A DNA stretch of 31,949 nucleotides, from the IMG/VR virus record IMGVR_UViG_3300009418_004309, positions 1-31,949 of that record; one strand, 5' to 3'. This document shows positions 1-31,949 of this stretch, piece by piece. A program made the position numbers and the translations under genes. Source of the stretch: a virus. The notes below the pieces were generated by a model, which was given only the letters and a program-made list of their open reading frames with translations, searched no databases and was not told where the DNA came from. Numbering within the stretch: position 1 is the stretch's first letter; every line of letters begins with the position of its first letter.

Positions 1-3000
1 ATAGCATAGTTAGTGGCACCGCCACTCAGGTCATCAATATATATGCCGTACAGATTCGTGGTCGTCCCTGCCGATGCGACGTTGGCGATATTGATACCCG
101 AAGCGTGGGTGAACGTGATATTTGAACCAGCCGAAGGTGGGACGACGTAAAGCGTAGTTGCTCCCATCGCCGAACCAAACGTCTGAGCGGAGGAACTGTT
201 CACCATCGTCCCGCCCGCCATCGAGTTAATCTGCCACTTCGCCCCATTGTTATCACCTGGGTCGCTGCTCCAAGTGATGTTATGCGCCAGAGTTCTGAAC
301 GTGTACCCACCCACATCGCTGGTCGTCCCGCTAGAAGTCCAGTCTGTTGGGTCTATTCGGAACCCCGGTACATTCCGACCATCCTGACTACTGATGGAAA
401 CCTTGGCATTGCTCCCAACGGTAGTGCCAGTCCCGATATAGAACGTGTCATCCTCGTACTGCGTCAGGTCAGTGCCTGTGTACCAATTATGTGGTGATGC
501 CCCTGCGCCAGTGGTAAAGCGAACATGTGGAGCCGTATATGTCCCGTGAGTAACCCCTGCGGTCTTTAACTCCAGATACGCCACATCATTCGCAGCCGTC
601 CCGGTGTTTGAGATTAGATGCGAGACAGAGCCGCCGCTACCATCGAGTTCGTGGTTGTGGGATGCCCCGGTATGGGAAATCGTGCTAGTTGCAGTAACCG
701 ACCCACCAAAATAACTTGGGGCTGAACCAGTGTAGACTGACCACTCCGTACCAGCAGTCGTCAGGTCATCTATCTTGATACCATAGAGGGTAGTTATCCC
801 TCCTGTCGCAGTCGGGTTGGTAACATGCAATCCGCTTAAAGTAGTAATGGCATTAGTTGAGTTGAAGTTTCCCCAAGTTCCGACCTTGTAAGCTGCTGCG
901 GTTGTCACCGCTCCAGTTGAAAATTTCCTGATATGGGCAGTCACTCCGAACATTTCAGTGACAGTGGCAGTAGCCCGATTAATCATATCTATGCTGATGC
1001 CAGCATTCCCTGTCTGCGCCCCATCCTCTGTCTCTGTATAGTTCTGGTTACCACGTAGATCGTTGACTACACGGAAGCCTTGAAAGATATTCGCACTCGC
1101 TCCAGAAGACAGTGTGGGAATAATGTACGAGATGGTTCCTACAAGGCCAGCAGGGTCTGTCTGTTGCTCGTTGACATGCAGCCCAGTAGTTGCTCCAACG
1201 CTTGCGCCAGAACCGATAGCAGCCCTACCAGCAATATCCAATGAACTAGCACCAGTTATAGCACCGTCAGCGTGGATGGCCCCACCAAAATTACTTGGTG
1301 TAGTACCAGCAGTATAAACACTATAATCATTAGTACCAGTAGTTAAACTTTCTACATATAAACCAATGTTATTTGCAGCGGGATGACTAGCATTGCCGCC
1401 ATCAGAAATTCTTATTGCTGCGGCAGTAGTGAGGGCAACGTAACCATCATTTTCACGAGGAGTTTTTGTATAGATAGTGTTATATGCATCTATTGTTATG
1501 GCAGCATTATTTCCACTTACAAGACTGGGTGCATCTACATAAAGAGTAGACCCGTCTACTGAAGTCATCTGTGTGCCGCCAGTGAACCTTACGGTATTTC
1601 CCGCAATGTATGTCATATATAGACGAGAATTAGATGCTTCAGCTAAAGTGATAGCGGCAGGGTCATGGGCCAACCCTATTAGGAAACTCCCAGCAGAGTA
1701 TCTTCCATCAAGTCTTATATAAGCATCAGTTCCAACCGCAGTTCCCTTACCAAGATATAAACCCTCGCTAGCATGACTGTTATCAACACCTATATGCCAA
1801 TCAACTGAAGTACCAGCACCAGTAAAGGTTATTGTCGGATCACCAGTACCGGGAACCTGTATATCTAAGACAGTGTTGTTATTACTACTGCCAGCTAGAG
1901 TTACATTGCCACCAAAATAGCTTGGCGTAGCACCAGCGGTATAGATAGAATAGTCTAGGGAGCTACCTTGAGTTAATTCTTCTACATAAAGTCCGTAATT
2001 GTTGGTAACTGTTCCAGAAGTTTCGGCTACATAAAAACCATACCTATTGGTAGTTGTCCCATTACCCAAGCCAGCGTCCCTAAAGCCTATATAATTGGTG
2101 GTAGTCGCATTAGCACCATAGCCAGCCATCGTAATATAGGAGTTAAATCCTACCGCTGCCGTCACAGTACCTGTAGCGTTTGCGCCACCAGAACCCAACA
2201 ACACATCAACGCCAACTAAACCACCAACCGCTCTAGTCCATGCTTGCCTGTTGCCATCCGCTAACTGATTGGTGACTTTTATACCAAGAGAACTGCCTGT
2301 AAAGGCTGCACTGGTTCTACCTCTCTGTTGCTCTACCCTAATGCCCTGAATGGTGTTATTGGTAGCGTCCGTGTAACTCCTATAGGCGTAGAGCATATTG
2401 CTGTCTGCAGTTTCAAGTGCACTTGCAATCTTTACCTGATTGATCGCAGTGGCTGCTGCTCCAATACCTACAGTACCTGTACCACCATCCACATATAAAA
2501 TCGTAGCGTTATCACCAATCAGTACATCCGCTCCAGTAGCAGCAGAAAGAGTTAAGTTACCTGCCGTTGTACTGAGAGTCGTTGCTTGCTGAAAAGCAAG
2601 TGCCCCTGTAGACCAAATAACCTCTTCAACAGCATTTATGGAGAACTTGAATCCCTTACCACTTGGCACATTAAACTGAAGATGGTCAGTCCCAGCAGAG
2701 TCTTGCTGAATACTATATTCACTACCAACGGTAGTTGCGCCACTCGTCCAAACGATAGCAGCAGCAGCAAGTGAAATGTCGCCCGATAAACCCAACCCAG
2801 TCAAAGTTCCAAGACTAGTAACATTACCTTGAGCCGCAGTTTGCAGGGTTCCAGATAGCTGGGTAGCAGTAAGCCTTCCTGTATTGGGACTGTAGGTGAA
2901 ATCTCCATCCATCTCCAGTCCATGATTGCCAGTAGAAGTAGCTGCGTTGGCTACAAATGGAATCAGATTGTTCTCATTTGTGTCCTCATTGTCTGTAACC

Positions 3001-3587
3001 GTTACCGTAGTAGCCACGGAAGCACTGGCTACTGACGACCAGGAAAGGTTCCCGCTCCCATCAGTTAACAACATCTCATTTGCATTGCCATTGTCTGCGG
3101 GAAATTCGTAAGCGATGCCCCCGATCCAGAATGTGCGATCATCAAATCTAACTGCTCCAGCATCAACCCAGAGCGCATATGCAGCATTCGTGAACGTTAC
3201 ATTAGTGGAAGCAGCGGGAATCCCAGCAATATATAAAGAAGCTGTGTCGGTATAAGTCATAGAGTTGGTAGAGGTATATGTCATTACCCCTATCTGGACA
3301 GTAGGAACAATAGCAAGCGTAGCTGCACCGCTAGTATCATTGACAGTGTCAGCGATCACATTGACCGCCGTGCCAGTAGAAGTAATAAAATCTAGGGCAA
3401 CCGCCCCAGTCTCGATGTTAAGGCGTGATCCTGATACCGCAGTGCCACCAATACCTAAAGTATCAGTGCCGCCATCTATAAAAATCTGAGTTGAACCATT
3501 CCCAATCAGGACATCATTACCTGATCCAGCAGAGATGGTCAGATTTCCAGTAGATGATTCAGTTAAACCTGATAGAGAGATTCCCAT
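1..3587 (-). CDS. Giant fibre-like structural protein, 3' end cut off by the window
   Basis: An open frame starts at ATG 3587, one base before the stop codon of the neighbouring giant gene, and reads without a stop for about 1195 codons to the window edge, so the C-terminus is missing. The product (MGISLSGLTESSTGNLTISA...) is rich in Gly, Thr, Ser, Ala and Asn with almost no Cys, as in beta-helical phage fibres. A module of the form Y-G-[LI]-Y-[VI]-[ED]-x-L ... DYSIYTAG ... PSYFGG occurs at about 1909-2001, 1282-1365 and 703-784, and begins again at the edge, spaced about 580-630 bases. An N-terminal segment resembles parts of the upstream 2398-residue protein (for example SAGTDHLQFNVPSGKGFKFS versus a similar stretch there). 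Such proteins are common in uncultured tailed phages and usually form tail or host-contact structures. The role here is inferred. Confidence 0.85.
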   Translation of the reverse strand, partial: MGISLSGLTESSTGNLTISAGSGNDVLIGNGSTQIFIDGGTDTLGIGGTAVSGSRLNIETGAVALDFITSTGTAVNVIADTVNDTSGAATLAIVPTVQIGVMTYTSTNSMTYTDTASLYIAGIPAASTNVTFTNAAYALWVDAGAVRFDDRTFWIGGIAYEFPADNGNANEMLLTDGSGNLSWSSVASASVATTVTVTDNEDTNENNLIPFVANAATSTGNHGLEMDGDFTYSPNTGRLTATQLSGTLQTAAQGNVTSLGTLTGLGLSGDISLAAAAIVWTSGATTVGSEYSIQQDSAGTDHLQFNVPSGKGFKFSINAVEEVIWSTGALAFQQATTLSTTAGNLTLSAATGADVLIGDNATILYVDGGTGTVGIGAAATAINQVKIASALETADSNMLYAYRSYTDATNNTIQGIRVEQQRGRTSAAFTGSSLGIKVTNQLADGNRQAWTRAVGGLVGVDVLLGSGGANATGTVTAAVGFNSYITMAGYGANATTTNYIGFRDAGLGNGTTTNRYGFYVAETSGTVTNNYGLYVEELTQGSSLDYSIYTAGATPSYFGGNVTLAGSSNNNTVLDIQVPGTGDPTITFTGAGTSVDWHIGVDNSHASEGLYLGKGTAVGTDAYIRLDGRYSAGSFLIGLAHDPAAITLAEASNSRLYMTYIAGNTVRFTGGTQMTSVDGSTLYVDAPSLVSGNNAAITIDAYNTIYTKTPRENDGYVALTTAAAIRISDGGNASHPAANNIGLYVESLTTGTNDYSVYTAGTTPSNFGGAIHADGAITGASSLDIAGRAAIGSGASVGATTGLHVNEQQTDPAGLVGTISYIIPTLSSGASANIFQGFRVVNDLRGNQNYTETEDGAQTGNAGISIDMINRATATVTEMFGVTAHIRKFSTGAVTTAAAYKVGTWGNFNSTNAITTLSGLHVTNPTATGGITTLYGIKIDDLTTAGTEWSVYTGSAPSYFGGSVTATSTISHTGASHNHELDGSGGSVSHLISNTGTAANDVAYLELKTAGVTHGTYTAPHVRFTTGAGASPHNWYTGTDLTQYEDDTFYIGTGTTVGSNAKVSISSQDGRNVPGFRIDPTDWTSSGTTSDVGGYTFRTLAHNITWSSDPGDNNGAKWQINSMAGGTMVNSSSAQTFGSAMGATTLYVVPPSAGSNITFTHASGINIANVASAGTTTNLYGIYIDDLSGGATNYA

Positions 3588-6500
3588 TTAACCCTCCGTC
3601 AACATCTTTGAGAGATTTTCTTTCAAGGACTTATTCTCTTCTTCTAACCTCTCCATTTTCTCATATAATTGCCAGATTGCACCATTGTGGAGCTTCCATA
3701 CCCTAGTCCAGTTAACGAAGGGCTGATCCTTCTCATCGAAGTGAACTAACTTGGCTCTCTCCACATCTGCCCTGTTGTACTGAGTCCACTGATCAAACCG
3801 CTGCGTAATGGCTAAATCCAAATCTCTTACTAGCACAGGGTCATTGTAGTCATCGTAGAAATCAGCATTGATACTGGCATCTGAATAAAAATCGCCTTCA
3901 GCATCAAATATGAACCTAGTCGCTCCATTATTTCGAATAGAAAATATATTACCGTTAGCTCCTACTGCTGTTACCCCAGTTCCATTCCTAATGGCAGTAT
4001 CTAAAGTTATAGTGCCAGTCCCAGCAGTCCCTTTAGTGCTGTTTTGCGTACCATCTATGACACCCCTCATGGATAATCCAGAATGAGTGCCACCAGAAGC
4101 TTTAAGACCTTCTATACGTAAACCACCCATAGTATCGCTCTTCTCAATAAAACCATAAGTATCAGTCTCGGCAACGGTGGTCATACCATGACCCACATCG
4201 GATGATTTAAGAGCCAATATATGCTTATCCCCACCTGCTTGATTTATGACCAATCCCGCTGTATCCATATCTACCGAAGTGCCAATAGTAGTGTCCCCTA
4301 TAAAGACACGACCAAGAGCATCAATACGCACTCTCTCTGCTAAAGCTTCTGAACTAGCTGGAGTCGTGTAGAACGCTATTTTCCCTGGCATTACACCCGT
4401 TCCAACTGTGCCATCAACCTCAAAATGAATGGCTGCGGCAGGTGAATACATATCAGTACCATCATCACCATATGCAACTATCGTACCAAGAGAATCAGTA
4501 ACCCCCACTGCCGTGCCAACAGTACCAAAACTGCCTCTACTCTTAGCGAAATTCAATGTCGATGCGTTCCCAATACCCGCCCCATTCGTATTGAAGGTGG
4601 TAATCAATGCTGCCCCATCTATAGTGCCTACAGTTCCAGCTATCTGAAACTCTGGTTGACGGGGAGTAGCACCGTCTGCAGCGGAAACAGTCAACTGAGC
4701 CGTATGTCCTATTACCACACCAGTACCATTAGAAAAGAAAGTATCCGTAGTAGGCGTAATAGTGATTCCAGCACCAGCATCAGAAGTAATCGTATCTAAT
4801 GCTATGCCCCCTACATTTGTCAGGTTCTGATCGTTAAAACTGGTCGCTCCCAGCGATATCGTGCCTGTGGCAGTTAGGTTATCCGAACCAATATCTATTG
4901 CCCCAAACCCACTGGCTATTGAACCTGAGTTCAAGGCTCCTGTAGTAACCAAGCCCGTCATAGTGGTAATACTATTTTGAGTAGCTGTAGTGACAGTTCC
5001 TACAAAATTAGTGGAAGTGATGCTGGTTGCTCCAATAACCACACCTGCATCAATACTGATAGTTCCGTCGAGCAGAATGGCAGAACCACCAGCAGGTTCT
5101 ATGTTAATAGCCGCTCCTGAATCCAGAGTGAGAACACCCGCTGAGTCTATATCTACAGTTCCATCCGCTGTAATTTGGATATTTGCAGCAGCAGCGGCAT
5201 TGTCAACTGTAACTAAGGAAAAGGCTCCATTCGTACTGGAGGTCATAGTTACAGTGTCACTAGAACTTGGAGTAAATGTGATTACATCGTCAGTAATAAC
5301 CGTACTACCTATAGTAAAGTCAGTAGTTGCATCAATGGTTGTACCTGTAATCGCCGCAGGGGTGTTTCCTCCTATAACGCCATCAAGAGTACCTAGAAAT
5401 GCCGTAGAAGTGATGCTGGTCGCCCCGGTCACCACTCCCGCATCTATACTAATAGTGCCATCAAGTAAAATAGCGGACCCACCCGCAGGTTCTATATTGA
5501 TAGCAGCACCTGAGTCTAATGTCAGGACTCCCGCTGAATCAATGTCTACCGTACCATCAGCAGTGATCTGAATGTTGGCAGCAGCCGCTGCGTCATCGAC
5601 GGTAACAATAGAAAAGGCTCCATTAGCTGCGCCAGCAATAGTTATTGTATCGCTGGCAGTTGGAGTCATTTGTATCTGATCGTCAGTAATAATAAGGGAA
5701 CCAATCGTAAAATCAGTAGTAGCATCAATCGTAGCGGAGGTAAACGCCGTAACTCCCGTTACTACACCAGCATCAACACTTATTGTGCCGTCCAACAAGA
5801 TTACAGACCCAGAGGCAGGTTCCAGATTAATCGCAGCCCCAGAATCCAGTGTTAATGCTCCAGCGGAATCTATATCCACTGTTCCGTCTGCCGTGATTTG
5901 GATATTTGCAGCAGCGGCAGCAGCATCAACCGTAACGAGAGAAAAAGCACCGTTAGTGGCTGCGGTCATGGTCGCAGTATCACTGGCACTACCTGTCATA
6001 GTGATTACCTTGCCATTGATAGCCACATCATCAATAACTGCATTAGTTATTGCAGAGTTAGTGCCTAGAGTTACTCCATCTATAGCACCCGAATCCACAT
6101 TGATATTAGTTAACGCCTGATTGTTTAAATCCTGGGCAGCAGACCATGTCAAAGCTCCAGAGATAGTGACACCAGTCATATCTCCGCCATTTATATCGAA
6201 ACCTGATCCTTCTATCTCTACAGAACCAGCAGTCAGCTTACCCGTTAAGGTATGGGCAGCAATATTCGATGACTCAAGAGTTCCAAGAACTAGTGTAGAA
6301 GCGGTGTACCCTGTTCCACCTGTGTTTACAGTTGTGTCAGGTGCAGCCTGATTTCCATGGAAAAGAATGTACTTGGAAACGTTTGCATCCCAAACAAACC
6401 CTGTGTAGAGGTTTGTACCATTTGTGCGATACCTACCAAAAAATCCAATATCAACTGCATTGCCAGTGTTAGTCGTTGCCAGAGCTACTAATGGATCGGC

Positions 6501-9500
6501 AACTATGACAGTCGTACTGACTGTTGTACTAGAACCAGCTACCTCAAAGTCTCCAGATACCAACACATTGCCACTCAGAGTTACTCGTTCAGAACCATTT
6601 CTAGTATCAAAAACGAGCATACCTGTTTTACCAGAAGCATCAAAACTAAGAGCAGTGGCATCGTTATCCAACAGAGTCCAGGTACGAGCAGCGGCTGTAG
6701 TAATGTTGCCATTTATGGCAAGCGCACCAGTCGTAACGGTGCCAGTTGTGGTTATGGCTCCTGATCCTACATCTATAGAAGTGAATCCAGAGGTGATAGA
6801 ACCAGCATTCAAAGCTCCAGTGGTAACCAAACCCGTCATGGTGGTAATACTGTTTTGAGTCGCAGTAAGAACGGTTCCAGTTATATTTCCAACAAAATCT
6901 GTTGAAGTAATACTAGTCGCATTAGTGACCACCCCCGCATCGACACTTATAGTTCCATCCAAAAGGATCGCAGACCCTGCCGCAGGTTCTAGATTGATCG
7001 CCGCTCCTGAATCCAGAGTGAGAACACCCGCAGAATCTATATCTACCGTTCCATCGGCAGTAATCTGAATATTAGCCGCTGCAGCACCAGCATCTACAGT
7101 AACAATAGAGAAGGCTCCATTAGCGGCACCAGCAATAGTTACTGTATCACTGGCAGTTGGAGTCATTACTATTGAATCATCAGTAATAACAAGAGAACCG
7201 ATAGTAAAATCGGTAGTGGCATCTATTGTTGTGCCTATAATGGCTGTGCCTGTAATTGCAGCGGGAGTATTCCCTCCCACAACTCCATCAAGAGTCCCTA
7301 GAAATGCTGTGGATGTAATGCTTGTTGCGCCTGTTACTACCCCAGCGTCAACGCTGATTGTCCCATCAAGCAGAATGGCAGATCCCCCCGCTGGCTCTAA
7401 ATTAATAGCGGCACCAGAATCTAAGGTCAGCACTCCTGCAGAATCTATATCTACTGTCCCATCGGCGGTAATCTGAATGTTAGCTGCTGCCGCAGCGTCA
7501 TCAACTGTTACAAGTGAAAAGGCTCCATTTGTAGAAGAGGTCAGTGTTACGGTATCGCTGGAGCTTGGGGTGAAAGTTATTACATCGTCTGTAATAACCG
7601 TACTTCCAATCGTAAAGTCAGTCGAAGCATCAATCGTGGTGCCTGTTATGGCGGCAGCAGCTAGTGTCCCCCCCGCTAAGGTAAGAGTATTAGCTGAATG
7701 AGTGAGCGTTACATCTCCATTATTGAAGTTGACTACACTCCCACTTGCTAGGAATAAGTCAGACCACATCAGAGACGTAGTTCCCAAAGCAGTGCCATCA
7801 CTTGTGCCGGGAGTTAAGGCATTTTCAGATAAAACTAAATCTTTAGCATTGTTTACATAGAAATTAATAGTGTTAACAGTCTCAAAATCTATCTTGGTCT
7901 CATCATCCTCACCAATTTTTACATCGGTTTGGAAAATACTTACCACCCCTGTCACTGCACCGCCATCAATGCTGATTGTCCCGTCAAGAAGAATAGCTGA
8001 CCCTGCTGCAGGTTCTAAATTAATAGCTGCTCCAGAATCTAATGTGAGTACCCCAGCCGAATCTATGTCCACTGTGCCATCAGCAGTGATCTGAATATTT
8101 GCGGCGGCAGCGGCAGCGTCAGTGGTTACTATACTTAACGTGCCGTTAGTGCCAGCAGTGAATACTGCCGTGTCGCTGCTACTGCCTGTCATGGTGATGA
8201 CCTTGCCGTTTAGGTCAATATCATCAATTACAGCTTGAGTAACAGCAGCATTAGTCCCTAATGTAATCCCATCTATAGACCCACCATTTATATCTATGGT
8301 GCTTACAGTTCCAAGATCAGACCATGTTCCAGTTAGTGCTCCGCCGCCACTAGCGGTTAAGGTTCCATCAAGTCGAGTAGCCCCAGCATCTACAAAGAGA
8401 GCATAATCATTAGTACCCTCAGTAGGTGCATTCTGAATATAAACTGTAGCAGCAACCGTCACCGTGCCTGTGGCAGATATAACTGGCTCTACTACAGTAA
8501 GGCTAGAGACTACTGAGGATGTTCCACTAGGAACCGTTACACCAACAGGAGCGATTCGTACCGCAGCATACGGCTGGTCAGCAGTCGATGTAATCGCTAT
8601 GGGAGCTATTCGTAGGTAAGCAGTATTTACTACTGCATTTCCTAGTCCAATCGAACCCGTACCACCAAATGTGTTGGCATCTATAACTAAGGTATTGGCA
8701 TTGCTATTAGTCTCAATGCGAAAATCCTCATCATCTCCGTCCTCATTAATAACAACCCCACCAGCACCATCAATAGTCAATTGACCTGCAGAAGTGGTAA
8801 TCGAAGTAGCTTCAGTAAAGTTAAATGCACCAGTAGCATAAGTGAGCTTGGCAGTGTCATTTATCGAAAATTCCCATCCAGAACTGGAGGGCACATTAAG
8901 ATGCATCTGATTCGTACCATCAGCATCCCTGCCTATGGAATAGTCAGCGGCTGTTACAGCTACTCCAGTACCCCAGACAATCTGACTGTGTGTTACTAAA
9001 TCTCCAGTGCCAGCAACCCGGGTATTGATGACCATATCAGTAGCGTCATAGTAGACATCTACATCTCCACCAGTGCCTAATGTCACTTTTACATTGTCAT
9101 TGAAAGTAACATCAGCCGTAGCCGTAGAAGTACCATCAATCGTAACCCCGCCAATAGTCCCAGAGTTTATATCTACACTAGTCATTGCCTGACTAGCAAA
9201 ATTTATGGCACCGCCAGCGGTGAATGCATTTATAGTCAGAGTTCCAGAAGAAGTACTGACCGTTGTGGCTTTGGCAAAGGCAAATGCCCCATCAGTATGA
9301 TTTAACTGGGAAGCGGCATTGATGGTGGTATTTAAAGTATTGCTTGAATGAGTATAAGTAATACTACCAACATTATTATCGGCAGCATCGCCAAAATTAA
9401 TACCGCTGACAGTAGGAGCCAAAAAAGTAATGTATGCATTGTCATCTTTCTCAAGAGTGAGCAATGAATCCGTAGGAGCTTGCACCGAACCAGCAGTCGC

Positions 9501-10784
9501 TGCCCATATGTGTACAAGCCCATCAGGAGCAGGTGAACTAGCTCTACCAATGAGAAGATCAGCAGTAGCAGCAAATTCCCACTTAACATCGGTCCCATTG
9601 GAAGAAAGATCGGCCTCTACACCAGCAGTCCCTAATCTAATAGAAACATTGTCATTGAATATGGCATCACCGCTGGCAAACGTGGCAGTTGGTACAGCAG
9701 CGGCTGAAGAACTAATCTCCAACATGTCAGTTAAAGTATTGTTCACCATAACCTGCCAGGTGAACTTAGAATCTTTCGTATTGCTGGTTACATCATTGAT
9801 CTGCCATATCTGGCGACCAACTTCCACCATATTTCCAGCCGAATCTTCCATCTCATAAGTGATGTAAGAACTATCGTTATCTGCAGCCGTGCCTCTATTA
9901 GACCCCCTAAAAACTGCTACCTGATTAGAAGCAGCATTAAAAGAATTCTGAACCATAAGAGCAGGGACAGTAGCAGATTCAGAAACCACTACCTCTAACC
10001 CAGCAGAAGGAGTAGCCGTATTCACACCAACCCTGGCAGCACTCGTGTCCACATAGAGTTGACTTGTGTTTACCCTAAGATCACCCGCACCACCCAGAGT
10101 AAGATCTAAATGAGCACCCGATACTGGGGCAATAGTTAATGCACCAGCACTGGTTGTAAGACTCGTAGCCTTTTTGAACTGCAAAGTAGCGTCGGTATAA
10201 GCAAACTGTTGAGAAGCAGATACATAAAGATTTAAAGCATTATCAGAATGGGTGTAGGTGATACGGCCTATATCCGCATCAGCCACATCTCCGAATAGAA
10301 TTCCGCTAGAGGTTGGAGCTAAGAGGCTGATAAAAGCATTATCATCATTCTCAGCAGTTATGATTGTATCTGTTACTGCTGTGACACTTCCTGCGGTAGC
10401 ACCAAAAACATGGAGCCTACTGTCAGGAGTAGAGTCATGGGCACCACCTATACTCATATGCTTGGTGGCCCCGTCAAGGAACATCATCACATTGGCAGTG
10501 CTGTTGGCGGTGTGCATAAACCGCACATCCTGATTGGATCCCTGAGCAACCAGTGTGATTGGAGTTCCAGAGGAGGACTGGAGTGTCGAATACTCAGCCG
10601 CTCCAGCAGCAGATGAGATTAATCCATCATTCGCTACTTGGAAAACAACCGCATCATTCTCATCAGTGCATTTTAAATAGGCACCGCTTCCGCTCTGAAC
10701 GACCTCTATTCCAGGCTCAGAATCACTAACGATATATTGCCGCTTTAGCGGATAAAATGATATTTGTCTCAGATCAACAGGCAT
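3588..10784 (-). CDS. 2398-residue repeat-containing tail/fibre-like protein
   Basis: A very large Gly/Thr/Ala/Asp-rich protein beginning MPVDLRQISFYPLKR, with a GGGGGG-type ribosome binding site upstream of ATG 10784. Two related modules of about 100 residues near the N-terminus (SRLHVFGATAGSV and LVHIWAATAGSV types) are followed by six copies of a module centred on NIQITADGTVDIDSAGVLTL. Around 6350-6560 a segment with VADPLVALATTNTGNAVDIG and GFVWDANVSKYILF resembles a domain I know from marine myovirus tail proteins. The last 90 residues change character: FYDDYNDPVLVRDLDLAI, then an alpha-helical, probably coiled-coil end (LYEKMERLEEENKSLKENL) that could drive trimerisation. I see no S74-type autoproteolytic chaperone motif. 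It is most likely a virion fibre or tail protein. The attachment point and the ligand are unknown. Confidence 0.85.
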   Translation of the reverse strand: MPVDLRQISFYPLKRQYIVSDSEPGIEVVQSGSGAYLKCTDENDAVVFQVANDGLISSAAGAAEYSTLQSSSGTPITLVAQGSNQDVRFMHTANSTANVMMFLDGATKHMSIGGAHDSTPDSRLHVFGATAGSVTAVTDTIITAENDDNAFISLLAPTSSGILFGDVADADIGRITYTHSDNALNLYVSASQQFAYTDATLQFKKATSLTTSAGALTIAPVSGAHLDLTLGGAGDLRVNTSQLYVDTSAARVGVNTATPSAGLEVVVSESATVPALMVQNSFNAASNQVAVFRGSNRGTAADNDSSYITYEMEDSAGNMVEVGRQIWQINDVTSNTKDSKFTWQVMVNNTLTDMLEISSSAAAVPTATFASGDAIFNDNVSIRLGTAGVEADLSSNGTDVKWEFAATADLLIGRASSPAPDGLVHIWAATAGSVQAPTDSLLTLEKDDNAYITFLAPTVSGINFGDAADNNVGSITYTHSSNTLNTTINAASQLNHTDGAFAFAKATTVSTSSGTLTINAFTAGGAINFASQAMTSVDINSGTIGGVTIDGTSTATADVTFNDNVKVTLGTGGDVDVYYDATDMVINTRVAGTGDLVTHSQIVWGTGVAVTAADYSIGRDADGTNQMHLNVPSSSGWEFSINDTAKLTYATGAFNFTEATSITTSAGQLTIDGAGGVVINEDGDDEDFRIETNSNANTLVIDANTFGGTGSIGLGNAVVNTAYLRIAPIAITSTADQPYAAVRIAPVGVTVPSGTSSVVSSLTVVEPVISATGTVTVAATVYIQNAPTEGTNDYALFVDAGATRLDGTLTASGGGALTGTWSDLGTVSTIDINGGSIDGITLGTNAAVTQAVIDDIDLNGKVITMTGSSSDTAVFTAGTNGTLSIVTTDAAAAAANIQITADGTVDIDSAGVLTLDSGAAINLEPAAGSAILLDGTISIDGGAVTGVVSIFQTDVKIGEDDETKIDFETVNTINFYVNNAKDLVLSENALTPGTSDGTALGTTSLMWSDLFLASGSVVNFNNGDVTLTHSANTLTLAGGTLAAAAITGTTIDASTDFTIGSTVITDDVITFTPSSSDTVTLTSSTNGAFSLVTVDDAAAAANIQITADGTVDIDSAGVLTLDSGAAINLEPAGGSAILLDGTISVDAGVVTGATSITSTAFLGTLDGVVGGNTPAAITGTAIIGTTIDATTDFTIGSLVITDDSIVMTPTASDTVTIAGAANGAFSIVTVDAGAAAANIQITADGTVDIDSAGVLTLDSGAAINLEPAAGSAILLDGTISVDAGVVTNATSITSTDFVGNITGTVLTATQNSITTMTGLVTTGALNAGSITSGFTSIDVGSGAITTTGTVTTGALAINGNITTAAARTWTLLDNDATALSFDASGKTGMLVFDTRNGSERVTLSGNVLVSGDFEVAGSSTTVSTTVIVADPLVALATTNTGNAVDIGFFGRYRTNGTNLYTGFVWDANVSKYILFHGNQAAPDTTVNTGGTGYTASTLVLGTLESSNIAAHTLTGKLTAGSVEIEGSGFDINGGDMTGVTISGALTWSAAQDLNNQALTNINVDSGAIDGVTLGTNSAITNAVIDDVAINGKVITMTGSASDTATMTAATNGAFSLVTVDAAAAAANIQITADGTVDIDSAGALTLDSGAAINLEPASGSVILLDGTISVDAGVVTGVTAFTSATIDATTDFTIGSLIITDDQIQMTPTASDTITIAGAANGAFSIVTVDDAAAAANIQITADGTVDIDSAGVLTLDSGAAINIEPAGGSAILLDGTISIDAGVVTGATSITSTAFLGTLDGVIGGNTPAAITGTTIDATTDFTIGSTVITDDVITFTPSSSDTVTMTSSTNGAFSLVTVDNAAAAANIQITADGTVDIDSAGVLTLDSGAAINIEPAGGSAILLDGTISIDAGVVIGATSITSTNFVGTVTTATQNSITTMTGLVTTGALNSGSIASGFGAIDIGSDNLTATGTISLGATSFNDQNLTNVGGIALDTITSDAGAGITITPTTDTFFSNGTGVVIGHTAQLTVSAADGATPRQPEFQIAGTVGTIDGAALITTFNTNGAGIGNASTLNFAKSRGSFGTVGTAVGVTDSLGTIVAYGDDGTDMYSPAAAIHFEVDGTVGTGVMPGKIAFYTTPASSEALAERVRIDALGRVFIGDTTIGTSVDMDTAGLVINQAGGDKHILALKSSDVGHGMTTVAETDTYGFIEKSDTMGGLRIEGLKASGGTHSGLSMRGVIDGTQNSTKGTAGTGTITLDTAIRNGTGVTAVGANGNIFSIRNNGATRFIFDAEGDFYSDASINADFYDDYNDPVLVRDLDLAITQRFDQWTQYNRADVERAKLVHFDEKDQPFVNWTRVWKLHNGAIWQLYEKMERLEEENKSLKENLSKMLTEG
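5041..8150 (-). repeat. Six protein-level repeats with scrambled codons inside the giant fibre gene
   Basis: Copies lie at about 7945-8150, 7320-7530, 6900-7110, 5760-5960, 5401-5620 and 5041-5240. Each encodes NGAFS[IL]VTVD, then NIQITADGTVDIDSAGVLTL, DSGAAIN[LI]EPA, GS[AV]ILLDGTIS[VI]D. The 27 residues from NIQIT to GAAIN are identical between the last two copies (5041-5240 and 5401-5620), yet 21 of the 27 codons differ, all synonymously. The repeats are therefore conserved as protein and not as DNA. Confidence 0.9.
9225..10430 (-). repeat. Duplicated ~100-residue module in the N-terminal part of the giant fibre
   Basis: Two copies, at about 10130-10430 and 9225-9530, encode related segments: H-[VI]-[FW]-x-ATAGSV, then ENDDNAFISLLAPTSSGILF versus EKDDNAYITFLAPTVSGINF, then FGD-x-AD, ITYTHS and a closing TSAGALTI or TSSGTLTI. 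They differ at many residues, so this duplication is older or less constrained than the six-copy array downstream. They probably form repeated beta domains of the fibre shaft. Confidence 0.75.
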
Positions 10785-10796
10785 CTATAGCCCCCC

Positions 10797-11483
10797 CTAA
10801 AAGGATCTAGTATCCTCAACACCACGATAAAACACATGAACAAAACCTATATCTAAATTAGAAGCCCCTGCCTCTGTATCGTGGTTAAATTGAAGATACC
10901 CAATTACATCGGGAATATTAGTAGTGTGAGTAGCCAGAATATTTCCATTAACAGAATATTCTATCTGTCCACCCGTTATAGACAGACGATACATATTACG
11001 ATCAGCCAAAGTTATACCTGAAATAGCGGTGGTAGTCTCAGTACCCGCATTATCAGAAACAGCCATTAAACTATCACTGGATAACCCAAATGCAATTAAA
11101 TTAGTGGTTGCTCTCGTAGCTGATGCAGAAGCATTCACTCCCATAAAGAAAATGGAGTTATCTACGTTAGCTACATTAGATAATTTAGCTTCCCACTCAA
11201 TGAAAGTACCCCGAACCATGGTAGTAGAACCCGCTCCAGTAAACTTACCGGGAGTGGCCCTAAAAGTAAAAATAGTTCGAAGACGTGCAGCCGTGTTAGA
11301 CGTTAATGCAATCTGCGCCTTCGGCATATCCGTATCAGTTTTGACACGAGTAATTAAAGAAGTGCTGCTACGATTCCAAGCCCCAGTGAATTCATCGGTG
11401 TCGTTTGCCCACTGTTCGCTCAGATACTGAAAATAATCACTCCTGTAGGCGTTCGAAACTGTATATACATTGAAAAGTCCCAT
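10797..11483 (-). CDS. Lectin-like (concanavalin A/LamG-type) putative virion protein
   Basis: 228 residues, ATG preceded by GGGAGG at a suitable distance. The order of elements is that of a concanavalin A-like jelly roll: F-x-WEAKLSNV, SIFFMGVNASASA, LIAFGLSSDSLMAVSDNAG, then RNMYRLSITGGQIEYSVNG, then LQFNHDTEAG and a final strand GFVHVFYRG. The pattern 'Y-R-[LI]-x-I ... V-x-Y-x-V-[ND]-G' is frequent in LamG/laminin-type sandwich domains that bind glycans. It lies between two fibre-like genes in one tightly packed run, so a role in tail-fibre decoration or host glycan contact is likely. No catalytic residues were recognised. The fold assignment is by eye. Confidence 0.6.
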   Translation of the reverse strand: MGLFNVYTVSNAYRSDYFQYLSEQWANDTDEFTGAWNRSSTSLITRVKTDTDMPKAQIALTSNTAARLRTIFTFRATPGKFTGAGSTTMVRGTFIEWEAKLSNVANVDNSIFFMGVNASASATRATTNLIAFGLSSDSLMAVSDNAGTETTTAISGITLADRNMYRLSITGGQIEYSVNGNILATHTTNIPDVIGYLQFNHDTEAGASNLDIGFVHVFYRGVEDTRSF

Positions 11484-11495
11484 CTAGGATCCTCC

Positions 11496-12458
11496 CTAAA
11501 AGCCCATCGCATAACCGATGACCTTAGGTGTTTCACTTCCTGACGCATTAACAAAGGAAATATTATTCTTAACTATTTTATGTATATCTAGGGCATAGGC
11601 TATCCCAGCGGTCAAATAATATCCCAACGGAGTAGCCGTGCGAATAGCTACCGTCCTATCAAAATCTACGTAGGTATCATGGCTTGCCCACATATATACG
11701 TAATGAATCTCATTCAATCCTGGCTCACGAACTGAATTAGACGCATCAGTAGTACCAAGCCACCGTGAGAATCTGTCACTGAGAGGATCTACAACTGCAG
11801 TAACTGCCGCTACGGGAGGATTGGGATCCCTAGTTGAAGTTCCACTCCCCATAACTACGTGCCACGATGGCTCTATTTGAGCAGAATCTACTAAGTACGT
11901 GATATTTTGTTGGGTATTGGTAACTACATAAAGCCTAATACTCGTCTCGGTAGTCTTAACCTTATGAAATACTGTACTTCTACCGTTCCAGTTATTTGCC
12001 ATAGTGACTACATTGCCATTAGTAAATGTAGTACCACCATCACTGGAAGCCCTAACATATGCAGTCCCCCCACCATCACGCCTCAAATAGACAGATAAGG
12101 CGTAATTCCCGGGTGGAATATCTGCTGCTTCAAAGTAAGCACCCTCAGCAGCCACCGCATTGCCTGTCTCAACTGACATGGAATGACTGCCTACCCTAGG
12201 AGTAGTGGTTACCCTAGTCACCGTAGCACTGACAGCAGTCCATCCTGCAGGAGGAGTCCCGCTGCCAACCATATGGGGATTAGTAACCAAATTATACGCA
12301 GGTACATCAGGATCAGTGGTCAACAAATCCTCAGCAGTATTAGTAGTTGCTAAAGTCTTACTAAAAGGAACAAACTTAACTGGAGCAGCAATCGATTCCC
12401 GTACTGTCCGAAATTCGTGCTCCCCAAAACGAAACTCAAAACCTTTGTCTAATGGCAT
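11496..12458 (-). CDS. Putative virion protein with carbohydrate-binding-module-like domain
   Basis: 320 residues, preceded by GGGGGG in front of ATG 12458. The central part (about residues 60-200) reads like a CBM4/9-type jelly roll: NLVTNPHMVGSGTPPAGWTA, RVGSHSMSVETG, GNYALSVYLRRDGGGTAYVR, then RLYVVTNTQQNITYLVDSAQ and IEPSW. This 'N-x-x-F/M ... GWT ... G-x-x-S-x-x-V ... Y-x-x-S-x-Y-x-[KR] ... D-x-[AV]-Q-[LI]-E' layout is common in phage tail and receptor-binding proteins. The N-terminus (FEFRFGEHEFRTVRES) may attach it to the particle. It belongs to the fibre gene run. Sugar binding is inferred from the fold resemblance and no ligand can be named. Confidence 0.6.
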   Translation of the reverse strand: MPLDKGFEFRFGEHEFRTVRESIAAPVKFVPFSKTLATTNTAEDLLTTDPDVPAYNLVTNPHMVGSGTPPAGWTAVSATVTRVTTTPRVGSHSMSVETGNAVAAEGAYFEAADIPPGNYALSVYLRRDGGGTAYVRASSDGGTTFTNGNVVTMANNWNGRSTVFHKVKTTETSIRLYVVTNTQQNITYLVDSAQIEPSWHVVMGSGTSTRDPNPPVAAVTAVVDPLSDRFSRWLGTTDASNSVREPGLNEIHYVYMWASHDTYVDFDRTVAIRTATPLGYYLTAGIAYALDIHKIVKNNISFVNASGSETPKVIGYAMGF

Positions 12459-12479
12459 TCTAAGCCCCCCGTAACTCTA

Positions 12480-12839
12480 TTAGTTTGTGCCCCAAACAGC
12501 ACCAATTATCCTCGCATTTAATAAACCCGCACGTACCACTGAAATCTTCCCAGTCAGCCTAATGAACTCCTCTGTGTACCCAGTACCAGCGGGGAGCAAC
12601 ATAGAAGTACCAGATGTTGTGGCATCTCCGTTAAAATTTATATACATATCTGCCCGATCAACAACCAACGTAATGTGATTCGCTTCTGTCATAAATTCTG
12701 AAACTGTAAAAATCGTTTCTGCGGTATCTCCACTAGTGGTCAACGTAAAAGGTTTAAAAGCCTCATACGGCTGCATCAACTCTATATCTAGGCGAAGCTT
12801 TATTACTTCATCAGATTTTCCTGCGTGTGGATAAGTCAC
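12480..12839 (-). CDS. Small beta-rich putative virion protein, paralogue A
   Basis: 119 residues. Translation most likely starts at GTG 12839, directly after the TAG stop of the preceding paralogue, with GGGGGAGG inside that gene's last codons as ribosome binding site, so the two are coupled. Shared landmarks with the neighbour are IELMQP near the N-terminus, then E-A-N-x-I-T-x-V-V, YINFNG, GTSM, PAGTGYTEE and a C-terminal R-I-x-G-x-VWG. The family is not recognised. Small size, lack of Cys and predicted all-beta make-up suggest a decoration, tail-tip or base-plate component. Confidence 0.7.
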   Translation of the reverse strand: MTYPHAGKSDEVIKLRLDIELMQPYEAFKPFTLTTSGDTAETIFTVSEFMTEANHITLVVDRADMYINFNGDATTSGTSMLLPAGTGYTEEFIRLTGKISVVRAGLLNARIIGAVWGTN

Positions 12840-13169
12840 CTACCTCCCCCACACACAACCACGAATACGACCATTTGTAGTCCCAACCCGCATAATTGAA
12901 ATCAACCCAGTTATCCGCATCATCTCCTCTGTATAACCGGTCCCGGCTGGAACTATCATAGAAGTACCGTCACTGGTAGCCGCACCATTAAAATTGATGT
13001 ACAGATCCCCTAACTCCACTACGAATGTGATTCTGTTGGCTTCCTCCATAACAGAGGAAACATCAATAACAGTAGTAGCAGACGCACTAGAAGTAGTAGT
13101 GGTAAACCCCCTGTAATTAGGTAGGGGCTGCATCAATTCAATATTTGTACGTAAAGTAGGTGCTGGCAT
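12840..13169 (-). CDS. Small beta-rich putative virion protein, paralogue B
   Basis: 109 residues, ATG overlapping the upstream stop codon (TAATG at 13169). It is a clear tandem paralogue of the next gene, with IELMQP, E-E-A-N-R-I-T-F-V-V, LYINFNG, GTSMIVPAGTGYTEE and GRIRGCVWG. It is about 10 residues shorter at the N-terminus. Conservation is strongest in the core around YINFNG and PAGTGYTEE. Keeping both copies suggests either a hetero-oligomer or two related positions in the virion. The function is not known. Confidence 0.72.
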   Translation of the reverse strand: MPAPTLRTNIELMQPLPNYRGFTTTTSSASATTVIDVSSVMEEANRITFVVELGDLYINFNGAATSDGTSMIVPAGTGYTEEMMRITGLISIMRVGTTNGRIRGCVWGR

Positions 13170-13357
13170 TATTTATTTACCTTTGACAGTCTGTCCCTGA
13201 CCTTAGCGTCCACATAAAAAAGTTTAACCTTTCCTATATGAGGATGCTTGAAAGGAACCATAGGCAATTCTTGGGGGCCAAACCTGACTACACCAAATTC
13301 ATGGCCCTTCAATTTACCGCTTCTTCCAACAAACCAGGACATCAATTTACTTAACAT
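13169..13357 (-). CDS. Small basic protein of unknown function
   Basis: 62 residues from ATG 13357, chosen because AGGTG lies six bases upstream. A GTG at 13366 in the same frame would add three residues. The gene overlaps the end of the previous small gene by 11 bases. The product (MLSKLMSWFVGRSGKLKGHE...) is Lys/Arg-rich with a Gly-Pro-rich centre (VRFGPQELPMVPFKHPHIGK) and no membrane segment long enough to be convincing. No family is recognised. It could be a small structural or assembly factor, given its place among virion genes. Confidence 0.55.
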   Translation of the reverse strand: MLSKLMSWFVGRSGKLKGHEFGVVRFGPQELPMVPFKHPHIGKVKLFYVDAKVRDRLSKVNK

Positions 13358-13523
13358 CAAACACACCTAGGCGTTTACCTATAGTAGCCCACTCAATAGG
13401 CGTAACTTTTCCATCATCACCCACAGCTAAAGTCAGCGTACCTAATAATGAGATACGATCCTCCATATCTTTCAACCTACTTGCTATTGCCAATCCCAAA
13501 CGTATCGCTCCTAAAATAACCAT
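13347..13523 (-). CDS. 58-residue hypothetical protein
   Basis: A short open frame from ATG 13523 with a good upstream site (GGGAGAG). The product starts MVILGAIRLGLAIASRLKDM and continues with a Gly/Asp loop (VGDDGKVTPIEWATIGKRLG). The first 20 residues could form an amphipathic or membrane-associated helix. The later D-D-G-K-V-x-x-x-E-W pattern faintly resembles a single EF-hand-like calcium loop, but this is not enough for a claim. It fills the otherwise empty space between two genes and overlaps the next start, as the other genes here do. Confidence 0.55.
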   Translation of the reverse strand: MVILGAIRLGLAIASRLKDMEDRISLLGTLTLAVGDDGKVTPIEWATIGKRLGVFDVK

Positions 13524-13565
13524 CTCTCTCTCCCTTTACCTTAACCTATTAATAATACCCTCAGC

Positions 13566-14471
13566 CTATTTTATATTTACAGGCTCCTCTACCACGCCAT
13601 CCGTTACAGAGGTGAAATAAACTGTACTGTTAATCACAAGATCAGCCGAATTAATGTCTCCATCATCACCAACTCTAAGGGTTTCTAGGGTAAGTGTTCC
13701 GGCTTTAACATAATCCAAGTCAAAGGTGCCTATCCATGTTTTGACACCATCAATAGTTATCGTATCAATGACGCAATCTGAACTGCCTGTGCATTCAATT
13801 ATAATTCTGTCAACTACCATGTCCTTAGCATCGTAAGAAGCAACACCCCTACCACTACCAATAGTGATGTCTGAGAGAGTAGTTGTAGCCGTCATGTTAA
13901 AAGTATGACCTGCAGCTACTACAGAGGTGGTTGCATTAATGGCGTAGAACTCAGAATTCGCAAAGTCCATACTTGGGAACTCTGAATTTTTAATTATTAA
14001 ATCATCAACAACAATGTAAGCCGTACTAGTTCCAGCAATCTGAAAAGCAGTAGCTAGAGCAGCCTTACCCAGAGAAATGTTTACCAGATTAATCTCATCC
14101 AGGCGTATTCCGCCTGGAAGGTTAATCTGCAACGTCTGTGAGGCTTCCATAGGAGTTTCTTCGTCTACAACTCTGGCCCCAATCATACTAGGAGCTTCGT
14201 AAACCGCCCCAGTCATGGGCCAAGTAATCTCCTGCTCTCCTTTACTTAGCAAAAGGAACATAGACGCTACGAATCCAAGAGACACGGTAGCAAGAGAAAT
14301 TACAATTAGTTTCCCGCCACCAAGATAAAGCCCTGTCGGGAAAGGATTACGTATTTTCCCAAAAACAGGGAGCTTAAAAGACCCAAATCCCCCCAGCTTA
14401 ATACTTGTAAAAGAAGGAAGACGCAAAGAAAACTTTTTATTTCTAAATTTCTTTTGTTTATCGTCACTCAT
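13566..14471 (-). CDS. Single-pass membrane protein with beta-rich outer domain
   Basis: 301 residues, ATG 14471 preceded by AAGGAG. The N-terminal 50 residues are basic (KFRNKKFSLRLPS...), followed by one strong transmembrane helix at about residues 53-76 (LIVISLATVSLGFVASMFLL). By the positive-inside rule the basic end is cytoplasmic and the remaining 220 residues are outside. That domain is Thr/Ile/Asp-rich with repeated short strands and the cysteine pair in CTGSSDC. It lies next to two other small membrane proteins, so a role at the host envelope (lysis, superinfection exclusion or membrane anchoring of a virion part) is possible. Location among virion genes also allows a membrane-penetrating virion protein. 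The family is not recognised. Confidence 0.7.
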   Translation of the reverse strand: MSDDKQKKFRNKKFSLRLPSFTSIKLGGFGSFKLPVFGKIRNPFPTGLYLGGGKLIVISLATVSLGFVASMFLLLSKGEQEITWPMTGAVYEAPSMIGARVVDEETPMEASQTLQINLPGGIRLDEINLVNISLGKAALATAFQIAGTSTAYIVVDDLIIKNSEFPSMDFANSEFYAINATTSVVAAGHTFNMTATTTLSDITIGSGRGVASYDAKDMVVDRIIIECTGSSDCVIDTITIDGVKTWIGTFDLDYVKAGTLTLETLRVGDDGDINSADLVINSTVYFTSVTDGVVEEPVNIK

Positions 14472-14507
14472 GATTACTCCTTAGAGACAATCGGTCTACT
14501 CAGTCAC

Positions 14508-14861
14508 TTACTTTTCCTCATTCTTCTCTCTCACGTCATCCTGCATCATACCCACAATCACACCAGCCGCTGCCGTCACAGGATTGGCGAAAATTGCGAA
14601 CGCTACAAGAATTATATCCAGGTGTGGCGCAATTTCTGCAGGTTTTGATGTCGTTTTCCACACAATCAACACTCCAAGTGTTACGAAAGCCAAAAATAAC
14701 GGGCCTACGAGTACGATTGTCAGAAATTGAGAGCCTGTAAGTGTAGTTTTAGTCTTTGCTTCAAGCTCTACAATTTTAGCTTTCGCACCTACAAGCTCAG
14801 TCTCTAACTCTCTCCTTGTTAAACCAACTTCTTCCTTTGTAGATTCTTGCTCCTCCACCAT
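14508..14861 (-). CDS. Two-helix membrane protein, holin candidate
   Basis: 117 residues. The first 40 residues are charged and heptad-like (TRRELETELVGAKAKIVELE), typical of a short coiled coil. Two hydrophobic helices follow, at about residues 46-68 and 81-106, and the protein ends with a charged tail (DDVREKNEEK). Size, two membrane segments and a charged C-terminus fit class II-type holins, although the long N-terminal coiled coil is less usual. It is paired with a second two-helix protein encoded immediately upstream, as holin/antiholin or paired lysis genes often are. No endolysin was identified in this window, so the lysis role is inference. Confidence 0.6.
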   Translation of the reverse strand: MVEEQESTKEEVGLTRRELETELVGAKAKIVELEAKTKTTLTGSQFLTIVLVGPLFLAFVTLGVLIVWKTTSKPAEIAPHLDIILVAFAIFANPVTAAAGVIVGMMQDDVREKNEEK

Positions 14862-14872
14862 ACCTTAACCCC

Positions 14873-15067
14873 CTACTCTTCCTCAGCCCCATTACCAGAA
14901 TCTACCTGTAAAACATCTTTTGCTAACGCAATTATACCCGCTATACAGCCAACCGTGACCTCATTAAGACCGTGCCAAATTCCTAATATCGCCACTATTC
15001 CTAAAATACATAGTGCTAAGAAAATTTGAGGTCTTATTTTGCCCATAAATAAACTTAAATTTTTCAT
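14873..15067 (-). CDS. Small two-helix membrane protein, second holin-like candidate
   Basis: 64 residues with two hydrophobic stretches (about residues 14-32, IFLALCILGIVAILGIW, and 35-50) separated by a short turn, then an acidic tail ending GAEEE. The start ATG 15067 follows TAGGG. It lies 11 bases upstream of the other small membrane protein and 9 bases downstream of a zinc-ribbon microprotein. The pair may act together in host lysis. Alternatively it could be a general small phage membrane protein. Confidence 0.58.
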   Translation of the reverse strand: MKNLSLFMGKIRPQIFLALCILGIVAILGIWHGLNEVTVGCIAGIIALAKDVLQVDSGNGAEEE

Positions 15068-15076
15068 AACCCTACC

Positions 15077-15181
15077 CTATTCTTTCCTCTCCTTAACCCT
15101 ACACGGATAACACATCTTTTCGCCCTTCTTCACGTGCAACTTTGCTCCGCACTTACACTGTGTCCAGTTACGTCTTGCCAT
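15077..15181 (-). CDS. 34-residue zinc-ribbon microprotein
   Basis: A very short frame starting at ATG 15181 with GGAGAG just upstream. The sequence MARRNWTQCKCGAKLHVKKG continues to EKMCYPCRVKERKE. CxC and CxxC pairs separated by 12 residues make a plausible four-cysteine zinc site, and the rest is strongly basic, as in nucleic-acid-binding zinc ribbons. It is the first gene after a strong terminator, so it would need its own promoter or read-through. None is obvious. Confidence 0.6.
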   Translation of the reverse strand: MARRNWTQCKCGAKLHVKKGEKMCYPCRVKERKE

Positions 15182-15194
15182 ATCTCTCCAATAC

Positions 15195-15227
15195 AAAATG
15201 GGGTAGCCAAAACGACTACCCCATTTT
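15195..15227 (-). terminator. Strong 12-bp hairpin terminator
   Basis: A perfect 12-bp inverted repeat (AAAATGGGGTAG at 15195-15206, CTACCCCATTTT at 15216-15227) with a 9-nt loop. On the minus strand the stem ends in ATTTTG, a short T run, immediately downstream of the 15301-15687 gene. The plus-strand reading also ends in TTTTT, so it could stop transcription in both directions. Confidence 0.8.
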
Positions 15228-15300
15228 TCTAATTCTAGTCAAAAATTCAGTAGTCGAGCTGACTCGTACCACCCCAAAACCCAATATTCAGTTGTAAAAA

Positions 15301-15687
15301 CTAGTAACCTACTGCCATGAGCCTTATCTTGGCACCAGTTATATTGATGCCAGTAGCAACAATGCTAGGACCCACCGAAGACAGATCTGCTGGCCCCAGA
15401 TGATGGGTAGATATTGACTCTTGGGTATAGTTATATACAGGGAAATATCCTGTATCAGCAGCAGTCACAGACTGTGCCGCTGTTTGAGTAGCCCCTCCCG
15501 TATTACTGAGGGTGAATCCACTCATCATGACTATGTCAAAGCCTGTAAGACCTAGCTCAGATGGAGCATAGGCATCTCCCGTCGCTGTGACGGTGCTCGT
15601 GCCAGTAGCTTCTATGTCTGCGGTAACAATTCTCTTGTTACCAAAAACACTTCGGTGAATTATTGTCGTTGTCCATGTAACAGCCAT
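15301..15687 (-). CDS. Small beta-rich protein next to the capsid gene, possible head decoration protein
   Basis: 128 residues, ATG 15687 with AAAAGGAG upstream. The composition is rich in Thr, Ala, Ser and Gly, with short alternating strands (RIVTADIEATGTSTVTATGD, GFDIVMMSGFTL, INITGAKIRLMAVGY) and no Cys. It follows the major capsid gene and is flanked on both sides by strong hairpin terminators, so it is probably a separately controlled, highly expressed unit. Its position and size suggest a decoration or cement protein, or another abundant virion subunit. The family is not recognised. Confidence 0.62.
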   Translation of the reverse strand: MAVTWTTTIIHRSVFGNKRIVTADIEATGTSTVTATGDAYAPSELGLTGFDIVMMSGFTLSNTGGATQTAAQSVTAADTGYFPVYNYTQESISTHHLGPADLSSVGPSIVATGINITGAKIRLMAVGY

Positions 15688-15729
15688 CTAAAAACTCCTT
15701 TTCCTGCCACTTCCACCTATACCAACCTC

Positions 15730-15747
15730 TCCAAGGTTTCCCTCGGA
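15730..15747 (-). promoter_or_regulatory. Small GAAA-tetraloop hairpin in the leader of the decoration-like gene
   Basis: On the minus strand the leader contains TCCGAGGGAAACCTTGGA: a 7-bp stem with one G-U pair closed by a GAAA (GNRA) tetraloop, about 45 bases before the start codon. No convincing promoter was seen between the upstream terminator and this point. The hairpin could stabilise or process the mRNA 5' end, but it may be chance. Confidence 0.3.
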
Positions 15748-15795
15748 TACTCATGACAAGAAAAACTGACTAAATTTTGTTGTTAAAACTCTAGA

Positions 15796-15827
15796 GTAGG
15801 TAGGGGACTTTGAGATCCCCTACCTAC
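15796..15827 (-). terminator. Hairpin terminator after the major capsid gene
   Basis: A perfect 12-bp stem (GTAGGTAGGGGA at 15796-15807 and its complement at 15816-15827) with an 8-nt loop, located 18 bases downstream of the capsid stop codon. On the minus strand it is followed by CTCTAGAGTTTTAAC. The T run is short, but the GC-rich stem makes termination or mRNA 3'-end protection likely. Confidence 0.75.
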
Positions 15828-15845
15828 CCACTAATAAACCCCTAA

Positions 15846-17162
15846 CTAAGCATTCAAATCCGTGATCTTGGAGTGTGTATCCATACGAAGTGCCCTCAAC
15901 TCACCAATGGTGTAGAAGAGTCCACGAAGGACAAAGGCGTTCGCCTGGAAGAAGTCCCTGTTATCGATGTACTGCGTAGGAGCAGCAATAGCGAGTTCCA
16001 GATACCTCGTGTCAAGCACGTACACGTTAGAGCCAAGTTCGGCATCCGCAGCCGTGTAGGAAGTCTGGATGTCGGGATCCACGATGACTGGAATACCCCT
16101 ATAGGTCGAAACCTGGAACCCAGCATGCGAACCGGGAAGGGTACTCTCGTCGCCAACCTTTACAACGAACTCGCCCCAGTCCATGTAACGCTGCTGCGCC
16201 TGTAGGAGTGAAGAAAGCCTGTCGAACTGGTCGTAACCCATAAGGATTACGTCGGGATCCGCACCATTGATACGAACTTCCCTAATGGCCTGGTCTAGGA
16301 GAGACAGGGTAAGGTTCCTGCCTGTGCCACTATTCGCAAGAACAGTTGCAGCAGCATTCCACGCACCCGCCGTCCTAGTGGACTGGTTGTAAACATCTGC
16401 CCCGATGCCAGAGCCTAGGGTAACACCCGCAATAGTACGAGCGTCCTGCTCAACGATGTCATCAATCGAGGTCAGACCAGCACGGGCTTTCGCATAAGCG
16501 ATAGCACCGTCTGTAAGGTTTCCACCACCAGTATAAGTAAGAACGTTACCAGAGATGCCCGAAATTACCTTTGAAGCATCACTGAGACCCGTGTCACTAA
16601 TGGTGTCACCAATTCGGAACGTATTACCAGCACCTAACACTGCCCCTGTAGCAGAGGCACCACCTGTGGTGACAATTCCGTTGGAGCGAAGAAGAAGCTC
16701 AGAGTTAAGCTCCTTGATGTGGTCCCTTGCAGCAGCTTCTTGCTCAACCGCAAGGTTGTCGCCCATGCCACCTTCCAACCCAGACATAATCTGGGACTTG
16801 AGTGAGACACCAAAGTCTGTAGCCATAATCCTTGGTGCCGAATCGACTGCCTGATAGGCAGAGACATCGACAGTAGGAAGTGCTCCAGTCTCAGTCACTG
16901 GTCGAGAGCGGTTCGAACCCCTGTCGGAGCGAACACGCCAACCAGTTGTGGGACCCCACTGTACCTTTCGAAGTATGTTCCAGAACCGGGTCTGGTTGTT
17001 CAATGCGTCCCAGACCTTGCGGCCATAAGTCGCCGTGAACACGTCCGATACCTGCAGGTACGTCTGCTTAGCAAAGTACCCAGGCGGCATCAGACTTGAG
17101 CGAAGGTTTCGCTCGGCAGCACCGATATATTCAGCTATGGAGAGATCATTCTGCGTTGTCAT
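15846..17162 (-). CDS. Major capsid protein, HK97-fold type
   Basis: 438 residues. An N-terminal helical arm (SIAEYIGAAERNLRSSLMPP) is followed by DVFTATYGRKVWDALNNQTR and WGPTTGWRVRSDRG. The C-terminal half carries features seen in HK97-type capsid proteins: INGADPDVILMGYDQFDRLS, YRGIPVIVDPDI, VYVLDTRYLELAIAAPTQYI and a closing FVLRGLFYTIGELRALRMD. The segment around residues 170-215 (FRIGDTISDTGL, VLTYTGGGNL) looks like a small beta insertion. The ATG overlaps the stop codon of the scaffold candidate (TAATG), with GGGGG upstream, so the two are translationally coupled. It is followed by a strong terminator. Upstream genes are a scaffold candidate and a protease, the usual capsid assembly set. 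The assignment is strong from context and motifs together. Confidence 0.88.
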   Translation of the reverse strand: MTTQNDLSIAEYIGAAERNLRSSLMPPGYFAKQTYLQVSDVFTATYGRKVWDALNNQTRFWNILRKVQWGPTTGWRVRSDRGSNRSRPVTETGALPTVDVSAYQAVDSAPRIMATDFGVSLKSQIMSGLEGGMGDNLAVEQEAAARDHIKELNSELLLRSNGIVTTGGASATGAVLGAGNTFRIGDTISDTGLSDASKVISGISGNVLTYTGGGNLTDGAIAYAKARAGLTSIDDIVEQDARTIAGVTLGSGIGADVYNQSTRTAGAWNAAATVLANSGTGRNLTLSLLDQAIREVRINGADPDVILMGYDQFDRLSSLLQAQQRYMDWGEFVVKVGDESTLPGSHAGFQVSTYRGIPVIVDPDIQTSYTAADAELGSNVYVLDTRYLELAIAAPTQYIDNRDFFQANAFVLRGLFYTIGELRALRMDTHSKITDLNA

Positions 17163-18220
17163 TACTGTGCGCCCCCGTTCCTAGGATAGTAGTACAGGGT
17201 TTGCGGCGTAAGCTCACCAGACTGATTCCTCATCGAGTTAACCTTCTTGAAGGTGCCTCGAATGTCGTCAGCGTCGTTACCGCTCAAAATCGTCTCAACG
17301 GCGTTAGTAAACTGTTCCTGGGCTGCCCAATTGGCTTCGGGATCCGTCTTAGCAAAAGACTCTCCCTCAACGCCGATTCTCTTGTCAGGCATAGGCGAGG
17401 CTGCAGGAGGGGAAGCCGCCCCAACTGGAACCCTTGTAGCCTGATCACTAACACTAGGATTCAAATTGAACTTCTTCATCCCAGCAGTGACACCCTGCTT
17501 GATCTGATTGGGCATGGACTTCTTTATGATGTCCAACTCTTTCTTAAGACTGCCAAACTCAGACCTCTCGGTCTGCTTCTGAACTAGAAGACCCTTAATA
17601 TCTTTGAGAAGATTTGAAACTGCTCGGTCCTTGCTATAGGCCATATTGCCCGCAGCAACGCCCTCTATCTCCTCGTCTTCCTCTTCCTCGCCCAGCACGT
17701 CATCTTCTTCCTCTTCGCCAGCCTCTTCCATAGTAGGAAGACCATTCTCTTCCTCTTCTGCTGGCGGCGGGAATCCGTTCCCGTTCAACTCTTCCTCGTT
17801 CTTCTCCATCTCTTCCCCATGGTGCTTCTCTAAGCCCTCAGGAACTCTTCGCTCTTCACCCGGGTAGGCAAATCCAGCATTGTCGCCACGTGCGCCACGT
17901 TGCTGAACGTCCATACCATCCACGTAGTGCTTGGAAACAAAATCCTTAAGGATCTGCTCCAATTCAGACTTATGGATATAGGCATCTTCGGACTGTGAGC
18001 CAGCTTTTGTCGTATTCTGGCCCTGAGATCCGAATTTGTCCCTACCCACAGTGTCTCCACCCGTGATGGGGTCGAGCTTATCCTGCCAGTTAGCAGGAAG
18101 TTCCTTGTTGGAAGCATCTTCACCACGGACATGCGGGGGATAATTTACCGCATACTCCTTGGATATATACTCCCGAAGAGCCTTGAGAATAGGCAACAGT
18201 TCTTCTTGGCGATTTGCCAT
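17162..18220 (-). CDS. Putative capsid scaffolding protein
   Basis: 352 residues starting MANRQEELLPILKALREYIS, with GAAGGAGGT eight bases before the ATG. The middle (about residues 130-190) is extremely acidic, with runs of Glu and Asp. A helical, coiled-coil-like part follows (RAVSNLLKDIKGLLVQKQTE, LKKELDIIKKSMPNQIKQGV), and the C-terminal part is Pro/Ser-rich. Acidic, helical and flexible is typical of scaffolding proteins, and it lies between the protease gene and the capsid gene with a TAATG overlap to the latter. A promoter sits just upstream. The protease presumably cuts it during head maturation. Similarity to a specific scaffold family is not visible. Confidence 0.65.
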   Translation of the reverse strand: MANRQEELLPILKALREYISKEYAVNYPPHVRGEDASNKELPANWQDKLDPITGGDTVGRDKFGSQGQNTTKAGSQSEDAYIHKSELEQILKDFVSKHYVDGMDVQQRGARGDNAGFAYPGEERRVPEGLEKHHGEEMEKNEEELNGNGFPPPAEEEENGLPTMEEAGEEEEDDVLGEEEEDEEIEGVAAGNMAYSKDRAVSNLLKDIKGLLVQKQTERSEFGSLKKELDIIKKSMPNQIKQGVTAGMKKFNLNPSVSDQATRVPVGAASPPAASPMPDKRIGVEGESFAKTDPEANWAAQEQFTNAVETILSGNDADDIRGTFKKVNSMRNQSGELTPQTLYYYPRNGGAQ

Positions 18221-18250
18221 TCCTCATACCTCCTTCAAAGGTTACTAAAT

Positions 18251-18280
18251 ACTATAACGACTAAGTGTTACAGATGTAAA
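18251..18280 (-). promoter_or_regulatory. Sigma70-like promoter for the scaffold-capsid unit
   Basis: On the minus strand a TTTACA -35 (18275-18280) and a TATAGT -10 (18251-18256) are separated by 18 bases, ending about 30 bases before the scaffold start codon. It lies in the only sizeable gap between the protease and scaffold genes. A 12-base palindrome TTTTTGCAAAAA sits just upstream of the -35. Confidence 0.6.
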
Positions 18281-18311
18281 GTTTTTTGCAAAAAGTCTAT
18301 AAATTGAAAAT

Positions 18312-21300
18312 TTAGATACTAACACCCTGAATATTAAGGTTCGAATCGTACTCAACTTGAACACCCTCATAGCAATCTGGGCATACTTGTGCGTCCGGCA
18401 TTTGAAGAATGTCTGTTATGTAAGAATTTTGATTCATAGGCTGAACACAAAGGGTGACTTCATACATTTCCATATCTGTAACCTCGGTCCAGCATTTACC
18501 ATGGTCACACTTCAACTCTTTATCTTTAGCATTACCCGCAATACTGAATCCCCGTAAAGTGCCTTTCATTATCTCTCTCATAGCCTTACGAGCAACTTCA
18601 AGATCATTTCTAATGGCAGCCACAACAAACATTCCCTCAGGTCTTACTTCAGTTTTCCATAATTTACCGTGCTCATCAGTGAATTCTGGAAGAATCTGAC
18701 CTACCTGTATCCCAGAATGGAAAATATTCACATTGGCATATTCTGGACGCTTTAAAAATTCCTCTAAAGCTCGCCTCATTCCCTCTATACCAATTCTGTG
18801 GCCCTCTTGATCTATGACGTAATAATTCCCCCACCCAGCAACAACCAGAGTATTCTTGGTGTCCATGAAATCAGTCTGTTTCTCGATACCATCGGGAACC
18901 AGGACTTTCATAAGACCCACATCTATATTACTAGGATCGTCTCCACTCTTTGCCAGCATGGGAGAAAGCAAAGTCGCTACAACACCCGAAACAGCGTCGC
19001 CTAGCTGGTTCTCAGGTGTAAGACGAGTATCATAGGATAAATTCGTATATTGCTCCGCAGCCATATCATTAGTACGAATCCTATGAGAATCTTCGTCTAT
19101 GAATTTTCTTCGGACAATTTCGTTCTCGGCCCTCTCTTCAAGCTCTGCGGGCTTGTAAGTATCCTCATTCTCAGCAATAACTAAATTACTGACATCATCC
19201 CCTATAGGCTCCTGCCCAGGAGGAAACGGTTCATTACGAACACCCCTACCGTCCATCCTTCTTCTAGACTCTGAATCCCCCGGCCTATGCCTATCTATTG
19301 AATTAGATTTTTTAGGATCTTTGGTCTGTCCAAGCTCAGGCACGTCTGGGGCTGGTAGCTGAGATAGCCCCTCCGTAGTGCCGTAAACATCAGCATTTTT
19401 CTCCAAACTGCTATCTACAGTTTCAGCTACATTCTCAAATATAGTTTCTACTTCAGACTCTTTTTCTTCTTCTTTGTCAGAATCAGATTTAGTTACTTCG
19501 GCTGATTTGGGCTTCAAAGAACTGTCATAAGCAGTAGAAGTCCCCCCACCACCATATGTAGCAGTGTGAGTTCCACCAGAGGTCATAGCAGTTCCACTAC
19601 CGCCATCCCCACCAAAACTGCCACCTCCCCCACCATCACCTCCACCTTCTTTTAACTCAACCAACCTAGATTCAAAAGTATTTACTTTGGATAATCTATC
19701 ATGATGGTGATCATCATATGATCCAACAGTATCTTTTCTAACAAGTGGATCTTTCTTTCTAAGGGATCTCAATCTTGAATCGAACTCCGAAGCCTTCTCG
19801 GCCTCATCAATATTCATAGAGGCATCTGGAGTTGGAATCATATCTATGCTCCCATCTCCACCCCCCTCAACACCCTCAGATCCAGAACCCTGTACGGCAT
19901 GCGGTTGAACACCTATCTCAGCATCCATAGATTCAGGTAAATCTACTACTGCTCCAGAACTAAAAGCTTGAGTACCGGTCCCAGCCTCTGCACTGGAAAG
20001 AGCTTCCTCACTGGCAGGAGATAATTTGTCTTTTTTGCGTTGAGCAGAAATCGGATCCTGCATATCTTCCGGCCTGTCTACCGTGAAAGGATATGCTTTC
20101 TGCTGAACATCAAGTTTCCTAGAATCAGTCAAATGATGATATATATCGCTCATATAGGAGCCTGTACGAGAAATCTTATCGAGAACCCAAAAATCTATTT
20201 CTTCATTGTCACCTAAAATATCTATAAGTCTTTTAGAGTACTCATTAACCTTTACAAGTGTTCTTTTAGCCCCTATTCCCTCATCTTCACCCTTCTCAAT
20301 ACGCTCACTTAGCCGCTCCTGAGGAATACCTCTAGGTTGCATGCGACTATCATTTATTGTTTCTGGGTGACCGGGATCCCAACCTTGGGTATCGAATTTC
20401 TCGACATACTCACTATCGGTCTCCGTCTCCCACACAGGAGATTCCTTATTTACTGGCTGTCTAAGGCCCATATATGACTGTCTAAGACCCATATATGACT
20501 GTCGAGAACCGTCCCGACTCTTATGTAGATAGGGGTTATTCTCCTCCTCAACATGCTCCCTTCCGGGATCCAGATCTTCATCCTCACCCTCAGGTATTGG
20601 ATTATTGTCTGGGTACTTAAAAACACCCTCAGACTCCTCATGGTGTTTAAGTCCGACTTGGTTACGAAGATGTTTCAGATTGTCCCCTATCTCTCTAGCT
20701 TGGACACCTCCACGAACCCCATCTTGAACAACTGAGCCACGAACCCCAGGAGGAACATAATTATCGCCCACCGACTGAAATGGATCACCTAAATCAGTTA
20801 TATCTCGTTGTTTGTAAATATCATTGCTAACATTGGTGGACAGATAAAGCCTATCCTCAGGATCATCCATAGAGGTAGTGATCATGTCCTTTAATTCATC
20901 GATATTGTAATCAGGGGCCAATGGCACATTCGCCAAACTTCCTACGGAGACCCATGTGAGTGAATCATATTTATCAGGAAGAACTATCTGACCAGACACC
21001 GATACCGCAAATATCATCCCACTTACATGGCCCTCACCCATACTGACAGAGCCAAGTTGTTTTGCCTGTCGTGCTTTTAAGTTTAATAGGGCAATCTGAC
21101 GCTTCAATGCATCTCTAAGAGATTCGTCCTCCTTCTTTAATCCGCCGGGAAGTTCCCAATAAGGAGCACCAGTGCGCTTCACAAAGAGAAGCTCTTCAAA
21201 AGAATTTTTAATGAAGAAGAACACTCCCTGGTATTCAGAAGTGTTCTCAAGCTCCTGACGCATAATAAGATTGGGTTTGCTGGCAGCCTCATCAAAATTG

Positions 21301-21962
21301 GCTGGACTCTCTAAATCTTTTGCTTCCTCAGAACGATCATCCTCAGTGTAAATAAGATTGTCAGAAACAGATTTATCTACACCCCCCACTTTAGGAGCCT
21401 TACTTTTTGGCTTGGTCTCATCTGGATCCGAAGCTTCCACATTCGTAGCAGCATCCACTACTGTACCCGCAACCTGGCCCACTGCCCCTAAAGCCGCTCC
21501 GATAACGGCAGGTATAAGCTTCTCTACACGCTCTCCCTTGATTATCTCCTCTGTAGCATCGGGAGAAAAGAATATATCGTGCCATTCATTATCAATAGAT
21601 TTGAAAGTAAGTTTACTCAAAGACCGGGCCAAATCCGTGTGGCCCAGTTGAGAAAGAGCCTCTTTCACATGCTGGTTTCGAGCCTCTAAAATTTCTCTCA
21701 GAGTAGCAAAATCTGGATCAGCACCGTTCTGGTCATCCTCATGAACCTGAGCTATCTGAGAATAAAACTGGGAAGCGGCCTTCGCTCCGTCAGGTCCAGC
21801 ATAGAGAACAGCACCGTTCCGGCGCACAAAAAAAGAATCCTCACCATCTTCAGTCTTCACAGAAAGATCGATGGTGTAATTATTGTCCTGAAAGAACCCA
21901 AGCTCTGAGACAATCACAGATTCAATCATCTCATCAACATGTTTAAGTAGCTCTTGTGTCAT
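18312..21962 (-). CDS. Prohead protease fused to a degenerate Nudix-like domain
   Basis: 1216 residues from ATG 21962, chosen because GAGGAG lies a few bases upstream. A TTG at 22004 would add 14 residues and is less likely. Positions here count from the TTG. The C-terminal 200 residues look like an HK97/assemblin-type capsid maturation protease: H1096 in IFHSGIQVG, S1154 in GTLRGFSIAG and E1182 in MEMYEVTLC are candidate active-site residues. Cysteine pairs (CDHGKC and CPDC) may bind metal. Residues 257-370 resemble a Nudix fold (YWELPGG, then a helix), but the box reads R-Q-I-A-L-L instead of R-E-U-x-E-E, so hydrolysis is unlikely. A hydrophobic helix lies at about 163-190. Between the domains is a long charged, Gly-rich disordered region. 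The usual family length is about 150-250 residues, so this is exceptionally long and may be cut into several products. Confidence 0.75.
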   Translation of the reverse strand: MTQELLKHVDEMIESVIVSELGFFQDNNYTIDLSVKTEDGEDSFFVRRNGAVLYAGPDGAKAASQFYSQIAQVHEDDQNGADPDFATLREILEARNQHVKEALSQLGHTDLARSLSKLTFKSIDNEWHDIFFSPDATEEIIKGERVEKLIPAVIGAALGAVGQVAGTVVDAATNVEASDPDETKPKSKAPKVGGVDKSVSDNLIYTEDDRSEEAKDLESPANFDEAASKPNLIMRQELENTSEYQGVFFFIKNSFEELLFVKRTGAPYWELPGGLKKEDESLRDALKRQIALLNLKARQAKQLGSVSMGEGHVSGMIFAVSVSGQIVLPDKYDSLTWVSVGSLANVPLAPDYNIDELKDMITTSMDDPEDRLYLSTNVSNDIYKQRDITDLGDPFQSVGDNYVPPGVRGSVVQDGVRGGVQAREIGDNLKHLRNQVGLKHHEESEGVFKYPDNNPIPEGEDEDLDPGREHVEEENNPYLHKSRDGSRQSYMGLRQSYMGLRQPVNKESPVWETETDSEYVEKFDTQGWDPGHPETINDSRMQPRGIPQERLSERIEKGEDEGIGAKRTLVKVNEYSKRLIDILGDNEEIDFWVLDKISRTGSYMSDIYHHLTDSRKLDVQQKAYPFTVDRPEDMQDPISAQRKKDKLSPASEEALSSAEAGTGTQAFSSGAVVDLPESMDAEIGVQPHAVQGSGSEGVEGGGDGSIDMIPTPDASMNIDEAEKASEFDSRLRSLRKKDPLVRKDTVGSYDDHHHDRLSKVNTFESRLVELKEGGGDGGGGGSFGGDGGSGTAMTSGGTHTATYGGGGTSTAYDSSLKPKSAEVTKSDSDKEEEKESEVETIFENVAETVDSSLEKNADVYGTTEGLSQLPAPDVPELGQTKDPKKSNSIDRHRPGDSESRRRMDGRGVRNEPFPPGQEPIGDDVSNLVIAENEDTYKPAELEERAENEIVRRKFIDEDSHRIRTNDMAAEQYTNLSYDTRLTPENQLGDAVSGVVATLLSPMLAKSGDDPSNIDVGLMKVLVPDGIEKQTDFMDTKNTLVVAGWGNYYVIDQEGHRIGIEGMRRALEEFLKRPEYANVNIFHSGIQVGQILPEFTDEHGKLWKTEVRPEGMFVVAAIRNDLEVARKAMREIMKGTLRGFSIAGNAKDKELKCDHGKCWTEVTDMEMYEVTLCVQPMNQNSYITDILQMPDAQVCPDCYEGVQVEYDSNLNIQGVSI
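20457..20498 (-). repeat. 21-base tandem repeat in the protease linker
   Basis: Two 21-base units (20457-20477 and 20478-20498) differ at one base and encode a SYMGLRQ heptapeptide twice; a partial third unit follows. The repeat keeps the reading frame and lies in the disordered linker, consistent with recent slippage or unequal recombination. Confidence 0.8.
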
Positions 21963-22000
21963 ATGCTCCTCACTTCGATCACGTCGAAGCGAAACTACGC

Positions 22001-22978
22001 TCAAGTCTTGTGTACAGGATCTTCATGGTTTGGGCAGTCACATTCATCTTCAAAATTCTTGCCGTCATGACTGCAATGCTTAACAGACGCAGAGCCGCCC
22101 GAAGTGTTGCCCCCGCCCTCCATAAACTCCTTGTCGAACCCTTCTCCGTCATTAGACATACCCAGACCGTCAATAGCCTGACCACCAGCCGCCCCTATAT
22201 TCTCATCTATTTCGGTATCGTGAGATACCCCACGTCCAGATGCCCTCGGCGTGCCCCCAGTGTCATTCAATCCCTTCATAAAATTCTCAGGATTGAAATT
22301 ATCAGGCTCGTAATACATAAAAGCTGCAAAAAATGCAGGTTCTTCCATGCCCTCTATACTCTTTGCAAACGTAACACATTCATTCCACCACTCACTGGAA
22401 GGTCGGCTACCTCTATCTGTAAGCATCTTATAAACGAGGGTTCCCTCAACTATGTCCTCAGTTTTAGTGCACTCACATAAATCGAATGATTTCAAAATAT
22501 CTACATCCGATGTATGAGGAGAATAATCTGAAGATTTCTCTATTACCTTGTCTACATCAGCCCATAATTGAAAAAGATCTACACCACGATCCATACCCCC
22601 CAATACAGCTTTTCGAATTTCCCTACGACGTAACATAGGCTCAGCTATTGACCCATCGTCAACAAGTCCCTCCTCGCCCTTGTCCTCTTTACGCCCCATC
22701 TCTGGAGGAAGATTGGTCTTGTCTCCTAGATCAGTAGCGACTTCAAGTGAATCTGTTTCAGATGTAGCAGATTCTGAAGATTCATCATCTTTTTGCTTGT
22801 CCATTGCCCCATTATCAGCATCTTCAAGTACAGAGCCAACATCAACATCCCCATTTGAATCTGGGATAGGTTCTTCCCCCAGAACATCATTCTTCTGTAT
22901 CAAAGACCCAAGCATTAGGTCTAATCCCTGAAGAAATGTCCTATCAATTGTACCATCCGGCTTTTTCTGACCAGTCAT
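22001..22978 (-). CDS. Acidic protein of unknown function upstream of the protease
   Basis: 325 residues, ATG 22978 with GGAGA upstream. Residues 30-115 are acidic and probably disordered. A small globular segment follows (RKAVLGGMDRGVDLFQLWAD, then SEWWNECVTFAKSIEGMEEP and AFFAAFMYYEPDNF). The W-x-x-CV ... DP/EP-x-F-x-A pattern resembles a short helical motif found in many phage structural and head-assembly proteins, but I cannot name the family with confidence. The C-terminus is Gly-rich and ends with a Cys/His cluster (KHCSHDG, CDCPNH) that could bind zinc. Its stop overlaps the alternative TTG start of the protease gene. Its place in the head block suggests an assembly or internal head protein. 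Confidence 0.6.
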   Translation of the reverse strand: MTGQKKPDGTIDRTFLQGLDLMLGSLIQKNDVLGEEPIPDSNGDVDVGSVLEDADNGAMDKQKDDESSESATSETDSLEVATDLGDKTNLPPEMGRKEDKGEEGLVDDGSIAEPMLRRREIRKAVLGGMDRGVDLFQLWADVDKVIEKSSDYSPHTSDVDILKSFDLCECTKTEDIVEGTLVYKMLTDRGSRPSSEWWNECVTFAKSIEGMEEPAFFAAFMYYEPDNFNPENFMKGLNDTGGTPRASGRGVSHDTEIDENIGAAGGQAIDGLGMSNDGEGFDKEFMEGGGNTSGGSASVKHCSHDGKNFEDECDCPNHEDPVHKT

Positions 22979-23270
22979 ATTCTATCTCCACTGGGGTCAC
23001 AAATATTGGGGGCGGATCCAACTCAATAACGTAATAATAAACCAATGTGTCATTCAATCCACGATTTCTCATATTTCGATACATATTAGAGAAATCAATC
23101 TCTACCAACTGTATTGACTCATCGTCCACTACTACCCAACGATTAGGATAATTCTCTAACAGATCTCCCTTATTTTCAAGGATCCAGGCTATGTTAAGTT
23201 TTCGTTTTTTCTCTACTTCCTGTATTCCCTTTGATCTCTTAACCTTGTTGACTAAAGTCATAATTCCCAC
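22944..23270 (-). CDS. 108-residue protein, possibly DUF5678-like
   Basis: It starts with GTG 23270 (AAGGGG three bases upstream) or ATG 23261. It overlaps the next gene by 35 bases. After a basic N-terminus (NKVKRSKGIQEVEKKRKL) comes LENYPNRWVVVDDESIQLVE, then a helix and a strand-rich end (TLVYYYVIELDPPPIFVTPV). The order 'helix, N-Y-x-x-[RK]-W-[VI]-[AV], short strand, helix, strand' resembles the small DUF5678 family, but the match is by eye and weak. It has no membrane segment or Cys. Function unknown. Confidence 0.55.
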   Translation of the reverse strand: MGIMTLVNKVKRSKGIQEVEKKRKLNIAWILENKGDLLENYPNRWVVVDDESIQLVEIDFSNMYRNMRNRGLNDTLVYYYVIELDPPPIFVTPVEIEYDWSEKAGWYN

Positions 23271-23297
23271 AATCCCCTTACCTTTAGATTGAACACC

Positions 23298-24890
23298 CTA
23301 TCCGTACCGCTCTAAATAGCTGGTTATTTCCTTTATACTATCATCTTCATGGCCCCATGTACGACTCTTACTCTTATCGTAGCCGTCCCTGTCGGGTATG
23401 TAAGCAGGAGTACCTGGGCCAGACCCACCTGTGCCCAGGTGAGCAACAGCAGTGTTGGCGGATGATGTGGTGCCTGAATCATGTATATTCAGGTTGGACT
23501 CAGTCCACGGCAGTAAACCTGCTGCTGATGCAGCAGTATCTACGAAATTACCTGCGATATCAATCCCACTGCCCACCCCAGCAGACGCTAGGTCATAAAC
23601 CTTACCCGCCGCATCGGTGACAGTATTATAGGCACCCGAAACAAGATCTTTTCCACCACTAACCACATCACCACCAACATCGACAACATTACCTGGGAAA
23701 TTCGTGAACCAGTTGCCGCCGTCGTCTTCATGTTCTCCAGGGACAACGGAGTCGGTTTGATCATTATCAATGGTTCCTGAGGAACCACCCATATTACCAC
23801 TAGAACCAGACGAACCGGGACCTCTATGATCTATGGCAACATTATCGGGATCGGTAACTCCTATAGCTACTGTATCTATAGGATCTACACTCCCCACAGT
23901 GTTGTCTGTTATTGGTATAAGTGGCTCTAAATTCGGGTCATAGCTCTGATCAGCATCCCCATAATCGGGTGTAGGATCTGCATTGCTAACAGGAGGGAGG
24001 GGGTCAGTTGTCTGACTAGGAAAATCATATGTCCATTCGGTATCAGCATCCTCATAACTAGAAGTGTCTACAGGGATAGGTGAAGGCTGGGAAGTAATGG
24101 GTGATCCCCCACCATAATTAGGGAAATCTCCGTGAATATCTGCCTCAGGGTCATCATCCCATTGTCCAGACGAATAGGTATCGACTGGGTCAACCGATGA
24201 TGACCCTGCGGCAGGGGCTACATACCCCCCCAACCATTCTTCTTGACTATCATAAGGTTCATAAGCCGCCACATCCGAATCCAGGTCACTAGTCGGAGAA
24301 GGTTCTACGGTAGGGGGAATGGGTATATTTGACTCATATTCGGATGCATAAGCATCTGCATCCTCATAACTAGAAGTGTCCACAGTGGATACTGGGGCTA
24401 CATAAGGCGTAAGTGTCTCCTCCGCAATATCAGCATCATAATACTCCTCCGTCGTTTGAACAGGTTGTGATGTTACCTTCGGGGTTGAAACGGCTCCTGC
24501 GGAGTACCCACCCTCCCGCTCCTGGGTTATCCACTCTGGGGCGGCTGCAAAATCCTCCTCATTTCCACCGCCGTAGAAGTCCATGCTATAGCTCTGGCTG
24601 ACTGGGGCAGGAGTTTTCCCGCTGCTCCAGTCCTTACCTACGGCTTCTGGCATTTCAACGTCGGCTGGAAGCTCTGGGGACTCCACTGGAGTGTCACTAG
24701 GGGAGGCTACTTGTTTAGTTTCCTTAACATCGGGAGTGGTAGTAACCCATCTGCCCGCATCACCCATGTCACCATCTACAAAATCCTCATCGCCCCACCC
24801 ATATTTTAAAAAATACCCATCTATAGCCCCTATGATAGAGACTTCTAATTCTGAAACAGTGGTACGGGGTCTCCTACTGTTCCGACTCAT
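23298..24890 (-). CDS. Large acidic disordered protein with amphipathic C-terminal helices
   Basis: 530 residues, ATG 24890, overlapping the upstream gene by 17 bases. Apart from the first 35 residues (VSELEVSIIGAIDGYFLKYG) the protein is dominated by Pro, Ser, Asp, Tyr, Thr and Gly with little hydrophobic core, so it should be intrinsically disordered. VDTSSYEDAD occurs twice. At about residues 395-460 the character changes to gently hydrophobic repeats (VVDVGGDVVSGGKDLVSGAY, NTVTDAAGKVYDLASAGVGS) that could form apolipoprotein-like amphipathic helices touching membrane or DNA. The last residues (IKEITSYLERYG) form a helix. It could be an internal head or ejected protein. No family is recognised. 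Confidence 0.6.
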   Translation of the reverse strand: MSRNSRRPRTTVSELEVSIIGAIDGYFLKYGWGDEDFVDGDMGDAGRWVTTTPDVKETKQVASPSDTPVESPELPADVEMPEAVGKDWSSGKTPAPVSQSYSMDFYGGGNEEDFAAAPEWITQEREGGYSAGAVSTPKVTSQPVQTTEEYYDADIAEETLTPYVAPVSTVDTSSYEDADAYASEYESNIPIPPTVEPSPTSDLDSDVAAYEPYDSQEEWLGGYVAPAAGSSSVDPVDTYSSGQWDDDPEADIHGDFPNYGGGSPITSQPSPIPVDTSSYEDADTEWTYDFPSQTTDPLPPVSNADPTPDYGDADQSYDPNLEPLIPITDNTVGSVDPIDTVAIGVTDPDNVAIDHRGPGSSGSSGNMGGSSGTIDNDQTDSVVPGEHEDDGGNWFTNFPGNVVDVGGDVVSGGKDLVSGAYNTVTDAAGKVYDLASAGVGSGIDIAGNFVDTAASAAGLLPWTESNLNIHDSGTTSSANTAVAHLGTGGSGPGTPAYIPDRDGYDKSKSRTWGHEDDSIKEITSYLERYG

Positions 24891-25506
24891 AATGCCCCAT
24901 TACCGTAATAAGATGCCCAGTAGAAAAGGAAAAATCGGTAGATAGATCTTCTCCTATGAGACTACTTACCTCTCCAGAATGAAAATGGGCGGCTTGCATG
25001 AGGTTTACCATATTTTCTATATCATCCAGAGAAGCAGACTTGCTTGATACTGCCTTTTTCTCTACGCCCAAAAAATCATCAGTCGCCTTAGCCGCAAATA
25101 CAATGGAGTCTTTCGTCTTCGAATTGACACTACCCTCTAACTTCCTGAAAACATTTACAGCATTAGGACAAATATCAAAATTCTTAGAGGTAAACCCGGC
25201 AATAGAGGATTGAGAACCCTCTTTCAAGTAAAAATCTATAGTCTTAACGAGAATATTTAAACTGGCAGATTTATCTAAGGTACTCAAAGATTCAGTAGCT
25301 TTAGGCAACGAAGGGACGTGGCTTGGTTCTCCCTCCCTGGAAGGAGACGACTGAAGGGATTTGCTGGCGAAATCTTCCAGTTCGTCCTCAGTCATACTTT
25401 CATACATACCTTTAGAAGACCCACGAAGGCTTTTAACAGAACCACCCCGTTTTGCTCCTAAAGCCGCACCAGCAGCCCTTCTCTGGGACTCAGATTCGGC
25501 TGGCAC
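24874..25506 (-). CDS. Protein with a DUF3008-like N-terminal motif
   Basis: 210 residues, starting with GTG 25506 after GAGGTAAATATA. The N-terminus MPAESESQRRAAGAALGAKR, followed by a spacer and SMTEDELEDFASK, has the layout of the small phage family DUF3008 (MPAxSxxQ[RQ]... then MSxxxLxDFAxxK). That family is normally only 50-80 residues long; here it is joined to a 150-residue, mostly helical extension with Ser/Lys-rich linkers (LDDIENMVNLMQAAHFHSGE). DUF3008 proteins are typically encoded near head and tail genes, but their function is not established. The final residues overlap the next gene's start. Confidence 0.62.
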   Translation of the reverse strand: MPAESESQRRAAGAALGAKRGGSVKSLRGSSKGMYESMTEDELEDFASKSLQSSPSREGEPSHVPSLPKATESLSTLDKSASLNILVKTIDFYLKEGSQSSIAGFTSKNFDICPNAVNVFRKLEGSVNSKTKDSIVFAAKATDDFLGVEKKAVSSKSASLDDIENMVNLMQAAHFHSGEVSSLIGEDLSTDFSFSTGHLITVMGHYESEQ

Positions 25507-25511
25507 TATAT

Positions 25512-26087
25512 TTACCTCAGATAAGTATTTATAGACTTAACAATTGACTTCTCTAAAGTTTCTTTTTCGTCGCAGGGAGGGCAACCACCGCCCTTCTCCA
25601 ACTTGTCTCCACACTTTGCACACATCTCAAATCCAGACTTTTCAAACTCCTGTTTATTAACCCCAGATGTTTTTGGCTTACCATGAGTATCCCATTCAGA
25701 CTTTTCGCCCCTCATAGAAGCATGACCTGTGGAAAGTTCTTTCTTACTGGGAGGTCTATAATAAGCATCATTTCCGAAGCCCTCACTTTGAACTTCAGGA
25801 TTTTGCTTATCCATAGTCCACCCGGTGGCCTTCTTGATTGAAGACCCTTTATAGGGATCTTCAACTTTCTTAGCGGTGGACTTCTTGCCACTAAAACTTT
25901 CGATCATGCTTACAATTTCTTTGAGCATGGCAGCTTGATCAAGCATCACCTGATCCCGCAACTTTGGCTCCTCCTTGGGAGAATATATATCTGAAACCCC
26001 CAAAGGTGCCCACTCGTTAAAAGTACCTATATTAATTTTTTCGTCGGCTACCTCTGGAAAATCCTGTCTTCCCTGGTGATCAGGCAT
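25512..26087 (-). CDS. Protein with C-terminal zinc ribbon
   Basis: 191 residues, ATG overlapping the previous stop codon (TAATG at 26087). The first 150 residues are polar and probably flexible, with one helix (QVMLDQAAMLKEIVSMIESF). Near the C-terminus the pattern CAKC-x9-CPPC forms a clear two-knuckle zinc ribbon, followed by a helix (LEKSIVKSINTYL). The final residues resemble the C-terminal helix 'IKEITSYLERYG' of the large disordered protein downstream, which may mark a shared docking segment. Function unknown. It lies in the same unit as the head genes. Confidence 0.6.
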   Translation of the reverse strand: MPDHQGRQDFPEVADEKINIGTFNEWAPLGVSDIYSPKEEPKLRDQVMLDQAAMLKEIVSMIESFSGKKSTAKKVEDPYKGSSIKKATGWTMDKQNPEVQSEGFGNDAYYRPPSKKELSTGHASMRGEKSEWDTHGKPKTSGVNKQEFEKSGFEMCAKCGDKLEKGGGCPPCDEKETLEKSIVKSINTYLR

Positions 26088-26326
26088 TACTGTTCTCCTC
26101 TGGGGAACGTGAATTCCTGCTTATCTGCGACAGAAGCAGGTTTTATGGGTCCGACCTCAGAAATAATATCCTCTTTTAAGTTATCTGTAATAGTATAAAT
26201 TGTTTTCCGCATTATTGTACGGAGAGCCTTCCTTTGGCTATCCACAACTATAACACTCTCCAAAATAGTCAGTATTTCCCTAACTAACGCCTTTACAGAT
26301 GTATCAAACCGATCTTCCCATTCCAT
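26087..26326 (-). CDS. Small helical protein, first gene of a promoter-led unit
   Basis: 79 residues, mostly alpha-helical (SVKALVREILTILESVIVVD, ALRTIMRKTIYTITDNLKED), with a flexible Pro-containing end. It is the first gene after the promoter at 26364-26392, whose expected start site leaves a leader of about 30 bases containing TAAGG. The next gene starts on its stop codon (TAATG). No family is recognised. It may act as a small assembly partner of the downstream head proteins. Confidence 0.6.
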   Translation of the reverse strand: MEWEDRFDTSVKALVREILTILESVIVVDSQRKALRTIMRKTIYTITDNLKEDIISEVGPIKPASVADKQEFTFPRGEQ

Positions 26327-26363
26327 AGCCTTACCTTACCTTACCGCCACAGCGATTATTCTG

Positions 26364-26392
26364 AGTATACCTATTTAAATGTTAAATGTAAA
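26364..26392 (-). promoter_or_regulatory. Sigma70-like promoter at the start of the head-gene unit
   Basis: TTTACA (26387-26392) and TATACT (26364-26369) on the minus strand, separated by exactly 17 bases. The same hexamers and spacing occur in the promoter of the AAA+ ATPase gene. An archaeal-type TATA box (TTTAAATA) can also be read here, but the other promoters favour the bacterial reading. Confidence 0.72.
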
Positions 26393-26406
26393 ACAATTTC
26401 TCACCG

Positions 26407-26423
26407 AAAAAAGTGAGCTTTTT
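26407..26423 (-). terminator. Weak AT-rich hairpin terminator
   Basis: On the minus strand AAAAAG-CTCA-CTTTTTT forms a 6-bp stem, 4-nt loop and T run, ten bases after the stop of the 49-residue zinc protein and just before the promoter of the next unit. The stem is weak, so the call rests partly on its position. Confidence 0.35.
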
Positions 26424-26432
26424 GAAACACCT

Positions 26433-26582
26433 CTAACCTTCACCAAAATCCCTAGCACAATCCTCAGAACAAAAGCTGTCGTTTGAAATGCCTTCTGACT
26501 CTATAATGCAATCATCACACACTGATTCGCCACAAAAATCACATTCCTGACGATCAACAGACTCCCCACATATCACACACAT
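26433..26582 (-). CDS. 49-residue eight-cysteine zinc-finger protein
   Basis: A short frame whose ATG overlaps the stop codon of the upstream gene (TAATG at 26582). The product MCVICGESVDRQECDFCGES continues VCDDC ... SFCSEDCARDFGEG. Eight cysteines in CxxC, CxxC, CxxC and CxxxC pairs suggest two interleaved zinc sites, as in small treble-clef or B-box/MYM-like fingers. It is acidic, so protein binding is more likely than DNA binding. It is the last gene before a weak hairpin and the head-gene promoter. Confidence 0.65.
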   Translation of the reverse strand: MCVICGESVDRQECDFCGESVCDDCIIESEGISNDSFCSEDCARDFGEG

Positions 26583-27217
26583 TAAAGTTGAACTACCTCA
26601 GTTATATTACCAGACACTTTGGAAGTACGCTTAGGCAATGTTTGGCGGTATCTATGGAAATAATACCGTACATGAAGGCACCTATCCACTCCATTGCAGT
26701 CCAAATGAGTAACAACTAAACGTTGATGCCTCGAAATCATCTTAAATTGGCGGTAGGCCGATTCAAGATCATAGTCTCCAATGCTAATCTCAACAGGCTC
26801 TCTTCTGGGAAAAAACGGCCTGTCCCTATGATATTGCTTTATACGGCATGACTGACATACTTTTCTATAGGGCTTAATGCGCTTACCACAAACATCACAA
26901 AAATAATCAGGAAGGGAAACAGTAACCCACAAACGTTTACGAGAATCATGCCTAGAAATAATATGGGATCCATCCCAGGATCCCAATTTCCGTAAAATTT
27001 TATCATATAAAAAACATCTTTGTTCTGGACGAATCACTCCTCGTGTTCTATGCCAAACATCCACATCGTGAACCAGGATGTATGTTCCATTGTCTATATT
27101 TCTGACAAAATATTGCCACTGTTCACGAGTATTTATCTCTAAAAATGGAACACGTAAATCCTGATACTCTATAGCTGGAGCATCGGGAAATGTGGCGATT
27201 TTTTCTATGGACTCCAC
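26582..27217 (-). CDS. Zinc-ribbon protein of unknown function
   Basis: 211 residues from GTG 27217, chosen because AAAGGA lies just upstream and the previous gene stops at 27219. A GTG at 27244 in the same frame lacks such a site. The N-terminal half contains REQWQYFVRNIDNGTYILVH and RVPFLEINT. The centre has a zinc ribbon (CDVCGKRIKPYRKVCQSC). The C-terminal part is rich in Arg, His and Tyr (KMISRHQRLVVTHLDCNGVD, LHVRYYFHRYRQ), a composition typical of nucleic-acid binders. No catalytic motif of a known nuclease was recognised. Alternatives are a transcriptional regulator or a DNA-processing accessory protein. Confidence 0.6.
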   Translation of the reverse strand: MESIEKIATFPDAPAIEYQDLRVPFLEINTREQWQYFVRNIDNGTYILVHDVDVWHRTRGVIRPEQRCFLYDKILRKLGSWDGSHIISRHDSRKRLWVTVSLPDYFCDVCGKRIKPYRKVCQSCRIKQYHRDRPFFPRREPVEISIGDYDLESAYRQFKMISRHQRLVVTHLDCNGVDRCLHVRYYFHRYRQTLPKRTSKVSGNITEVVQL

Positions 27218-27218
27218 C

Positions 27219-27347
27219 CTATCCTTTCTTAACAGGATGCTCACACATTGGACAATAATTAAACCAATCTAAGATTGGAGCATATTTACACTCTAGTAAT
27301 ATCGTATATGCTTGCTTGTCTTCTATAGGCTGTCTAGTTACTGACAT
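27219..27347 (-). CDS. 42-residue protein with a CPMC knuckle
   Basis: ATG 27347 with AAGGAG six bases upstream. The product MSVTRQPIEDKQAYTILLEC continues to DWFNYCPMCEHPVKKG. The C-terminal CPMCEH knuckle and the more distant Cys20 could form a minimal zinc site alone or in a dimer. It fills the gap between the ChrB-like gene and the zinc-ribbon gene and ends two bases before the preferred start of the latter. Confidence 0.55.
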   Translation of the reverse strand: MSVTRQPIEDKQAYTILLECKYAPILDWFNYCPMCEHPVKKG

Positions 27348-27357
27348 TCAATTCTCC

Positions 27358-27975
27358 TTAATAACTAACTCCCACCCCGGGTGCTCTTTCATCAATCTCT
27401 TCTACCATTAACTCCAATAATTTGATGCGTTGTGTATATGAATCAGATGGGACAGACTTGACAACAGATTTTAGATCGTCAAGACGCTCCAACATTTTCT
27501 TATACCTCTTTGTATATCCACGAGTATTATCAGAATCGGCCTTAGCCTCTGCAAGCTCCTCTACCTTATTCTCAACCTCTAGAAACAGAGACTCTATAAG
27601 CCTTTGATACAAACCAACGAGAAGGACTGATTTATTGTCTTCAATATTTGCCCTTATCACCATGAGGCTCTCATCTATGCCACTAACAGCTTTATAGGCC
27701 AGTCGGCTATACGGCATAAAGTAAACACTCTGAGAATGCATTGCCAAACCGACCTTACGGAACTGCCTATGTAAGGCTACTCGTCTAGTAAACTCCTCAC
27801 TAGGTAAATCAAAAAAGACGAATACCCATTTGGCTGGAATAGTCTCAGAGGTGGGCGTACTGACAAAAGATATCCCAGACCACGTATCAACCGCTGAAGC
27901 AGACGTTTCCTTGGGATGCAGCTTCTGAGTCTTCGAACGTGAATGCTCTATGTTTTTGTCATTAAAAGTATTCAT
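27358..27975 (-). CDS. ChrB-N/PaaX/Cas2-like ferredoxin-fold protein
   Basis: 205 residues, ATG 27975 with AGG upstream. After a polar 45-residue leader comes KWVFVFFDLPSEEFTRRVAL (from residue 49), then HRQFRKVGLAMHSQSVYFMP. This 'W-x-[FL]-x-x-x-[FY]-DLP ... R ... L-x-x-G ... x-x-SVY-x-x-P' layout is shared by the ChrB N-terminal domain, the PaaX C-terminal domain and, more distantly, Cas2 and VapD. The C-terminal half is a helical pair (LYQRLIESLFLEVENKVEEL, YTKRYKKMLERLDDLKSVVK), which matches the ChrB-N domain better than Cas2. There is no Cas1 and no repeat array in the window. The acidic residue in DLP is the one that would bind metal in the nucleases of this fold. A nucleic-acid-related role is plausible. 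Function unproven. Confidence 0.55.
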   Translation of the reverse strand: MNTFNDKNIEHSRSKTQKLHPKETSASAVDTWSGISFVSTPTSETIPAKWVFVFFDLPSEEFTRRVALHRQFRKVGLAMHSQSVYFMPYSRLAYKAVSGIDESLMVIRANIEDNKSVLLVGLYQRLIESLFLEVENKVEELAEAKADSDNTRGYTKRYKKMLERLDDLKSVVKSVPSDSYTQRIKLLELMVEEIDERAPGVGVSY

Positions 27976-27977
27976 AA

Positions 27978-28172
27978 CTAGCCTGTGTAGACTACCTGAC
28001 CTTCCTTTGTATGTTTGTGCGGGCGATGTCCGACCTTATCCTTAACAGCTATACCCTTTAGGTACTTATCCGCCTCTTTCTCAGCAGTAGCCCCAGGAGG
28101 GAACCCCTCAAGCTCCGCCGTTATTTCAGTACCAGAAGCTGAGAATGTCAAAATCAATTTCTTATTTGCCAT
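27978..28172 (-). CDS. DUF2997-like small protein
   Basis: 64 residues, ATG overlapping the stop of the DUF1257-like gene (TAATG at 28172). The N-terminal part KKLILTFSASGTEITAELEG plus GFPPGATAEKEADKYL has the pattern of DUF2997: two short strands, a 'G-[FY]-x-G' turn and a helix. The usual conserved Cys after this turn is absent, replaced by small residues. In bacterial genomes DUF2997 genes commonly neighbour DUF1257 genes, which fits the arrangement here. Biochemical function is unknown. Confidence 0.55.
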   Translation of the reverse strand: MANKKLILTFSASGTEITAELEGFPPGATAEKEADKYLKGIAVKDKVGHRPHKHTKEGQVVYTG

Positions 28173-28480
28173 TATGCAATCTCCAATGCTATATCACCAT
28201 TAGCCTTGACCAACCTCTTAGTGCGTTGACCCTTCTTTCTTGCGTCCTTTTCGGCCTTACGGAGTTTATGCTCCTGCAAAAACTTACCGCATAAAGTTCT
28301 ATCTCCAACAAGCTCATACCCGCCACCCGATTGATTAAGAGTTACACGACCACCATCTATCTCAATAACCGATCCTAGTGTGGACACTTGGTAACCAAGA
28401 GACCTGACAGCATCCAAAAATGAAACGTAATCAGAATCCTTAATAGTTGTGTAAGTTCGATATGTTATGTAGCACGGCAT
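28172..28480 (-). CDS. DUF1257/Ycf35-like protein
   Basis: 102 residues, ATG 28480 with AGGAAG upstream, the first gene behind an almost ideal sigma70 promoter. The layout matches DUF1257/Ycf35: an opening strand (YITYRTYTTIKD), a helix with ALRSLGY-like text (FLDAVRSLGYQVSTLG), a strand and G-G-G-Y-E-L-V (NQSGGGYELVGD), a helical stretch (FLQEHKLRKAEKDARKKGQR) and a closing strand (VKANGDIALEIA). It is slightly shorter than typical members. Ycf35 proteins are conserved in cyanobacteria and some plastids without a settled function. Here the gene is coupled to a DUF2997-like gene and lies near a Ycf46-type ATPase. Confidence 0.62.
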   Translation of the reverse strand: MPCYITYRTYTTIKDSDYVSFLDAVRSLGYQVSTLGSVIEIDGGRVTLNQSGGGYELVGDRTLCGKFLQEHKLRKAEKDARKKGQRTKRLVKANGDIALEIA

Positions 28481-28507
28481 TTTCTAAACTTCCTTTTCTT
28501 TGTTCCC

Positions 28508-28536
28508 ATTATATAGGAAATATCTATACAAGTCAA
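28508..28536 (-). promoter_or_regulatory. Near-consensus sigma70 promoter for the DUF1257-like unit
   Basis: TTGACT (28531-28536) and TATAAT (28508-28513) on the minus strand with a 17-base spacer. The -35 is embedded in GTGCTTGAC and lies only about 18 bases after the stop of the SWIM protein gene, so it is an added internal promoter and not the head of a separate region. Confidence 0.85.
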
Positions 28537-28553
28537 GCACTTCAATTTTTTTA

Positions 28554-28811
28554 TTAATCTATGAGAATCCTACGGATGAACATTCCCTCGTTTCTCTTTG
28601 GCTCTTTCGGCTTCTGGAGGGCCACCATAACGCTCTGTCCCTCAATAGCTACATCGAATAGCTCTCGTAGGTGCTTGCACTCTTTGATCGGTGGCCTACT
28701 GAACTGCCAAGCCTTGCATGTGCAATAGATTCGATAATCCTTACCAAGAACTATGTTATATGTACCGTTGCCGTTCTGACTTTGAATTTCTTGTATAGCC
28801 TTTCCCATCAT
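28554..28811 (-). CDS. SWIM-type zinc-finger protein
   Basis: 85 residues, ATG 28811 after AAGGGAG. Residues 18-50 read YNIVLGKDYRIYCTCKAWQF, then SRPPIKECKHL. C30, C32, C45 and H47 give the CxC-x(n)-CxH signature of SWIM zinc fingers, and the preceding strand and the K-A-W-Q-F text are also typical. SWIM domains bind nucleic acids or proteins and often accompany helicases and transposases. This one stands alone. Its C-terminus, MFIRRILID, is nearly the same as that of the adjacent upstream protein, an unusual sharing discussed in the findings. It lies ten bases after the DUF3150-like gene and is probably transcribed with it. Confidence 0.72.
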   Translation of the reverse strand: MMGKAIQEIQSQNGNGTYNIVLGKDYRIYCTCKAWQFSRPPIKECKHLRELFDVAIEGQSVMVALQKPKEPKRNEGMFIRRILID

Positions 28812-28821
28812 GTCTCCCTTT

Positions 28822-29673
28822 TTAATCTATTAAAATCCTTCTAACAAACAGAGGATTTACATCCACAGCAGCATCCTTCAACTCTTTGGCATATTCCTTC
28901 ATGCCCTCAGGAGGAGACACTGACAATGCTAAGATTGCTCTCTTAAGATCAGGATCTTCCAACAGATCCATTGCAGATACTCTATCTCTCAGACCCTGGA
29001 CGGGACGCATATTACGACCATCTATCTTACCGCCGTTCGCATCCGCCTCTATTATTCTATCGGCTATCTGACGTGCTTCAGCCCTAAGAGTGTTCATTGA
29101 ATTTACGGCCCAAGACAGATACATATCCTCTGCCGTGCCATCGGCCCCCATAACACTCCCAATGTTCGCAGCATAGTAGATTGTCTCAAACTTGAACTTA
29201 CTCCGAACAAAATCAACATCTGGATAGTGCATAGCCAGAGAACCTGCATGTTGAGGATACGCTTCCAGATACTCGTTTCGATGATCTTCATACCTACTTA
29301 TGAACTTATCAACATGCTCAAAAAAAGTCGTTCGTTCTTTCTCTATGGCCTCTTTCAGCAGATCAAAATTCTCGAATGGTATGAAAGAGGTGCCACCTAT
29401 GAAAAATGGAAACCCATAGCGATCAGCAGCATTACGTGCCCTGCCAATCGTATTCAGAAAGTCGTGCTTGACCTTGCTGGGAAGTAGTCGCTTTGATCCA
29501 AGCCTCACAAAATCTGGAAGCTCTTCTCCCCGCATATTTAAGTCTCCAGGATCAAGGCGGGCTTCCATGGACCAAATGCCGCCCTGTATGCGGCAAAGAA
29601 TTCCCTTATTCCATATACCCCCAAGCTCCCTTGATTCGCCCGTACCGTTAACCGAAACCGATGTTAAAACCAT
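28822..29673 (-). CDS. DUF3150-like protein
   Basis: 283 residues, ATG 29673 with a GGAAGGG-type site. The region GSKRLLPSKVKHDFLNTIGR, RARNAADRYGFPFFIGGTSF, IPFENFDLLKEAIEKERTTF, F-x-x-x-V-x-x-FISRYED follows the DUF3150 layout: a Lys/Arg-rich 'G-K-x-L' start, a helix with A-R-x-x-x-x-x-Y, a 'F-x-GG-x-x-F/x-VP' turn and long helices with F and Y. DUF3150 is found in phages and mobile elements, frequently close to AAA+ ATPases, and has no known activity. The next gene upstream here is a Ycf46-type ATPase. The C-terminal peptide LFVRRILID matches the end of the downstream SWIM protein. Confidence 0.65.
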   Translation of the reverse strand: MVLTSVSVNGTGESRELGGIWNKGILCRIQGGIWSMEARLDPGDLNMRGEELPDFVRLGSKRLLPSKVKHDFLNTIGRARNAADRYGFPFFIGGTSFIPFENFDLLKEAIEKERTTFFEHVDKFISRYEDHRNEYLEAYPQHAGSLAMHYPDVDFVRSKFKFETIYYAANIGSVMGADGTAEDMYLSWAVNSMNTLRAEARQIADRIIEADANGGKIDGRNMRPVQGLRDRVSAMDLLEDPDLKRAILALSVSPPEGMKEYAKELKDAAVDVNPLFVRRILID

Positions 29674-29704
29674 TCCTAATCCCTTCCTTTTCTTTATTTC
29701 CTAT

Positions 29705-29733
29705 ATTTTACCTTAATTTAGATAATACGTCAA
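29705..29733 (-). promoter_or_regulatory. Sigma70-like promoter for the DUF3150-like gene
   Basis: TTGACG (29728-29733) and TAAAAT (29705-29710) on the minus strand with a 17-base spacer. The -35 lies in GTGCTTGAC and only ten bases after the stop of the ATPase gene. No terminator separates the two, so read-through from the ATPase promoter should also reach this gene. Confidence 0.8.
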
Positions 29734-29743
29734 GCACATCATC

Positions 29744-31315
29744 CTAGTTCAAACTCACCCTACGGCTTGCCATAAGATTCATTTTATCTATATTGATGTT
29801 GTCCAAACGTACTGGCTCTCCTTCTTGAGCCTCTTTGCACCTGCCGAATGCCCATGTCCGAGAAGATTCTATTTCCTCACGGTTTAACCTAGCCTGAGGC
29901 ACTATGGCTGATGCAGCTACCTCTAAATGATTGCCTTTTAAAATAGGGCTATCTGGATCGTCTGCAAATGCATCAACTAGAGCAGCATCCACGACCTTCT
30001 CAATCTCGGCCCCGGAAAAACCCTGCATAAGACTAACTACTTTACCCACACTGGACTTAGAGGGCATTTCCTTGCCACGCTTTGTCAGATGAATCTCTAA
30101 GATTTCTTCTCTGTTGGCCTGTGTAGGGAGGTCGGCCCAGAAGACTTCATCGAACCGCCTGAGAAGTGGAGCAGGAAGCCCCTGTATGCTGTTAGCAGTA
30201 GCCACTATATAAATCAGCTTGTCCTTGGAGCGTTCTTCCATCCAGGTAATCATCTGTCCGTAAACACGCTTGCTTACGCCAGAGTCCTGTTCTCCGCCAC
30301 CACTTGCACCTGCCATTGCCTTTTCAATCTCATCCACCCACAACACTGCAGGGGCAAGACTCTCTATCTGATTAAATACCATCCTCATGCGCTCTTCGCT
30401 TGAGCCTACAAACTTACTGAAGACCTTGCTCATATCGAACTTGATCAAAGGTAAACCGAATTCCTGGGCAATACATTTTGCCGTAAGGCTCTTGCCTGTT
30501 CCTGGAGGGCCAAGAAGAAAAACTCCCTTGGGGTTAGCTATTCCAAAATCTTTTGACCGTGGGTCAAATATTACATTCTTACGCCTAATCAGCCACTCTT
30601 TGAGGAGTTGCAGACCACCCACAGAAGACATATCTCCATCAAAGGGAGTGTACTCCAATACACCAGAACTCTCTAAAATCTTAGCCTTCTCGGACATAAT
30701 GATTTTAGGATCAACAGATGTCTTTGTCTTTATCATCGATAAGGCTAGTGCGTTCTCAACCTCATTCTCAGTCATACCTCCAGCATTGGCTATGACACGC
30801 CTCTTATCATCATCGGACTCCCACCCTGAGAACAATCCCTGTTCTACCCATTCATTAGTTACCACATCCACTATCTCTTCAATCTGAACAGGAGTGGGAA
30901 GTTCGTAAGGAACAGACAGGAAAAGCCGCTCAAACTCCGGGGCAACTTTGTATATGGGAGACAGAACTATCACGGTGCGAGGACGAATCCCCTTCCATCG
31001 TGCATAGCCATCAATGAAATTCTGTACTGTAGGCATATCGGGATTCTCACCGATAAACCCATGAAAGTTGTACAGCAAGCACACACTGTTGTCGTCAAAC
31101 TTGTCTATCCAGTCGAAAACTTCAGCGGGATCGTCACCAGACCCCGTGCCGTCCCAACCAGTGGTTACCTTCCACTCATGGAAAGGATACCCTTCCCCAT
31201 TCAACGACTTGCATATTGTCTCAATGCTGTAAGCCGCACGGGGCAATTCTAGAGCAGTCACATAGATTAAAGGCTGACCCGCCTTTATGTACGATTTCAG
31301 ATCTTCTGCAAACAT
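29744..31315 (-). CDS. Ycf46-type AAA+ ATPase
   Basis: 523 residues, ATG 31315 with AAGGAG upstream. The first 220 residues (DLKSYIKAGQPLIYVTALEL, then RPRTVIVLSP and VPYELPTPVQIEEI) match the N-terminal domain of Ycf46. The ATPase part has Walker A GPPGTGKS (269-276), Walker B VLWVDEIE (324-331), sensor-1 VATAN (N375) and an RRFDEVFW arginine-finger segment (386-393). The family hallmark 'SG[TV]-S-[NK]-R-V-[FY]-G-x-x-[IL]-TW' appears as SGVSKRVYGQMITWMEERSK. A C-terminal helical lid follows (GFSGAEIEKVVDAALVDAF). Length is close to the family norm. Catalytic residues look intact, so it should be an active remodelling ATPase. Its clients are unknown. It has its own promoter and heads the cassette. 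Confidence 0.8.
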   Translation of the reverse strand: MFAEDLKSYIKAGQPLIYVTALELPRAAYSIETICKSLNGEGYPFHEWKVTTGWDGTGSGDDPAEVFDWIDKFDDNSVCLLYNFHGFIGENPDMPTVQNFIDGYARWKGIRPRTVIVLSPIYKVAPEFERLFLSVPYELPTPVQIEEIVDVVTNEWVEQGLFSGWESDDDKRRVIANAGGMTENEVENALALSMIKTKTSVDPKIIMSEKAKILESSGVLEYTPFDGDMSSVGGLQLLKEWLIRRKNVIFDPRSKDFGIANPKGVFLLGPPGTGKSLTAKCIAQEFGLPLIKFDMSKVFSKFVGSSEERMRMVFNQIESLAPAVLWVDEIEKAMAGASGGGEQDSGVSKRVYGQMITWMEERSKDKLIYIVATANSIQGLPAPLLRRFDEVFWADLPTQANREEILEIHLTKRGKEMPSKSSVGKVVSLMQGFSGAEIEKVVDAALVDAFADDPDSPILKGNHLEVAASAIVPQARLNREEIESSRTWAFGRCKEAQEGEPVRLDNINIDKMNLMASRRVSLN

Positions 31316-31352
31316 TAGCCTTACTCCTTCTTCCTTTTCTTAATCTGCTAGT

Positions 31353-31381
31353 AGTATACCATAAGACAGAAGGGATGTAAA
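31353..31381 (-). promoter_or_regulatory. Sigma70-like promoter for the AAA+ ATPase gene
   Basis: TTTACA (31376-31381) and TATACT (31353-31358) on the minus strand with a 17-base spacer, 37 bases before the start codon. The -35 context is GTGCTTTAC, shared with the two promoters downstream. The hexamers equal those of the promoter at 26364-26392. Confidence 0.8.
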
Positions 31382-31401
31382 GCACATATATGGAAAATAG
31401 T

Positions 31402-31656
31402 TCAATATCGAAAATTACTCATATGGCTCTTATTTCCAGTTCTCTGTTCTCCAGGTTCATTTTCAGAGTCCTCAACCTCCCCTATAAAATCCTCACCCTC
31501 CTCGTACAGATCACACTTGTAAGATGTACGATCCCAACAGACCATGCATAGACCGTCCGCCAGATCCGATACCGATCTACACTCCTTACGAATACATTTG
31601 CCATAGGATATTTCGGGCATTCTCCTGAATTTACGTCCCCTCTGATCATCTTTCAT
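31402..31656 (-). CDS. Small Cys-rich putative zinc-binding protein
   Basis: 84 residues from ATG 31656. The upstream ribosome binding site is poor, and it may be translated by coupling to the preceding gene, which ends eight bases earlier. An internal ATG (MPEISYGK) with CAGGAGA very close is an alternative start. The Cys pattern CIRKEC, then DGLCMVCWDRTSYKC, could coordinate one or two zinc ions. The C-terminal 35 residues are acidic then polar (EEGEDFIGEVEDSENEPGEQ) and probably disordered. No family is recognised. Confidence 0.6.
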   Translation of the reverse strand: MKDDQRGRKFRRMPEISYGKCIRKECRSVSDLADGLCMVCWDRTSYKCDLYEEGEDFIGEVEDSENEPGEQRTGNKSHMSNFRY

Positions 31657-31664
31657 TGAAAAAA

Positions 31665-31877
31665 TTACTTCTGTTCTGAGTTTGATAGCCTCTCTGCAAG
31701 AGTGTTGCTGTTACTAACCACACATCCATCCCACCCTCCATTGCACCTGAGGCATCTATGCTGCATATCTGGGATGGTAGAGGTATCCTCGAAATGAACT
31801 ACCCCAAGAGATCCACATATAGGGCAACATTCCTGTTTCTCCCCATCCTCGATCTGTTCGGCAATTATTATAGTCAC
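31665..31877 (-). CDS. Small zinc-ribbon protein
   Basis: 70 residues starting with GTG 31877, preceded by AAGGAG. The core is CCPICGSLGVVHFEDTS ... QHRCLRCNGGWDGC, a two-knuckle CPxC ... CxRC zinc ribbon like those in transcription-associated or archaeal-type ribbon proteins. The ends are acidic and polar. Together with the next gene it forms a two-gene unit upstream of the ATPase promoter. A -10-like TATAAT lies 36 bases before the start. Confidence 0.65.
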   Translation of the reverse strand: MTIIIAEQIEDGEKQECCPICGSLGVVHFEDTSTIPDMQHRCLRCNGGWDGCVVSNSNTLAERLSNSEQK

Positions 31878-31913
31878 ACGCCACTCCTTGACACATACCT
31901 AATTCTATCAACC

Positions 31914-31942
31914 ATTATACATGTCTATTGTATCTATAAGTA
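31914..31942 (-). promoter_or_regulatory. Possible promoter with TATAAT -10 only
   Basis: A perfect TATAAT (31914-31919 on the minus strand) lies at the same distance from the start codon as the -10 elements of the other units. The matching -35 window 17 bases upstream (TACTTA) is poor and the window ends shortly after. It may need an activator or may be chance. Confidence 0.35.
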
Positions 31943-31949
31943 TTTCCTC

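Follow-up and report, generated by a model that had tools for sequence, protein, structure and literature searches.

A close parallel to the locus presented here is described in phage T4. There gp43, gp55 and gp33, which are different proteins, carry the same kind of short, exchangeable C-terminal epitope, and all three bind a single ring-shaped hub; in gp55 the epitope follows a divergent linker (PMC2988020). The cassette is similar in that a short C-terminal epitope is common to different phage proteins; however, the T4 tails are hydrophobic/acidic and their hub is the clamp, whereas the cassette tails have the form R-x-h-x-h (h, hydrophobic), an AAA+ ATPase is among the tagged proteins, and the hub is putative. 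The Ycf46, Ycf35 (DUF1257) and DUF2997 genes of cyanobacteria and plastids belong to the same families as the cassette, and DUF2997-ycf35-fed7 is a listed cluster in Synechocystis (PMC4284462). Unlike the tailed cassette ATPase, the chromosomal ATPases of loci L009, L011, L012, L015 and L017 end at, or immediately beyond, a W..R-A/C/T box, and the strict tail motif is absent from all eight chromosomal loci read. DUF3150 also accompanies an AAA+ ATPase on other mobile DNA, namely on conjugative plasmids and islands that carry a MoxR AAA+ - DUF3150 - VWA cassette (L187-L193), but there the ATPase is MoxR-type rather than Ycf46-type, VWA and Ssb/Bet/Exo are present, and DUF3150 and the neighbouring exonuclease share a different tail, acidic-aromatic or hydrophobic (e.g., SFYF), in six of the seven loci read (by eye). 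Our literature search returned no paper on DUF3150, nor on Ycf46 together with DUF1257, and the library searched holds little or no functional literature on Ycf46, Ycf35/DUF1257, DUF2997 or DUF3150; as far as these searches go, the cassette is undescribed, as had been proposed.

The window analysed is the whole 31,949-nucleotide stretch of the virus record IMGVR_UViG_3300009418_004309. Its five cassette ORFs are real genes, all on the minus strand, and lie together with the following features:

29744..31315, minus strand: Ycf46-type AAA+ ATPase gene, 523 aa (Pfam, PHROG, alignment, structure model)
28822..29673, minus strand: DUF3150 gene, 283 aa (Pfam E 1.2e-19)
28554..28811, minus strand: SWIM-type zinc-finger gene, 85 aa (Pfam SWIM below cut-off, conserved ligands)
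28172..28480, minus strand: divergent DUF1257 (Ycf35-like) gene, 102 aa, no tail (profile evidence, Pfam silent)
27978..28172, minus strand: divergent DUF2997-like gene, 64 aa, no tail (profile comparison, Pfam silent)
29747..29767, minus strand: ATPase C-terminal tail SRRVSLN (read from translation)
28825..28848, minus strand: DUF3150 C-terminal tail FVRRILID (read from translation)
28557..28580, minus strand: SWIM C-terminal tail FIRRILID (read from translation)
28671..28724, minus strand: SWIM zinc-ligand segment CTC...CKH (conserved ligands)
29705..29733, minus strand: sigma-70-like promoter, TTGACG-17-TAAAAT, before DUF3150-SWIM (sequence pattern)
28508..28536, minus strand: sigma-70-like promoter, TTGACT-17-TATAAT, before DUF1257-DUF2997 (sequence pattern)
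31353..31381, minus strand: weaker promoter-like site, TTTACA-17-TATACT, before the ATPase (sequence pattern)
27358..27975, minus strand: neighbour with a PaaX_M/Cas2-like domain, adjoining the DUF2997-like gene, no tail

The promoter-like sites before DUF3150 and before DUF1257-DUF2997 both have counterparts in L089, L178 and L184 (in the same place for the latter site) and not in L177; across the whole region such sigma-70-like sites are at chance level (14 vs 11.1 in shuffles). The flanking neighbour matches Pfam PaaX_M (1.3e-5) and PADLOC Cas2 models (2e-4 to 9e-3), and has relatives in L178 and L090.

The ATPase exceeds the gathering score of Pfam AAA (PF00004; 105.5 bits vs a cut-off of 21.2, E 3.7e-30) and matches PHROG 8638 (E 5e-109). 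Its N-terminal AAA-like domain (roughly residues 1-215) is degenerate and has no Walker A; it is followed by one intact AAA domain that carries the only Walker A, GPPGTGKS (residue 269), along with DEIEK (328), DSGVSKRVYGQMITW (344), TAN (373) and RRFD (386). A 50-sequence alignment shows no variation at G274, K275, D328, E329, N375 or R387 and almost none at R386, bearing out the earlier reading of intact Walker A, Walker B, sensor 1 and arginine finger. The monomer model (pLDDT 92.4) is most similar in the PDB to Cdc48 and Rix7 (E about 1e-24), with which it shares a double-AAA architecture; in contrast to Cdc48/p97 and Rix7, its first domain lacks a Walker A, and identity is 16-21% among the matches listed. 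The tail lies outside any sheet and is modelled with low confidence (pLDDT 58 and 59 in the last two blocks). No Ycf46-specific model was found among the Pfam or NCBIfam listings, and "Ycf46-type" is used here as a label only; over residues 2-496 the best segment shows 32% identity to an unnamed Prochlorococcus ATPase.

The DUF3150 protein passes Pfam PF11348 (71.1 bits vs a cut-off of 24.9, E 1.2e-19). Its model (pLDDT 83.5), which ends in a low-confidence helix rather than a strand, gave no Foldseek match against the PDB at E<=0.001, and its best VIA-align similarities, to talin R10 (Z 8.1, 99 aligned, 3.2 A) and then to the Cas2 structure 4es2 (Z 7.6, 77 aligned, 3.5 A), are within the range of common arrangements. 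The SWIM protein is below the Pfam PF04434 cut-off (E 0.019, 15.0 bits vs 19.6); it is placed by its CxC..CxH zinc ligands (C30, C32, C45, H47), which are invariant in three aligned sequences.

The two smallest proteins are more divergent. Pfam DUF1257 (PF06868) gave no match for the window protein up to E 1, while DUF1257 members of L003 and L004 pass Pfam. A 12-sequence DUF1257 model built without window-type members picked out the window ORF from 15,739 ORFs (E 1.8e-4) and did not find the equivalent ORFs of L089, L090, L177, L178, L184 and L185; window-type and DUF1257 profiles match at 94.8% (E 5e-8). Judged by sequence and profile, the window protein is homologous to bona fide DUF1257 members. 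The DUF2997 assignment is weaker: the protein does not reach the gathering score of PF11211 and lacks a cysteine invariant in 18 DUF2997 sequences, while the profile-profile match is 87.9% (E 3e-6) and the gene adjoins the DUF1257-like one. Of the five family names given by eye in the preliminary description, AAA and DUF3150 are thus upheld by Pfam, DUF1257 by profiles and SWIM by its ligands, with DUF2997 on a weaker footing; Pfam itself is silent for DUF1257 and DUF2997 and below cut-off for SWIM.

The five genes are not together only here: a neighbourhood survey, which the preliminary description had proposed, found all five families clustered, outside the window-type group, in five further diverged viral loci (L095, L099, L102, L105 and L135). 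The five-gene arrangement is therefore confirmed as recurring in diverged viruses beyond chance, and the idea of a mobile unit is supported, although the unit is not only viral, since the ATPase with DUF1257/DUF2997 also occurs on plasmids. ATPase relatives were detected in 148 of 50,697 phage records (E<=1e-5) and in 1,196 of 72,556 plasmid records (E<=1e-15), both counts including more distant AAA proteins. Genes near the cassettes encode DnaB, DNA polymerase I, a clamp loader (after the cassette in L089, L178 and L185), and a sliding clamp, Ku and ParB; in phage Smooch the sliding clamp is encoded about 6 kb from the ATPase. PADLOC, run on the ATPase, DUF3150 and SWIM proteins, returned only AAA-core matches for the ATPase (IetA, TRIP13, mad8), with no specific defence system, and none for the other two. 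The suggested action on host transcription, translation or membranes, or against a host defence, is unsupported, and the neighbours point to replication or recombination.

Most notable in the cassette is a C-terminal tag, almost certainly real, that is common to three non-homologous proteins. In the six window-type cassettes that have all three, the endings of the ATPase, DUF3150 and SWIM proteins, in that order, are:

Window: SRRVSLN, VRRILID, IRRILID
L089: SRSINLN, VRAILLD, LRAILLD
L178: SRSINLN, VRAILLD, IRAILLD
L184: IRSINLN, IRAVLLD, VRAVLLD
L177: VRAINLN, VRAVVLD, IRAVVLN
L090: IRGVNLN, VRAVVLD, VRAVVLN

The preliminary description made no mention of these endings. The strict motif, R-x-h-x-h lying 0-2 residues from the C-terminus, was defined after the first loci had been viewed, so that the following family and position counts are not blind. 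It is present in 11/11 SWIM, 17/28 DUF3150 and 28/61 ATPase proteins, and in 0/39 DUF1257 and 0/32 DUF2997 proteins (SWIM plus DUF3150 28/39 vs DUF1257 plus DUF2997 0/71, p 1.5e-17); a relaxed R/K pattern matches 3/39 DUF1257 proteins. By position, the motif ends 27 of 212 genes lying <=4 kb downstream vs 7 of 422 in other parts of these loci (p 2e-8). Eleven of the 28 DUF3150 proteins fail the strict pattern, as do 33 of the 61 ATPases, including those of L099, L102 and the L003/L004/L005/L094/L118/L130 group; in L004, L005 and L094 a neighbouring 212-230-aa protein bears a tail-like end in place of the ATPase. Among viral ATPases, 73/112 have the tail and 39/112 lack the strict motif. In 67 of the 73 ATPase tails the residue at the second x is D, N or E; in the tails of the window it is S or L. 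The ATPase tail sits past a variable linker, its end 15-26 residues beyond the conserved box (48 measured).

On contigs not used before, the strict motif recurred in 45/59 ATPases, 2/2 DUF3150, 1/1 SWIM, 0/7 DUF1257 and 0/6 DUF2997 proteins, and a looser core, h-[DEN]-h, ended 28 of 45 adjacent partners vs 10 of 502 other ORFs (p 5e-27); these ATPases and partners are mostly one lineage rather than independent events (40/47 among Corndog-type relatives, related by descent, vs only 5/12 among diverged ATPases). The core is not very specific, occurring at 6.9% of internal positions and being absent from the window's own tails, and R is retained in only 11 of the 28 partners. Across eight window-type contigs the tail pattern occurs 25 times, 17 of these at cassette tails, vs 13 times for a reversed control pattern. 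Five proteins besides the ATPase end in h-[DEN]-h in Smooch, and locus L105 encodes five tagged proteins. Other kinds of partner are tailed in 5/8 plasmid loci read by eye (L170, L172-L175), including an HhH membrane protein (PGRRLEF, with ATPase GGRTFEF), a 414-aa protein (KRKVILD, with GRKVSV) and a 186-aa protein (GRRILL, with RRAVLLG); in Javan368, a 573-aa protein ends NRKIKI and the ATPase TRKVLV.

Within cassettes the endings change in step, for instance RSINLN/RAILLD/RAILLD and RAINLN/RAVVLD/RAVVLN in window-type relatives. Same-locus similarity of ATPase and DUF3150 tails is significant (n=18, p 0.0005; n=13, p 0.005 with one window-type representative only), whereas with one such representative the SWIM comparisons are not (DUF3150-SWIM n=5, p 0.11; ATPase-SWIM n=5, p 0.09); the test was limited to pairs in which both tails could be read (18/24 ATPase-DUF3150 and 10/11 SWIM pairs). 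Internal segments of like shape show no such excess (6.07 within loci, 6.38 between; tails 9.46 and 6.60). In six DUF3150-SWIM pairs the codons differ at 20 of 34 identical tail residues, so the tail is not a recent DNA copy.

We propose that the tail is probably a docking tag for a common hub; the peptide would bind in trans, perhaps as a short edge beta-strand. The tags would bring the Cdc48/Rix7-like double-domain ring together with DUF3150, a putative helical partner, and SWIM, a zinc finger likely to bind nucleic acid or protein. The chances are about even that the cassette as a whole forms a single remodelling machine, driven by ATP, with this address drawing its parts together. The hub could well lie inside the cassette, at a little under even chances; candidates are DUF1257 and DUF2997, neither of which is tagged, or else the ATPase itself, given that the Javan368 and Komagataeibacter relatives are tailed and the stretches read there showed no DUF1257/DUF2997. 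Judged only from the neighbours, the machine may plausibly, if not quite probably, remodel DNA replication or recombination complexes.

Could the hub instead be a sliding clamp, of the phage or the host (beta clamp), placing the cassette at the replisome? The T4 tails, with that of gp55 on its divergent linker, are a precedent (PMC2988020), and both the Smooch clamp gene and the clamp-loader genes following three cassettes fit; yet the Smooch primase/polymerase has no such tail, and a single-sequence search, which divergent clamps would escape, found a Smooch-type clamp in only one other locus (L129). The bacterial clamp-binding motif is QL[SD]LF, with Q first and then h-[SD]-[LM]. Many tails have an L-D-L core similar to that of this motif, but just 3/112 ATPase tails have a Q-h-[SD]-[LM] end and the window-type RRILID, RAVVLD and RSINLN do not fit, leaving this reading unlikely. 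It is quite unlikely, too, that the tails are degrons or unfolding tags for an ATP-dependent unfoldase (host ClpX or the pore of the cassette ATPase), by which parts would be turned over or remodelled rather than gathered. Unstructured basic and hydrophobic C-terminal tails are classic unfoldase tags (MuA for ClpX), and here partners of an AAA+ ring bear tails that are modelled with low confidence; however, the ATPase itself is often tailed (73/112), which is odd for a degron, and the in-step variation is more in keeping with a private receptor than with host ClpX.

We consider it very unlikely that the tails are alpha-crystallin-type IxI peptides that dock onto a host or phage small heat-shock protein and thereby link the ring to a chaperone. 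According to PMC10708888, IxI motifs bind the beta4/beta8 cleft, and the C-peptide of a reconstructed bacterial small heat-shock protein ancestor, PEAMKPPRIEIN, is close to RSINLN/RRILID; the cassette tails are similar as R-x-I-x-I-like C-terminal peptides that, by analogy, may bind a groove in trans. One window-type contig, L185, has an Hsp20 inside the cassette (Pfam 1.5e-19) that ends KQITIN. Against this, Hsp20 was noticed in only one of seven window-type contigs (the others by eye), none of the ten window proteins given to Pfam matched alpha-crystallin/Hsp20, D-core tails (RALDL) depart from the IxI of that source, and the resemblance may reflect only a common way of adding a beta-strand. 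The reading already disfavoured, and the least credible, is that of merely co-travelling genes whose tails are inherited ends or chance: inheritance within a family could account for some tails, the strict motif is missing in many members and the fresh sample is largely one lineage, but the tail is common to different families, changes in step with different codons and no internal excess, and recurs on fresh contigs.

Returning to docking on a common hub, the shared tag offers a concrete handle on how the cassette proteins belong together, for families on which functional literature is scarce in the library searched although ATPase relatives occur in phage and plasmid records. It also supplies a rule, at the level of sequence, by which further parts of the machine may be sought, and can be tested by peptides and tail deletions, for example in relatives of mycobacteriophage Corndog. 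More tentatively, and less probably than not, mobile elements may possess a private C-terminal addressing code in which a Ycf46-type ring and varying clients (DUF3150, SWIM, HhH membrane proteins and others) carry a co-evolving tail that would be read by DUF1257/DUF2997 or by the ring, such that six residues would suffice for any protein to join; the MoxR-DUF3150 plasmid cassettes would then use a second such code, unrelated to the first.

The preliminary description of 27978-31315 had proposed five consecutive genes, and the interval indeed holds exactly five, all on the minus strand, in this transcription order:

First: ATPase, 523 aa, minus strand, Pfam AAA match (3.7e-30)
Second: DUF3150 protein, 283 aa, minus strand, Pfam match (1.2e-19)
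Third: SWIM-type zinc-finger protein, 85 aa, minus strand, identified by its zinc ligands
Fourth: divergent DUF1257 protein, 102 aa, minus strand, placed by a model and profile comparison
Fifth: divergent DUF2997-like protein, 64 aa, minus strand, placed by profile comparison

Among the family names originally assigned by eye, Pfam confirmed AAA (for the ATPase) and DUF3150 and did not confirm SWIM, DUF1257 or DUF2997. A DUF1257 model built without the window protein recovered it (E 1.8e-4) and missed the equivalent ORFs in six relatives of the window cassette (hereafter window-type loci); profile comparison also supports this placement (E 5e-8). The DUF2997 placement is weaker (profile comparison, E 3e-6, 87.9%), and the protein lacks the cysteine that is invariant in that family. 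The predicted structure of the ATPase (pLDDT 92.4) has two AAA domains, the first lacking Walker A and the second intact, and resembles Cdc48 and Rix7 most closely. Compared with the PDB (Foldseek, VIA-align), the predicted DUF3150 fold matched only generic helical or ferredoxin-like arrangements. The DUF3150 model is weakly Cas2-like (Z 7.6). Directly after the cassette (window 27358-27975, minus strand) comes a gene whose product has a PaaX_M/Cas2-like domain and relatives in both L178 and L090.

The ATPase, DUF3150 and SWIM proteins end in a common short motif, R-x-h-x-h (h, hydrophobic). Read from the DNA, the window tails are SRRVSLN (ATPase), FVRRILID (DUF3150) and FIRRILID (SWIM), and some identical residues of the latter two use different codons. 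A strict C-terminal pattern, R.[ILVFM].[LIVFM].{0,2}, occurs in 25 of 50 non-redundant viral ATPases and in 27/212 genes up to 4 kb downstream of the ATPase. Elsewhere the counts were 4/251 for more distant same-strand genes, 2/101 for opposite-strand genes, 1/70 for upstream genes and 361/31,280 for internal positions. By family it was found in SWIM 11/11 (six of them window-type), DUF3150 17/28, ATPase 28/61, DUF1257 0/39 and DUF2997 0/32; a relaxed R/K pattern gave 11/11, 18/28, 34/61, 3/39 and 0/32, respectively. These family counts exclude same-contig copies (L001, L002, L008, L167, L168, L179-L182 and the window, represented by L183, L089, L090 and L184) as well as L187, and leave uncounted two tailless SWIM matches on the opposite strand, in L095 and L135. 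Five chromosomal ATPases (L009, L011, L012, L015, L017) have no tail and stop either at the conserved box or shortly past it. On GC-rich contigs, genes were called by a simple codon-usage script and start sites may err; the tails rest on stop codons alone.

The three tails change together across relatives. Tails of the ATPase and DUF3150 from the same locus are more similar than shuffled pairings, both among the 18 of 24 pairs with a readable tail on each side (p 0.0005) and with a single window-type representative (n=13, p 0.005). The corresponding values are p 0.00025 for DUF3150-SWIM and p 0.005 for ATPase-SWIM (n=10 each), and p 0.11 and p 0.09 with one window-type representative (n=5 each). 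Equal tails could have arisen by recent DNA duplication; this was ruled out by the use of different codons at 20 of 34 identical tail residues in the six window-type DUF3150-SWIM pairs. Amino-acid composition was likewise rejected as the source of the in-step variation, since internal segments of the same shape showed no within-locus excess similarity.

Two new scans yielded 78 fresh loci, 77 of them with an ATPase and 59 remaining after similar ones were removed; contigs of the first set had been taken out of the listings by hand. The strict motif is present in 45 of these 59 non-redundant ATPases (5/12 in the diverged scan, 40/47 in the Corndog-type scan, named after a mycobacteriophage with a related ATPase). 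Together with the 53 viral loci of the first set (50 after the redundancy filter), 73 of 112 viral ATPases carry a matching tail, in which the residue between the two hydrophobics is D in 56, N in 6 and E in 5; in the tails of the window itself this position is S or L. Partners on fresh contigs can end much as the ATPase does, as in L326 (SWIM KRRVLDL beside ATPase RRVLDI) and L214 (DUF3150 KRKVVLD beside NRKVTLN). In the 45 of 59 fresh loci with an adjacent ORF within our size and distance rule, a looser core, h-[DEN]-h, lies near the end of 28 partners (11 with R) vs 10 of 502 other ORFs (1 with R), and at 6.9% of internal partner positions; the partner count overstates independence because the partners are mostly of one lineage. 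The variety of tailed partners, which were picked by eye, is a stronger argument than this count: it includes DUF3150, SWIM and HhH membrane proteins, proteins of 414, 186 and 573 aa, and two proteins of L105 (227 and 176 aa), for which no Pfam match was found. In that phage region (L105:7935-15658), five proteins are tailed (ATPase, 227 aa, DUF3150, SWIM, 176 aa). A viral Hsp20 small heat-shock protein within a window-type cassette (L185:2484-2942) ends in KQITIN, a sequence much resembling the cassette tails.

A tag used throughout the phage proteome is disfavoured by eight window-type contigs, where cassette tails make up 17 of 25 tail-pattern sites. In mycobacteriophage Smooch, the strict h-[DEN]-h core ends six of 123 proteins and R precedes it only in the ATPase. 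Ten more of the 123 give just a loose match to the core, partner gp97 among them (125 annotated features, with one joined and one cut gene omitted).

The five genes are not together only here: the same families cluster, within about 4-7 kb and in differing order, in five additional, diverged loci (L095, L099, L102, L105, L135). Two larger contigs (95 and 105 kb) carry cassettes in which the ATPase and DUF3150 are identical, and diverged window-type cassettes are present in L089, L090, L177, L178, L184 and L185, in the last of which SWIM was not seen. ATPase, DUF1257 and DUF2997 co-occur above Pfam cut-offs in Rhizobium phage RHph_I4 and Pseudomonas phage SM1, and by annotation or model in six of eight plasmid loci read (L170, L171, L172, L174, L175, L176). 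A 4Fe-4S (radical-SAM activase-like) gene lies nearby in five of these eight, and the one copy tested (L175) is NrdG-like. DUF1257 is rare in sampled chromosomes (two phyla, 0/398 and 3/398 genomes); these matches, and those for DUF3150 (4/299), were too few to supply fresh chromosomal loci. Searches of phages with the window DUF3150 and the L095 DUF1257 matched none, and a plasmid search with the L004 DUF1257 returned one record. An extra ORF of 137-146 aa separates DUF3150 and SWIM at L089:10557-10970 (no Pfam match) and L178:5680-6120. In L136:2018-5707 the ATPase reads in two pieces with intein-like ends by eye, near a transposase-like ORF (TnpB by eye).

The tail probably works as a flexibly tethered docking peptide, because the linker before the ATPase tail varies (15-26 residues, 48 measured), the tails of the ATPase and DUF3150 models are of low confidence, the end motif is strong and several unrelated proteins carry it. 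The ATPase monomer model gave no sign of docking in cis, and decides nothing either way. The best experimental parallel is phage T4, where gp43, gp55 and gp33 share interchangeable C-terminal epitopes that bind the clamp (PMC2988020). By this logic, the ATPase, DUF3150 and SWIM proteins would be carriers and the hub that receives them something untagged. DUF1257 and DUF2997, untagged and recurrent companions of the ATPase, are candidates. The ATPase itself is another, which would be favoured because the loci of Streptococcus satellite phage Javan368 (L007) and a Komagataeibacter plasmid (L173) are tailed and DUF1257 and DUF2997 were not found within the stretches read. Near the ATPase, both loci encode a protein of 570/573 aa that looks alike by eye. 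Separate sigma-70-like promoters precede DUF3150-SWIM and DUF1257-DUF2997, in positions that recur in L089, L178 and L184 and not in L177; if active, they would allow different amounts of carriers and supposed readers.

Host takeover or counter-defence had been suggested as the role, whereas gene association favours action on replication or recombination complexes. The genes are accompanied by DnaB and DNA polymerase I in one phage locus and by DnaB in another, a clamp loader follows shortly in L089, L178 and L185, and in Smooch the neighbours include a sliding clamp, Ku and ParB. Beside MoxR-type ATPases, DUF3150 keeps company with Ssb, Bet/RecT and exonuclease genes. A defence role was set aside, as defence-system models, run on the ATPase, DUF3150 and SWIM proteins of the cassette, gave no support.

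Elsewhere in the window, all on the minus strand, we observed:

3-10784: two giant ORFs (at least 1195 aa and 2398 aa), almost without family match, DUF3540 in the second
18312-22004: single ORF of 1230 aa, weakly matching NUDIX in the first third and a prohead protease at the end
24874-25506: protein of 210 aa that begins with a DUF3008 domain (7.4e-18)

In the MoxR-DUF3150 cassettes of plasmids and islands (L187-L192), DUF3150 and the adjacent lambda-type exonuclease have, by eye, a common tail of another kind, acidic-aromatic or hydrophobic, which resembles the SSB C-terminal tail. These tails also vary in step, as pairs (GIMLF/ALLLF, TIMVF/YVVF) and, in four loci where a 176-302-aa protein is tailed too, as sets of three (SFYF/SFYF/NYYF, NDLYF/SSWW/DLFF, EDGFF/ESFYI/EDAFF, GDYFF/TFYW/DHFF). 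No common tail was seen by eye in L193.

The protein families of the window cassette bear known names with little function attached. The literature searched yielded no mention of their grouping, of the tail or of its in-step variation, which is weak evidence of novelty as most subscription journals lie outside that search. A machine of several proteins gathered by shared terminal epitopes would have a precedent, as a kind, in T4.
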